Below are positions 1 to 64,000 of a DNA stretch of 64,000 nt, one piece after another. How positions within the stretch are numbered: position 1 is the stretch's first letter; each line of letters opens with the position of its first letter. Source of the stretch: Norana najaformis. Lineage: Eukaryota; Annelida; Clitellata; Crassiclitellata; Hormogastridae. The notes beneath the pieces were generated by a model. It made no database searches and was not told the origin of the DNA. It saw only the letters and a program-made list of their open reading frames with translations. The stretch lies in assembly GCA_964023275.1 (NCBI GenBank), contig OZ029914.1, forward strand, positions 38,726,424-38,790,423. The letters run 5' to 3'. The position numbers and the translations under genes were made by a program.

Positions 1-229
1 GTCTGGTACTACTTTCACGATCAGTCCTTTGAAGATAGATGTCGTATACATTCACTTTATCTATTGCTTCTCAGGTATTCCATTCAAAACTGGTTTCACC
101 TTTCAACAAATCCCACTCTGATTAGTCTTACCATTTCTCTCAACTTAAATACAACCCACCCTAGTCTCCTCTTCCCTCCCGTCTCTGGTCTCCTGGCAAC
201 CGGGCTTGGTTTTTGACTTGGAATCTTTG

Positions 230-345
230 GACAACCCAACGTACTTGACAGCGCTCGTTAATAAGCTGGTGTCCTGCACTTAGCTTTTAAGGAGCGCTTT
301 AGCAATTTTGAGTTTACGACTACGATTACAGCTTCTCCCGTAGGT
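230..345 (+). repeat. CR1/L2-like LINE 3' tail fragment
   Basis: This stretch resembles the 3' end of the LINE at 60255-60350: both have an 'aataagctggt' block, a GCGCT-containing segment and then an acgattac-type tail. I see no coding sequence in it. The rest of 1-930 shows no supportable exon; the open frame at 370-612 has no recognisable domain. Bases 1-930 are probably intron upstream of the first visible SRCR exon. Confidence 0.5.
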
Positions 346-932
346 TGTAGGAGGGTTGCACGTTTTTCCATGTTGTCGGTTATGTTGAACGCCGTCTTCA
401 GATTTTCGAATCTATCAGTCCAGTTCTTCACAGAAGTGCCGCTGACGCCGAATCCACGTCAAGGATACACGGTGCGAATTGGGACGATGTCCCGTGTTTT
501 GTCATTTTTACTGTTTCAAACTCTCCAGCTGCCTTTCTCCTCGTCGCCAAATGTTGTGATGTCTTACAGCAAAACAATTGCCTTCCTGTTACGCTATGCT
601 GCTAAAGGCTAGTAACTTCTAGATAACTCGCAAACCCTATTGGTACCATCTTTTGTAGCCATCCTCTTGATCTCCAATGTTCCAATATTAGGTACTGTAA
701 ACAAAATCAAAACTGACATTAAAATCTACAAAAATTTAGAGTCGAAACGCATCTTCTCGTTTCTGAAGGTCTTATATTTATTATGTTAATGCAGGTTAGG
801 ATTCATGTTTTGGTGACTGTCTGAATATCTGTCCCATTTGTGTTAGGCTTAAATGTGCTGAATCTTTCCATAACCACTGCTGATGTATGTAAGATACCAA
901 CCAATTTTTGTGTTGTGTCGTTCATTTTTTAG

Positions 933-1086
933 GAGCAACTCCAAGACTCGTCAATTCGCTATCCTCTGCGATCAATCCAGTGGAAGGAAGATTAGAGATA
1001 TATTACGCTGGAGAATGGGGAACTGTTTGCGATGATAGTTTTACAAATATAAGCGCTAGAGTGGCATGCAAAAGCCTGGGTTTCGG
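933..1086 (+). CDS. Gene 1 SRCR1, first-half exon
   Basis: The acceptor is tttttag at 926-932 and the donor is GG|GTAATT. The exon encodes an SRCR N-terminal half with RLVNS, EGRLEIYY, WGTVCDDSF, ARVACKSLGFG, including two of the six domain cysteines. The CDD acidic pair that forms half of the known SRCR cation site is present. It starts in phase 1, so another exon (signal peptide or a further domain) must lie upstream. Confidence 0.9.
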
Positions 1087-1443
1087 GTAATTCCACACCT
1101 AATAATATGTTTAAGCTTACAAGGCGGGGCTGAGCTTCTTGCAATAAACGTTTTAGTGTACAATCAAAAGTTTAGGAACTAATGCAATACTCAGTTAAAC
1201 ATGAAAATGAACCAATTTGACTGTATTTAGGGGCTACTGTTCAAATAAATGATAGAATTGAGCAATGTTTTACTTTCAATTATATTGTTTAAGTTACACA
1301 ATTACCGTTTTTAGGATGTTTAAAGCTCAAAAAGGTGTTTTCTCTAGAGCGCTGTTTCAGCTTTATTTAATTATAGGCCATAGTGTTTAAGACAATTTTC
1401 ATATCTACGACCTATTATATAAAACCTGACGTGTAATATTGTT

Positions 1444-1494
1444 CTTCTTCTTCCTTCTGGCTGGAATTAATCCCTCCTAGGGGAGGGGTCAGCC
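1444..1494 (-). mobile_element. 51-bp truncated SINE-like insertion with 15-bp target duplication
   Basis: The 15-mer acgtgtaatattgtt occurs at 1429-1443 and again at 1495-1509, flanking 51 bp. Read on the minus strand the insert ends in an AAG-repeat tail, as retroposons do. The matching intron of gene 2 (around 61860) lacks it, so it inserted after the duplication. Too short to assign to a family. Confidence 0.65.
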
Positions 1495-1704
1495 ACGTGT
1501 AATATTGTTTCATTAAGTCCTGGGTCAAGTGTACTACCGATTCTTTGTATTAAATATGTTGGTGAAGGCATCAGTGTGTCAAACTAGTACATTAAGCTTT
1601 TGCGTGCGCCGTTTCCACGCCAGCATCAATTAAACAAATTCTAGAACACTGACTGTTAGCACGAAGAATTTTTTGTTATATTTCTTAATTATGCATCATT
1701 TCAG

Positions 1705-1868
1705 AAATATCGGTGAATTCGTCGGCAGTCGCTATGGAAGAGGAACTGGTCGAATCTGGTTGGGCAAGATCAATTGCACCGGAAAAGAACTTGGCATCGA
1801 CAGATGTGCGCATGATTCATGGGGGACAACTGAGTGCAGCCATGATGAAGATGTCTCAATCAAATGCG
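1705..1868 (+). CDS. Gene 1 SRCR1, second-half exon
   Basis: The acceptor is catttcag and the donor is G|GTGAGA. The frame joins GG|A from the first half and reads VGSRYGRGTGRIWL, then four cysteines (INC, DRC, TEC, IKC). HDEDVSIKC carries the acidic residues of the usual SRCR cation site. The exon is 164 nt (phase 2 in, phase 1 out), the same size as most second-half exons here. It is closely similar to the gene 2 exon at 62119-62282. Confidence 0.9.
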
Positions 1869-2026
1869 GTGAGACTCTCGTACAATGAAAAATACGGCTA
1901 GATAATAACGATGATGATAGTGTCGTTTATTGCATATTGATCTTGGCCCCTTCCTGTGAGTCTAGGTTTCGCATGTTAACATACGGTGTTATTTATACCA
2001 TGAGATGCAACTGATTTCCATTTTAG

Positions 2027-2198
2027 AGAAAACTCCGGATTATACTGTGCGACTTATCAACACACTAAATGACGTTTCAGTCTCAACACCTATGGAAGGC
2101 AGACTTGAAATCTACTACTCTGGAGATTGGGGCACTGTTTGTGATAACAACTTTACAGATGCTAGTGCAAAGGTTGCGTGTGCGAGTCTTGGCTTCGG
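2027..2198 (+). CDS. Gene 1 SRCR2, first-half exon
   Basis: The acceptor is cattttag and the donor is GG|GTAATT. It encodes TPDYTVRLINTL, EGRLEIYYSGDWGTVCDNNF and AKVACASLGFG. At 172 nt it is the longest first-half exon. It is highly similar to gene 2 exon 62468-62633, and the flanking introns are similar as well. Confidence 0.9.
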
Positions 2199-4799
2199 GT
2201 AATTTTCGTTTCACACATATACATTAAATGTTGGAATTGCTTGAAAATTAAATTGCTTTAAGTTAATCTTCAGCACCTCAGAATAAGGTTCGCTCAATTT
2301 TCGCGAGTAAAATGTGCTATAATTAAATGAACGAAGGCGTTTATTGATTCACGAGCAACAGAAAAATACAAGCATAATATGACGATAGCATAAGTTATTA
2401 ACTTTTTTGTTGATGCTATAAAGCGGAAAAGGGTCAGTAAACATGCTAGATGCAGATTGTCTCCTTTTTATTAGAAATATTGTAGATGGGCGAACGATTT
2501 TGTCTATTTAAATTGTATGTGAATAAATAAATATAATTCAAATAATAAATAAATAGCCAGGTTATGAGATTGAATCAGATTATATGATCAATGATTTGGA
2601 AAGATTAGATCTGGTTATATTAGTTAAGTCTGCTCTGCTGACGGTGATGAATAACGCCTTAACATTAGGTGGTTTCGTTTTCAATTTATAAAAACTTCGA
2701 TAATGAACAGTTATTTATTGAGTATTTATTAATTAAGTATCTTTGATGCGTTCGGGCGTTGAGTGAAACCATTGCAAGACGCTACACAAGTATTCAGGTC
2801 CATACGAATAGATTGATATTAATGTCTGACGCGTCAGGGCAGTGAGTGAAGATATTGGAGGTGTTGTATAAATATCACCAAGCTGGAAAATGCGCTATAT
2901 GAATTATATGATTCAGAGCAGCAAGACAGCTAGCCAGTAGTCGCAAGCTACAGCGGTGAGATTCTTAGAAACGGACGGGCTGCAAGTTATACAGCTTAAA
3001 AGGGCTATTGTTGGTAGCAGAGCAGGTGAGCTATGGAATGCAGGAGTGTAGCTTAGTCAAAAGGATTCCGCTGGGGTATGCTGAGCAATCCACAGGTAGC
3101 AATCTCCAGGTACTCCCGGGACTTTACAACTAAGCACGAGAGGTCCACGTGATAACCAGATGGACGTCCACCAAAAGACGCACGAAAGCTGATGTCAGCG
3201 GGCAGTCAGACTATAGGGTCTTGGGTGCTGACCGGCCCAGAAGGAATGCGCCCAGAGTTCAGAGGATTCAGGTAGAAAAGAGCTCGCAGACTGCACACAA
3301 GGGTCAGTCAGTCAGTCAGTCAATCCGCAGAGAAGACCAGAAGAGGAGAGTCGCACGCGGGTCCCGTGAGAGGACGGATCCGTCGAGGGACAACAGAAGA
3401 TGGGGTAGGCATAAGACCAGGAGACGGACAACGACCGACCGCAGGTATTATGTAGAATGTAGTTAATACTAATGTAGTAGGAATTAGATTAGGTTAGACT
3501 AAAACGAATAATGTTGATTCATATGCAGTTTCCGTACAATCGTATAACCTGAACGTAAATGTATTAATAATCATTTTATACTAATCCATTGTCTGGTTAT
3601 TCATTCATTAACAGAACATTTGTGTAACGCCTCTACAAGAGTATTAACACTTCGAACTACTAACTTCTAGAGCGCCAGTCCTTAATACCCAATGCATCAC
3701 TTAGGACACACATACACACAATCCATGTAGCTAGTTCACCCACAGTAAATAGAATACGTAGCTGAACCTTAGACCACATAGGGTCTAGGCGATACAAATA
3801 TCCTTGTGAGGTTCTAAGAAGGCTCTGTATAAAACGTTATATTTATATCAACATAAACCCTGATATATATCTAGATTCATAATAATCTTTATCATGACAA
3901 AGCAGAAGCTGGCTGTGTGCATTCTAAATTTGATTTTACAAATCCTGATTTTGTACCAGTACATTGATCAACGAAGATTTCGCTTCTTGAACACTTTTGG
4001 GTGTATCTTGTGGATTTTGGGCTGCTGATCATGAATATCACCTTAAAAATTTCGTAACATACCGTTTTTATTATCGCCTATTATTGTGAAAGCCTTTCAC
4101 ATTTTCAGTCTGCTAATATGTTGCCCACAAAGCAATCTGTTTTGTTCAGCCCAGACATGTTTAGGCATGCACCAAATGAAGGTTTCACAACTTGCAATGG
4201 AAATGCTAATAGTTGGGTTATGCCTGGGCATGTATAAACCGGGTGAATGCTGGCAGAACAGGCTATGAAAGGAACTCGCATACACAGATGTTATGCATTT
4301 CGTTGATATCAGTATGTACGTATTTTGATTCACATGTTCTACATGAATAGATACCTTAGTGTGGGTACTTAAAAATAGCATTTATTTTCTGCGGGACGAT
4401 TTGTTCCAGCAGAAATATGTCGTCAATGTCGCAACAGCCGCGATATATTCTGTTATATTTCTGGCGAGCACAAGCTTAAGCTTCAAAGACACAGCATGAC
4501 TGCACTTTAGTTTGGCCCTAATTTTCTCATTTTCGAACTGTTTAACTCTCACCCTCTCAAACGGTTTCATTTTAGTACGAAACGTTCTGTGTAAAATTTG
4601 AAGCAGATCGATTTGCATTTATAGGTCGCTCATGGGGGCCAAAGTTACCTATGTAATCAGTATGGTATGAAATTTCATAAACCCTTTTGCACAGCGCACA
4701 GGGCTTTTTTGTACACGGCTCTTTTGAACACGCGACAGACTGCCTATAAAAGACGGTTAACTAGCCACAAGAGATGAGATGAACGTCCACTCACCGAGA

Positions 4800-5582
4800 G
4801 ACAATGGGAGCCGAAGAAGAGGACCGGAGCAGAAGAAGATGGCAACGCGTTCTCAAGATTACCTAGTTAGCCCTGCAGAAGTGCAATAAGAAAGAAAGCT
4901 ACCGTCGGAGAACCAGGTCCTTGGCCACTTTATGCATCGCCACAGTGTAGTGAAAGAGGACATCCGAACGGCAGCGACCCAGACCATAAGTCGAAGATTT
5001 CTGGTCGCGCTCTAGAATTCCAGCCAAACATCGCCAAAACTCCATCAAAACGCTCGAGCAACTATTACATGAATGGCAGGGACTGAAGTAGATCAAGAGT
5101 CGTCAGTCCCAGACTCTAACAGCCAAAGACGCCAAAGACAGGATCGGGAAGCTGTTTGACATTCTGCATGCTAACGCCATGGAGTTCATCAACAGTCAAG
5201 AAGACGAAAGCATCAACAGATAAAAAAGAAGCAGCAAAAACTCATTGAAACGCAAAGAAGTGGGCTTGGCGACGGTACAACATGAGACTGTTATTGATTT
5301 CGTGACAATGTGAAGCAGAAATATATTTGGAACGATGGGCTTGCCAGTTGGATTCCTAACCGAAGACTCTGATACATGGAGCAGTATGTGGATGACTTCA
5401 AGGCTGCAGAGGCAATCGTCAGCACGCTAGCAGTCAATAATGATCATGCAGAGAGAGGTGTCGCCATGATCCAAGACACAGCACAGACAGGACGCTTTGA
5501 GAGTGAAGAAGAGTTGCAGTGTGCGCTTCAAGTTATCGAGCAGAGTCGTGTCGGGAAAATTTTCCCGATTCGAGAAAAGTAA
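4800..5582 (+). pseudogene. Decayed transposon-type ORF fragment
   Basis: Several broken frames read like one invertebrate repeat-encoded protein. The frame around 5105-5220 gives DRIGKLFDILHANAMEF; the open frame 5376-5582 gives VNNDHAERGVAMIQ and a C-terminal LQVIEQ segment. From memory of such repetitive uncharacterised invertebrate proteins, the AERG(V)ALIQ...QVVE signature is a C-terminal hallmark. Stops and frameshifts separate the pieces. The family assignment is tentative and no function is claimed. Confidence 0.35.
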
Positions 5583-5984
5583 CGCTAATTAAAAAACCCT
5601 ATAAGCATACTATATATACTTTACATTCAGTATGCAGTCGTTTGATTTTAAAAACTGTTCTGTATCGGTTCGATACTGTTAAATAGACACTAAAACAGTA
5701 GTTTTCATTACAGCTTGATTTCTTTCATGGCTTATTCAAACTGATGGCAAACATTTTTGAATTCTACTATTTACGCTACATGGCTAAATATTATGATCGT
5801 TGAGCGACCTGTAAATATTAAAATTTTTGCCTCAAAATTTGCACATAATATTTTTTACAAATAAGGAATATCTTCAAAAGGTGAGACTTAAAATTGCTTT
5901 GCAAATAATTTTCGCCAGATAAATAAGGGCCACACTACTCCACTTATTGAGAGAGCGTTGAGCTCTGCTTCATTTGCAAAATTG

Positions 5985-6270
5985 GTGATCAAGAGAAACC
6001 CTTGGCTCCTCACATTTGCTGTGAAACATGTGCTATCGATCTGAGACCTTGGCTCACAGGTACTCGCAAGTCAAAGCTGTTCGTAGTCCCAATTATATGG
6101 CTAGAACAGAAAGATGAGGTAACGGACTGTTAATTCCGTCTGACCAATGTCTCTGGCTTCTCTGCTAAAAGTATACCCCAATCTGCCTTAAACCATTATG
6201 CCAGTTAATCATGACAACAGTTTACAGTACCGAAGCCACAAGAGACATAGAGCCTAGATGAGGCACACAT
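5985..6270 (+). pseudogene. Decayed relative of the 565-residue transposon protein
   Basis: One frame reads PLAPHICCETCAIDLRPWL and then VPIIWLEQKDEVTDC before a stop. This matches residues 52-93 of the intact protein encoded at 12527-14224 (APHICCATC...W...VPMVWREQ...DDC), including the CC-x2-C cluster. Weaker similarity runs on to about 6270. Stops and the absence of the rest show it is dead. Confidence 0.6.
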
Positions 6271-6660
6271 AGATGCCACAATGCACGAGCCAGACATGGA
6301 AAACTGATTTAGATGTTGTTTAAATTCATTACTTCAACGTTTAATCCAAATTCGTAGACACCGTGAAAAGTATATCAGTTCGGCTGAGAAACCTCAAGCA
6401 GTACGAATGAACGGCACTCATTGGTTGTTTTGCAAGCTGAAAAGCTTCAATATTAGCTCTATTTTCTAAGTTTGTACAGAACGCGGCTGAACTAGTTGAA
6501 CAGAACACAGAGAATATTCGCTGAATATTCCCTGAGTGCTGATATTCGCAGGGAAACATTTTGTGACCCTAACTTGGTTGAGCAGCTTTGTTGCCATAGA
6601 TATACCACTGGCCTCACAGCAATAGCCGATCCAATGCACGAAGTGCTTCACTGTTGTTAG

Positions 6661-6824
6661 ATATACCGGAAAAAGAATCGGAAATCGTTATAGGACTGGA
6701 AAAGGTCAAATATGGTTGGATGCAGTCATCTGCAACGGAACTGAACGGGGTATCAACGACTGTGCGCATCGTCCCTGGGGTTCGCATGACTGCAATTATG
6801 CCGAGATTGTTTCAATAAAATGCG
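6661..6824 (+). CDS. Gene 1 SRCR2, second-half exon
   Basis: The acceptor is ctgttgttag and the donor is G|GTTAGT. The 164-nt exon reads GYTGKRIGNRYRTGKGQIWLD, with cysteines at VIC, NDC, HDC and IKC. The last acidic pair is altered: NYAEIVSIKC in place of HNEDVSI, which weakens the predicted cation site. The domain is otherwise complete. The exon carries no stop. Confidence 0.88.
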
Positions 6825-8237
6825 GTTAGTTGCACCATTATTATTTTTATTGCATTTACTAAGTGCCACTACTCTAATGGCTAAGCATTAAATGATGGCG
6901 ATCATTCATTGCGAATGAAAGACTTGCTCACAGTCCTTACGTAGAGAGTCTCGAACCCGTACTATACGCATTAAAGCCAAGCGACCTCATCAATCGGCTA
7001 CCGTTCTTCTGTCATTAGAATTGTATATTAGGCGGACCTTCATTAGACCTTCATTTCTTTAGCGCTACTTAAATATCTTGTGCGATGTAATATGGTTTAT
7101 TCCTGCATAAAATCACGTAGATTGCTTTTTCTTAAATTTCTTCTTTCCAACGTCAATTACAACATACTAACCTATATCCATCGAGGTCAAACCAACTAAC
7201 TAAATAGACTAAGTTTATCTTATTGTATATCAAAATTCTAAACAAATCCAGGCTTGTCTATTCCATACAAATATTATATTTGGACATGCATTGGGAAATA
7301 TATAGCACACTGCGCATGTCTTCCAGTCTATGCTAGCTGCACGCGAATTCAAACTACCAACGCGTCATCAGATACAGCGTGTTTGAAAAATGAGCTGGCA
7401 ATGCCTCTTTGCTATTTCAATCAGAGATAGTAAAAACCGTATATTAATTACACCTTGTTGCAAGTACTGTAGTCATAGACCATAGTATCAGGATTATTCT
7501 TATAAGTTATGCAGTTGCTGCTTTTCGGATCTTCTATGCAAATTGCTCCAGTCGAGGGCAGACGCTGGTCCTGTGAATGCGGAGCCCATAAAAGATACGC
7601 AAAGACATGTGTTTCATAGGAATTCTTGCTTTAAAATGCTCTGCTGAAAGTAATAATAAAAATAATGGTTTTGTACATTTAACATAAAATAACGATTTTG
7701 TACGTTTATCGCACACACGATTCCGGTCCCAAAATTGCTGACAATCGAATCTTGTAATTTTATCTATCCAACAGCCTTCTGTAGGTTAACTTATTCTATT
7801 CTCTAAGAAGTCTATGTTCATCCTCGCAGGCCTACACCAAGCGGACACATCGAGGGTTAAAATCGCGGCGACATCTAAACTCAGTATCATTGTTTAACAT
7901 AAAAATATTCAATTAAGTCCACACATCTCTGTTTAAATATAAATATAAATATAAATATATTAAATATAGAATACAATTAGCCAATTATGAAACGAAAATT
8001 TAGCAATTTATAATAAGCGCCATGCTGAATTTTCCAAATTGCTTGCCTTTTAGACAGCTGCTTAAAGATTATGCCACTTGCCATTACTTTTATATAGCAT
8101 TGGCAGTTAGACTATACTCAACTCATTCATTGTCGCAATGTGTTTCATGCGTTCTAATCGAAAAAACTGAGATCAAAAGAACTAGATTTGTTTTAAGAGC
8201 GTGATTGTTAACAGGCTTACTATCTGCACAATTTTAG

Positions 8238-8403
8238 ATGACATTGAAGATTATGCTGTACGACTGATCAATTCGAAGGACTCCAGCGGAAATCCAATGG
8301 AGGGACAGCTTGAGATCTATTATGCTGGAGTCTGGGGCACAGTTTGTTATAACAAATTTACAAAGGACGCTGCAAAAGTAGTTTGTGCCAGCCTCGGCTA
8401 TGG
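8238..8403 (+). CDS. Gene 1 SRCR3, first-half exon
   Basis: The acceptor is aattttag and the donor is GG|GTAAAT. It encodes DYAVRLINS, EGQLEIYYAGVWGTVC and KVVCASLGYG. The usual CDD after the first cysteine is replaced by CYNKF, so the first acidic cluster is absent. The 1.4-kb stretch before it (6825-8237) shows no feature I can name. Confidence 0.9.
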
Positions 8404-8978
8404 GTAAATTAACCGTTTTATTGTAGTTTTCATAAGCCTTAGTTTCAAGAAATGCCGCTATCGTTTACAGCTGACAATATTTCCCTGCACAATACGTTTT
8501 AGCCAGCGTCATACTATATATTCTTTATCTTGAACAACTGGTAAATGTTGTTTTAACAACTTTTTCTTGAATCATTTAAAGTCTTTTGTTACTTTTATAT
8601 TATAGTAAAATATCGCAGATGACCTGTTGTGGTCACACGAGAACTCAATTACCTCTAGCCACTGCATCTTGAGTTTCATTCCCAATGTCCTAATCTAAAA
8701 GTGAAAGGAGATGTATAATGCTTTGCTTCTCTATGGTAGAAAATATACATAGGCAGATACAGACAGGCAGTTGATGATGGGCACGCCACGATTGAACGTT
8801 TGATACAGCTAAAAGTAACAGTACTAGCAGGTTAAATTATAAATAAATTGCATGAATGCGTATACAATTATACTAGTGCATAATGTATATAATTATAGAT
8901 ATTAAGACAGTACATATGATAACGAAATCTTTGCTTTCTCATTTTTATGTTTTTTTCGTTTTTTCATTCCCAAATCAG

Positions 8979-9145
8979 TTATGAGGGGAGATACACCATC
9001 AACAATCATATTGGATCAGGAACTGGTCAGACCTGGTTGAATGACGTAAACTGTACTGGCCGTGAGCAGAGTGTCGACAAATGCGTGCATCACCCATGGG
9101 GATTGTATAGCTGTGTCTATAATTACGTTGTGTCAGTGAAATGCG
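8979..9145 (+). CDS. Gene 1 SRCR3, second-half exon
   Basis: The acceptor is caaatcag and the donor is a weak G|GTTGGT. It encodes GYEGRYTINNHIGSGTG, then cysteines at VNC, DKC, YSC and VKC. The acidic pair before the last cysteine is lost (VYNYVVSVKC). Together with CYNKF in the first half, SRCR3 keeps neither half of the canonical cation site. Confidence 0.88.
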
Positions 9146-9640
9146 GTTGGTGCAATAATCTCAACAAAATATATTGGTATCAACTGCATGAAGAATTCTA
9201 AATAATCTTTCAAACTACCTCGAATTTACAAATATTGTACCCTAATTTAATCGATCGGTTTAAAAAAACTCCATAACTACCCGAACAAAATGACAAGCAA
9301 TATTAGTTTTTTCGTTGTTAAGGTTAAGGTAAGGGTAGGGCTAGGGCTTGTTTGCACGCCTTTTTTTATTACGAAACGAATGCCCTGGAATTGAAAGATA
9401 TATTTTCTTCACTGTAGCTGTCGGATCCTTGAACCCATATTTGAATCATAATAATATCCAACTAGTGGTCTAAGTTGCTTGCCAGCGAAATACCTGCTTC
9501 CATGGAGAAATAGTCTTGGGTTAATCATGATCCCTTAGCTTTTAAAGTGTTTTTTTTTTACTTAAAATTATACATAGGTTTCAGATATTCTGTTTACTTC
9601 AAGATGATATGTGAAATATTTGGTCACGTTGGCATTTCAG

Positions 9641-9806
9641 AAACTGCTCAGAGTTCTCCAGTAAGATTAGTTAATTCGCTTTCGCACATTAGCAATCCGA
9701 AAGAAGGACGGTTAGAGATTTATTATTCTGGATCCTGGGGAACGGTGTGTGATCGTGGCTTCACAAATGTCAGCGCAAGAGTGGCCTGTGCCAGTCTTGG
9801 CTTTGG
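9641..9806 (+). CDS. Gene 1 SRCR4, first-half exon
   Basis: The acceptor is ggcatttcag and the donor is GG|GTAAAT. It encodes SSPVRLVNSLSH, EGRLEIYYSGSWGTVCDRGF and ARVACASLGFG. The next exon is 10 kb downstream, beyond a large block of mobile elements. Confidence 0.9.
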
Positions 9807-9929
9807 GTAAATCAGTTGCTTGACTTTATTTCTTCGTGATCATTACTTGATAAAATTTATTTAATGCACATAAGATAAAAAATACTTATAAAGAGGAAGC
9901 TTACAGTAGAAAGGAAAAAAGGTCTAAGG

Positions 9930-10205
9930 AACTACAGTAAAGTCCTAAAGCGTTTAATGTTTGCAAATTTGAGAAGTATGTTAAATTTTACACAAAGAAC
10001 GGAATTAGAATTATATATAGCCAACAAGAATCCTGACATAATGGGAATTGCAGAATGGAGGACGAAGCCAGCGATCAGAGCGAAATGGCTTTGGATGGTT
10101 ATTGATTATTTAGAAAGAATCGAGCTTATCAGCAAACACTTGGTCATAAAAGTTGGAGGGATGTTATTGGATTTGAAATTGTATTATTGCATGCTAAATT
10201 GTATG
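9930..10205 (+). pseudogene. LINE endonuclease N-terminal fragment
   Basis: The open frame from 9957 reads NLRSMLNFTQRTELELYI, then NPDIMGIAEW. This is the start pattern of APE-type endonucleases of non-LTR retrotransposons (N-x-R-S...P-D-I-x-x-I-x-E-x-W). A frame change then follows, with a possible GGGM/LL segment. It is short, with no downstream RT attached. Clade unresolved. Confidence 0.55.
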
Positions 10206-10212
10206 CATGTAG

Positions 10213-10690
10213 TGTTGCACAGTGGCACGTGTTGGAGGAAATGCAGGAATGCTATCCGTGGGTGCCAGGTTCAAAAGATGTTGTGGAGGAGTGTCAGTTG
10301 TCTGGCGGGAAACGCCAACCTTTGAAGAGGCGGGTGTTTTATATAAATTCAGTCCGGCTTTAAATAGGCGGGTGTGTGATGTAAAGTCAGTCTGGCTTTT
10401 GGTGTTTGACCTTTTTGGTCTTTTGAGTGTTCAACCCTGTTGGTATCTTCGTGTGGTTTGCAGGACTCACAATATGTCGTTTTGAAGTTTATGCTGTCTC
10501 CCTGTCGTGGATGATTTGTCTGTGTGGAGTTGAGGTTTTGTAGAACGCATCTTCCTTAGGGAATCTGCTGTTCATTTGGCCGCTGTGGTCGTACACCTGA
10601 GTCTTATTTTGCTTGTAAATAGCTTGTAAATATAATGTCATTCTGAACTACCGCTGGAGTTTAGTGCTACCTCTAGGCAACCTTCAGCAG
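10213..10690 (+). repeat. Probable 5' LTR of a Ty3/gypsy element
   Basis: It begins TGTTGCACAGTGGCACGTGT, close to the start of the LTR at 52041 (TGTTGCAAGGGCACGTGT). It has a TATA-like tttatataaattc near 10336, and a gag frame follows at about 10990. The right boundary and a matching 3' copy were not found, so the end is approximate. Confidence 0.45.
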
Positions 10691-10979
10691 GAGGTGTCTT
10701 TGTATTCTTGTGTGTATGTATGTGTATCATATGTATTTTTTAAAGCAATATTCATATAGTAGAGAGATGAGATTTGAGACACGTGACTTTCAGAGAATAG
10801 TTAGCATCTAGGTGTGAATTGCAATTTAAAACAGCGATTAAAAGCTGTTTTAACGAAATCAGATACCAATCGCAAATGTTTTACAAACTTACAAATTACC
10901 GCCAACGACACAATGAGCCGAAGCGCCAGAGGGATGGAATAGAAGGCCACTGGCACAACCCAATACACGGACCCACATG

Positions 10980-11943
10980 AATCAACGTCCATCTTACTAC
11001 AGCTCATGCAGCAACAAGCAGACGAACGAACACGGTTATACGACGAACTTCGTGAAGAACACCGTGCTATGAAGGAACGATTCTCTCTCCTATTACAGAC
11101 GATGCAACAGTCAGGTCAGACCCCTCCCACAGCAAAACCACCTGCTCTTCGTTTTCCCTCCAATGCTATTCAATTGTCTGGCACCTCAACTATGGCCGAA
11201 TTCACAATCTGGCGTAAATCGTGGACGGATTATGCCCTGATCAAACGCTCAGATCACTATGTCCAGCCGACACATTTGGCGGCTCCTGACACACATGTTT
11301 AAGGACTTTCAAGCCTTCGTGAATGAATCAGTCACTACAGCTATCGAGGCCGTTGTACCAGATCAACCCACAGTTGAAGAAGCCATCACATCCATCCATA
11401 ACTTCATTCGTCGAATGCAAAACACCATCGTTGATCTCTTCCACTTCTTCACCCGCCGCCAACATCCTGGTGAGTCCTTTGAACATTTCATAAATGCACT
11501 GAGACAACTCAATCAGCAAGCAGGTATCTGCGCTCATTACATCAACACGCAACTGATGACGTTAATCACTATAGGCGGTTCAAGTCCCTGAGTTACAAAA
11601 GAAGTTCCTAGCAATTCGACCTACCCCGAGCTTCAACGAAGTCTGCCGAGCACTTGAATCAGCATGTGCTGGTAAAATAAAAATGGTCACCACACTCAGA
11701 TATGTGGGAACGGCGAAAAGTTCGAGAGATCAGGACGTATTTCTTCGACAAACAAGTCGACATCACTTCAAAGAGTTAGCACAGGTGGAAAATGTTACTG
11801 GTGTGGTGGAAAATCACACGCACGCTGAGCGCTTGTCCCGTAAAGATGCTACTTGCAGAAACTGTTCCAGAAAAGGCCATTACCAGTACGTAGGCCAGAT
11901 ACGTCTCAGGGATCCACATCCGGATCACAGCAATAAAACATAA
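10980..11943 (+). pseudogene. Ty3/gypsy gag, frameshifted
   Basis: Three overlapping frames make up a gag-like protein. The frame from 11006 has a charged coiled-coil start, then FTIWRKSWTDY. The frame from 11259 has the helical capsid-like part with FFTRRQHPGESFEHFINALRQL. The region around 11790-11890 holds zinc-knuckle remnants such as CRNCSRKGHY. Frame changes near 11270, 11590 and 11800 make it non-functional. A short hairpin, aaaacagc/gctgtttt, lies at 10828-10851. Confidence 0.7.
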
Positions 11944-12319
11944 AAATTTATTAAAACAGCTGAAGCCTTGAAGGATTAGGCAGGCGCATGGTAAAGGTCA
12001 GTAGCTATCGATGTGAGTGCTGCAAAACTCTTGGAATATCCAGATACCAACGCAGACAATCAACATTATACTAGAGAAATTCCTGTCACAGCTCAGTCTC
12101 GATCGCAGTGACTTCCAACGACGCGATTCACCGATGGGATACTTCACGGCCAAACTCAACATAGATTCATGCACAGTAACAGGCAAAATATATGTTCACC
12201 AAGGAACCAAACAATTCCTACTCTCAGGCATCACCTGCTAGGAATAATTTCATTCTCTTTTCACAATGTTATGGCAGTGACTTTCATACAGACACCGAAC
12301 GCATGTGTGATGATTAAGG
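11944..12319 (+). pseudogene. Ty3/gypsy gag-pol junction remnant
   Basis: This DNA lies between the gag knuckles and the RT and should correspond to the protease region. Only short broken frames remain and no DSG/DTG protease motif is convincing. It is cut off by the DNA transposon starting at 12323. Confidence 0.35.
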
Positions 12320-12322
12320 TAA

Positions 12323-14672
12323 CACTGGACAACAAATTTTTACAAAAGTCATGTTACTGAAATGAAATTAGTCAGTTCTTATCAATTTGTATGTGCTGAA
12401 CACGAATATGACAGTGAAAATGCCGAATTGGCTCTAGTTTTTTTGTAATCTGAAATGAAGTAATTTTATATCGCACAATGCATGCCAATAGTGATACACT
12501 TACAGTTAATATTTGTAAAAACCAGGTCATAGACTAGTTCTTAGATTTTTTGCCTGTCTCTTGTACAGCTGTTCGGGAGCATCTCTGCGGAGTGTCCAGC
12601 AGTAGTCAGCCAACATTGTAGTGGACCATTTTCCCTGGTACCTTTGCTCCATTGTTGCCATATCTTGATGAAAACGTTCGCCATGTTCGTCACTAACCAT
12701 ACCACAGTTGTCAGGGAAGAAATCCAGATGGGAATGAAGGAAATGCATCTTCAGAGACATATTGCAGCGAAATTTCTGGTACTGCTTGAGCATGTCTTCT
12801 ACTAGTTCCTTGTAGTTTTCTGCCCTAACATTCCCCAGAAAGTCTGTAGACACTAGACGAAAAGCATTCCATGCTTGTTTCGCATCACCCTCCAGCAAGT
12901 TGTTGAAGCGGTCATCTTTGAAGAGTTCTCTAATCTGAGGACCCACAAAAACTCCCTCTTTAATCTTTGCTTCGCTGAGTCGAGGGAATTTTTCATGCAG
13001 GTATCGGAAAGCTGGCGAAGTGCGGTCCATGGCTTTCACGAAGTTCTTCACCAAACCTAGTTTTATGTGAAGGGGTGGTAGTAGGATTTTGTGAGCCTCG
13101 ACCAGAGCTGGGTGCTGGATATTCTTCTGTCCAACTGCCATGTTTTGTCTGGGAGTCCATTCCTTCCGCACGTAGTGCAACTCTCTTGCTCGGCTATCCC
13201 ACTCACACAAGAAACACATATATTTTGTATATCCTTGCTGCAGTCCCATTAAAATGGCAACTACCTTCAAATCACCACACAGGTGCCATTTGTACCTGTT
13301 ATAGTCAATGGAATGCAGTAGCTGTTTTAGGTTATCGTATGTCTCTTTCATGTGGACAGCATGCGCTAATGGAATAGATGGAAGACGGTTTCCATTGTGC
13401 AAAAGCACAGCCTTAAGACTCAGTGTTGAAGAGTCTACAAAGAGTCTCCATTCTTGTGGGTCATGAGTGATCTGTAAGGCATTCATGAGGTCGTCAATAT
13501 TGGAACAGAATACCAGATTACCTTCCTTCATAAAGAAAGGTTCCAACTGCTGATGGCGCTTTCTATATGAAGTAATTGTGACATCTTCTTCTAGAAGATT
13601 CCATTGTTGGAGTCTTGATCCTAGCAATTCTGCCTTGTTTTTGGATAAGTCCAAATCACGAACAAGGTCATTTAGTTCTTCCTGTGTTATTCTGTGTGGG
13701 GTTGATGATGCACCACAGTGAAAATCGGGATCACTGCACGCTGACGGACCAGGAGAAGAACATGTCGGCTCACCCTTGTCCTCATCAGATGAATCAAGGA
13801 AAATATATTCTGCTGGAGGTTCTGGAATAGAAAGTCCATCACCATGTGGAACTGGTCTCAATGCTGACGGAATGTTTGGGTAGACTATTGTCGACTTCTT
13901 TTGCTTCGTTATTCCACCGGAAAGAGGAGGAACCAAGCAGAAGTAACAGTCATCTACGTGGTTGCTTTGCTCTCTCCACACCATGGGAACTGCAAACGGC
14001 ATTGATGGTCTTTTGTCATTCAACCACTGTGAAAGCTGTGTTGTACATGTAGCACAGCATATATGCGGGGCCCATGGCTTGTCTTGGTCACCAACCTTGC
14101 ATTCGAAGTAAGCATGATATGCCTTCTTGACTTGATAAGTGATACTTTTCTTCTGGTTGGCAAATGTCACTTCCCCACAAATGTAACAAAAGTTGTCCAC
14201 AGTATTTACGCACTTCCGAGGCATTACTGTTCTGTATTGTATCTAAATGGATAAAGTAATAATAGTTTTATAAAACAGTAACTTAAACTGTCTCGCACAG
14301 TCTGTAATATTGTAAATGCTCAACCGTTCCGACTCGCTTTATATAGTACACTGCTGACGTCATCTTACGTCAGCAGCCGACTGGCTGTAGTTTTACATTG
14401 CATCAGAAAATGACGTAATCAACTGTGTATGATGTGTCCATGATGGGATTATGCAATGAGGTGGAATATTACATCATTCTAGACTTATTTAGGATATTGT
14501 CGCAGTCCTACTGCATAAATTTACATGGTGAAACATAAAAAATGAACTATATGAAATATTTTCAAAACGAGAGCCAATAAAACATTTTTATGGTTATATT
14601 CGTGTTCAGCACACCAAGATGCTACACATTAGGGCCTTTTCCAGTCAGTAACGATTTCTATGTTGACCAGTG
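12323..14672 (-). mobile_element. 2350-bp DNA transposon with CACTG termini
   Basis: Left end CACTGGACAACAAA and right end (reverse) CACTGGTCAACATA are inverted repeats flanked by TAA at 12320-12322 and 14673-14675. Further matching inverted segments follow inside: TGTGCTGAACACGAATAT at 12392-12409 pairs with 14593-14610. CACTG ends with a 3-bp duplication are typical of the EnSpm/CACTA (CMC) superfamily. It carries one long minus-strand ORF. It inserted into an already resident Ty3/gypsy element, whose coding sequence resumes at about 14676. Confidence 0.8.
12527..14224 (-). CDS. Transposon-encoded 565-residue protein, putative CMC-like transposase
   Basis: This is an uninterrupted ORF inside an inverted-repeat element. 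Residues 5-100 are cysteine-rich (C13, C16, C56, C57, C60, C93, C96), probably a zinc-binding DNA-binding region. Residues 140-165 are acidic and low-complexity. Candidate catalytic acids are D264 (LFVDSS), D318 (CGDLKVV) and E513/E516 (SDEHGERFHQ). D318 is followed by C337 and C340 (CFLC), the D-x(n)-CxxC arrangement seen in CMC-type DDE transposases. I know close relatives only as uncharacterised repetitive invertebrate proteins, so transposase is an inference from the termini and these residues. Decayed relatives occur at 5985-6270 and 63800-64000. Confidence 0.75.
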   Translation of the reverse strand: MPRKCVNTVDNFCYICGEVTFANQKKSITYQVKKAYHAYFECKVGDQDKPWAPHICCATCTTQLSQWLNDKRPSMPFAVPMVWREQSNHVDDCYFCLVPPLSGGITKQKKSTIVYPNIPSALRPVPHGDGLSIPEPPAEYIFLDSSDEDKGEPTCSSPGPSACSDPDFHCGASSTPHRITQEELNDLVRDLDLSKNKAELLGSRLQQWNLLEEDVTITSYRKRHQQLEPFFMKEGNLVFCSNIDDLMNALQITHDPQEWRLFVDSSTLSLKAVLLHNGNRLPSIPLAHAVHMKETYDNLKQLLHSIDYNRYKWHLCGDLKVVAILMGLQQGYTKYMCFLCEWDSRARELHYVRKEWTPRQNMAVGQKNIQHPALVEAHKILLPPLHIKLGLVKNFVKAMDRTSPAFRYLHEKFPRLSEAKIKEGVFVGPQIRELFKDDRFNNLLEGDAKQAWNAFRLVSTDFLGNVRAENYKELVEDMLKQYQKFRCNMSLKMHFLHSHLDFFPDNCGMVSDEHGERFHQDMATMEQRYQGKWSTTMLADYCWTLRRDAPEQLYKRQAKNLRTSL

Positions 14673-14675
14673 TAA

Positions 14676-15870
14676 TAGATACAGATCCATCTCCAGATAT
14701 TATAAAGAACATCCATAAACCCATCCTGAATAAGTTCTCAGATCTCTTCAGTGAGGACTACACACTAAAGCCAATATAAGGATCACCTATGAAGATGCAT
14801 CTCAAACCCGACGCATAACCACACTCAATAACGGCACCTCGGTAGCATTCATTCTACAAGACCAAGTCAAACAAGAGCCTCAGATCATTGTGGCCAAAGA
14901 CATCATTGAAAATCTGGAAGACGAAGCCGCCCTATGGTCGTAATACGCAAGTCGAACGGACAGATAAGTATATGTGTTTATTACACTATGCTCAACAAAT
15001 ATGTCGCACGTTCTATATATCCATTTATTATATATATCCGTATATATATGTTATATATATATGCATAAAGAAGCAATGGATTCCTTCCAGCCCGGAGACA
15101 AATTTTTCACCACCCTGGATGCAACACAGGGGCACTGGCAGAAAGCAGACATCTTACCAGATTCATCACCTCCGAAGAGCGATTCTGGTTTCTCCGAACA
15201 CTAGTGAGACTCAACGCCTATCTGAATAACGTCCAGAAGGTGGCTGATGTTATTCTCGTATACACTGAGACTTTCGACAAACATTTGGATACTGTTATGG
15301 CCGTCCTTCGTAGCTGTGGAGAGAAAACGGCATCACAATGAACAAGAAAAAGTTTACATTCTGCCAATCCAGCGTGCAATATGAGGGCTATAACGTCACA
15401 ACTACAGGTATTACAGCCCACCCAACCAAAGTCTTCGCGATGTCACAAATTCCGTTGCCCACCAACAGAATTGCGCTCGTTCTTCGGCTTGGTAATTTAG
15501 CTAGGAAACTTTAGCAAAGACATCGCAGCAGTGGCAGAACCTCTTCGCTTGCTTCTTAAGAAAGGTGAACATCTTTGCTTGTTCAGCATACCAGCAAATA
15601 GCATTCCAGAATGTCAAAGCCGCTTTAACAAAGCTACCAATTCTTCAGTCGTCTGATCCAAAGATTCCCACAATACCACAAACTTATGCATCCGGAGCAC
15701 GGGGAATCGGTTACGCATTACTACAGAAACGCCCCAATAACAATCATGTCCTAATTCAGTGTAGTAGTTGATTCCTGTCCGATGCAGAATCGAAGTTTGC
15801 TTTGCTCGAACTGGAACTCCTGGCTATCGTATGGACCCTGGAAAAGTGTCGTTTGTATTTGCTCGGACTC
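14676..15870 (+). pseudogene. Ty3/gypsy reverse transcriptase and RNase H, degenerate
   Basis: Broken frames read as a Ty3/gypsy pol: near 14730-14800 the pre-RT linker; near 14975-15110 NKYVARSIYP and FFTTLDATQGHW (RT motif A with its aspartate, TTLDA); near 15180 a LRTLVRLNA motif; near 15470-15570 RSFFGL, then AEPLRLLLKKG. The RNase H part begins at about 15590 (FQNVKAALTKLP). Many stops and a TA-rich stretch (15015-15065) show long decay. It is the continuation of the gag remnant before 12320. Confidence 0.72.
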
Positions 15871-17377
15871 CCTCAATGAAAACTCGTATTACCACTCTTC
15901 CCCATCACCATCTCAAAGGGACTAATACTAGATGAAATCGAGAACTTTCTCCTTCTCCGTGTACGGGAGAAGCTTCTGCCATTCACTTTCGAAAGAGAAT
16001 GGAGAATCGGACAGGCACACATGATTTCCGATGAACTCTCTCGAGCACCTGTACAAGACCCAGATGATACAGACAAGAATCTAGAACCCACTAACGACAT
16101 GAAAATCAAAGTAAACTATATGATAACACAGCTGAGGGAGGACGATTAGAGGGACAATACCAGAGATCCCGCAATCAAACAGTTGACAAATGCAGCCAAG
16201 AATGATGAATATTATCAAGCATTGATCAGACTAATACATCACGGTTTCCCAGCCAAATCAACCCGAACTTCAACCGTATTAAAAACTTCGCCATGACCTT
16301 ACTATACATCTTCACCAGACAAGAATCGTTGTTCCGAAGTCTCAATGAGCTGATTATTCTCCGCAGACTCCACCTCTTACACCAAGGCATTGATAAAACG
16401 AAACACAGAGCACAGCAGACAGTTTACTGGCCTGGCCTCAGATTTGACATTATCAACACCATCAGTGCCTGCTTAAAGTTTCAATAGGGTCGGGCTTCAC
16501 TTCCAGCAGAAAGCATAGAAACCGATAAACCTCCTAGGAGACCATTTCAAGAAACTGAGACAGAAATATTCGAACATGCTGAACACTATTATCTGGCTCA
16601 TGCGGACTTTTTATCAGACTGGATAAAGGTGTCCAGATTTCACAAATGTCCGAGTACCGAAATGATTATAAATGCCTTGCGAAGATACTTCGTTCAATTC
16701 GGCATCCCCAACAAACTTCGGTCAGACGGGGGTCTACATTTTACTTCAGATGCGAAGAAACTTGGACTAACATCAAGAATTCAGCTAACCACACTTTCCA
16801 TCTTCAAGTGGATTGGTCGAGTCTGCGATGAAATCAATAAAATCTCTCCTTGCTGCATCCACAACCATTGGAGACATTGGGAGCGACACCTTTGCTAACT
16901 GTCATAATTTGTTAGGAACTAGATAAGAATGACTAGATTTGGTGTAATAAGCTGGCCAGCAAGAATATAAGTAAATAGTTAAATGGAGAAGGCCGGTTTA
17001 GCTATTTTTTGAATATTAAGTAGGTTTTACCGGGGACTTGCTGTGCCTTCTCGAGCTTCGCAGAAACCTCCGAGGGCAAATATTTTATCACAAGCACAAC
17101 TGATATTCCGGTCACCGTTACGATCTTGTGTTCCAGAACATCCTCAAATGGAGAAATCGTAATGTACGCTGATGGAGCAGCTGAAGTGTTCAATAATTAT
17201 TACCGGTTTTCCTCTATAAAAAGTAGGGAACATCCGTGAGCCCAACAAAGATTTTAGGCAGTGGTAAGAATGGATGGTCACAAATCTTTTTACCAAAAAA
17301 AAATGTCGGGCACAGTTGAAAAGGTTAAAACTCCAGATTCCAGGTATAGATTGTCGACAACCTTAATTTTTGCACGA

Positions 17378-17379
<2 letters not shown>
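15871..17379 (+). pseudogene. Ty3/gypsy integrase remnant
   Basis: At 16350-16480 one frame reads RRLHLLHQGIDKTK and VYWPGLRFDI, the HHCC zinc-binding region of Ty3/gypsy integrases. At 16590-16760 it reads FLSDWI, IINALRRYFVQFGIPNKLRSDGG and HFTSDA, the integrase core including its second aspartate region. It then decays. A 146-bp repeat lies at 16900-17045. A GTVEKV-containing frame near 17310 may be the chromodomain/GPY-type end. Confidence 0.65.
16900..17045. repeat. 146-bp direct repeat, copy 1
   Basis: It starts tgtcataatttgttaggaac and ends ggggacttgctgtg. A second copy lies exactly 910 bp downstream (17810-17955) with about three substitutions and no indels. This copy appears to interrupt the integrase remnant. 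The TG start suggests an LTR, but no matching target duplication was found. Confidence 0.8.

Positions 17380-17449
<70 letters not shown>
17380..17449. repeat. (GA)35 microsatellite
   Basis: An uninterrupted GA dinucleotide run of 70 bp. Confidence 0.98.
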
Positions 17450-17453
<4 letters not shown>

Positions 17454-17809
17454 AAAGGAAATCGGAAAGACACTAACACAGACTTTTTAATGCAGATTGG
17501 AGAGGTATCGTGCGAATGGAGACATGCACTTACGGCGTCATTGTTTCAAAGGATCATAGAAATGAATCATATGTAAATATATATGGACAAACCAGTTAAT
17601 CACACGTTTGAAGAGGAAGCTGGGATGGTGTGGCTATTTAGCATTCACAATAATTTCCTGTAGTTCTAATACAGGTTGAATATCTTCTGAATCGCTTAAA
17701 ACCGATGCTTTGTTATATTCCGTGTAGCGCGCCGTCCTGTAGTTCGCATTTGCATTGTTGTAACCTTTGTCAATACTTACTTGACTAGATTTAGCGCAAA
17801 CTGACTAGT

Positions 17810-17955
17810 TGTCATAATTTGTTAGGAACTAGTTAAGAATGACTAGATTTGGTGTAATAAGCTGGCCAGCAAGAGTATAAGTAAATAGTTAAATGGAGAA
17901 GGCCGGTTTAGCTATTTTATGAATATTAAGTAGGTTTTACCGGGGACTTGCTGTG
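17810..17955. repeat. 146-bp direct repeat, copy 2
   Basis: Second copy of the repeat at 16900-17045, about 98% identical. It is followed by a TATA-like tatttaaat at 17969, which would fit the continuation of an LTR. Confidence 0.8.
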
Positions 17956-19827
17956 TATTGACTAAGCACGCCTATTTAAATCCGTTGTTCAACTAGGCCA
18001 GTTTTAACTGTGACAAAGCGAATTTGAAGCAGCCATAGTTTGCCAAAAGATCGGTCTAACAGTTGAAACTGCAAGGCCGAGCAGGTCAGTGAAGCATTTG
18101 AAAATTCTGACATCATCCAGCAGACGATCTTTCTGCATAGGTTTTAAGCTTGAAACGGTTGAAATTCGGGAGTCTTACGAAAGGTAGCAGACACGATGAC
18201 CGTTTCGGACGCCTTGTAATTCTCGAAGTTGGAGTCTATTCGATCGATATCACTGTATTAAGTCGCCGTTTTAAGACTAGTAGAAACGGAGTCTTAGCTG
18301 CAATGAGCAATGTTAAAGTTTACTGATCGAAGTATGTCCAGGCTAATGCTGAAATCGGACGATACAGATTCGTAGCTTCGTCGCAAGTTATAACGAACTG
18401 AAGGAAATTAGATCATCGTATCCGAACGAGTCTTTGTTCGCGAAATTGTGGACTAACTCATCATCGAGTTTGGTCGTCGAATTGTGGACCTTTCGATTGA
18501 ATATTCATCGAAAGACCGAATAACTACTTGTCTACCAAATGGTAATCCACGTGGTTTTGAGGGATCGTCATTTGCCCTCTTTACGTTGAAGGACTCTGAG
18601 AAAGCCGCACTGCCGCGTGAAAGGTGGAAACGCATCCATTCTTCTGTGGAAGGATTTTGGAGAAAACTGAAATGGATAATCTCATCTTATGGAAGGGAGG
18701 TTAAAACGCACTGCATCTTTAGCATAAATAAATTGCTGGCCTTTTAAGTAAGGTAATTGTTTTAATATATGAATGCAAATGAACTGTTTGGACGAGTTAC
18801 ATTTAATTGTGTTTAATAAGACATTTGAAATAGGCACATAATGAGCCATGAATGATGTATAAACTGATGTTAATAGTAAGTACTTTAGTAAGGTGTACTG
18901 CAGCATAATATCAATGCTTGTAACACGTAGCGGGCTCAAGTATTTATAGAGCGTGCTTAGGCATCTAAATTAAATAAGTAAGTAATATATATCTAAATGA
19001 AGAGAAATATTTAAAATGAGACAAGAGACTTAAAACCGATGTTATGTTATATTCCGTTAAATAAGGATTTAAGATAATATCATTATGAGAGATAGATTGC
19101 ATTTTTGTTATGAACAGTCAATCATCAACTTGTTGAAACGTTTTGCGCGAAAACTACGAGTTCGATTTAGCTTGACATTAAGGAAGTACTGTGTTAAACT
19201 GAATGTGTGAAGCATGTAGTTTAGGAGGCGATCGTGTCCAAACGGCACATCGATAACAACAAAAGGGTAAAGAAATTGGCATAATAATGAAGACCAGTCT
19301 TATTTGAAATTCAGTTGTGTCTGTGTTCTTGCAAATTATGTGTTTCCCTTACACGAAATCCGATACTGTTTATATTAGGCCATGGTACACTTTTAAAAAG
19401 TTTGTAATTGTAATTAGAAATTTCTGTAGCGCTAGTTTGCAATAAACAGGGAGTCAACCGATGGCCCACCAAAATCAAGCCCTATTTCACGACAAAATCC
19501 AGTTTAATATAAAATCCAGACTCACTCCGCTGAAACAGAAAGGCAGCCTATATAAGCCAACTGAAAAATTTAAGTTTATTACACGTTCCTTACGGCCACA
19601 GAAAAAAGACTAACAGTTATTGCAACAAACCCAAATCGAAATAGTTATAGGCTTTAACGAAGAATATGCGAGTTAGTTCTTGGCCTATGCTATCCTAATT
19701 AATTGCTAGGCTTATGTAGCATGAAATCTTGTTCGGACAGTGACTAACTTCTTTATATTATCACACATCGCAGGCCATTTCATAGTTTGTACCTGGATGT
19801 TTATCTATATTTCTTTTGTTGTGTTAG
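17956..19827 (+). other. Remainder of the SRCR4 intron
   Basis: No gene is supportable. An 87-codon open frame at 18484-18747 has no recognised domain. A short block near 17694-17724 recurs at 19031-19061 (ttaaaaccgatg...gttatattccgt). A minus-strand LINE tail with GCGCTA and attacaattac lies at 19405-19440. Confidence 0.5.
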
Positions 19828-19991
19828 ACACATGGGTGCCTTTATCGGTCATCGTCATGGTAATGGAACTGGTAAAATCTGGTTGAAAAACGTCGCATGT
19901 GCTGGTACTGAAGGAAGCATCGCCGTATGCATGCATTCTTCATGGGGAGTACATGACTGCACTCACAACGAAGATGTCTCGATTAGTTGTG
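19828..19991 (+). CDS. Gene 1 SRCR4, second-half exon, GC donor
   Basis: The acceptor is gtgttag. The frame reads GHMGAFIGHRHGNGTGKIWL, then cysteines at VAC, AVC, HDC and ISC, with HNEDVSISC intact. At the position where the other second-half exons splice, the sequence is TGT G|GCAAGT. That is a GC-AG donor with otherwise perfect consensus, and it keeps the phase 1 exit and the 164-nt length. A GT donor in the right place is absent. Confidence 0.88.
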
Positions 19992-20353
19992 GCAAGTACT
20001 TTATTCCGATAGGCTTTTGAATGCACAGCAACCACGTCAGTGCAACTGTGTACTGAAAGCGAAATGTTTTACTAGATTGATTTGAATTTTCATAAAACCA
20101 AAAACACCTACCAATTCAATTAAAACGCTTTTCCTATTTTCCTAATTTCCTGTCATGCAGTTTAGTTTAATAATGAGAACGAGAGCTAAAACAGCATGTG
20201 CTTCAACATATCTGAGTTTTTATTGAGTTTGACACTAGACAAAAATTTGGTGCTGAACGAAAATTTTGAAGTCAATTTTGTGCAGTAATGTTATCAAATG
20301 CGATGTGTAATTGCTTCACTGTTCAACATTTCTTCGCGTATTTTATCGTTAAG

Positions 20354-20507
20354 GAGTAACGACGAGACTCATCAATTCACTACATGCGGCAAACAATCCA
20401 GAAGAGGGACGCTTAGAAATCTATTACGGTGGTGTCTGGGGAACAGTTTGTAACGATAACTTCACAGATACCAATGCAAAAGTAGCCTGTGCCAGCCTCG
20501 GTTTTGG
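20354..20507 (+). CDS. Gene 1 SRCR5, first-half exon
   Basis: The acceptor is atcgttaag and the donor is GG|GTATTT. The exon has no internal start codon but is open. It reads VTTRLINSLHAANNPEEGRL, EIYYGGVWGTVCNDNF and AKVACASLGFG. Spacing and both cysteines match the other first halves. Confidence 0.87.
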
Positions 20508-22197
20508 GTATTTCAAATTATTTGATTTCCTCTTATGAGACTGGCTTATTTGATTATTTGATCAGTACTTTCCATTATTAATTTTTATTTAATAGATACT
20601 GCAAAATATAAACCAAAATTCATCTAAGAACTGTTTTTGATTCTACAACTCTGCCAAGCGTTGCTGGAAAAAGATTTCCTGTTTACAGGTAAAAAGCAAG
20701 CAATTGTTCTACATTCGCTGAAGAGGCAGGAATAGTGGGATAGAATCATGAGCTACAGTCTATTCTCAAACAGTACATTTCTAGCGAAGGTTATTTAATA
20801 AAGATCTCCATCGATATATTGTACGCTCTTTGACTGCAGCAGCTCTATGTCGAGACTACAATACCGTTTTAGGAAGGAGCATTCTACATTCTACTTAGCC
20901 TCACCTCGGATGCCAATCAACCTGCTCATGTCTCGCGGCTTTGCTCTGTTCGATAGAATCGCACCATTCTACACGGTCGATCACGTGATCCTATTCACGC
21001 ATTTAGCCCTATAAGCTGTTTAGAATCATAAAGAATTGGTGCTCAAAGTCATGGCTGGCTTTACTAATTGTTGAATGAATGGACAGTAGTGGTAACCATG
21101 AGCTGTGATTGCACCGCTTGGACACCAGTTCCATTCTTTGTCCCACAGAAAACTGCTTTCGATCCGGTTCTTTGCATCCTGTGCACAAGATATCTGACTC
21201 AATGCATCATGCTCTGAGAGCGCTGGTCCACAAGCAGAAGCTTTGCCGATGAAACTCAAGTGTGCCGCACTTGCTATTTTTCTGACGCTGTCTTATAAAG
21301 CGAGCTACTATGGCCAAAGTAGAGGAATGAATGTGTTATAATCGGCCTCAGTTGAACGTGGCAAAGATGAAATAAATCGGGCTAAGCACATGCCTGGCTA
21401 GGTTAAAGACTGACGAAGAGTCGATGAAGTCGATGAACTTATCAGGATCAACTTGTAATACGTTTGGATGGAAAGAATCTGTGACTTATGATGTAAATTC
21501 CGTCTGCAGTTCCTGCTTCTATTAGCTGAGTCGGATAGGGTCGTATGATCCTAGCCATCTCTTAGTGCTAACGTTATATTTCTTATTAACTAGTTATGAA
21601 GTTATTAATGTGTTATAGGCTGCCCTAAATTAGCTGGACCTCGGCTCCTTTTGGGTAGACCTTTGCATCCAAAAAAGTGTACTTTTTGTTATTTGCAATG
21701 TTTTTATTCTATTCTTCTTTGGAGCAATAAACTTACTACTATTACTATTATAATTGATTATTCGCTCATCGTGACGCTGTTTTTAATTTCAGCAGTTCCA
21801 ACCATGCAGCTTGGCCATCTTTATGGCTGTATCAGCTCTGTGTTCTCTGATGCCCAAGTTAATGCTTGCAAGCCTAAATTCTCGCACATTTTGAAATGTT
21901 TGTAAAGATTCTGCGTTGGCTTCCTGTTGAGCAACAAATTGCATTCAAGATCCTTCTACTAGGTCGGGATCCAAGTGCACCGCCTCATTTTCATACATCA
22001 TGAGATGTGTTTTCCAGTGTCAAATAAAGCAGTTAATCGCGTCATTTTTGCCTGCGGGGATTTGCAGGTTCTGCGCATCCGTTTATCAACTCGTAACCAC
22101 CGTCCCTTCTCGTGTTCTTAATCTTAATCTTTGAACATTCTTCCAGTGCAATAGTGTTGCAGAAAATAGATGCTCAGTGATTTTGTTTGTGAATTAG
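20508..22197 (+). other. Intron inside SRCR5
   Basis: Nothing clear is present. Around 21600-21760 the sequence ends in a (TAC/TTA) repeat after an AATAAAC, which looks like the tail of an old retroposon. No coding exon was found. Confidence 0.4.
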
Positions 22198-22361
22198 ATA
22201 TAATGGAACATTTATCGGTAATCGTCATGGCAGTGGGACTGGCCAAATTTGGTTGGATAACGTCACTTGCAATGGAGCTAAATGGAGTATCGATATGTGT
22301 TCACGAAGCTCCTTGGATGTTCATGATTGCGGTCACCACAAAGATGTCTCAGTAAGATGTG
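22198..22361 (+). CDS. Gene 1 SRCR5, second-half exon
   Basis: The acceptor is gaattag and the donor is G|GTAAGA. The frame reads GYNGTFIGNRHGSGTGQIWL, then cysteines at VTC, DMC, HDC and VRC. The tryptophan before the third cysteine is replaced (SSLDVHDC), and the acidic pair is HKDVSV. No stop is present. Confidence 0.88.
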
Positions 22362-22578
22362 GTAAGATTAATAGAAAAAGTTTCACTTGGTATCTGAATC
22401 CATTATAAAATTATTATTATTGTGGATAAACTCTATGAAATTCCTGTACAGAATTCGAGAAACTACGAATATACGATTCTGCCATGTGATCATGAAGAGA
22501 ATAAAGATCTAAAGAAAAGAGATTTCGGCAGAGATTTATATACGATATTCTAATAAATGTAAATGCTTGCCTTTGTAG

Positions 22579-22738
22579 GAGACACTCGAGACTTTACCGT
22601 GCGGTTAATCGATTATTTCGGCTACAATTCAAAGGAAGGACGATTAGAGATCTACTATTCAGGAATCTGGGGAACAGTGTGTGATAACAACTTTACGGAT
22701 GTCAGCGCAAGAGTGGCATGTGCCAGTCTTGGATTTGG
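22579..22738 (+). CDS. Gene 1 SRCR6, first-half exon
   Basis: The acceptor is cctttgtag and the donor is GG|GTAAGT. It reads RDFTVRLIDYFGYNSKEGRL, EIYYSGIWGTVCDNNF and ARVACASLGFG. Confidence 0.88.
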
Positions 22739-23184
22739 GTAAGTTCCCTGCTCGTATATTTATGCGCTATTAGATATGCGTTGTTGACTCAAGTGAAAAA
22801 TGTATGATCTGACTGCTTCATTGTGAATTAAAACGTATGAAATAGACTTACAATGTTAGGATTTCGAAAATTACAACGAAAACAAGTCCTCATTTTTGTA
22901 GACGTTCTATGTAGTATTTTTGCCTGTTTATTCAACATAAAATACAAATTGCAGGATGACAATTAGGTTCATTGTTGGTAAGCAAGACTGTCAGCCTACT
23001 TCCTACAATGTTACATCGACCATGCTGTAAATGCTGCTAAACAGATTGAAGCTTATACGCTCGGGCATAGGCTCAGACTGTAACATGGTCTCGTTAAGAC
23101 AAGACAGATTCGTTAAGTGTTGCTTCGAGTTATTATGTACCATGTACAAAGCTTTATTACTATTTTTTTAAAATGTGAACTTAG

Positions 23185-23348
23185 TTACGTCGGTTCAGTA
23201 ATTGGAAATCGTTATGGAGGTGGAAAAGATGCAATATGGCTGGATGACGTGAAATGCAATGGAACAGAAAGCAGCATAGAGCAGTGCAACCATGGGGGGT
23301 GGGATGTGCAACACTGTGGCCAAGGTGAAGATGTCGCAATTAGTTGTG
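23185..23348 (+). CDS. Gene 1 SRCR6, second-half exon
   Basis: The acceptor is gaacttag and the donor is G|GTGAGT. It reads GYVGSVIGNRYGGGKDAIWL, with cysteines at VKC, EQC, QHC and ISC; GEDVAISC keeps the acidic pair. Confidence 0.9.
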
Positions 23349-23499
23349 GTGAGTATGTGTTACAAATCTAACACAACCGATATCGCTCTTACTCATACTC
23401 TATATATTGCCTTTTCTAAAACAAGATTTCCCAAACACTGATTTGTAACGTTTAGGGTGCTTTTTCAATGATGTACTACGACAATTCTTCTTCTTCTCC

Positions 23500-23960
23500 C
23501 TTCCGTCAGGCGTGTGCCGACGATGAGGTTTGAACAAGATGCCTCCACTTTGTTTTATCCTTGATTGTATGAATAGCAGTTCTCATCTCCAATCCCATGA
23601 TTTCCAGATCTTTCTTCACATTGTCCATCCATGTCTTTATCTGCCTTCCTCGACTCCGTGTTCCCTCCACATGGCCATAGAGTGCTCTGGCTGGTAGTCT
23701 TCCGCTGTCCATCGTCTTTACGTGCCAAAACCAAGTCAGTCTTTTTCTCTAATCCTGTCCAATGTCTTCTCCTGTCCCAGCTCCCTCCGAGTTATCTCAT
23801 CTGCTCCTGCCCAGTATTTTTCTTAGCCAGGTCATTTCCGCCACCAGTAGTTTCCTTTCATCCTTCTCCAGTATACATCAGCACTCTGATCCACACAGCA
23901 GCACCGGGATGACAAGTGCTTTATACAGTTTTATCTGTCTGGCGAAACGTCACCTTTCGC
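23500..23960 (-). pseudogene. RTE-type LINE reverse transcriptase C-terminus
   Basis: The minus-strand frame reads KLYKALVIPVLLCGSECW near 23930, then the end pattern GHVEGTRSRGRQIKTWMDNV and TKWRHLVQ near 23510-23640. These are standard C-terminal motifs of RTE/BovB-like reverse transcriptases. A short interruption lies between them. The 3' side ends in TTC repeats at 23488-23498. Confidence 0.75.
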
Positions 23961-23967
23961 AATTTAG

Positions 23968-24260
23968 CCCATGGACAAAGTTAAAGTAACTGCTCTTATT
24001 CTCCTTGATCTATTTGCCGCTTTTCGTACTGTTGATCATGGCATACTCCTTCGTCGCCTTGAACACTGGTTGGGTCCTTCTGGTCTCGCTTTACGTTGGA
24101 TTGCATCTTATTTGCTCCCTGGTATTCAATCATTTACAGTTTACAAAGCACTACATTTAAATCAGCCGACCTATCTATGTTCCATGCTCATACGTCATAC
24201 CAACAGATATCGCACTCGATCAGAGTACGATGCTTCTCCTGTTGTGCTTCTTACCCGAAT
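23968..24260 (+). pseudogene. CR1/L2-like LINE RT fragment
   Basis: One frame reads LILLDLFAAFRTVDHGILL, RRLEHWLGPSGLALRWIASYL. This is RT motif A of CR1/L2-clade elements, in which the usual AFDTVDH aspartate is replaced by arginine. It abuts the minus-strand RTE fragment directly, so two unrelated LINE pieces are joined. The next 600 bp (24260-24880) hold nothing recognisable. Confidence 0.7.
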
Positions 24261-24849
24261 GTAGTTGGGTTAACAAGCATTCTCGGGAGTGTGTCCAAGG
24301 TTTTGGAATTCGCTGCTATGTTCTGTTCGCTCTGTCAGCTTTTTTAATGTCATTGATGCCTAAACTTGAAACATTTGTGCCTCAACTTGTTTACCAACCG
24401 AAATCTGACTCCTTGTTTCTTTGATCTATGGGAATGGAATGTGACCTGGCGTCTATACTGGATACTGATTTTGATTACGATTCACCTGAGGCGTTGATCG
24501 ATAGATACATTGTGCACTATGATATCAGCGCTATATTCGTCGTCAGATTAGATTAGACAAGACCTACCAGTTTAAAGTTTGAGGCTCAAGGATAGATGTT
24601 GTAATGTTTTAGCAGCATCATTGTTAAAAACAGATACATAACCCCAGCTTTTAATCTCTGTAACGCGAGTCTGGCGCACTGAAGTACCACTAACACTCGT
24701 GTTCGTGAGGCTATATTTACTGACTTTCTGGCCATTGCCCTGACAGTGGCTTGATTTTGGTGAGCCATCAGCTGATGCCCTGTGCATTAGACACTAACTG
24801 TCATAGAGGTCGATAAGCAATAATAATTTTTATAATAATAATAATAACG

Positions 24850-25175
24850 AGATCCAGCCGACGGGTCTCAACCAATCCTTAGTGTCAAGGAGCACAAGCG
24901 CCCGACGGTGGCAGGCGGGTCAAGGTCGAGGAGACATCGGCGCTCTAGTCATCGAGTTCACGACGCTGAAGCCATGGAAGCAGACGATTACGGCAATGAA
25001 GAGGAGGAAGGAGGACGTGCTGGACATCCTCACGAACCGGATGTCCTCTCGGCCCATCGAATAAAGGCCGGCAGAACGTTATAGCAGTATGATAATGATA
25101 ATAAAAATAATGGCAATAATAATAATAAAATAATAAAAATAATAATAAAGCAATAATAGTAATAATATTACACTT
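24850..25175 (+). repeat. Retroposon 3' piece with AAT-rich tail
   Basis: A GC-rich block at 24850-25080 (open frame 24882-25064, rich in R and K) stands out in AT-rich DNA and runs into an (AATA/AAT)n tail at 25086-25170. This suggests a 5'-truncated non-LTR element. I do not recognise the protein. Confidence 0.4.
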
Positions 25176-25232
25176 AACTCTGGAAAAAATATTTTTAAAA
25201 ATATAAAATAAAATAAATAAAAATAGTAATAT

Positions 25233-26878
<1,646 letters not shown>

Positions 26879-27125
26879 CAACGAGGATTAGCCATCCCAG
26901 AATACAATTTTTTTCATCCGGATAATTTTTCAGCTCCCTGAGGGATCATAAATACTTCGGGGCATTTTTAAAAAAATAATAATAATACGGTTACCTTCGC
27001 CCACTGACCCCGTTGTTTAACGTAGTAAGAATTAAATCGAATAACACGTTAAGCTTACTTGTTTCCAAAATCCGACCCGCAGTCCACCTGTGTTACAGTC
27101 ATTTATAGAGAAACATTTCTTTTAG

Positions 27126-27270
27126 GGACAGAAGCGCAACTTGTCAATTCCACCGAAAAACCTAACGAAGGACGACTGGAGATTTACTATGCGGGTGTTT
27201 GGGGAACTGTTTGCAACGACGGTTTCAGTAATATAAGTGCAGGAGTCGCTTGTAAAAGTCTTGGTTTTGG
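27126..27270 (+). CDS. Gene 1 SRCR7, first-half exon
   Basis: The acceptor is cttttag and the donor is GG|GTAATT. It reads TEAQLVNSTEKPNEGRLEIY, AGVWGTVCNDGF and AGVACKSLGFG. At 145 nt it is the shortest first half; the loss lies before EGRLE. The intron 23349-27125 before it holds the retroelement pieces listed above. Confidence 0.88.
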
Positions 27271-29199
27271 GTAATTTCACATTCTCTTACGTCTTCGTAA
27301 ACAATCTTGTAAAATGTTGTAAATATGTCTTTTTAATATAACGTCATCTTTTGCGTTTGATAATTTTAGTGATCGGCTCTGATAAAATGAGTCTTAAGTC
27401 CGATTTTTTCTCATTCTCAAAATTTCATTTTATTAGTAATGCATTCAATTTTGTTTAAAATGAGATAAATTTTAATGTAGGCCTATTTTCCAAGTTATGC
27501 CAAAGATGATGTCAGTTTGAAATTCGCGACCATGAAATTTACAATTATGAGAAAAATGCTTTTTGCGGTAGGATGCGGTTTTTCTTAGCGACCAGTAACT
27601 CTTAAATAAGACCTTCTTCGCTAGCGCCTGGGAGATTTGAATCGAATATTTGAAATGGGCAGCTGACTTTCAAACGATTATAATATGCCTGTTATTCGCC
27701 ATAAGATTGCCAAATTTCGTCCAGAAATTGGATCTTTTATCTCCGCTTACCACGACTAGTCATTTAAAGTTAAGCATTTATAAGCCAATAAGACAATATA
27801 TGTGTGTGCTGAAAGAAAGACGATTGTTGCGTCGAAGAAGTATCCGAAAGTGATATCAGTTGGATAGGGGTAGAGATAGTGGGTGGTGATATCCCCTATT
27901 CAGATGACCAGCGGTGCTCGATGTTTAGTGGTTTAATCTTCGTGGAATTTAGCCTACTCTTGCTGATGGGTTGTAAATCGTCCGACGATAACGAGATGTG
28001 CTTTTTGGGTTTTCTTATATTAATTAAATATGTACACAGTATTTACAGCGACCTTTACAAAACATCATTTAGATTATGTGACTCACTTCGGTCAGTTACT
28101 AGGAGTGGTAAACCTGTTACGAGATGCACGTGCTATTTAACCTTCGGCTCTTCGGATGTTGCTCGTTTGGCTGTAACTTCAGCTAATTCCTTTCTATCCA
28201 ACTTTCTCCTCTTTCAGCTTCTTTCCTTCCTCCCTCATCTCTCACCTCCAACTGCCAATCAATCATCTCTACCCTATCCACTCTACAATCTGCGGACCTC
28301 TGTCCGCCCTTCATGTCTCTCTTTTCGGTATGACTTTGTGACCCCTGTCCTTTCTACTCGTCTCCGTCTCTCAGTCTCATTTTATTGCAAGGGTGCGCAA
28401 ATTAGTTAAGCCGCTATTAATGATACACAGGCTTGCATAATAATATAGTTCGAGCATGTTAAAATAATTAATTGTAGTTCAAACAAGCTTAATAATAAAA
28501 TTTGCACTAATGTTAAGGACTAGAATGAGCGTCATCTTGCCCGCAGTTTACTTTTGCGTTGTGCCACTATTAAGACTCAGTTTGTCAGAGCTGGTTATAT
28601 TTATTTGGCGATTCCTACCCAGGACTAAATTTTACTACAAAATATCTAAACTGTGAACGCTATGTCGCATTGCTTTGCAGGCATGTCTGAGCGTGCAACT
28701 GCATAGAAAATTTTAATGAGTCAATAGTCTATCGATTTGTCGTGCACATGCGTATCACCAGATACATGGTAGGAATGGTGTGATTGGCTGGAAGAGCCCT
28801 TCAGGTAGGCCGGCTGACGTCACCAGTAATTATGGCTGACGCGTATTTTATCATGCACGTGCTTTGCGATGATTCGGATGATTTTTGGAAACCTGATTGT
28901 GTAATAAACATGATTGCGTAATAACAGGAGGCAACGAATCTGGAAACTCGACGGTCCATAAGCCCAGTGGATGACAACTGCGGGAAGATTGTCTACAAAA
29001 ACCTTCAATATTTCATAAACTGTCCGACAAAGCACATCTATGGCGATTTTTTTATTTTGTAAGGAGTAAATGTCGAGTCAAATTTAACCCACATAAATCG
29101 CCATGTGTTGAAAATACATTCTTCTTAACATTTACCCAGAGCAGTAGCTCAATACAAACACAAAACCATTGTAAATTAAACTGTCATTTGTGAAACTAG
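27271..29199 (+). other. Intron inside SRCR7
   Basis: The 176-codon open frame at 27879-28409 shows no domain I recognise and has a Ser/Pro/Leu-rich second half typical of chance reading of CT-rich repeat DNA. No exon is supportable here. Confidence 0.4.
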
Positions 29200-29363
29200 A
29201 TATGTCGGCTCTTTCATCGGGTCTCGCTACGGAAGTGGAACTGGACAAATCTGGTTGGATGACGTCGTATGCAACGGTACTGAAACAAACCTCGACCAGT
29301 GCTCTGCACGGCCCTGGGGCGTTCACAACTGCAGTCACAATCAAGACGTATCAATCAGCTGTA
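29200..29363 (+). CDS. Gene 1 SRCR7, second-half exon
   Basis: The acceptor is gaaactag. It reads GYVGSFIGSRYGSGTGQIWL, then cysteines at VVC, DQC, HNC and ISC, with HNQDVSISC. The donor is TGT A|GTTGGC; it is weak but sits exactly at the family position. The last base is A, not G, so the first CUB residue becomes Asn. This is the last SRCR before the CUB part. Confidence 0.85.
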
Positions 29364-29442
29364 GTTGGCATGCAGGTTTGAACTCTGTCTCCAATCCCAG
29401 AAAACGTCCCTGAGCATAGTAGGTAACCTACCGATAACTTGG

Positions 29443-29790
29443 AGGGCGCTTTATAAATACTACGAATGCATATGCGGATGAACAAATGAACAATCGAATG
29501 AAGGAATGAACGAAAGGGTGTGCGAGCGAGTTAATGAACGAAGTACAAGAAAAAAGTGAATAAGAAACGAGGGAACGAACGAACGGAAAAAAGAACGGAC
29601 GAAGGAATGAAGTCACGAACAAACAAGCGAAAATAGAAACTTATAAACGAACAAATAAAGGAATGAAGGAACGAACAAATACACAAATGAACGAAAGAAT
29701 AACCGAAAGAACGAACGAAAAAGCGAAGAAACAAGCGAAGGAAAGAATGAATGATCGAATGAATGAATGAACGGATGAACGAACCGTGCA
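29443..29790. repeat. LINE tail expanded into GAAC/GAAT tetranucleotides
   Basis: A LINE-like end GGCGCTTTATAAATACTACG at 29448 runs into some 330 bp of degenerate GAAY/GAAR tetranucleotides. The open minus-strand frames here (runs of F, S, I, H) are artefacts of the repeat. From 29800 to 31842 no feature is recognised. Confidence 0.75.
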
Positions 29791-31842
29791 TGTTGCTACA
29801 TGTAATCAAGCTTATGCGAAAACCACTTTCTTAGAGCGTACATTTTAACTTAAAATGGCTTCACTTGTCTCACTGTTTTCTCACTACATAAATTATTGTT
29901 GATTATTTAAAACAAAATATCCAATACGACAGAATATTTAATAATCAATTTCAAAAAGCGCGACGAAGTCTTAATCTAATACATCCCTGACGTCTCAATG
30001 GCTAGCAAATAAGGCTTTACACATTTTCACGTATGCACATCGAACATATGCTGTCCTGGTTTAATAAGCTATTGGTCCTCTAGGGATTGTTCTTATTCTT
30101 CTTTTATAATTCCATATTTACCCTACTGTGAGGTAAATCCGCTTCTGCGCTGCATTACCAAGTGTCTGATTTGCGAGAGGAAGGATATCAAACTGCTAAA
30201 AAAGAAATCTGCATCTGGAAGAAGTGAGACTATCGATGATGACTTCGCATGGTTACAAGATTATTCTACCCTGTGCATCGCTAGGGTTAAACATGTCTGG
30301 ACAACCACTTTAGGAACCTCCAATGTTACTGATGAAAGCATTACAGCAAGATACTGAAACAACGTAGAAGAGGAGGATCTAAGGGAACATGGTATTATCT
30401 ATTCCCAGGAGTTCAGAGCTGAACTAAAGCTGTCAGCGATTTTTAAAATACTTCCCCTTCAATAGCAAATTTTGAACTGGGGCGATTGACTTGCAGTATA
30501 AGCCCAACTTTCAGCAATCTACGCTATACATATACACATAAATGCCACCATCAATGTTATGTGTATACGTTAGATACGTGTATGTACCAACATTGTACGC
30601 ATAATAATTAATTAATGCTAGGTTAGGGGAAAAGGTTGAGCACTATGCTTTGGACTAAACGGAAAGCAAGGAACCAGATGAAGAAATTTGAACTGATCGG
30701 TTGACCTTATCGTTTGGTAACAAGCAGACGATTCTGACGAATACGCGGCAAAGCGCAACGCTTAAATTTTCAGTTATGTCGAGTTCTTCGAAAATTTAAA
30801 ACGTTGGGCGAAGGACCTGATGAATCCGAATTGATCGTAAAGTACTCTGAGATCTACGGTATTTTCGCTGGCGAAAAACGATTCAAAAGTTGTTTAATCG
30901 AACGAAGTTCATGAAACATCATGCGAAGTTTTGTAATAGTATTAGACTGTAATAGTCTAATAGAGACAACATTAACATCCAGAGACTATCGTACCTCCAG
31001 ATCACAATCAACTCGGGTAAAATAAACACTGGAATATGAGTCTCCGGTCAAGACAGAATGGATAAGGAAACAAGCGAAGCCGAGATGAAACTAATTCGAA
31101 GAGAACGAGTTCGACGACCGCGCTTGAGAGAAAGTAGGACACCCATCGTGGATCGCTGACGTCGTAGCATATCCCGGCGGAAAAGTGGAAGTGAAGACCC
31201 TTCGTCGAAAGAGTCGACATTCAAGCAATACCAAGCCTAAAGATCAAGATCGGGATAGCATGCCGACGAAGGAGGCCTATTAGATTAAGTTTATGATAGA
31301 TAATGCTCAATTCGGTGCTGGCTTAGGTATGTAAGCTTAAAACTACGATAGGGTAATGGCTGATAGATTTCATTGAATATTTGCTGAACTATGGATTGAT
31401 TGCTTACGGATACAAAATATTTCTATATATAGCCGAGAGAGCTAATATGTTAATTGGCCACTTATAAGCCTACATTACCTCTACATAAATCACCATGTAT
31501 TAATAAAAATGATTGCCTGCTAATAAAAGTGAAGATGTGATAGCAGCACAGTCCGCGTTGAGACGAAGAATTTGCCGAAATGGCAGATTAGGCAAACATA
31601 GCCCCAGATCTGTGCAGACTTAATGTAGCTCAGTTAAAACTTTAACAAATTTTGTCGAGTTTTTAACAACAGCCCATCTTGATGAAGCAAAATAAGCTTA
31701 AAAACGTATGAAACTTTAGTTAGCAGTTTGTAGCAATATGAAAAGGCAAAATTTGAATTAAAAAATGTAACAATTGTGTCTACATACTTATATAGAAAAT
31801 GTTTTGTGGTCATCTAATAAATTCTTTGTCGTTTTTTTGCAG

Positions 31843-32033
31843 ACTGTGGCAAAACGTTATATTATGAACTTAGTGGAAGAATTTCATCTCCAAATTTAAC
31901 GACACGTCTTAGGGATCGCCGGAATTGTTTCTATTTCATCGCAGTCCCTGCTCGACATAAAGCCGTTATTACAATAAGTATAAGTATCTTCCGGCCATCT
32001 TACTCCCGGTCAGGATCAAGATATGATGCAAAA
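31843..32033 (+). CDS. Gene 1 CUB1, first-half exon
   Basis: The acceptor is tttttttgcag and the donor is AAA|GTAGGT, phase 0. It reads CGKTLYYELSGRISSPN, NCFYFIAVPARHKAVITI. This is the CUB pattern CG...G.ISSP...NC.Y.I..P, with cysteines 1 and 2. CUB domains are beta-sandwich adhesion modules of extracellular proteins. The intron before it (29364-31842) has no recognised exon. Confidence 0.88.
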
Positions 32034-32724
32034 GTAGGTATTAAAATATAATACTGAAGATGTGAGGTATTTTCCATATGTATGTCCTATGATTGAAGGC
32101 CACTTTACTGTTTCTAACAGGACTCGCAGTTCCATCTTTTATTAATTGAGTACATTAACTAATTCGATTGTAAATCAAATATTGGGATTATCAAAAATTG
32201 TAAATCCCTACCTTTTTAGTCCAGTAACTCACCGAAAAATGCGAGAATAGACAATATGTCAAAATTTAAACCCAGTTTAGAGTTATAGTTAACTTGTTTA
32301 ACCTTATAGAGTACCATAATGACATGGAACGTCAATGTCTAATTTTCACCGATGTCAGCCGAAGAGGCGTGTAGCCCATTTAAATCTCTGTTTGTAGATA
32401 GCTCTAAGCACATTGGAGTTTTATAATCTGCTTTTAAATAATCTTCTGGGTGACTAGTTTGAAGTCCTTTGGGTGTATTAGACTTATGGGCCCCCTATGA
32501 ACACCCGTTCTATTTACAGTGGAATGTACCTATCACTTTGTAGTTTGCTTTTAATACTTGCAATACAGTTCATTGACATTCAGAACGACAACTTTTTCTG
32601 TGAATTGAATTTTATTTCATGTTTTAATACAATTGTTAAGGTGGATTCTTGTGATTATGATAAATTCTATGTTATAACATAAACATGCTACTGCAGTGCA
32701 TTTTCAAGACTTTGCATTGGAAGG

Positions 32725-32835
32725 AGGCCAAAGTATGAAAGAAGAAAACTATTTCTATAAGAACTTGGATTGCTGTTGATATGACACACCGTGGTTAAGA
32801 GGTCTTTTTACTTCGTGTAATGCACTATATGAAAT
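32725..32835 (-). repeat. Diverged relative of the LINE piece at 34770-35110
   Basis: The block aagaacttggattgctgttgatatgac...tggttaagaggtc resembles 35025-35085. It is too decayed to read as protein. Confidence 0.35.
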
Positions 32836-33049
32836 ATTCTTCTGACAGTATATTATAATTTGTACAAAAATTCAAACCAAATATTTATAATATATAGCAG
32901 CTCTTGCTTGACAGCTTTTTAAAAGCCAAAATTATGTCCTTCAGATCTATGAGATTTGTAGGTTTTTGAGGGCTCTGGGCTGAACCACCCCGTTGGCCAC
33001 CCTATATACGCAATGATTTCGATTGACGAGTGTAATCGTTCTTTGTTAG

Positions 33050-33212
33050 GTTTTATGTGCAAATGGAGAAGCCTTTGAAGCGGAGAGATATTCAGATTTT
33101 GCCTCATCTTTGACCATTACATCATGCACCCTTGTAAGAATTTGGTTTTACACAGTTTACCGTTCGCGCAGAGGTTCCAATCTCGCCTATGTCGCCTATG
33201 TTATTAAACCAG
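33050..33212 (+). CDS. Gene 1 CUB1, second-half exon
   Basis: The acceptor is ctttgttag and the donor is G|GTAAAT. It begins VLCANGEAFEAERYSDFASS, then LTITSCTLVRIWFYT and ends AYVIKPG. It supplies cysteines 3 and 4 of the CUB domain, and its end is typical for CUB (F.L.Y.). It is closely parallel to the exon at 35763-35925. Confidence 0.86.
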
Positions 33213-34254
33213 GTAAATATTTGTTCACCATCAATATTTGCAATTTGATTTATTCACTTTCTGCATTATTTTATTTCCAGCTAATACAGATTTCTGTCTC
33301 ACATATGTGATTGGAATAATATGTCGAAGAATAAACAAGACAGAGGTCGACTAAATTCATAAGAAACCAAAGTAGTTCACGCGTGTTAAGGTCGACGATT
33401 GTTGTCTATGGGATTCAGGTTGCTGACCCTGTAACTGGAAGTCAGTATCTCTTGTCCTTTCCACCTCCGGATTGTTACAGTCTTCTACATCCACCCAATT
33501 TGGCTTATGTTAGCAGTCTGATTTCGCCTTCCGGGCTTTAGTTCCTTCTATCTCAACTTACTTGTGTCTTAACCTTCTTTGTTCGGAAACTGCTTACTGC
33601 CAATAAGTAGTATTAGTACAGTAACTGACAGTGTCAGAGGTTTATTCCATTGACTTCCACTCTGGTTTCGCTATGCTAACAGCTTTCTCAACTTCGATTT
33701 CAATAAACTTTCTAAATCAGGCGCCTCAACTCAATATCTTTATCGCTCAGTTTTCCAGTTATGTTTCATAAATGCCTGCCTGAACCGTTCTGTATCCATT
33801 TTCTAAATCTATATCTGTCTCTTGCTGAGAATTGTTTCCATCTTACTTATTTAAGTAACCTTATGCAAACGACATGCTTTTTAAGCGCAATACCCCGTCA
33901 ACACTAACATATATACCCATAATTACGAAAATCAAGACTATATATTGCAACGACCTTGTACTGAATAATGGTTTAAAAAGTTCATTTCTTCTTTTAATTC
34001 AGGAAGTTTCAATTAATCGTGTGTACTGTTCAGACTAAATTCATCTCAATCTAGACCTAACTTCTAGTCAAAATCTAGCCAGAAACGTTCATTATTCATA
34101 CACGTTCATTGTTGCTTAGTCTCTCCCTTAGTATACATCAGACGCTTCCTTTTAGAAGGTTATAGCAACTATTCAAAATATCTCAGCTGTAACAAAATGT
34201 ATGCAACGAAGATGCCTTGTGATCAACTGATCATCCACTTGCGTTTTTGTGCAG
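33213..34254 (+). other. Intron between CUB1 and CUB2
   Basis: Nothing recognisable. The CT-rich stretch 33450-33900 gives weakly LINE-like composition but no motif. Confidence 0.4.
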
Positions 34255-34433
34255 ATTGTGGCAATACGAGCTACTCTGCAGTTACAGGAACAATTTCATC
34301 TCCAAGTTATCAAAATCCCATGTTGTATGCGAATGGCATAAATTGTACCTATTTCATCTCAGTCCCATCTACATATAAAGCCGTTCTTAATTTTCTGGCA
34401 TTCACTACCGAGTCACCAAATGATTGGCTAACA
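34255..34433 (+). CDS. Gene 1 CUB2, first-half exon
   Basis: The acceptor is tttttgtgcag and the donor is ACA|GTAAGT, phase 0. It begins DCGNTSYSAVTGTISSPSYQ, then NCTYFISVPSTYKAVLNF and DWLT. It keeps the CUB signature and cysteines 1 and 2 better than CUB1 does. Confidence 0.9.
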
Positions 34434-34769
34434 GTAAGTATTGAAACATCAAATGCAGATTTGACTTGCATCCATCATGCATTTCTAATGATTTAAGGCC
34501 ACTCGAATAAATCTAACAATGGTGCATGAGATATCAGACTTATGGCCATCTCATGCACGCCCATATTCCTTGCAACGGGCAATTAGTACGACAACTCTTT
34601 GTTTGATGGGCTGATTTTTTCACACTTTTATACGATTACTATGGCAAAATACTGTGATTATTGTAATTCATAATCGTAATTGTATTTGCACATTTATATG
34701 GCACCTGTTCAAGAAAACTATTCAGAAGTGTTCTCGACCTGACAAAACAACACATGAATCAGATTCAGT

Positions 34770-35110
34770 GATCTTCAACCGCCCCCAAAATAGAGGTAGA
34801 GATACGTGGCAGATTGTTCCAGAGTGAAGGGCCAGCAACGGTGAAGATAGTATGTTGTAACGCAAGAGTACGGGACGAAGGGACAAAAACCGAAACATCC
34901 TACATTATGCTGCAGAACGAAGAGGCAGATGCTAACGATTACTCTTGTCACCTGTGGATCCTCTATAGGTGTGCAACACCACATCTCTAAGTTTGGAGGA
35001 GACCAAACTGTTAAAGAGAAAATTGTACTTGAAAGAACTGAGATCGTTATTGATGTAACTCCTCGTGGTTAGAGGTTGTCTTGTCCTGTGTAATTGCACA
35101 ATTCAGTTAA
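34770..35110 (-). pseudogene. CR1/L2-like LINE RT C-terminal fragment
   Basis: The minus strand at 34770-34850 reads HTIFTVAGPSLWNNLPRIST, the widely shared end of CR1/L2-clade reverse transcriptases (VAGP.LWN.LP). Upstream in the element (34860-35110) the frame is broken. From 35110 to 35762 nothing is recognised. Confidence 0.65.
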
Positions 35111-35762
35111 AGTGGCCATGAAAAAACTCTCTGGGATACCACTCTAGGACCAAAAAGTGGATAACGCATCCGGTGTGACTTACGAAAGCTTTCAGCAACA
35201 AACCGAAACAATAGACGAAAAACCAAACCAGGAGGCTGACATATTTTCAGAAAGGTGTCAACGAAAATACAAAAAGGACTTTTCAAGGAAAACGAAGTAT
35301 AAAAAAACGAGAAACGTATGATAGTTGGATCCTGGAAAGATTTGAAATTTGAAACTGTGATATGTTATATCTGCTATTTTTGAAGCCAAAATAATCATCT
35401 TCAGTTTCAGTAAACTGAGGCTCATTTAGCACAACATAAGTTTAATGAAAGTTTAATGAAAGCTATTTACAAAATTATGCAAGTATATTTATGCAAACAA
35501 ATGCAGGCTACCCTTTATTAAATATCAAACATTTTGCAGTGTTTACTTAGCGCTACCTTTGAACCTCGATATAGCAAGGAAAATTACGTATTTAAATCTA
35601 CCACATGGAAAGCGTGTTTACCCAACTTCAGTTCATATATAAAATCGACGTTTTATAACAAAATCTTTAGGTTGCTATGGTCTGAGCAGAAACTAGTTAC
35701 TGAAAAATCGGTTTTTGCAGCCAAAATCATTTTCATTCATGAAGGTTTACCATTTTTTTCAG

Positions 35763-35925
35763 GTTTCTTGTGCAGATGGAAAAGCCTTTAAGTCGCAAAA
35801 CTACTCCCGTTCAGTTTCGCCCTCAATTTTGACCATCCCATCTTGTAATCTTGTAAGAATATGGTTTCATGCAGACTACAATGTGACCAATACAAGTTTC
35901 CGCCTTTCTTATGAAATTGTTAAAG
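35763..35925 (+). CDS. Gene 1 CUB2, second-half exon
   Basis: The acceptor is tttttcag and the donor is G|GTAAAT. It begins VSCADGKAFKSQNYSRSVSP, then ILTIPSCNLVRIWFHADY and ends LSYEIVKG. It has cysteines 3 and 4. The 163-nt length equals CUB1 second half, and the similarity indicates a tandem CUB duplication. Confidence 0.9.
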
Positions 35926-37102
35926 GTAAATATTTGTTAAGCATCACTATTGCTTTGCTTATATCTTTATTTGTAATTTACATTATTTAATTTCTTCTAT
36001 CCTACATTTTATTAAATTTAACGTGAAAAGACGTTGCAGGCTACTTAAAGAATCGCTGTGCCGACAAACTTCGAAATTGTATTTGGATCAAGCTACGAAT
36101 CTTAGGGTCTCCCGATTTCTAGCATCACATTAACTCGAGCATTTTTTGTATAATATGCATCCAAAACAGTGCAACCAGATCAGTACTTCTATGACCAACA
36201 TCTAAACTTCTATAGGCAGGAATCTAGAAATTGCTGATATCAGCACTATTCAGCGTCATTTTTAACTGTAACAAATGAACTAGATTTCTCAATACGCTGC
36301 CTATAAACCATATCTTAAACAATATCCTTGCAATGTAGTCTCCGTTTCGGTATATAGCTTAAAAGCTTCAGAGTCAGCAAAACATCAATGTGCATCAGTA
36401 TGGCTCACCGCAGACCGCTTTAATGTTCGAACGCACATAAAATACAGTGCATGCCAGCAGACCAGACCAATCACTCAGCGTGCTTGTGGCAAGTCAGCAA
36501 CCCACTAACTCATCACGAACGTCAACGGTCTTAGCTCGCCTAAGTTACGTGACACCTGCTGGCTTAGGTTTGCCGAAAACCCGCTGACTCAACTGTGCTA
36601 TCACCAACGTCATATCACGTGATCGACAAGTGTTATTTGGCACACTTGCATTTTCCAAATCTCATAGACCTATAACTCATAACCCATAACTGTGTCAGAA
36701 GGAAATCACGTTCACATACAGGTTGCATGGTTTGTAGCATTAAGTAGGTTATAGAAAACGGGGTATGTTTACCAATGCTCAAATCATTTGTTTTAAAAAA
36801 GGTGAAGACTAAATACTTGTTTACAAGTCTCTCTAGAAGTACATCACAGGCGTGGTCAAAATATTGTCGGAATATTCGGCTGAGGTTCAGACATCATCAA
36901 AGCATTTTTATCGTTCATCAGCCCTGTACGAAAGTTACTTTTTCAGCTGAAATTATTGCTACAATTTATAAAACCCAAGAATTATTTCTCTCAGAGTAAG
37001 GTTCTATATCTGATTCTAGTGCCAATAATAATGATTTGACTTTAATAAAATTGATTTGATAAGTTTAACTGATTTAAGACTAATGAGGAAAGTTTGTCGC
37101 AG

Positions 37103-37234
37103 CATCGTTTGCAAATGAAAATTTGAATTCAAGTACGAATGTTCTTGTGATATCAACACTTGCAAGTCTGCTGGGTCTATGTATTATTTTCGTGACAATG
37201 CTCATCGTCCTTATTTCTCGCAAAACCAGACAAG
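37103..37234 (+). CDS. Gene 1 transmembrane exon, GC donor
   Basis: The acceptor is gtttgtcgcag. After a short polar stretch (SFANENLNSSTN, with a possible N-glycosylation site) comes a hydrophobic helix of about 25 residues, VLVISTLASLLGLCIIFVTM and beyond, followed by the basic stop-transfer SRKTRQ. The exit is CAA G|GCAAGT, a GC-AG donor whose phase 1 matches the tail exon. Reading on past it, the frame stays open to 37476 without domain content. The alternative GT donor near 37266 would be phase 0 and would not join the tail in frame. Confidence 0.82.
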
Positions 37235-40200
37235 GCAAGTTCATCACTTACGTGTTCTTCATCTATGTAAACATTTTGAATTGTCGCGCTGGTCGAAAGA
37301 ATATTTTATGGAGATTACGGCCGATACTGAATTCGACGGCCTTGCAATATTGCAAGTTTCATACGATTGTGTTGTTAATGCCTCTGGTGAAATTCCTTGT
37401 TGAATTTTGTAAAAACAATTTCTGTAAAGATAATATACTTGTGATATTATTGTTATCATTATGTGCGGTAACATAGGTTTGCTCTTTTTTATCTTATCCT
37501 TAAGTACCAACAAAATGACAAATATGGGACTGTCTGTATGACAAAAATTTCTCTACAGAATACATTGAATCGGAGTATCCTGAGTAATTTTCAGCAGGTG
37601 AGTCCACGTCGCGGAGGATAGCGCCTGTAGGGGACTAAATCCTGTCGGATTCCAGTTCCCCCAGGTGTAGCGAGGCTGCCTGCAAAGGTTACGGATGAAG
37701 ACATCAGCGGCAGAAATGGAGCGGAAGTCCTTGTACGATCCCCTTTTTATTCGCGTTTGTATTTGAGTATATTGAAAACAGCTTATTTACTTAGATTGTA
37801 TAGAGTAGTTTAATGTAGCTTGTTTGTAATGGTAGAGTTGTATATACAGGTTGCAGATAGGATAGTTCTGAAGGCAGGCCAGTAGTGTATAAGATAAATA
37901 GCTAGACTATAGAACATGACCAGCTTAAGTAGAAACATGGGCTTAATGAATGGTTATGGACTGTGCCAAGTCAGCTTGGCGGATTATAGCCTATGCCACA
38001 ATCTATGAAAGTCTAATTTAGTACTACAGAGCAAATTTGAAAATTGAACATTGGCTGATGTCACAGAGCAGACGACAATTATAATGGACAGTTAGCACGG
38101 AACATGCGCAAGTCAGCGAGAACGGTTGGTGGCCAATGAAAAACCAAACGAACTCTGACGGGTATAAAGAGAGGCATTCTGCGTTAAACCGTTAGAGATA
38201 CTTTCGTTGGTATTTGTCGTCGTGAAACGCGTAGAAAAGCCTTCGAAAATCTCCGTCAGAGATACGTTCGTAGAATCGTCCTAAGTCGAGAGGAACTTCG
38301 AAAGAAATTCTAACCTACCTGCCAACCTTGGAGATAATGACGTGTTGAACTGTTTGGAAACTTTTTAGCCACGCTGTTGACTGCAATCGTATCGACGGAA
38401 CTAATTTGTTCGATAGCGTTTGAATGAACTGCAGCTCTCAGTTGCGATTTGACGAGAATGGAGTAAGTGCAAGCCTTATTTGTTTTACCGTCCAGTGATT
38501 TGGAGCGAACTTAACTTTCTACGAACCCTCGAGGTAATGATTCTAGGACTGTTCATCAAGGATCGATTCATCAAAGGACTGTTCATTAATGGACTATTCA
38601 TCAAAGGACTATTCATCGAGTATTGTTCATCAAAACAAATTTATTTACTATTATTTGAAATTATTGCTTCATCAAATATTTAGAAAACAAACGCTTGATT
38701 TAAATTTTTTTGTAATGTCGGTATACAAATATATATTACACTATATTGTACTTTAACCCTTGGAATTTTTACGAATTCTCCAGTATTCATAATTTAAATG
38801 AATTATTGTCTTCTTGCCACGTTTTGAAATTCCATACGTGCACTTCGAAATTGTTAGTCTTTAAATGTTTATATGTTTTTTGTTTAAAGCTAAAAGTTAT
38901 TAAAATGTAATACGTTAGACGTAATAATTAACTTAAAGAAATGCAATCTGCCTGTTCTAAACTACAAGTGACATGTAACGATTATGCTTAAGTTTCCACT
39001 TAAAATCGCTTGGGTATATATTGGATAATTATGGTGGTGGAGGGGATGCAAGAGAATTTAAACTTAATTCATCTAACATGAAACAGAGCAACCCAAATGA
39101 AGCCATAAGCAAACAAATTCCATTCACTAAGTGAAAGGTTTCAACTCAGTTTCGATGAACTGTCCTCTGATGAATCGTCCTGTGATGAACCGTCCCTCTG
39201 ATGAACAATCCTGTTGATGAATAGTCCTTTGATGTATAGTCCATTGATGAACAGTCCTTTGATGAATCGTCCTTTGATGATCAGTCCGCTTACTGAGGTA
39301 ATAAAGTCGAAAAGTTTAACGAGGAGAATGTCGAATATCCATCGTCTGCCTACAGCTAACTATTTACGACGTATGTGTGGATAGGGATTCTGGGTAAAGT
39401 GTACGTCGAGCGATACGATACTTTGAGAATAGCGGTTCATCTCAAGGTCTGAAGCCTGGAATGTCAAGAGCTCATCTTGCGGGAGGGAAGATATTACGTT
39501 TTCTCTATCAATTGATTTAGTTTGATTAGTAGCTGGCCTGAGGTAGTCGTAGAATCGTTTGAACGAGATAGGTTTAATTACGTGATATGGATTGAACTAT
39601 ACTATACTGACTAATAGTTTATTTCTATAATAAAACTGTTATAACTATACTCTTAGAATTGAACGAGCCATAATTTCATCTAATTTGAAAATGATAAATA
39701 CTTGGGATAGATGTATATAGACAGAATTTTTATTCATTTGCATGCACCCTTTTCCAATATCTTATAACCGAAAGAGTGGTCACGCCCTATAGGAATTGCG
39801 AAACAAGTTACAACCTGTCAGCAAGGTAAAGGTTACGAAGGGTACAACCGGCAGTAGCCTGAAAGGATTGCTACATAGGAAAAGTTAACCGGTATAGCAC
39901 CCCACAAAAGCAACGGTCCTAACCAACGTATGCTATTTCAACGATGGACACATCAGAATAGAGTTTGACCACACTCCTGTTAATTATAAGTGGCGCAGCA
40001 ATCAAGCAGCGTTAAAAGATGCCATCGGAGAGAGGTTTGTTAACTGGCAATGTATGATAACACTTGAGAAACCTTCCGTGAGAATTTAGGCACGCAGCCT
40101 AGAAACATAGTAACGACACTGAGGAGAGAATGGATCACCTACATTACATAGAAACTCATCCAGACGAAACGTCAGAGGGGACTGGATGCGAAGATGGATG

Positions 40201-41560
40201 AACAAGTTCAGTGTCTGCAGAAAAAGTTCAGGGCTCCCTTGAGACGTAGCCGTCAGCAATGGAAGCGGAAGCTGCCTTATGTAGCGTAACGAGCATCTAA
40301 AGGACGCTTTATCTAGCTTCAGGAGGCTGGCGCCGCCGTTTCACATGTCTCTTGTCCGATCAGAGACAATTTTTAAGCCACATGGACCAAATGATCGTGA
40401 AGTGGAAGGAGTACAATTTAAATCTCCTTTACTGCACTCCGGTGTCTCTTCCATATGGTGGGAAACAAGGTAAAACTAGTAGTAGAGTTCACGTACTTCC
40501 TGCCGGATGTCGAGGCTGATGGCAGCAGAGAATAGCAGTTGCAATGGCGCTTCGAGGCTTGGCTTTGGGGCTTCCGAATAGATATAAGATACCCGTCGGT
40601 TGACCGAGGGGCACGTGGAACCGGACGATGAAGCAAACCTTACATCTCCATAGAACCTGCAGACAAGCCCAAGGATGAATGGCAGAGTCGTGAAAAAGCC
40701 AACGCTCTAGAAAGAAGCATTTCGCTGCTATTGATGATGAAGGTGATGAAGATAAGACGATGCACGCCTGATGTTTAAGTACCGTTTTTGTAAGATTCCA
40801 TGCTATAAGCCGCTATCCTTGAAGTGGCATATTAGAAGTGTGGTGTTAGATCTATATATCTGTATTCGTATCTGCTTACTTAATCTGTTCAAGTATCTAT
40901 TTGTGTATAAAATCATTTCTATTGAGGTGATATATATTGGATCGATTCTTATCTATTATACCAAAGTTCTAATATAAATATCTCGAAATATGTTTTACAT
41001 CTCCAAGGCTCCCCAGAACCGGTGGTACATTCTTACAAAGACTAGAAATAAGTAATTATTAACCAATTTTGCAGCATTAACTAATAATAAAATTACAAAT
41101 CACAATAAATGGAAATAAAATCACGATTAGAATGTGGAATAAATATGCACAATAATTGTGGTATACTGTACCTCTCCAAAACAGTTTGCAGTTTAAATGC
41201 ACAATTAGCGTGGAAGAACGCAGCACATCACTCTGCATCCCAGAACTATACATTACCGTGGTCTTGATGCACAATAGTGTCGAGTGAAAAGTTTCACAAA
41301 ACTCACCAGAACTGGGGATAATAATTCCACAGTATTATGTTCAAGTGACAGCTACGCACCAGTGTGAAGAGAGAAGTGTGTAAGAATACTCCACACTTTT
41401 TACGAGAATCTATGAGTTCTATAGATGCGGTATAATAATTGGAAAGTGTATGTGCTAATGTTAACTTTTAGGTGTAAAAGTTGTTTGCTATTGGCTAATA
41501 GAAAATATGCTGTATGCCAGTGCCAAATATACTGTTGAAAAACTTTATTTCTGATATCAG
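37235..41560 (+). other. Last intron of gene 1
   Basis: It contains a foldback element (38539-39294). Bases 37570-37750 and 37820-38470 look like repetitive non-coding DNA; 38165 has a TATA-like gtataaagag in a possible LTR. Bases 39700-40750 contain GC-richer broken frames that may be retroelement-derived but match nothing I can name. From 40980 to 41560 nothing is seen. Confidence 0.45.
38539..39294. mobile_element. 756-bp foldback element with 15-bp subrepeats
   Basis: The left arm 38539-38630 and the right arm 39165-39294 are inverted copies. Both are built from tandem units of about 15 bp of the form AAAGGACTRTTCATC, and about 90 bp align in register when the right arm is reverse-complemented. 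The outside is flanked by GAGGTAAT at 38531-38538 and 39295-39302, an 8-bp target duplication. Structure and target size match foldback elements such as the sea urchin TU type. The inside has no coding capacity. Confidence 0.85.
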
Positions 41561-41814
41561 AAAGAGACGGTGTTTTGCCCGGAATTCATCTGAATACCTT
41601 TACACATTCTGGGCAACATGGAATCGACCTAACTGAAGCCAAAACTGGAGAAACTGGATATGAAGGTCTTCGATCGTCGGGTATCTACGAACATTACGAT
41701 GAAATAACTGCTAATGACTATCAAACAATAAACGAGTACTGCGAAAACCCTGGCCTCAAACAACAAGACGACGACCTATTCTACGACGAAATTAATCCAG
41801 CTGATTGCATTTAA
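41561..41814 (+). CDS. Gene 1 cytoplasmic tail exon with ITAM-like motif
   Basis: The acceptor is ctgatatcag, phase 1, and the stop TAA is at 41812-41814. The 84-residue tail is acidic and tyrosine-rich. Near its middle GETGYEGLRSSGIYEHYDEI contains YEGL and YDEI separated by eight residues, which fits the YxxL/I-x6-12-YxxL/I spacing of an ITAM. Downstream are YQTI, YCEN and, close to the C-terminus, a second YDEI. YxxL/I motifs may be phosphorylated and bind SH2 domains, or act as endocytic YxxPhi signals. There is no other domain. Confidence 0.85.
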
Positions 41815-42028
41815 TCAAACTTCTACGAGCATGAACGCAGACTTTCTAAATGCGAAGAAAATGTTGAGAAAATGTGGTTTTTATTCTAGCAAGTATTTTG
41901 GAAAAAAATTGTGTAACACCCTGAAAATCATTATCTAATCAAGATTTTGTAAACAGACTGCCATAAAATTGTATCGTATTCATTAACGGTTACTTGTTTG
42001 TTGGCCTCAGTGAGATTGAATTTTAAGT

Positions 42029-42034
42029 AATAAA
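42029..42034 (+). terminator. Candidate polyadenylation signal of gene 1
   Basis: AATAAA lies 215 bp after the stop codon, in an AT-rich 3' region with no competing signal nearer the stop that I noticed. Confidence 0.45.
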
Positions 42035-42378
42035 TTAAGTTTTTTAGGTCAACAAATTTTATGCGCATGAATAATTTGAAATATATACTGCTAATTCGTC
42101 AGGATGACAGACGCTTCCGCAAAAGCATTATGCGAGCAGCTTTCTAAAATCAAAAGCTTAAGTTCAGCATTATTTACATTCGTGTTTTATTGATCTATCG
42201 GTGTTAAAATTGTTCTGCTACTTTGACATATGCGCATATGACATATGTTCAAAACTTTAGAATGTTTTTTGACCAAACTATCTTGTTGCACTTTTCGGAC
42301 TAGTTGATTGGAAATGATATGTTAATCAACAAATAATCGCACAGTTTTGACTCGCTTGCATTCTGCTTAGTGTTTGTA

Positions 42379-42629
42379 TTGTTAGCATTTACTTAAGTTT
42401 GCTTTTTATTAAGAAATATCTCACAATCACGCATAGACCTACTTTGCCTGACGGAACGCGTTCTTGGAAATATCACTCCGTCGAAGTAAAAAGCCTGTGA
42501 CTTAGAGTAATTGTTTTGTTACCATTTACTTAATTTGCTTTTCATTAAGAAATATCTTATAATCTAGACTAGACCTAAATTGCATGACGAAACTCGTTTA
42601 GAATCATACTCCTTTGAAGTAGAAAACCT
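42379..42629. repeat. Diverged tandem duplication, unit about 135 bp
   Basis: Bases 42379-42497 and 42515-42629 share gttaNcatttactta, attaagaaatatct, the agaccta block and a ctcc/ctcctttgaagta end. Roughly 80% similar by eye. Non-coding. Confidence 0.7.
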
Positions 42630-43840
42630 ATTGATAAATAGGTTAAACGGTTCTTAAGGTTTCTACATGCCTTTGCCAACACGCCCGTATTGTTATATAT
42701 ATATATATATGCGTGTGAGCGTACATATATTAAATTCGCTTTACTGTTGGATTTAAATGTAATCTAATCTCTTTTTCATGTGCTTTATGTCGTTATCATA
42801 AAGTACATGTCTTGTTTCGATAATCGCTTCAGCATTTACTCTAATATGACTATATATTGCAGATGCAAGTTTTTTTCTTTAGCTTCGATTGTCATTAGTC
42901 ACTATTTAAAGAAATCTGGTTTAACTACTAATAAGCTTCAGAAACTACTGTCTGACAAGAGTTTTGGGAAACCCTCGCAACTAATTAGACTCGCTTCCGC
43001 ATGCTGTTTAATAATAACATCGCAATATTAAGAATACTGTGCCCTGAGTCACTGCATTCTACACAACGATCTGAATAAAACAAGCTATTAGAATTTTCAT
43101 CGAAATTAATGCTTATTTGTTATTCGTGCATTAAATTTTCAATGATTTCCGCCGAAAGCAATTACATTTTCTTGCTATAATTAGTGCTTGTGGTAGATGT
43201 GCGTTAAGAAATCTGTTATCCTTATTTCCTGTAGTTAGTCCTGCTCTTGTATCATTATTCTGATGAATTAAAGAAATCATAATACGGCATTTTGTTGTGC
43301 ATTCGCTCTCGTAGAAATTCTGTGAGCTTCTGTTTATTTTGTGTCATGTTAGCCTTGAATGATACTATTGAGAAATATGAAGCTGTTGCACAGTTTTAAA
43401 ATGATACTTTTCACTAGCATATGGCTTGAACAGGGTATCGAACTTCTTGATCTTTGCAGTTTCTAAGCTATTCAGTCTCATACTGTTGTTGGCTTTTATT
43501 GCATCTTAGCGAGCTGAGTATTAAATAGCCCACTGGACGTTTCTCCTTATTTAATGAAGTACACATAGAGGAAAAAAGATGCCACTTATAACGTTTTTTA
43601 GAACACCTGGTCAGCAATCGTAAATTACTAAATCAAACTAATGATTAATTATGTGAAAAAGATGCCAGAAATGTCATTCGTGACTAATGCCACAGAAAGA
43701 GAAAGGTATCGACATTGCTCGTAGCACGCATCCTGCGACAAATTCCTAACTTCGTTCAAGTTTCATATATCGAACAGTTTCTTAACTTAATTTCGCATAA
43801 GTTAAGCAGAACTACGCTTGTTACCTCTAGTATATTATGT

Positions 43841-43895
43841 ACTAAGTACTAAGCACTGAGTATAGACTGTACATACTTAGTGCTTAGTACTTAGT
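43841..43895. repeat. Inverted repeat, 23-bp arms, 9-nt loop
   Basis: Left arm 43841-43863 (actaagtactaagcactgag and on) pairs with 43873-43895 with one mismatch. No gene is nearby; it may be the relic of a small transposon. The surrounding 42640-44860 has no recognised gene; an (AT)n run lies at 44393-44410. Confidence 0.9.
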
Positions 43896-44869
43896 CCTTC
43901 CTGTGCAGGTCTGCACATCAGGCAATGCAGCTTCTCTATTCATCTCTGTCCGTTGCTAGTCTTCATGCCATGAGTTCAAGTTAAAATGGCTTAGTTTCTG
44001 ATGCATGTTTATGCAAGAATGCTGTCGCTTGTACCTGAAGGTTATACTAGTCCGAATACCAGCCAGTAATGCACAGGCTTAGAGGAAATAAAGGAAAACC
44101 GTACATATGTTTGTAAACATATCGTAATTGTTAGCTTCTGATTTCTGCAGCATATTGTGGAAAATAAAACATAATTATAGGCGCTCAGTAACGACATATT
44201 AAGTAGATGATGTTACTTTAGTTCGTCTCTTTGTTCATTTAAGTGGATCAACATACTTGTGATATGTTCTTTTCGGAATTCGCCCTGGGGACCCGGTCAT
44301 ACCTCTGTAAAACGAAAAATTTTCATGAAAGATCACAGTTCAAGAGCTTTAAAACCGAGAATAGCAAACTGGCTGTAACAAAGCAAGGAATATATATATA
44401 TATATATATAATATAACTTATAAAAAGCAGTTGTGCATTAACTCAGCCACGGTTGTTGTTGTGTAAAACGAAATGACAAGGTAAAAGTGATATTCCTTGC
44501 TCAAATGGTTACGTAAAACTATAATGCATGTGTTTGTATATTAATTTAGCGCCATATACAAAGTTATTGGAGGCGGCCTGTGCCAGCTTACATTATGCTA
44601 TAGTTCATTAAGTATGAATACTTCAGCCGCAGGGAAATGAAATTAAACATATCCCGAAAATAGAATAAAAGAAAAAAAATTCGAGCGGTGCATAAGAACA
44701 AACACAGGAATTTTACAACAGGGCGATCCCTTGCGTCGTACTCGTACACCAACTTTAAAAGGATGTAGCGTTGAGATGGGTCGTATGGCCTGTATATCGT
44801 GAATGGTCATGCTTCCAAACGTTATTGGACTCGATATTGTTTAACTTCAGTGTTTTTTCTTGTGCCACA

Positions 44870-45840
44870 ATTGTAATTGTAATCAGAAAGTTATAAAGCG
44901 CCACTTCAAGGTAAAATTCATGAGAGGCACTCCCGGCCCGATGTCTCAGAACTAAAGGGGAATAATACGGTCTTCAAAAGCTTGCGGAAAACAGAAGGGA
45001 GAGAAAGAGAAATTCCCGCCGAAGGTTGCCAGACAGGTCGTTTCATGAAGCAAGTCCAACAACGGCGAAGCTGCGTCGCCGTGCGGTGGTAGTGCGAACC
45101 ATAGGGACCATCAGGTCTCCCTGAACAGCCGATCCCATCAGATGGCGACCAAGGACAGTAGAAACAGGTACACGAAGTTCCCTTAGGTAAATCGGAGCAC
45201 AGCCAACAAAGCAGTTGCGCACAAGGACCAGAATTCTAAAGAGAATGCGCTGTCGAATTGGAAGCCAGTAAAGTTTTTCCAACATGAATGAGGAGATATG
45301 GCCAAACTTATGAATGCCGCCAATCAAGCGAGCTGCAGCATTTAGGATAGATTGAAGTTGTGAAAGGGAGGAGGATCCAAGTCCGGCAAAAACCATGTTT
45401 CCAAAGTCAATTCTGGAACAGTTGAGTGCGTGGAGGCTTGGTTTGAAAAGGAGCGTCGGATAGTGCGTATTTGACGCAGGTGGTAAAAGCAGGTACGGCT
45501 GACGTAATTAATGTGCTCCCGCAAAGTGAGCTCCCGATCCAGGGTCACTCCAAGGGTTCGCATCGAGATATGGAAAGAGACTTGGGGAAAGATCAGGGAT
45601 AAATTGACCATGTCAGACTTTGAGAGTTGGATGAAGCCGCCGAGCCAGAACTGAGACTTGTTGGGGTTCAGACAAAGGTGGTTAGATTTTAACCAGGTCT
45701 CGGGAGCCGACGATGTTAAGGTCTCCCATTCAAGGACCGATTTGGACCCCATCGCGATGAAGGAGTATATGGCCGAGCAAGGGAATAGTAAAAGTATCAA
45801 CTAAAGTACCACCTAAGGCTTTTTGCAAGATGCAGCATGA
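44870..45840 (-). pseudogene. CR1/L2-like LINE: RT C-terminus and 3' tail
   Basis: On the minus strand, 45800-45400 reads LKSNHLCLNPNKSQFWLGG and LGVTLDRELTLREHI, the region after the RT catalytic site in CR1/L2 elements. After a frame change, 45396-45050 reads AARLIGGIHKFGHI, LYWLPIRQRILFRILVL, RRRSFAVVG. The 3' end shows the acaattacaatt tail at about 44870-44885. It is truncated at its 5' side and frameshifted near 45400. Confidence 0.85.
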
Positions 45841-46489
45841 GCTTCACCTCAACAGGAATACTGAAGCTAGACCCGTGCTTGAATAAAGAGGAGAGTCGGA
45901 CGAAAGTATGCAAATATTTCAGTCATTAAAGATACATACGATAGAAATACGATGAAAATGAAGAGAAAAAGCTACACCTGGTCAGGCTTTGACCGGATCA
46001 ACAATGTCCGCGTGCCCAGTCGTGCGGAAATTATTGAAGATATATAGAATTATGGAGGGATGATACAGCAAAGGAGAATATTGTCACCAAGAGAAACATT
46101 TGCTGCGATACAACCAAACTGATGATGCTAGTAGTAGTAGTAATTGAAGTATTATTATTGTAATATACATAATGTAGTAGTTTAAGATTAAGTATTATCA
46201 GCAATATGCAGCAAAGTAACTAGCAATATACAGTATTAAATAATAAATCACTATGCGTTTTGCACCCTAGGCAACTGCGAAGGCAAGTGTTCAGGATAAT
46301 TAAAATTACTGAATTCGGCGGCAAACGCGTTGATGCACTTTCTTCATTTCAGCAAATAAGCTGGTATTTGCAAAAATTTTCTGGATGTTCAGACATCTAG
46401 CACCTTTATTAGAGGCCAGACAGAAGCACCTTCAAGAGGTGCTTAGAAGATGACAAACTGTTCAGTTACATAACAACACATTTGCATTA

Positions 46490-46610
46490 CATAACATACA
46501 TAAATGTACATAGACCTATATATTACATATGCCTACATACATTTATGCATACTTAGATACATACTCATACATACATACATACAGACATACATATATACAT
46601 AAATACCTAC
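46490..46610. repeat. Imperfect ACAT/ATAC microsatellite
   Basis: Degenerate ACAT tetranucleotides with interruptions. The region 45850-46490 has no recognised feature. Confidence 0.9.
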
Positions 46611-46940
46611 TATTTCGAGAGCAAATTCAACTAATTTTCGAACTGTGGGAATAAACAGCGATTGCTATAACTGTAATAATTGATATGAGATGTAACGTTT
46701 ATCGTAACACGTTACTTGCACATGTTTGCTAAACTGCTAATTTAATATGAATAATTTTCAGCTAGGAAGTAATTCAGAATGCTCCTTTCGACAGCTGTTT
46801 AAAGCTTCTAGGGCTTATAATCATACGACATTTCCAAATGTCAGTCGTGTTTAGCACACCACAGTTCAGCAGGCGTCAGAAAGAAAAACTTTAAACTTCT
46901 CCATCCTGTTCAACAGCAATCACAACCTAAACAGCAGCTG

Positions 46941-46994
46941 TATATTTACAGGCCCTTATGTCCATTATAATGGACATAAGGGCCTGTAAATATA
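46941..46994. repeat. Perfect 54-bp palindrome
   Basis: Arms of 27 bp meet without spacer at 46967/46968 (core tccattataatgga; stem includes aggcccttatg). Every base pair from 46941 to 46994 was checked. Downstream, 46995-47010 has a short attatcgataattatcga repeat, and 47038-47125 a degenerate GAGT repeat. Confidence 0.95.
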
Positions 46995-47594
46995 ATTATC
47001 GATAATTATCGAACATCTCTACACTATTCTGTGAGCCATTGCGAGTGAGCGGGTGAGTTAGTAAGCGAGTGAGTAAGCAAGTATATGAGTGAGTCAGTGA
47101 GTGAATGAGCGAACTAGTAAGTGAGTCAGCAAGCGGAATAAACGCCTGGAATTGTTAATTTATGTAGATCATATTGCAATGACAATCGCTGAACAATGTG
47201 TTGTACGATAGTTCACGTAGTTCACAGTTCAAAAATAAGAAAAAAGAAAGCCGTAGTAATGAACAATTATATGTTAACTATTATCCATCTTTTAAAATGC
47301 AACCAGTCTTGTTAAAACTGCTTCGAAGGATCAGAATTACTGCGATGGGCTGTGAGTTCTCAAGGCAAGTATCAGATTTAGTTTTTGAATCAAAGTGACA
47401 GTGGTCATACATTGCATTATCAGAACCTCGGCGGTTATACATTAAAGCTTGCTAGAATAGAAATCGCCTGGAGTTAGAATGATGTAAGGCCGACTAAAAT
47501 GTATTGCAGAATTCCAGTGCTTCCACCTAACAGAAAATGGTAGCTAGCATACTTTCTAATTTTACAAAACCGATTTTCACACTACATGCAAGAC

Positions 47595-47770
47595 TTTAAG
47601 AAAGGATAAACAAAGAAATGCATCGAAAACGCTGGATAGACAATATGAACGAATGCATAGCAAGACTTGGACTAAAAATGAAAAAAGCACTGGACTTCAC
47701 AAATAGCCGAAAAGAATGGGGATCTGCGATAGTCGCCAAAAGACTGACCTCAGAAACTGGCGGTGACTTG
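47595..47770 (+). pseudogene. RTE-type LINE C-terminal fragment
   Basis: The frame reads MHRKRWIDNMNECIARLGLK, then SRKEWGSAIVAKR. This fits the KRW.D.....L..........R..WR.... end of RTE-like reverse transcriptases. It is short and isolated. Confidence 0.5.
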
Positions 47771-48956
47771 ATGAATTCGAGTTATTGTTTTCTTACTGCA
47801 GAAGACCCTGATTAACTCTCGCTAAAAGGATCTAGACAGTCATACATACAACTTCAGAAACGCCAGAGGTATTAGTTGGCATGCCCATTTTGCGGATTAC
47901 ATGTTACCAATGTGCAATAAAGATAGTATAAAAATTTTAGTTTTCTACATCTGTCAATAAGTCACGTTGCCTTTAACGCTCCGCAGCATTGCCGTGGCAG
48001 CTGATTATAGGCCTAATCGTCTCTTGGCTTATGCTATAATTATTCATCAATTCAATCGCCTATTCACTCAACCTCAGCGGAACTTATATCTCGCACATGC
48101 ATAGAATACTATTTCTGCAGCGAATAACATATGCATAATGTTATCGAGTTTTAGAAAAATACAGGGTAGATATAGCTGATGTTGCATCGCAATGCACTTA
48201 TTTGAAATAACACAGTGAATCGTCATTTACACTGTAAGTCAAATTCGTATGTTTTAGGCATAAAAACATTAGAATAGACTGTTATTTAAAATGATCTCAG
48301 TAAAAGCTTTATGGAATCTAATCTGAATTCTTCTGCTGTGTCACTGTCATAGTGTTAAAGTCAATAAATGATGGTCACTATTAAGTAAAATCGGTTTGTA
48401 TGCGAGAAGCCAGGTTGAGACCGTTCGAAAACCAAGAGCGTAATCCAAAAAGATGCGGAAACACCCTGCAGAGGAAATGAGTCCAGAATGATACGAGTTT
48501 AGTCCAGGTTAGTCTGGTTCCGCGATCATCACGCTCGGCTACCAGATGGGATTTGCTGGATTCTCGCAATCTAGCATCGACTCGAATTCGATGGGCTTTA
48601 TTCTGCATCTGATGAACTCTTCCATTTAATATATGTGCTGTTTCGTATGATTCAGATCAACATGCATTTCTCTGTTTATGCAACGCTACACGTGTTTAGA
48701 GCAATTTGATAGCCATGCATGCAGCTCCTTTGAGAGGTTCCTAAAGGTCCTGTATAAATGCCATACATTTCGTACCTTTTTTGGAGCGTTGCTGATGGAA
48801 AAGGCAACGGGAGACCACCTTGAGTATACAAATGATGAAGTCACTAGAGAAACAAGACAACAGCGTAAACGTCTCGAACGCGTCTTCAACGGGAGGAGTC
48901 GTGTTCGGCAGGAGAGAAAACACTTTTTCGGTGGTCAACCAGTGAAATTCTTGTAA

Positions 48957-49190
48957 TAATAATAATAATAATAAGACAATTTATATAGCGCCGTAACACG
49001 GCCGAGGCCGAAGAAAAGGGCGCTGTACATAAGTTCAGGCGGCAATAGAAAATTAACTACAGTCATACGATAATTTAAATAGAAACGTTTTAAGCCCTTT
49101 CTTAAAGTTACCCAAGGATGGAGCATTCTTCACGTGGTCGGGAAGGCTATTCCACGCAGTGGAAAGGTATACTTCACATATGAATATGGA
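48957..49190 (-). repeat. LINE 3' tail, minus strand
   Basis: (AAT)n at 48957-48974, then tttatatagcgcc and ggcgctgtacataa. Read on the minus strand this is the common GGCGCTATATAAATTGTC-(ATT)n end of CR1/L2-type retroposons; the 49090-49190 part reads like the NHVKNAPSLGNFKK RT C-terminal zone. From 47820 to 48950 nothing else is recognised. Confidence 0.6.
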
Positions 49191-49464
49191 ATGTCCGAAA
49201 ACTGCTAAGGTCTGGAAATCTAGTAGCAAATGTGAAAACCGCCATAGTTTTGCGTCGGTCCATCGCTTTGGAACAATTTATTTGTGTACACAGTGTTTCT
49301 CCTGATTCAGCTGAAGAAACATTCTCTTTTTATATTAAAATGCACTCGCTGAAAGAGTATTCTATGCATGTGCGAGACCTAAGTTTCGCTTTAGGCAGCA
49401 ATGTTCACAGCGCTTTTCAGAGGCCCTTCAAATGCGCTATACGAAAGACCAGATACACATGTAC

Positions 49465-49530
49465 AAACATTCATGCATGCATACACACAAATGCATGCAT
49501 ACATGCATAAATACATTCATACATAATATA
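49465..49530. repeat. Imperfect CATG/CATA microsatellite
   Basis: Repeated atgcatgcatacacac-type units. The DNA from 49530 to 50847 shows no gene. Confidence 0.85.
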
Positions 49531-50847
49531 ACATGACATAACACATGACACATTGAGCTGCTGTTTTCAGAGCAAATATTTTTTGAATTTGTTTTCCAGA
49601 TAAATCATTTATAGCTTTCATTTGCATTTTTTCTCATTTTCAGGAAATGTGACCTGACCAGTGATTTGCATAGCTTGAGTATCACTTTTAGTTTTAATTT
49701 CATGTGACACGGCTGGAACGAATTACTAGCCTAACAGCTGGCATTTATGAGCAAACCCTCTAGGTTTAACACATGTGCGTGTTTTAATTAACATAACTAC
49801 ACAAGAACGATTCTGTATTATACAAAACAGGGAAACCAGCTTATTAGTCTACTACTATGAATTTGCGTTTAAGCGATTTTGCTTACAAATCCAACACAGA
49901 CCGCTACTTTTCTTTCCCATGCGGGATATATAGGATGCTAGCCCACCCTGGTATTCTTTACATGTAATAGATGAGTGTCTATATAATAATATGTTGCCAA
50001 TAGATATGCATGGAGGCCTATAAAAACAAAATGTAGTTTGTAATTAACATATTTACGTAACAGCCAGTTTCCATGTATGCTAAACAGGAAAAAGCAACAG
50101 ATGTTAATCATACATCTTTCCTTTTTAGAGGCTATAATCATATATCCGACCTAAACCTTGGCCGTCTAATTGCATCAATATGTGACACTAACCATGATGT
50201 GCTTGGTTGTAGTGATGAAGTCTATTGTAAAAATCTATCCAAATCTGGTCTGTATATTACTACACTATTTCAGCTATACAGAGATTATAATGTCAGAAAA
50301 GAATAACTTACACAACTGTGGTGGTCACAGACTGTATTTAACTTGGCGGGATAGGGATGACTCCAACCCAGTTCTGTGTCTAGAAACACGCACATCACTG
50401 TGTTTTCTGCTTTCAATATAGAACGACCGTTCCGCATCATCTTTTTCTGTTGCATCAGAATAATCTTTATATATAATAGCTGAGTGTCCAACAATAAATA
50501 TATTACATTGCAATACATTACATTGCAAATGCATACGCAGAGAACTATATCTGTGCATAGATAAAGAAATAGTCTACTGAGTATTTATATTGCTTTTCAA
50601 CCTGTGTATATCCCCAAAACTTTCAGACTTGTAGCATATTTTGTTAAAAAGGGGCAGCTTCAACCTTTGATAGAGATATTATAAATAATTTTCCCCTTAT
50701 GTTCATCATCATCGTATTCCCTGCCATCAGCCCCTTCTCCGATCCAAGAAATCCGCGGATTACTCAACAAGGCTGCTGCTTTACAGGCTAGAACTTTAAT
50801 TCTTTCTCCAATTCAGCCAATTCTTAGGACAATACATCCAATTGTTT

Positions 50848-51042
50848 CATGCTCACACACAAAACAACCTTAACTAAGAAACAGTCAGTTACAAGCGCGA
50901 AACTGAATCTGCCACCACATTCAATTTTTATTACTCTATTTTAATAATGAGATCAAAGATTTGTAATGCTAAACACCATCTGACAAACCTTGAAGATACT
51001 AACAGTCAAATACATCACAGATTATAATCAGTATACATATTG
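50848..51042 (-). pseudogene. Ty3/gypsy RNase H end, duplicated copy
   Basis: The minus strand reads YTDYNL, then RFVRWCLALQIFDL, the RNase H end of Ty3/gypsy pol (TDHNPL...R..RW.L.LQ.FD). It is a copy of 51858-52040 about 1 kb away. The similarity stops at the same point where the other copy meets the LTR at 52041. Confidence 0.65.
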
Positions 51043-51857
51043 TATCTTCTCTGCATGTCTTCATGCCGCATGGTCTATCCGTTATTCATTTTGTTGTTAG
51101 GTTATTTAGTCGGGCAGCAATTTACCGGGTAACTGCTACAAAAAACCAATTTGACGATATTCGTCGTTACGAGGCAAGTTTCTCTAGTACAAAATGCATG
51201 AGTTTCGAACCAGTCATTTTGCACAAAAAGCATCAATAACATTTGTGGACGACCTCTTCGCGTTGTAACTGCTCAGGTTTCGAACCGTCGACTTACCATA
51301 TTCGTAGCGTTGTGCTAACTTCAGCAAAGATTTTTGATTTTCTCATTTATTATTAAGACGAACAATCACAACAGTATTTGAATCGTCACAGTTTCTAAAC
51401 GCACGAATCTATCAACGACATTTGTAACTCGAATTTTTAACTTATCGCACACCAGACCAGTGCTGAAAATCTTCGCGATGCCACAACAATGAATGTGCGT
51501 CCGCTCATACAGGCTCTTTCCCGTCAAGACAGAGCCAGAAGGCCTGCAGACAGGCTTAGACCCACCTTCCTCTATTGCACAATCGTGCTTTTTCCAAAAC
51601 CCCGTCGACTATTTACACCATAGGCTGCGCGAGATCCTGCGTGCTAAAGTACGACTGATGTCGGCCCGCCTGCCCGTCGGATTCTGCCAGCCAATCACAC
51701 AATCCCCACCACACGTGCGACACGCGGCAGCCATAAGCACCTGATCAGAGCGCGCAAAAACAAATAACCCGTGGAAAGTTTCTGTGCGAACGGGCTCTCA
51801 AACTCGTGAATGGAGCTTAATGCAGTGTTATGCAATCCACCTTAAAACACAGGAATT

Positions 51858-54780
51858 CATGTTCACACACAAAACAACCTTAACTAAGCGCAAAACGGAA
51901 TCTGCCATCACATTAAATATTTATTACGATATCTCAATTCGAGATCAAAGATTTGTAACGCTAAATACCATATGACAAGCCTTGCAGAAGTACACATATT
52001 AACAGTCAAATATGTCATGGATTATGATCAGTATATATATTGTTGCAAGGGCACGTGTGGAAGGCAGGTTGGGTTATGTCAGAAGTTGACACTTGTCCAT
52101 GCAACATTCGGTTAGGAACACGTGCGCATGCACTTGTGTTGAAAGGAGTGTTTGAGGGAGTGTTTAAAGGAGTGCTTGTCTCGTTGGGAGAGAAGAATGT
52201 ATAAAAGGTTGAGTGGAAAGTTCTTGGGAGATTATTGCTGTGAGAAAAGGTTATGGGTCAGATATTGCCGTGTTTGAGCAAGTTCGTTGAGTTGAAGTTG
52301 TTGTTGCCGTTTTGGATTCGAGAATGCAGAGTTTTAAACCAACGAACGTTGTATGCTGGTTCGGCCTATACCTCTACGAGCCTAATCGCTTTCCAGCATG
52401 CAACAATATATATGACAATATTCAAATCTAATATGATATCTTTCGGCTTAGGCAACACCCATACAACAGAATACGTTTCTTTTTCATTAGTTGCCCATTT
52501 TTGGGTTGCAGTCAGTTTTTGATTAATAAAAGAAACAGGTCTTCCCCGAATTTCACTGTCAAATTCTGTCAAAACAGCACCAACTACAACGTAACTGCTG
52601 TCACAGTACAAATCTATATCATAGCCAACACGAATTATAAACAAAACAAAATGTGAACACAAGCAATGTTTTAAAATTTCATCTCTCTAACAAAGATTCT
52701 CTGTCATTTTCTTACAAGTTATACTGACAACGGTTTGAAATTTTTGCAAAATCAGGTTGAACTGTCGGTAATAATCAAATAGTCCCTAAATTGCTTAGTT
52801 TGTTTCTTGGTCTTCCGCCTTTTCATTTCCACCATACATTTTTTCTTATCTGGATCCATTTTCAGATTTTCAGAACAAATAACATGACCAATGAATTTAA
52901 ATGAATTTATGGCTTAGCAAATTCATATCTCTTTAGGTACAGAGTCAAATTATATTGACACATTTATTGTAAAACAATTATTAATGTCGTAAATGAGTGT
53001 TTAATTCATCAGAATGTACTACCATATCGTATAGATATGGTTCTGAAACGCTTTTAAAGGTTATAACACAGTATTAATGCCTGTCAAAAAAGTGGGGCCT
53101 CAGTTTATCATTCCAAACAATACACGTGTCCACTCAAATTAGCCAGGATGTGTAAGAAATGCAGTTATCAACTGATCTGACTCTTTTACAGGACATGTCC
53201 AGTGAGCATTTCTACAATCAAAAACCGATATAAATTTTGAATTTCCGATATTGCTTAGCACTTCAGACACCATAGGAATGGAATACTGAAACTCAGCAGT
53301 AAAGCCTTAATGCAACGACAGTCACAAGCAAGTAGCAAGGCACCACTTTGCTTCTTAACAATAGCCAACGGACAAGCCATTCGACTGGTTGATGATTTGA
53401 CAGTACCTGCCTTTACAATTTCATCTATCTGACGCTCTAACTCAGGTTGATATATCAAGGGTACTCAGTCAGTAATAAACTCGTTCTTTTTGAAATAAGG
53501 TCGTAGCAGAATTTCATGTCAACAACAGTACACAAACCAGTTTATCACAAAAGCGATCTGCATATCTGCTGATTCTGCAATTGCATCAGAGAAGAAACAT
53601 TTTGTTCCCTCATTGGATAAGCAAATTGTAAAGCTCCTGGTGGCAATGATTCCTTCAACCAATATCCAACCATCAATTTGAACAATTTCTTGTAATCTTT
53701 GTTCACTTCCGTACTTTGAGCATAGTAACCTAACAAAGTTTTGAATCAAGCGTTAAAAATTGTAAGGTTTTAACTGGCAATTTCTTTGCCTCAATGGTCC
53801 TTGTTCTGTATTCTCGGGGTGTGTGTTTAAACTCTTTCAAACTATTCTTTTACACAATCACAGTCATCAAAATCCGTGTAATTCAAACGATATACAACAG
53901 TTCTAAAATTCGGAATGATTAATGGGAACAGCAGTTTAACCCAATACAGTTCTCAATAGTGAAACTGTTAAAGCATTCACCACAGTTTCAAAGTACAAGG
54001 GAATTTCTCATAAATGGTATGCTTCCTTGGGTAAACAATGTTTCATTGAATGTTCAATTTTCTTCATTTTCGATATGTCTGAATCCCCTTCTTCAAATTT
54101 ATTTTTCTTTTCAAGCCACTCTTCCTTCCTGCATTCTTGCTCTTCCAGTCTACTAATCTACCTTGCCTCCTTATGTCTTTTGCCGCACCATCTCGTTTTC
54201 CTCTATTTTTATCCCCTCTTAATCCTGTGACTTTCATTTCAAGTCTTTTCCGCTCTGATTCTATTCGCTCTTTTCTTTCTAGCTCTCATTGCTGTTTTAT
54301 TCTTTTGTTGTGTTATTTTTGTTTGTTGTTTTGAACCTCTGACTCAGGCTGTCTCGATTCTTCTGCGGCTTCTAATTCAGCTCGTCTAATTTTCTCTGCA
54401 GTTTCTGCTTGTAATCTCTGAGCTTCAGTTTGATGTATCTGCAAATGCAAACTATCTTACCTTATTCTCTTCATCTCTATCATAAGTTCCATCCCATTTT
54501 GTTCATCTCTTGCTCGATCTATCCTTTCTGTCCCGGTTTGTTCTGACCTTCTATGTCCAGAACTCAAATCTTCACTAGGTAAAATACCGTAACAAATGTA
54601 CTACATATCATTTTACGTACCTGCAACTCATCCAACACTATCACAGGAAGGCCAAGAATTGTGTGTGAAGGTAAAGAATGAACGGGTTTCATTGATCGCA
54701 GATATTCATGCACTCTATCTTCGCCTGGTATTAACAATTCTGCCAATCGTTCAAACGGTTTATCCTCCATCTAGACAATA
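51858..54780 (-). pseudogene. Decayed minus-strand Ty3/gypsy element
   Basis: Reading from 54780 down: a gag-like part (54564-54770, then 54560-54040, a long Glu/Arg/Lys/Gln-rich coiled coil); a poorly readable stretch 54030-53480; RT start at about 53450 (YQPELERQIDEIVKAGTVKS, MACPLAIVKKQSGALLLACD); then RNase H at 52640-52420 (LYCDSSYVVVGAVLTEF, RPVSFINQKLTATQKWA). RNase H continues at 52040-51858 (TDHNP) beyond a solo LTR inserted at 52041-52405. Stops and frame changes occur throughout. No integrase was found. Confidence 0.7.
52041..52405 (+). mobile_element. Solo LTR, 365 bp
   Basis: It starts TGTTGCA and ends TGCAACA, perfect 7-bp inverted termini with TG...CA ends. TATAAAAG lies at 52200-52207. 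The flanks are atatat on both sides, consistent with a 4-6 bp target duplication, though AT-rich. It splits the RNase H frame of the older minus-strand element, so it is younger. Its start resembles the LTR at 10213. Strand taken from the TATA box. Confidence 0.8.
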
Positions 54781-54955
54781 AATCTTAGCCATCCTATCTC
54801 TTCAAGCGTAACATTTTAGATCTCTAGCATCATCTGTGGATTTAATACCATCAGCGCCAAACCAGACGACCGTGAGTCGACCTTCATTTCAAATTTCTTT
54901 GACTGGTTTCAACCATCGTTTTTCATGCTGCAAGGGAAGCATAGTGAAGATTTAA

Positions 54956-55097
54956 ATCCCAGCGCCTAATATTACTAACTTTTTGACCTAAGATTCTGGT
55001 ATATACAGATACTGACAATTACGTAGACCTACATGCATAATTACGTCTAAACTAGCATCACGCAAACTATTTATCCCAGCGCCTAATATTACTAACT
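54956..55097. repeat. 25-bp exact direct repeat pair
   Basis: atcccagcgcctaatattac and the following taact occur at 54956-54980 and 55073-55097. Origin unknown. The rest of 54980-56012 has no recognised feature. Confidence 0.8.
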
Positions 55098-56012
55098 GGT
55101 TTATCACTAAACGGTTACACCCAAAGTTTTTGAACGTATTTCACTTTTGTGACTGCGTTGCTTTTCTAAATATTTTAATTTTTGCAAAAAATACAAAGTG
55201 TGAAACTATTTAACCAATCCCTGCCAGCAAGCCCACATGAGACTCAAGCGGGGCACATATTCCTATATGGAGCCTATACAGAGCTCATATGGTTCTCAAT
55301 AAATATTTTGTGGGCATGCATGCACGGAAACTCTGTATAATGCATGAAACATTTAATCATTGGAAAATGTAACTTTAATATAATCAAAATTGTCTATAAT
55401 GTTATCCAACTTAAGTTGCACACAAATGTGTTACAGTGTAATTGTTGTATTCGTTTTACTTAACAGTGTTCTGAATCAGGAAATGACACAGGTAACCATC
55501 ATTAGTTAATTTTTTAAAGTGGAAAGCTTGGAAAACCGCTCATTATTTCTCATAATTTCTCTGCGTTCTCATAGGTTCTCATAGCTTTTTTCAAATTGTG
55601 CAGTAAGCATTGCGCAAAAATGAGTTGAAAAATATCCAGACATTTCAACAGGCAGAACCAGATGCCTGTTTCGTTTGTTACTTGACACTTCACTACTGCT
55701 TTAATTATATCTGAATTGTTATCACTGTTCACATCTGTTCCACGACGGTTTTTTCCGTTACACATCCTGTTTCATATTCCTGTATATCATCCTATGATTA
55801 GAATACATTAGACTTATAATAAGTCAAACAAACTTCGCTTATGACAGCTGAATAAACAATGGTGCAGCAAGGTCCAACAAACTACGTTATATGAACTACT
55901 AAGTTACTGTTGGCTTAAAGCGCGTAAGATCAAGAGACATGACATTTTGAGACGGATATTCTTTTGAAGTAATACTAACGTAATACACGTTTTTTTTGTT
56001 TGTGACACTGAA

Positions 56013-56094
56013 ATGATGATAACAAAGAGATACATTGTTTGTGTGTTTGTGCACTGGTTGTTGGTGCTGCCGAACAATATGACATCAGCGCAAG
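56013..56094 (+). CDS. Gene 2 exon 1, signal peptide
   Basis: It opens with ATG ATG and encodes MMITKRYIVCVFVHWLLVLP followed by NNMTSAQ, then G|GTAGGT. This has the basic start, hydrophobic core and small-residue end (T-S-A-Q) of a secretory signal peptide. Phase 1 exit fits the phase 1 entry of the SRCR exons. No clear TATA box was seen upstream. The second ATG (56016) could equally be used. Confidence 0.78.
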
Positions 56095-56549
56095 GTAGGT
56101 GGAAACTATGAACTGTAACTAAAAATACATTTCATTAGCTAGACCTATGTACCAAAATATTTATATTGTGAATTTTTAAAAACTTTCAGCTTCATTGTTG
56201 TAAGAGATAGTAAATGATGTGCATCATTTAAATTAATAACTTTAATCTCAAATTTGCAGCCATTTTTCAACAGAACTTCTAAGAGAAGCTCGCTCCTGAC
56301 CTGAGAAAACGGCCATGATCAAACAGAATTATTCTCAAACACTGACAAATATTCAAGCAAAGGCAAAAAAGCCTATAGCATAGCTTGCTAAGCAACCTAT
56401 TCCATAAAGATGGATCAACCACAGTAAAGCTCCTATGCTTCGCCGTGTATTTGGAATATCATGGGCTACTTCAATTTTTCTCTTGCCTAGTAAAAATCGT
56501 TTGTAGTGATATAATACTGATAATGTACTTAAACTTGCGGATGGCATAG

Positions 56550-57325
56550 ACCTGATTGCAGAACAAAGAAAAATTATTCAGAAAAACCTGGAAAGTCTAG
56601 GCAGAGAAGGAAAGAATGCAGGATTAAAAATTAAAATCAGTAAGACAAAGTTAATGATATTTGGTGCTCAGGAGCACAAGATCCCAGTGAAAGTAGGTGG
56701 TGAAACGATAGAAAATGTGGGCGAATTTTTTATTCGGGAAGCCTGCTGACATGGGACAATGACTGTATCAAAGATATAAAGTGAAGATTAGCAAAGCGAG
56801 CGGAGCAACGGCGGGTTTCAGGAACATTTGAAGGAGCAGGGAGATAAGTGTGCACATTAAATTGAAAATTATCAAAACATGTATAATCAGTGTGTTGCTG
56901 TATGCAAGTGAAACTTGGAGGCTGCACAGAAAAGACAAAGAAATATTACTGGGATTTGAGATTAGGTGTTACAGATGGATATTACACATCAGAAGGCAAG
57001 AGAAGTTCGCAAATACTGCGGTGCGAGGACGAGTGGGTTGAACAAGAAACATCGTGCAGGAAGTAATAAACATAACTCCAGAATGGATAAGACCAGGATG
57101 GTCAAACAAGTTGTGTTTGGACTGATGGATGACGGAGGGATCAAAGGTAGACCGAACAGAGAATGGCTGGATGATGTTAGAGTCTGGTGCGGGACGGAAG
57201 TGCTCAAGCTGAGTCTGCTGGCACTGGACAGGGCAAAAATGGAAATCTACAGTGACGCATGCGAACGACAGCAACTGGCGATGAGCCCATGGACTCAAAG
57301 AAGAAGAATTATGTAATAATAATTT
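56550..57325 (+). pseudogene. RTE/Jockey-type LINE reverse transcriptase C-terminus
   Basis: It sits in gene 2 intron 1, same strand. The frames read ADGIDLIAEQRKIIQKNL (ADDIDL with D replaced by G), AGLKIKISKTKLMIFG, then IIKTCIISVLLYASETWRLH near 56880 and GIKGRPNREWLDDV near 57145. These are the thumb and C-terminal motifs of RTE-like RTs. There are two or three frame changes. Confidence 0.82.
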
Positions 57326-57495
57326 GTTGTTTATTTAATTTACATCTGACATTCAACAAATATGCTACGATTTGTAACTCTCCAGCGCATTTCAATCTAC
57401 TCAGAATTAACGTATTTAGCTTCTTATCGCTACGGTTTCGTGCTGATAATAAGTCTGAACTTTCATGGGTGTTCTCAAGTTACAATATGTTGCAG

Positions 57496-57661
57496 CAGTT
57501 ACTGAAAATTTCACCGTGCGACTGAATAATTCGCTATCTTCCGATAGCAATCCAATGGAAGGACGATTGGAGATCTATTACAATGGAATCTGGGGAACTG
57601 TCTGCGATGACGGATTTACAAATGCCAGTGCCAAAGTGGCTTGTGCCAGTCTTGGTTTCGG
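57496..57661 (+). CDS. Gene 2 SRCR1, first-half exon
   Basis: It reads AVTENFTVRLNNSLSSDSNP, EGRLEIYYNGIWGTVCDDGF and AKVACASLGFG. The donor is GG|GTGATT. The acceptor is tgttgcagcag, a NAGNAG site: use of the second AG (start 57499) would drop one residue without changing frame. It is the first domain after the signal peptide. Confidence 0.9.
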
Positions 57662-58081
57662 GTGATTGCACTTTACCAATTTATTTAATGTAATGTAATA
57701 GGGAAGTCAAATAGCACATTTACGATAGTACCATTTAAGTTAATGCAATTTAATAGGCAAGCTATGTAGCACCTTCAAAAAACACTGTCACAATCACCCA
57801 GAGCTTACTTATACGAGAGAAAAAGTAAGTTAATAACGCTAATCCTATGCGAAGTAAAGCGGAAGAATATGACTGCATTGTCATAGCGCCATCGATGACA
57901 TTTTAACTTCAGGTTTTGTTGGATATAACAGACCTTTTGAGTAAATAGCATTCAAGCAGTGTATATGAATAGTTGATCAATAGCTACATTAGATTTCACT
58001 AATTCAACGCAATACAACGTAACTGAAATATAATTGTTCAGAGGTGGTAAGTTTAAATATATTTGTCAATATAACAAAGGT

Positions 58082-58150
58082 TAAATTGTAATTGTAATTT
58101 TAAATTTGCATAACGCCTCTTCAAGAAAAAATCCTCAGAGGCGCTCTCTG
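58082..58150 (-). repeat. LINE 3' tail, minus strand
   Basis: On the minus strand it reads gcgcctctgaggattttttc, then attacaattacaattt. Same class of ending as at 44870 and 19405. From 58200 to 58637 there is also a short 15-bp repeat (ccagtagtccatcgt at 58384-58417) but no coding sequence I accept. Confidence 0.55.
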
Positions 58151-58880
58151 CGCTAACGATGTTAAATGTAATTAAGAACGGAACATTCATCTATTAGTAA
58201 ACATTGCTCAGATGACTAGAAGAGTCGCCAGTGGCGAGCTCGCGCACACACGACAAGTCCAACAAACAGGTTCCCAACTAGAGTTGAAAGATGACAGTAT
58301 GTTCAGGGTTTCTGAATCATGTAGCGTAGAGGATGAGGAAACGACGATGGGCGATGTGATCCGCCACCAACGGCTGTCCCATCGTCCAGTAGTCCATCGT
58401 CCAGTAGTCCATCGTCGATGGAAGACGACGCAGCGTCCGGATATTCCTCGAACCGACGGACAGGCAATCATCGCCCGCCTGCCGGTAGGTAGGTGAAACC
58501 TTCCATGGTTGACGATCAGTGCCACTCCAAAGACTCTTCGCCCTTCCTCCACCGAATTCATGAATTCCCGGCAGAGTCGGCGTACGCTTGGCTGTCGAAC
58601 TAGAAACCTGCCCCTCTGTAAGTGGACCATTCCAGGCGGTTATAGGACAATAACCCCCGGACAATAGACCCCGGACAATAACCCCGGGACAATAACCCCC
58701 ATGCAAAAATCCCCCGGACAGTAACCCCCAATATTGATATATTAATTTTATATATATACAAATAACGTATATATTAATCATACAGTTTATATATTAATTT
58801 ATTAGATATATACGCCTCTTTTAACACCCAAACGACACTACACCATTTGCTAAATTTTTCTGCCTTACGTATACATAACC

Positions 58881-59067
58881 TTCAAAACTAAGTTTATCTT
58901 TACCTTGATCAGATTTTATAAATTCCATCATGGACAGAAATAGATCAAAATTTTAAACTTTGTATTTTCCATAAACCATTTCTTTTATATAGTAGTTGAC
59001 CTCTTTCATGTTGAATGATAATTCTTTCATGTCTACTCTGTGCCCAATTGTTTAATAATTGTCTAAT
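58881..59067. repeat. 186-bp direct repeat left of the nested LINE
   Basis: It begins ttcaaaactaagtttatctt and ends near taataattgtctaata. About 93% identical by eye to 60350-60537. The two copies immediately flank the nested LINE, so they may be an unusually long target duplication. Confidence 0.85.
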
Positions 59068-60350
59068 AAAAACATGAATTTCAACTGACAGGTGACTTCA
59101 ATATACATATCGATAACCCCTCTGACACTTTAACTTCTGAATTCCTCACCCTATTATCTTCAACAAATCTAGTTGAACATGTCAAATTCCCCACCCACAT
59201 TCACAACCACACACTTGACTTTATTATCGCATCATTATTCTCCACTCTATCACCTGATATATCTTTCTCTTTTAACACACCATCTGATCATTACCCCATT
59301 TTTACATGTCTTAACATTCTTCCGACTCCACCTCCTGACCCTGTCTTTCATTCTTTCCGTCGCATTAGTTCAATAAATATTGAAGCCCTCATACAAGATA
59401 TTTCCTGTTCTGACCTCGTTTTAAATCCACCCTCCTCCATTGATGACCCTCTGTCTTCTTACAACACCACCCTTTCCACCATCCTTGACAAACATGCACC
59501 TATTATTACCAAATCCAGCTCTCACTCTAACAATCCTTTGTACAATTCCTATCTCCAGACCTTCAAATCTTTCCGGCGACGCCTTGAGCGCACTTACAAA
59601 CGCAGCATGGATCCGCAACTTCTTTCTGTTCTTAAATCTGCCACACATAAATACCATCACCTCCTCACTGCAGCTAAACAGAGTTATTACTCCTCACTAG
59701 TTCGTTCTCGCTTCTCTAGCCCTCGCCTTCTCTGCAAAACCATAAACCAACTCCTCCATCGAAACTCATCCAGCCCACTTCCAAATTCTCTTCTGTCTTT
59801 TTCAATAGCCGACTCGTTCCGTTCTTTCTTTCCGAACAAAGTTAGTACCCTCCGTCTCTCTCTTCAATCTCTCCTGCCTAAAACCACTAATAACCAACCT
59901 GATGATGCTCCCTCCCACACTCATGACTCCCTAACCTCCCCTTCTCGATCTTCATTATCTTTCTTTCAACCCACTTCTGAATCTGAAATATTACACCTGT
60001 TAAAACAACTTCGAAACAAACAGTCCGAACTTGACCCTATACAAACCTCCTTACTGAAAGACAGCGCATCTGTCCTTGTTCCACTTATTACCAAAATAGG
60101 TAATCTCTCCTTTTCTGGGAGTGATTTCCCCCTCCTATTCAAACACTCTCTTTTTACCCCTCTTCTCAAGAAATCATCTCTCGACAAGGAAATCCTTTCG
60201 AACTACCGGCCTGTTTCTAATCTGACTTTCATTTCCAATCTCTTGCCTATCGATTTTGTTTTGACTGAGCGCCTGTAAATAAGCTGGTTCCCGCGACTTA
60301 GCATTCGTTGGGCGCTGTAGAAATCTCGAGAATACGATTACGATTACGAT
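59068..60350 (+). mobile_element. Truncated, internally deleted CR1/L2-like LINE
   Basis: An open frame without stops runs from about 59073 to 60278. It starts in the endonuclease (LTGDFNIHID at 59085), continues with HTLDFIIA and the SDHYP motif near 59285 (APE endonuclease catalytic region), a linker (59350-60080), and the RT entry PLLKKSSLDKEILSNYRPVS near 60160-60210. It then jumps from FISNLL straight to a short end (TERL, stop 60278), GCGCT and (ACGATT)3. So the 5' end, the RT core and most of the rest are missing, but the retained frame is intact, which suggests a recent insertion. Confidence 0.85.
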
Positions 60351-60537
60351 TCAAAACTAAGTTTATCTTTTCCTTGATCAGATTTTATAAATTCCATAAT
60401 GGACAGAGATAGATCAAAATTTTAAACTTTGTGTTTTCCATAAACAATTTCTTTTGTATAGTAGTTGACCTCTTTCATGTTGTATGGTAATTCTTTCATA
60501 TCTACTCTGTTCCCAATTGTCTAATAATTGTCCAATA
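60350..60537. repeat. 186-bp direct repeat right of the nested LINE
   Basis: Right-hand copy of 58881-59067. It adjoins the acgattacgatt tail of the LINE. Confidence 0.85.
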
Positions 60538-60689
60538 TTTAGTTCTTAGATGTTTTGTCATTCTTTCATGTCTACTCTTTACTGTATGTACTGTTTCAGT
60601 ATAGGGGGTTATTGTCCGGGAGGTTTTTTGCATGGGGGCTATTGTCCGGGGGGTTATTGTCCTGTTACCATTCCAGGCATAGAAAGTCA

Positions 60690-61312
60690 AGATAACATGA
60701 ATCTAAACCGTCCGATGCGCAGTAAATCCGTGTTTGGAACAAAAAAATACTTCCGATACGCAGACCGGGCAACAGTGAAAACCCGCACTGCCAGAATCAT
60801 GCCCAAATTTCACATTTGGACAGTTTAATCCGTCAAAATAACGTGAAGAAAAGCCAAGGACCAATATGGCCGCGAGGATGTGCAGGTCAACGTATTAACC
60901 ACTATATTGCAAGGCAGTATCAAAAACCTATTTTCATAGCCCCATTCACAAACTCCAATATGAGTCAATTTATTGTTCTTACAAGCTTGGAAACTTTGTA
61001 CCAGTTCAACACAAGTCTAAAATCTCATCTACACAATGCACTTAGTTAAGTTATCGTTTGGTGCTTAGTTAATTTTTTGTTTGTGTTTATGCATTGACAT
61101 TGATTATATTAATTACTTTTATATTTTAGATTATTAATTGTTTTACTCAGTATAATTCTGTCATCTATTTGCAATCCTTGATGTAAACAGGTGACCTTCG
61201 TAGCGGAACTCTTTGTTCCTCTTAGGTCAACCCATTGGCACCAATTTATGTGACAGACTGTGATTGTATTTGTTAATTATTTTGGTGATCAATAATTCTC
61301 TCTCTCTCTCAA
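60690..61312 (+). repeat. Possible LINE 3' end
   Basis: A frame ending at 61047 reads SLETLYQFNTSLKSHLHNAL, like the last residues of CR1-type RTs, followed by non-coding DNA ending in (CT)n at 61300-61312. Support is weak: only one motif. Confidence 0.4.
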
Positions 61313-62118
61313 ATCATAGAATACCAAGTCTCAGGCAGTTACGTTAGTGCAGCAAAATGTTAGCGGCGACATATCTTAAGCATAGAAGATTTCTCGACCT
61401 TATATAAGTCTGAAATTCTTTAACTGATTGACTTGTAATATTATAACACTTATAACAGGAAGCGCAATTATAAAAACGGGGCAATAAAAAACTTGTTTTT
61501 TACTGAGTTTTTTATTGTTAGCATCGTAGCGATATTTGGAGCCTAGCGTGTTAAAATTTAAAAAATTGCAGGCCGTTTATAGTAACAGAATACCAATTAA
61601 TGGAGAATGAGGTATTTCAATCTTGATAAGTGATGAAAAATCTAAACGAAAATAAATACCAGTGACTACGCTTCAATGATTCAATAGTGGAAAGTATCGT
61701 ATGCCTCTTTTTGCATTTAATTAGTGCTTATGTCATATCGTTATTGTTTTCTCGCGGATTTGTAGCTGAAAATGTTTTTTTCCAGAATGTTGTTTCTTCT
61801 ATATTTTGTTTTAGACCAGAGCGTTTAAGACATATTATATCTAAGCCCTATAATATAAAATCTGACGCTCAGTATTGTAAGTCCATGTTAGTCTTTGCCA
61901 TTCTTGGGTCAGTTGTAATAACGATTCCTTGTAACACTGTTTTGGTTTCAGAGATCACATATGCCAGGTATTGCTTTAGGCTACCTTTGCATAGACTACT
62001 GCGTATGCAGTACTCGCGACTCTTTAGGTTTAGCCATCATCATCTAAAAACCTCTAGAAAAACTGAAGGTTAGAACGAAAAACCTTTTGTCATATATCTT
62101 ATTTGTGCACCATTTCAG

Positions 62119-62282
62119 ACACATCGGTGTATTCATAGGCAATCGCCATGGAAGTGGAACTGGTCGGATCTGGTTGGATGAAGTCAGTTGCACAGGAACT
62201 GAACTTGGCATCGACAGATGTGCGCATAACGCATGGGTTGGAAACAACTGCACCCATAACGAAGATGTCTCGATCAGATGCG
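62119..62282 (+). CDS. Gene 2 SRCR1, second-half exon
   Basis: The acceptor is catttcag and the donor is G|GTTAGG. It reads GHIGVFIGNRHGSGTGRIWL, then cysteines at VSC, DRC, NNC and IRC, with HNEDVSIRC. Its closest relative in the window is gene 1 exon 1705-1868 (shared TELGIDRCAH-type core and upstream intron). Confidence 0.92.
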
Positions 62283-62467
62283 GTTAGGCTATTTTATTAC
62301 TAATATGATTAAAGTTACGATCACATAACTAAGATGATGAAAACGATAATGGTGGTGATGATGCCGCTACTGATGATACTGATGATGATTTTGTTTATTG
62401 CGTCTTGGTTTTGGCCTCTGCTTTGTGAGTCGTTGTTAATTCACACTATGCGATGATTATAATTTAG

Positions 62468-62633
62468 GGAATACTCCGGATTATACCGTGCGACTTGTCA
62501 ACACACTGGTTGATGTTTCAACGCCTATCGAAGGCAGACTTGAAATCTACTACTCTGGAGTCTGGGGCACTGTTTGCGATGACGGCTTTACAGATGCCAG
62601 TGCAAGGGTTGTGTGTGCGAGTCTCGGCTTCGG
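62468..62633 (+). CDS. Gene 2 SRCR2, first-half exon
   Basis: The acceptor is aatttag and the donor is GG|GTAATT. It reads TPDYTVRLVNTLVDVSTPIE, GRLEIYYSGVWGTVCDDGF and ARVVCASLGFG. It is nearly the same as gene 1 exon 2027-2198 but two codons shorter. The second half of the domain lies beyond the window. Confidence 0.92.
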
Positions 62634-63799
62634 GTAATTTCAGTAATCGAATAGATCATATCAATTCATATTAGTTTAGTCTGCTCTGCTCTTAATATGC
62701 GGTAGTTTAGATCTAAGCTTATAATAGTTCCGATAAAAATCAAATATTTATTGCTCACTTATTATTTATCTCTGATGCGTATGGCATTGAGTGAGAACCT
62801 TTTATAGAAACTACGTTAATATTCAGCTGCAGACGAATAGATTCATAATTTCTTATTATTATGGCACTCATTAAATAAGAATCTGACGTATCTAGGTAGT
62901 GAGAGAAAGTATAAAAGAGCTCTGTATAAATATTCTTATGAGAATTTAAAAAGTCATTATATGTAGTCATATATATATATACATATATATCTCTCTCCGT
63001 ACGTTCTTATATTCATAACACTGATAAAGAAAAAATGCTTCGAATCTGAAGTCAAAATTGATCCAGCACGTCAGGATTTTTACGTATATTAAAAATGTGA
63101 AATAAAATGACTCGTATTTTTGCATATTCTAGATAATATGGTACGTACACATTGTGCAAATGGGTCAGAAACGTGTTTGTGTCTGAGATCAATATACATA
63201 AATAGGCTGTTGCTAGCGGGCCGCCAGGCGGCCCTTCAATACGAAATATTAGCCGGTCGATAGGAGGTCGACCAAGTGCCGAGGCTGCAACAGACCGCAC
63301 AAGTCCGAAATTTAAGCGTAGTATGTGAAGTATTATTAACTTTGAATTTAGGTCGAGTTTTTACAGACGTTCGTTACGGACGACCCCTATCTTATATTTC
63401 TTTATAAACTTATCTGGTTATCTTTGGAAATAAGGACCACAAAAAAGATTTTACGAATTTGCGCAATATTATAAGATATGTGTGATTGTGTATACCCCAT
63501 TAAGACTAAAGACCATATCGCAGTTCATTCTTCGGAGCATATTTCTTCATGGGTTCTAAAGTCAAGGCATGACGCATCTAAGATTATTAAAATTACTGGT
63601 TTTATACAGTTTCTTGCAATTTTCTAAGTCGTTAAAGCTAAACAAAAGTTTTGACCAACATAAAATAAACTCTTTCGTACTGCCGCCATGTTAGTTATCA
63701 AAGTAGCCAAGTCCTGGAATCCCATGACACTAGTCTGAAAATCTCGCGAGATTTTCAAACTGGCGGCTCGCTAGGTTTCAAAACATTCGAGACTTGAAT
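62634..63799 (+). other. Gene 2 intron in SRCR2, visible part
   Basis: Bases 62640-62960 are homologous to gene 1 intron 2200-2950. A TA repeat lies at 62970-62990. A 20-bp palindrome with TCTCGCGAGA lies at 63737-63756. No exon is seen. Confidence 0.55.
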
Positions 63800-64000
63800 T
63801 TGAAGACAGAATTGCAGTGATCACGTTCGAAATGGTGGAAACTTTAAAAAGACGGCACAAAAATTTCTCATTTTTGTATATGTCATGCTAGATTGGCAGC
63901 ATTCTATCAGGTGGAGAATACTGTGTGTTTCTGCACTGATGTTAAAGGTTTGATGAAAGAACTAGGATATAAAAAACACCATTGTGATGAATGGAGGTTA
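63800..64000 (+). pseudogene. Relative of the 565-residue transposon protein, cut by window end
   Basis: The frame from about 63889 reads LAAFYQVENTVCFCTDVKGL, MKELGYKK and DEWRL up to the window edge. This matches residues 229-261 of the intact protein (PFFMKEGNLVFCSNIDDLM...QEWRL). The preceding frame (RRHKNFSFLY near 63855) matches its RKRHQQLEPF but is offset, so at least one frame change is present. Confidence 0.6.

Follow-up and report, generated by a model that had tools for sequence, protein, structure and literature searches.

Gene 1 is a cell-surface receptor gene on the + strand of the 64-kb stretch of DNA analysed here (the window), and its 5' end is truncated by the window's left edge. 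Its last exon encodes a cytoplasmic tail with several tyrosine motifs, one pair of which has the spacing of an ITAM. The locus therefore raises the question of whether this tail belongs to the receptor, whether its motifs exceed what chance would give, and whether they would serve signalling or sorting.

Structure of gene 1

Gene 1 comprises 20 exons from 933 to 41814 that form a single open frame; with its incomplete first codon and the stop codon this frame counts 1,117 codons. Reading of the frame and splice phases gives an identical phase at every domain border. Seven SRCR domains are followed by two CUB domains, a transmembrane (TM) segment and the tail exon. The features are listed below; each SRCR assignment is based on frame, splice phases and PF00530.

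933..1868, + strand: SRCR 1 (exons 933-1086 and 1705-1868)
2027..6824, + strand: SRCR 2 (exons 2027-2198 and 6661-6824)
8238..9145, + strand: SRCR 3 (exons 8238-8403 and 8979-9145)
9641..19991, + strand: SRCR 4 (exons 9641-9806 and 19828-19991; GC donor on the second exon)
20354..22361, + strand: SRCR 5 (exons 20354-20507 and 22198-22361)
22579..23348, + strand: SRCR 6 (exons 22579-22738 and 23185-23348)
27126..29363, + strand: SRCR 7 (exons 27126-27270 and 29200-29363)
31843..33212, + strand: CUB 1, divergent (exons 31843-32033 and 33050-33212; phases, Pfam CUB E 0.0043, below the cut-off, and similar exons in some paralogues)
34255..35925, + strand: CUB 2 (exons 34255-34433 and 35763-35925; Pfam CUB E 9.2e-10 and similar exons in 10 of 18 paralogous stretches)
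37103..37234, + strand: juxtamembrane and TM exon (GC donor AAG/GCAAGT; hydrophobic and uncharged, then SRKTRQ; homologues upstream of 16 of 18 other tails)
41561..41814, + strand: cytoplasmic tail exon and stop (YEGL, YDEI, YQTI and YDEI plus Y43 and Y60; about 20 tail exons in the genome)

The seven SRCR and two CUB domains proposed in a first-pass annotation are largely borne out by Pfam: within the window, PF00530 covers seven stretches of gene 1 (E 1.8e-177), and the second CUB domain is clear and the first weak. Each SRCR domain is encoded by two exons and has six cysteines (counted by eye). Group A SRCR domains have two exons each, and the six-cysteine domains of gene 1 fit group A. About 6.3 kb upstream of the window, also on the + strand, an additional SRCR half-exon is located after the preceding tail and before gene 1, such that gene 1 may have more than seven SRCR domains. 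No signal peptide was seen in the part of gene 1 that the window covers. The TM stretch, read by eye, has no charged residue and thus gives no sign of a DAP12-type adaptor; on the same ground a need for an adaptor that pairs with a charged TM segment was rejected. The structure supports a type I topology for the gene 1 receptor, with tyrosine motifs in the receptor's own tail.

A Pfam search with the TM-tail piece returned no ITAM family, Herpes_pp38 being the sole family listed (E 0.075, below its cut-off), and the two PDB matches of the TM-tail protein (E 0.11 and 0.36) are in our view due to chance. Rfam and tRNA scans over the whole window were empty. Two open frames were seen by eye to resemble parts of mobile elements, one at 45043-45800 on the - strand (the end of a LINE reverse transcriptase) and one at 11676-11825 on the + strand (a piece of a zinc-knuckle gag).

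Joining of the transmembrane and tail exons

The TM-tail intron of gene 1 is 4.3 kb long and has a GC rather than a GT donor at 37234 (AAG/GCAAGT). The tail exon begins at 41561 after an AG and its stop codon is at 41812-41814; one base passes from 37234 into 41561, and the exon phases fit the join as first annotated. We examined the 10 kb upstream of 18 other tails for a homologous TM exon and found one on the same strand in 16, four of the matches being weaker (E 9e-7 to 9e-6); in stretches L043 and L047 no TM exon was found within that distance. The TM-exon donor is at the identical place in 17 of 17 genes, the window's included, and reads GC in 12 and GT in five. That the GC donor marks a false exon was therefore rejected, as GT occupies the same site in five of the 17 genes. 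The tail acceptor, searched as AG/AA in the correct phase, is AG/AAAG in 17 of the 18 readable tails and AG/AAAC in L027. These paralogues back the proposed join, and the comparison lends strong support to the predicted splicing of 37234 to 41561.

A family of tail exons

Comparison of the gene 1 tail with its own genome (608 Mb, 17 contigs) gave at least 21 matches, which amount to at least 20 complete or partial tail exons on a single contig. Eighteen, among them the tail of gene 1 and the fragment L029, fall within 38.24-39.05 Mb; a further one is at 38.01 Mb on the opposite strand, and another is at 43.62 Mb. L028 is a second piece of L020 and was dropped before counting. The 18 readable tails leave out L029 and the damaged L022, which is seen in stretch L042 and has no first tyrosine. 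A set of 15 'intact' tails further omits L016 (frameshift), L024 (early stop) and L027 (divergent, with no TM exon within 10 kb); L023, in stretch L043, was retained although it too has no TM exon within 10 kb. CUB exons are found in at least 10 of 18 other loci of the array. On this comparison, gene 1 belongs to an array of some 20 predicted type I receptor genes with a common tail type.

In five stretches that have a homologous TM exon and tail (L038, L039, L041, L045 and L046), the 10 kb upstream contains no full CUB match; either their CUB exons lie farther off or the common tail is carried on different ectodomains. An SRCR search of the genome reported at least 153 matches, with scores for 150 of 508 candidates; the majority of the matches listed are on contig C2, which has a very large SRCR cluster from 36.35 to 39.05 Mb. 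Among the matches listed, orientation is minus up to about 38.03 Mb and plus from about 38.16 Mb, and stretches near 36.49 and 36.57 Mb recur every 1.6 and 1.4 kb, respectively, or thereabouts.

The next paralogue, gene 2, starts within the window:

57496..62633, + strand: start of gene 2 (SRCR exons 57496-57661, 62119-62282 and 62468-62633; the end of the 62119 exon and the start of the 62468 exon were placed by eye)

The next tail found downstream of the gene 2 start is that of L020 (C2:38829352-38829633), beyond the window; it has an internal repeat around DEINANEYQT and one more tyrosine. A scan of viral contigs with an SRCR exon of gene 2 found no relative. Introns of both genes contain paired repeats. 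In the TM-tail intron of gene 1, two 15-bp minisatellites at 38545-38634 and 39154-39287 lie about 0.5 kb apart in opposite orientation as judged by eye (AGGACTATTCATCA and GATGAACAGTCCTTT), perhaps reflecting a mobile element with repeat-like inverted ends. A gene 2 intron has the same arrangement, with GGACAATAACCCCC and its reverse complement at 58645-58729 and 60604-60662, about 1.9 kb apart.

Tyrosine motifs and their conservation

The gene 1 tail has 84 residues and contains YEGL (tail residue 34), YEHY (43), YDEI (46), YQTI (54), YCEN (60) and YDEI (75). The motifs are thus present as the first-pass annotation described them, with YEGL-x8-YDEI matching the ITAM pattern YxxL/I-x6-12-YxxL/I and YQTI, YCEN and YDEI following. 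By chance this pattern arises in 4.6% of shuffled tails of the same composition and in 0.9% of 84-mers of average composition; for four or more YxxL/I units the figures are 0.4% and 0.04%, respectively. The window has 271 stop-to-stop frames that are 60 residues or longer (145 on the + strand and 126 on the - strand), and nine of them, the tail being one, contain the bare ITAM pattern (six on the + strand and three on the - strand). Because the pattern also turns up in shuffles and other window frames, it is weak evidence taken alone, and it is conservation across paralogues that places the tail motif beyond chance. An ITAM pair arising purely by chance was rejected for this reason.

Two units are present in all 18 readable tails, Y34 as YxxL and Y54 as Yxx[ILV], with 16 residues between them, which is outside the ITAM range; the second is spelled YQTI in 11. 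An ITAM-spaced pair, always x8, is found in 12 of the 18 (gene 1 included) and in 12 of the 15 intact-looking tails, and is absent from L012, L016, L021, L024, L025 and L027; two of these (L016 and L024) are broken copies and a third, L027, has diverged strongly. The prediction that relatives would keep the paired tyrosines thus holds for the x8 pair in most paralogues, but the pair common to all is the x16 one. Y46 is lost in 5 of the 18 tails, L012 and L025 among them, and Y75 is kept in 15 of 17. Six residues are invariant across the 18 aligned tails (I22, Y34, E35, L37, E48 and Y54). On a tree of the tails that leaves 8 of its 15 inner branches unresolved, the presence or loss of Y46 requires four changes, and shuffled labels gave a number as low in 194 of 500 trials.

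Conservation of the motifs was compared with random tail sites by a permutation test that was designed after the alignment had been viewed and that ignores shared ancestry. In this post hoc test the four YxxPhi units are jointly above the tail average, with P values of 0.0001 (15 tails) and 0.0007 (18 tails) when L, I, V and M are grouped, and 0.004 (15 tails) and 0.012 (18 tails) for exact residues. Taken singly, YEGL gives P values of 0.006-0.036, YQTI 0.011-0.12, the last YDEI 0.036-0.21, and Y46/I49, the second half of the ITAM pair, 0.21-0.73. YEGL is the sole unit that is significant in all versions of the test, and in all versions YQTI and the last YDEI outscore the second ITAM half. 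The tyrosines outside YxxPhi units, Y43 and Y60, are conserved below the tail average and serve as an internal control, consistent with selection on YxxPhi rather than on tyrosine generally. The original description of the tail as ITAM-like therefore stands in part: a tyrosine-motif tail recurs across the family and a signalling role for it is plausible, but Y46 and I49 are no better conserved than random sites.

Overall constraint on the tail is weak, with pN/pS of 0.73 over 17 tails (L016 omitted). In nine tails it is 0.67, compared with 0.57 and 0.59 in the CUB 2 exons (11 and 10 copies, partly different sets), and the TM exon gives 0.85 (11 copies). The stretch from YEGL to YQTI has no indel in 18 tails, whereas the flanking stretches do.

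A motif scan found YxxPhi in 18 of 18 tails, GYxxPhi in 17 and Y[DE]E[IL], a sequence favourable to SH2 binding, in 14; NPxY, YxN and acidic dileucine motifs were found in none of the 18. Acidic residues adjoin several of the YxxPhi tyrosines, and a loose hemITAM pattern (an acidic residue at -4 to -2, then YxxL) is present in 16 of 18. The hemITAM of Dectin-1 and CLEC-2 has an acidic triplet, which was not seen in the 18 tails, the nearest sequence being DDGYEDL in L024.

Possible functions of the tail

We favour, with a probability of about 60%, a reading in which the array is WC1-like and its genes carry a multi-YxxPhi phosphotyrosine docking tail, ITAM-like or hemITAM-like in character. 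Clustering of the receptor by ligand would lead a Src-family kinase to phosphorylate the tyrosines of the YxxPhi units. SH2 proteins such as Syk-family or Src-family kinases would then dock on YEGL, either by itself or combined with YDEI (x8) or YQTI (x16), and docking would give an activating or co-receptor signal without an adaptor, as for WC1, Draper and hemITAM receptors. All 18 tails would be accounted for if YEGL acted in a hemITAM-like manner or formed a stretched pair, YEGL-x16-YQTI. We favour a docking tail because there is one open frame, a fixed donor place, some 20 tails, invariant residues and conserved YxxPhi units; the reading is weakened because YxxPhi is also an endocytic signal, constraint on the tail is weak, and the ITAM pair is missing in 6 of 18 tails. 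Expression, phosphorylation, SH2 partners, the sign of the signal and an immune role of the gene 1 family are what we infer from it. A bolder and rather doubtful extension is that about 20 SRCR/CUB genes with divergent ectodomains share one activating tail, YxxL-x16-YxxI with an optional x8 ITAM inside, and constitute an independent polygenic recognition system akin to WC1 or NK receptors.

The chief rival, a somewhat unlikely one, is that clathrin adaptors recognise the YxxPhi units as signals for endocytosis or lysosomal sorting, and that these are scavenger receptors that internalise ligand without SH2 signalling. The near-universal GYxxPhi is in keeping with this, as is the second invariant unit, YQTI in 11 tails, which has the four letters of the LAMP-1 sorting signal; the YREM of CD163A is also an uptake signal. 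CD163A carrying YREM is described as mediating haptoglobin-haemoglobin endocytosis (PMC2906472). Adaptor binding needs no fixed spacing between units, which fits the patchy retention of Y46. However, four conserved units would exceed what uptake needs, the acidic residues E35 and E48 are invariant, and the absence of indels between YEGL and YQTI is not shared by the flanks. In addition, Y[DE]E[IL] is closer to what SH2 domains bind than to what mu2 usually prefers. The conventional ITAM reading, in which YEGL-x8-YDEI engages the tandem SH2 domains of Syk and the remaining motifs are incidental, seems to us unlikely. Its spacing and residues fit gene 1 and the other tails with the x8 pair, most of the intact-looking ones among them, but its second half scores at the level of random sites and below YQTI and the last YDEI, and the scattered losses of Y46 on the tree also oppose it. 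A canonical ITAM present in most but not all copies is improbable as the family's only working part.

Two further readings find less favour. An inhibitory, ITIM-like family recruiting SHP-type phosphatases is quite improbable: the strict ITIM pattern occurs in 7 of 18 tails (at the last tyrosine in five of these) and TxYxxL is at the first tyrosine in 12 of 18, but no position is common to all tails, the -2 residue is present at YEGL and YQTI in one copy each (L025 and L027), and an ITSM is found in 0 of 18. That the tail exon is unused, as a relic or splice artefact, is hardly credible. The GC donor would fit such an exon, as would the two stretches without a TM exon in reach (L043 and L047) and the damage in several copies; against it are the exon join, which has one geometry in 17 genes whether the donor reads GC or GT, the tail frame that is open throughout in most of the 18 copies, and the invariant tyrosines. 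The phosphotyrosine docking tail, ITAM-like or hemITAM-like, thus remains the reading we prefer. The paralogues are natural variants, with Y46 kept or lost and Y34 and Y54 in every readable tail, and form a ready-made set for identifying kinase-recruiting tyrosines, such that the choice between ITAM, hemITAM and endocytic signals is directly testable.

Comparison with known receptors

SRCR genes are expanded in sea urchin and sponge, with group A enlarged in sea urchin and some genes including CUB, and CUB is listed among the partner domains in a survey of SRCR genes in 29 species (PMC10855680). The gene 1 array resembles these expansions; a term search of the main text of that survey found neither ITAM nor tyrosine (PMC10855680). 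Invertebrate ITAM and hemITAM receptors are already known (Draper and Botryllus FcoR), and the literature searched, which covered a minority of subscription papers, yielded no invertebrate receptor that combines SRCR and CUB domains with an ITAM-like tail.

The gamma-delta T cell co-receptors WC1 and CD163c-alpha, like the gene 1 family, are SRCR receptors encoded by multiple genes; they have a TM segment and, in the tail, motifs of the Y-(Q/E)-(D/C/E)-(I/L) type (PMC2906472, PMC2681482). WC1 is described as needing phosphorylation of its YEEL to potentiate T cell activation, and Y-(Q/E)-(D/C/E)-(I/L) is said to be common to WC1 and nearly all CD163c-alpha-like molecules (PMC2906472). WC1 is reported as group B, with one exon per SRCR domain and a tail in 4-6 exons (PMC2681482). 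Since group B is described as allowing 6-8 cysteines (PMC2906472), exon structure is the stronger sign than cysteine count. Gene 1 does not have the one-exon group B domains of WC1 and CD163, and it would therefore resemble WC1 in its working without being a member of that group. It differs from WC1 in having two exons and six cysteines per SRCR domain, in having CUB domains (WC1 is not known to have any), and in a tail encoded by a single exon after the TM exon.

As in the Draper/CED-1 family, the putative signalling motif of gene 1 lies in the receptor's own tail. The ectodomain of Draper is of a different kind from SRCR/CUB. Draper-I is described as an invertebrate receptor whose tail contains an ITAM and which acts via the Syk homologue Shark; ITAM function there is experimental, and Draper also has an NPxY motif, found in none of the 18 tails here (PMC4503800).

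The fester co-receptors (FcoR) of Botryllus, like the gene 1 array, are a large invertebrate type I family with tyrosine-motif tails, reported to include ITIM, hemITAM and YxxI/L/V motifs (PMC12065747). Their ectodomains are Ig and sushi, unlike the SRCR and CUB domains of gene 1. A search of the gene 1 genome for GH6 (PF01341), a family typical of tunicates, gave no match, and as the controls likewise gave none it says little about kinship with Botryllus. If the gene 1 tail signals, it would represent another, SRCR-based route to a large family of invertebrate activating receptors, comparable with WC1 in ruminants and the FcoRs in Botryllus.
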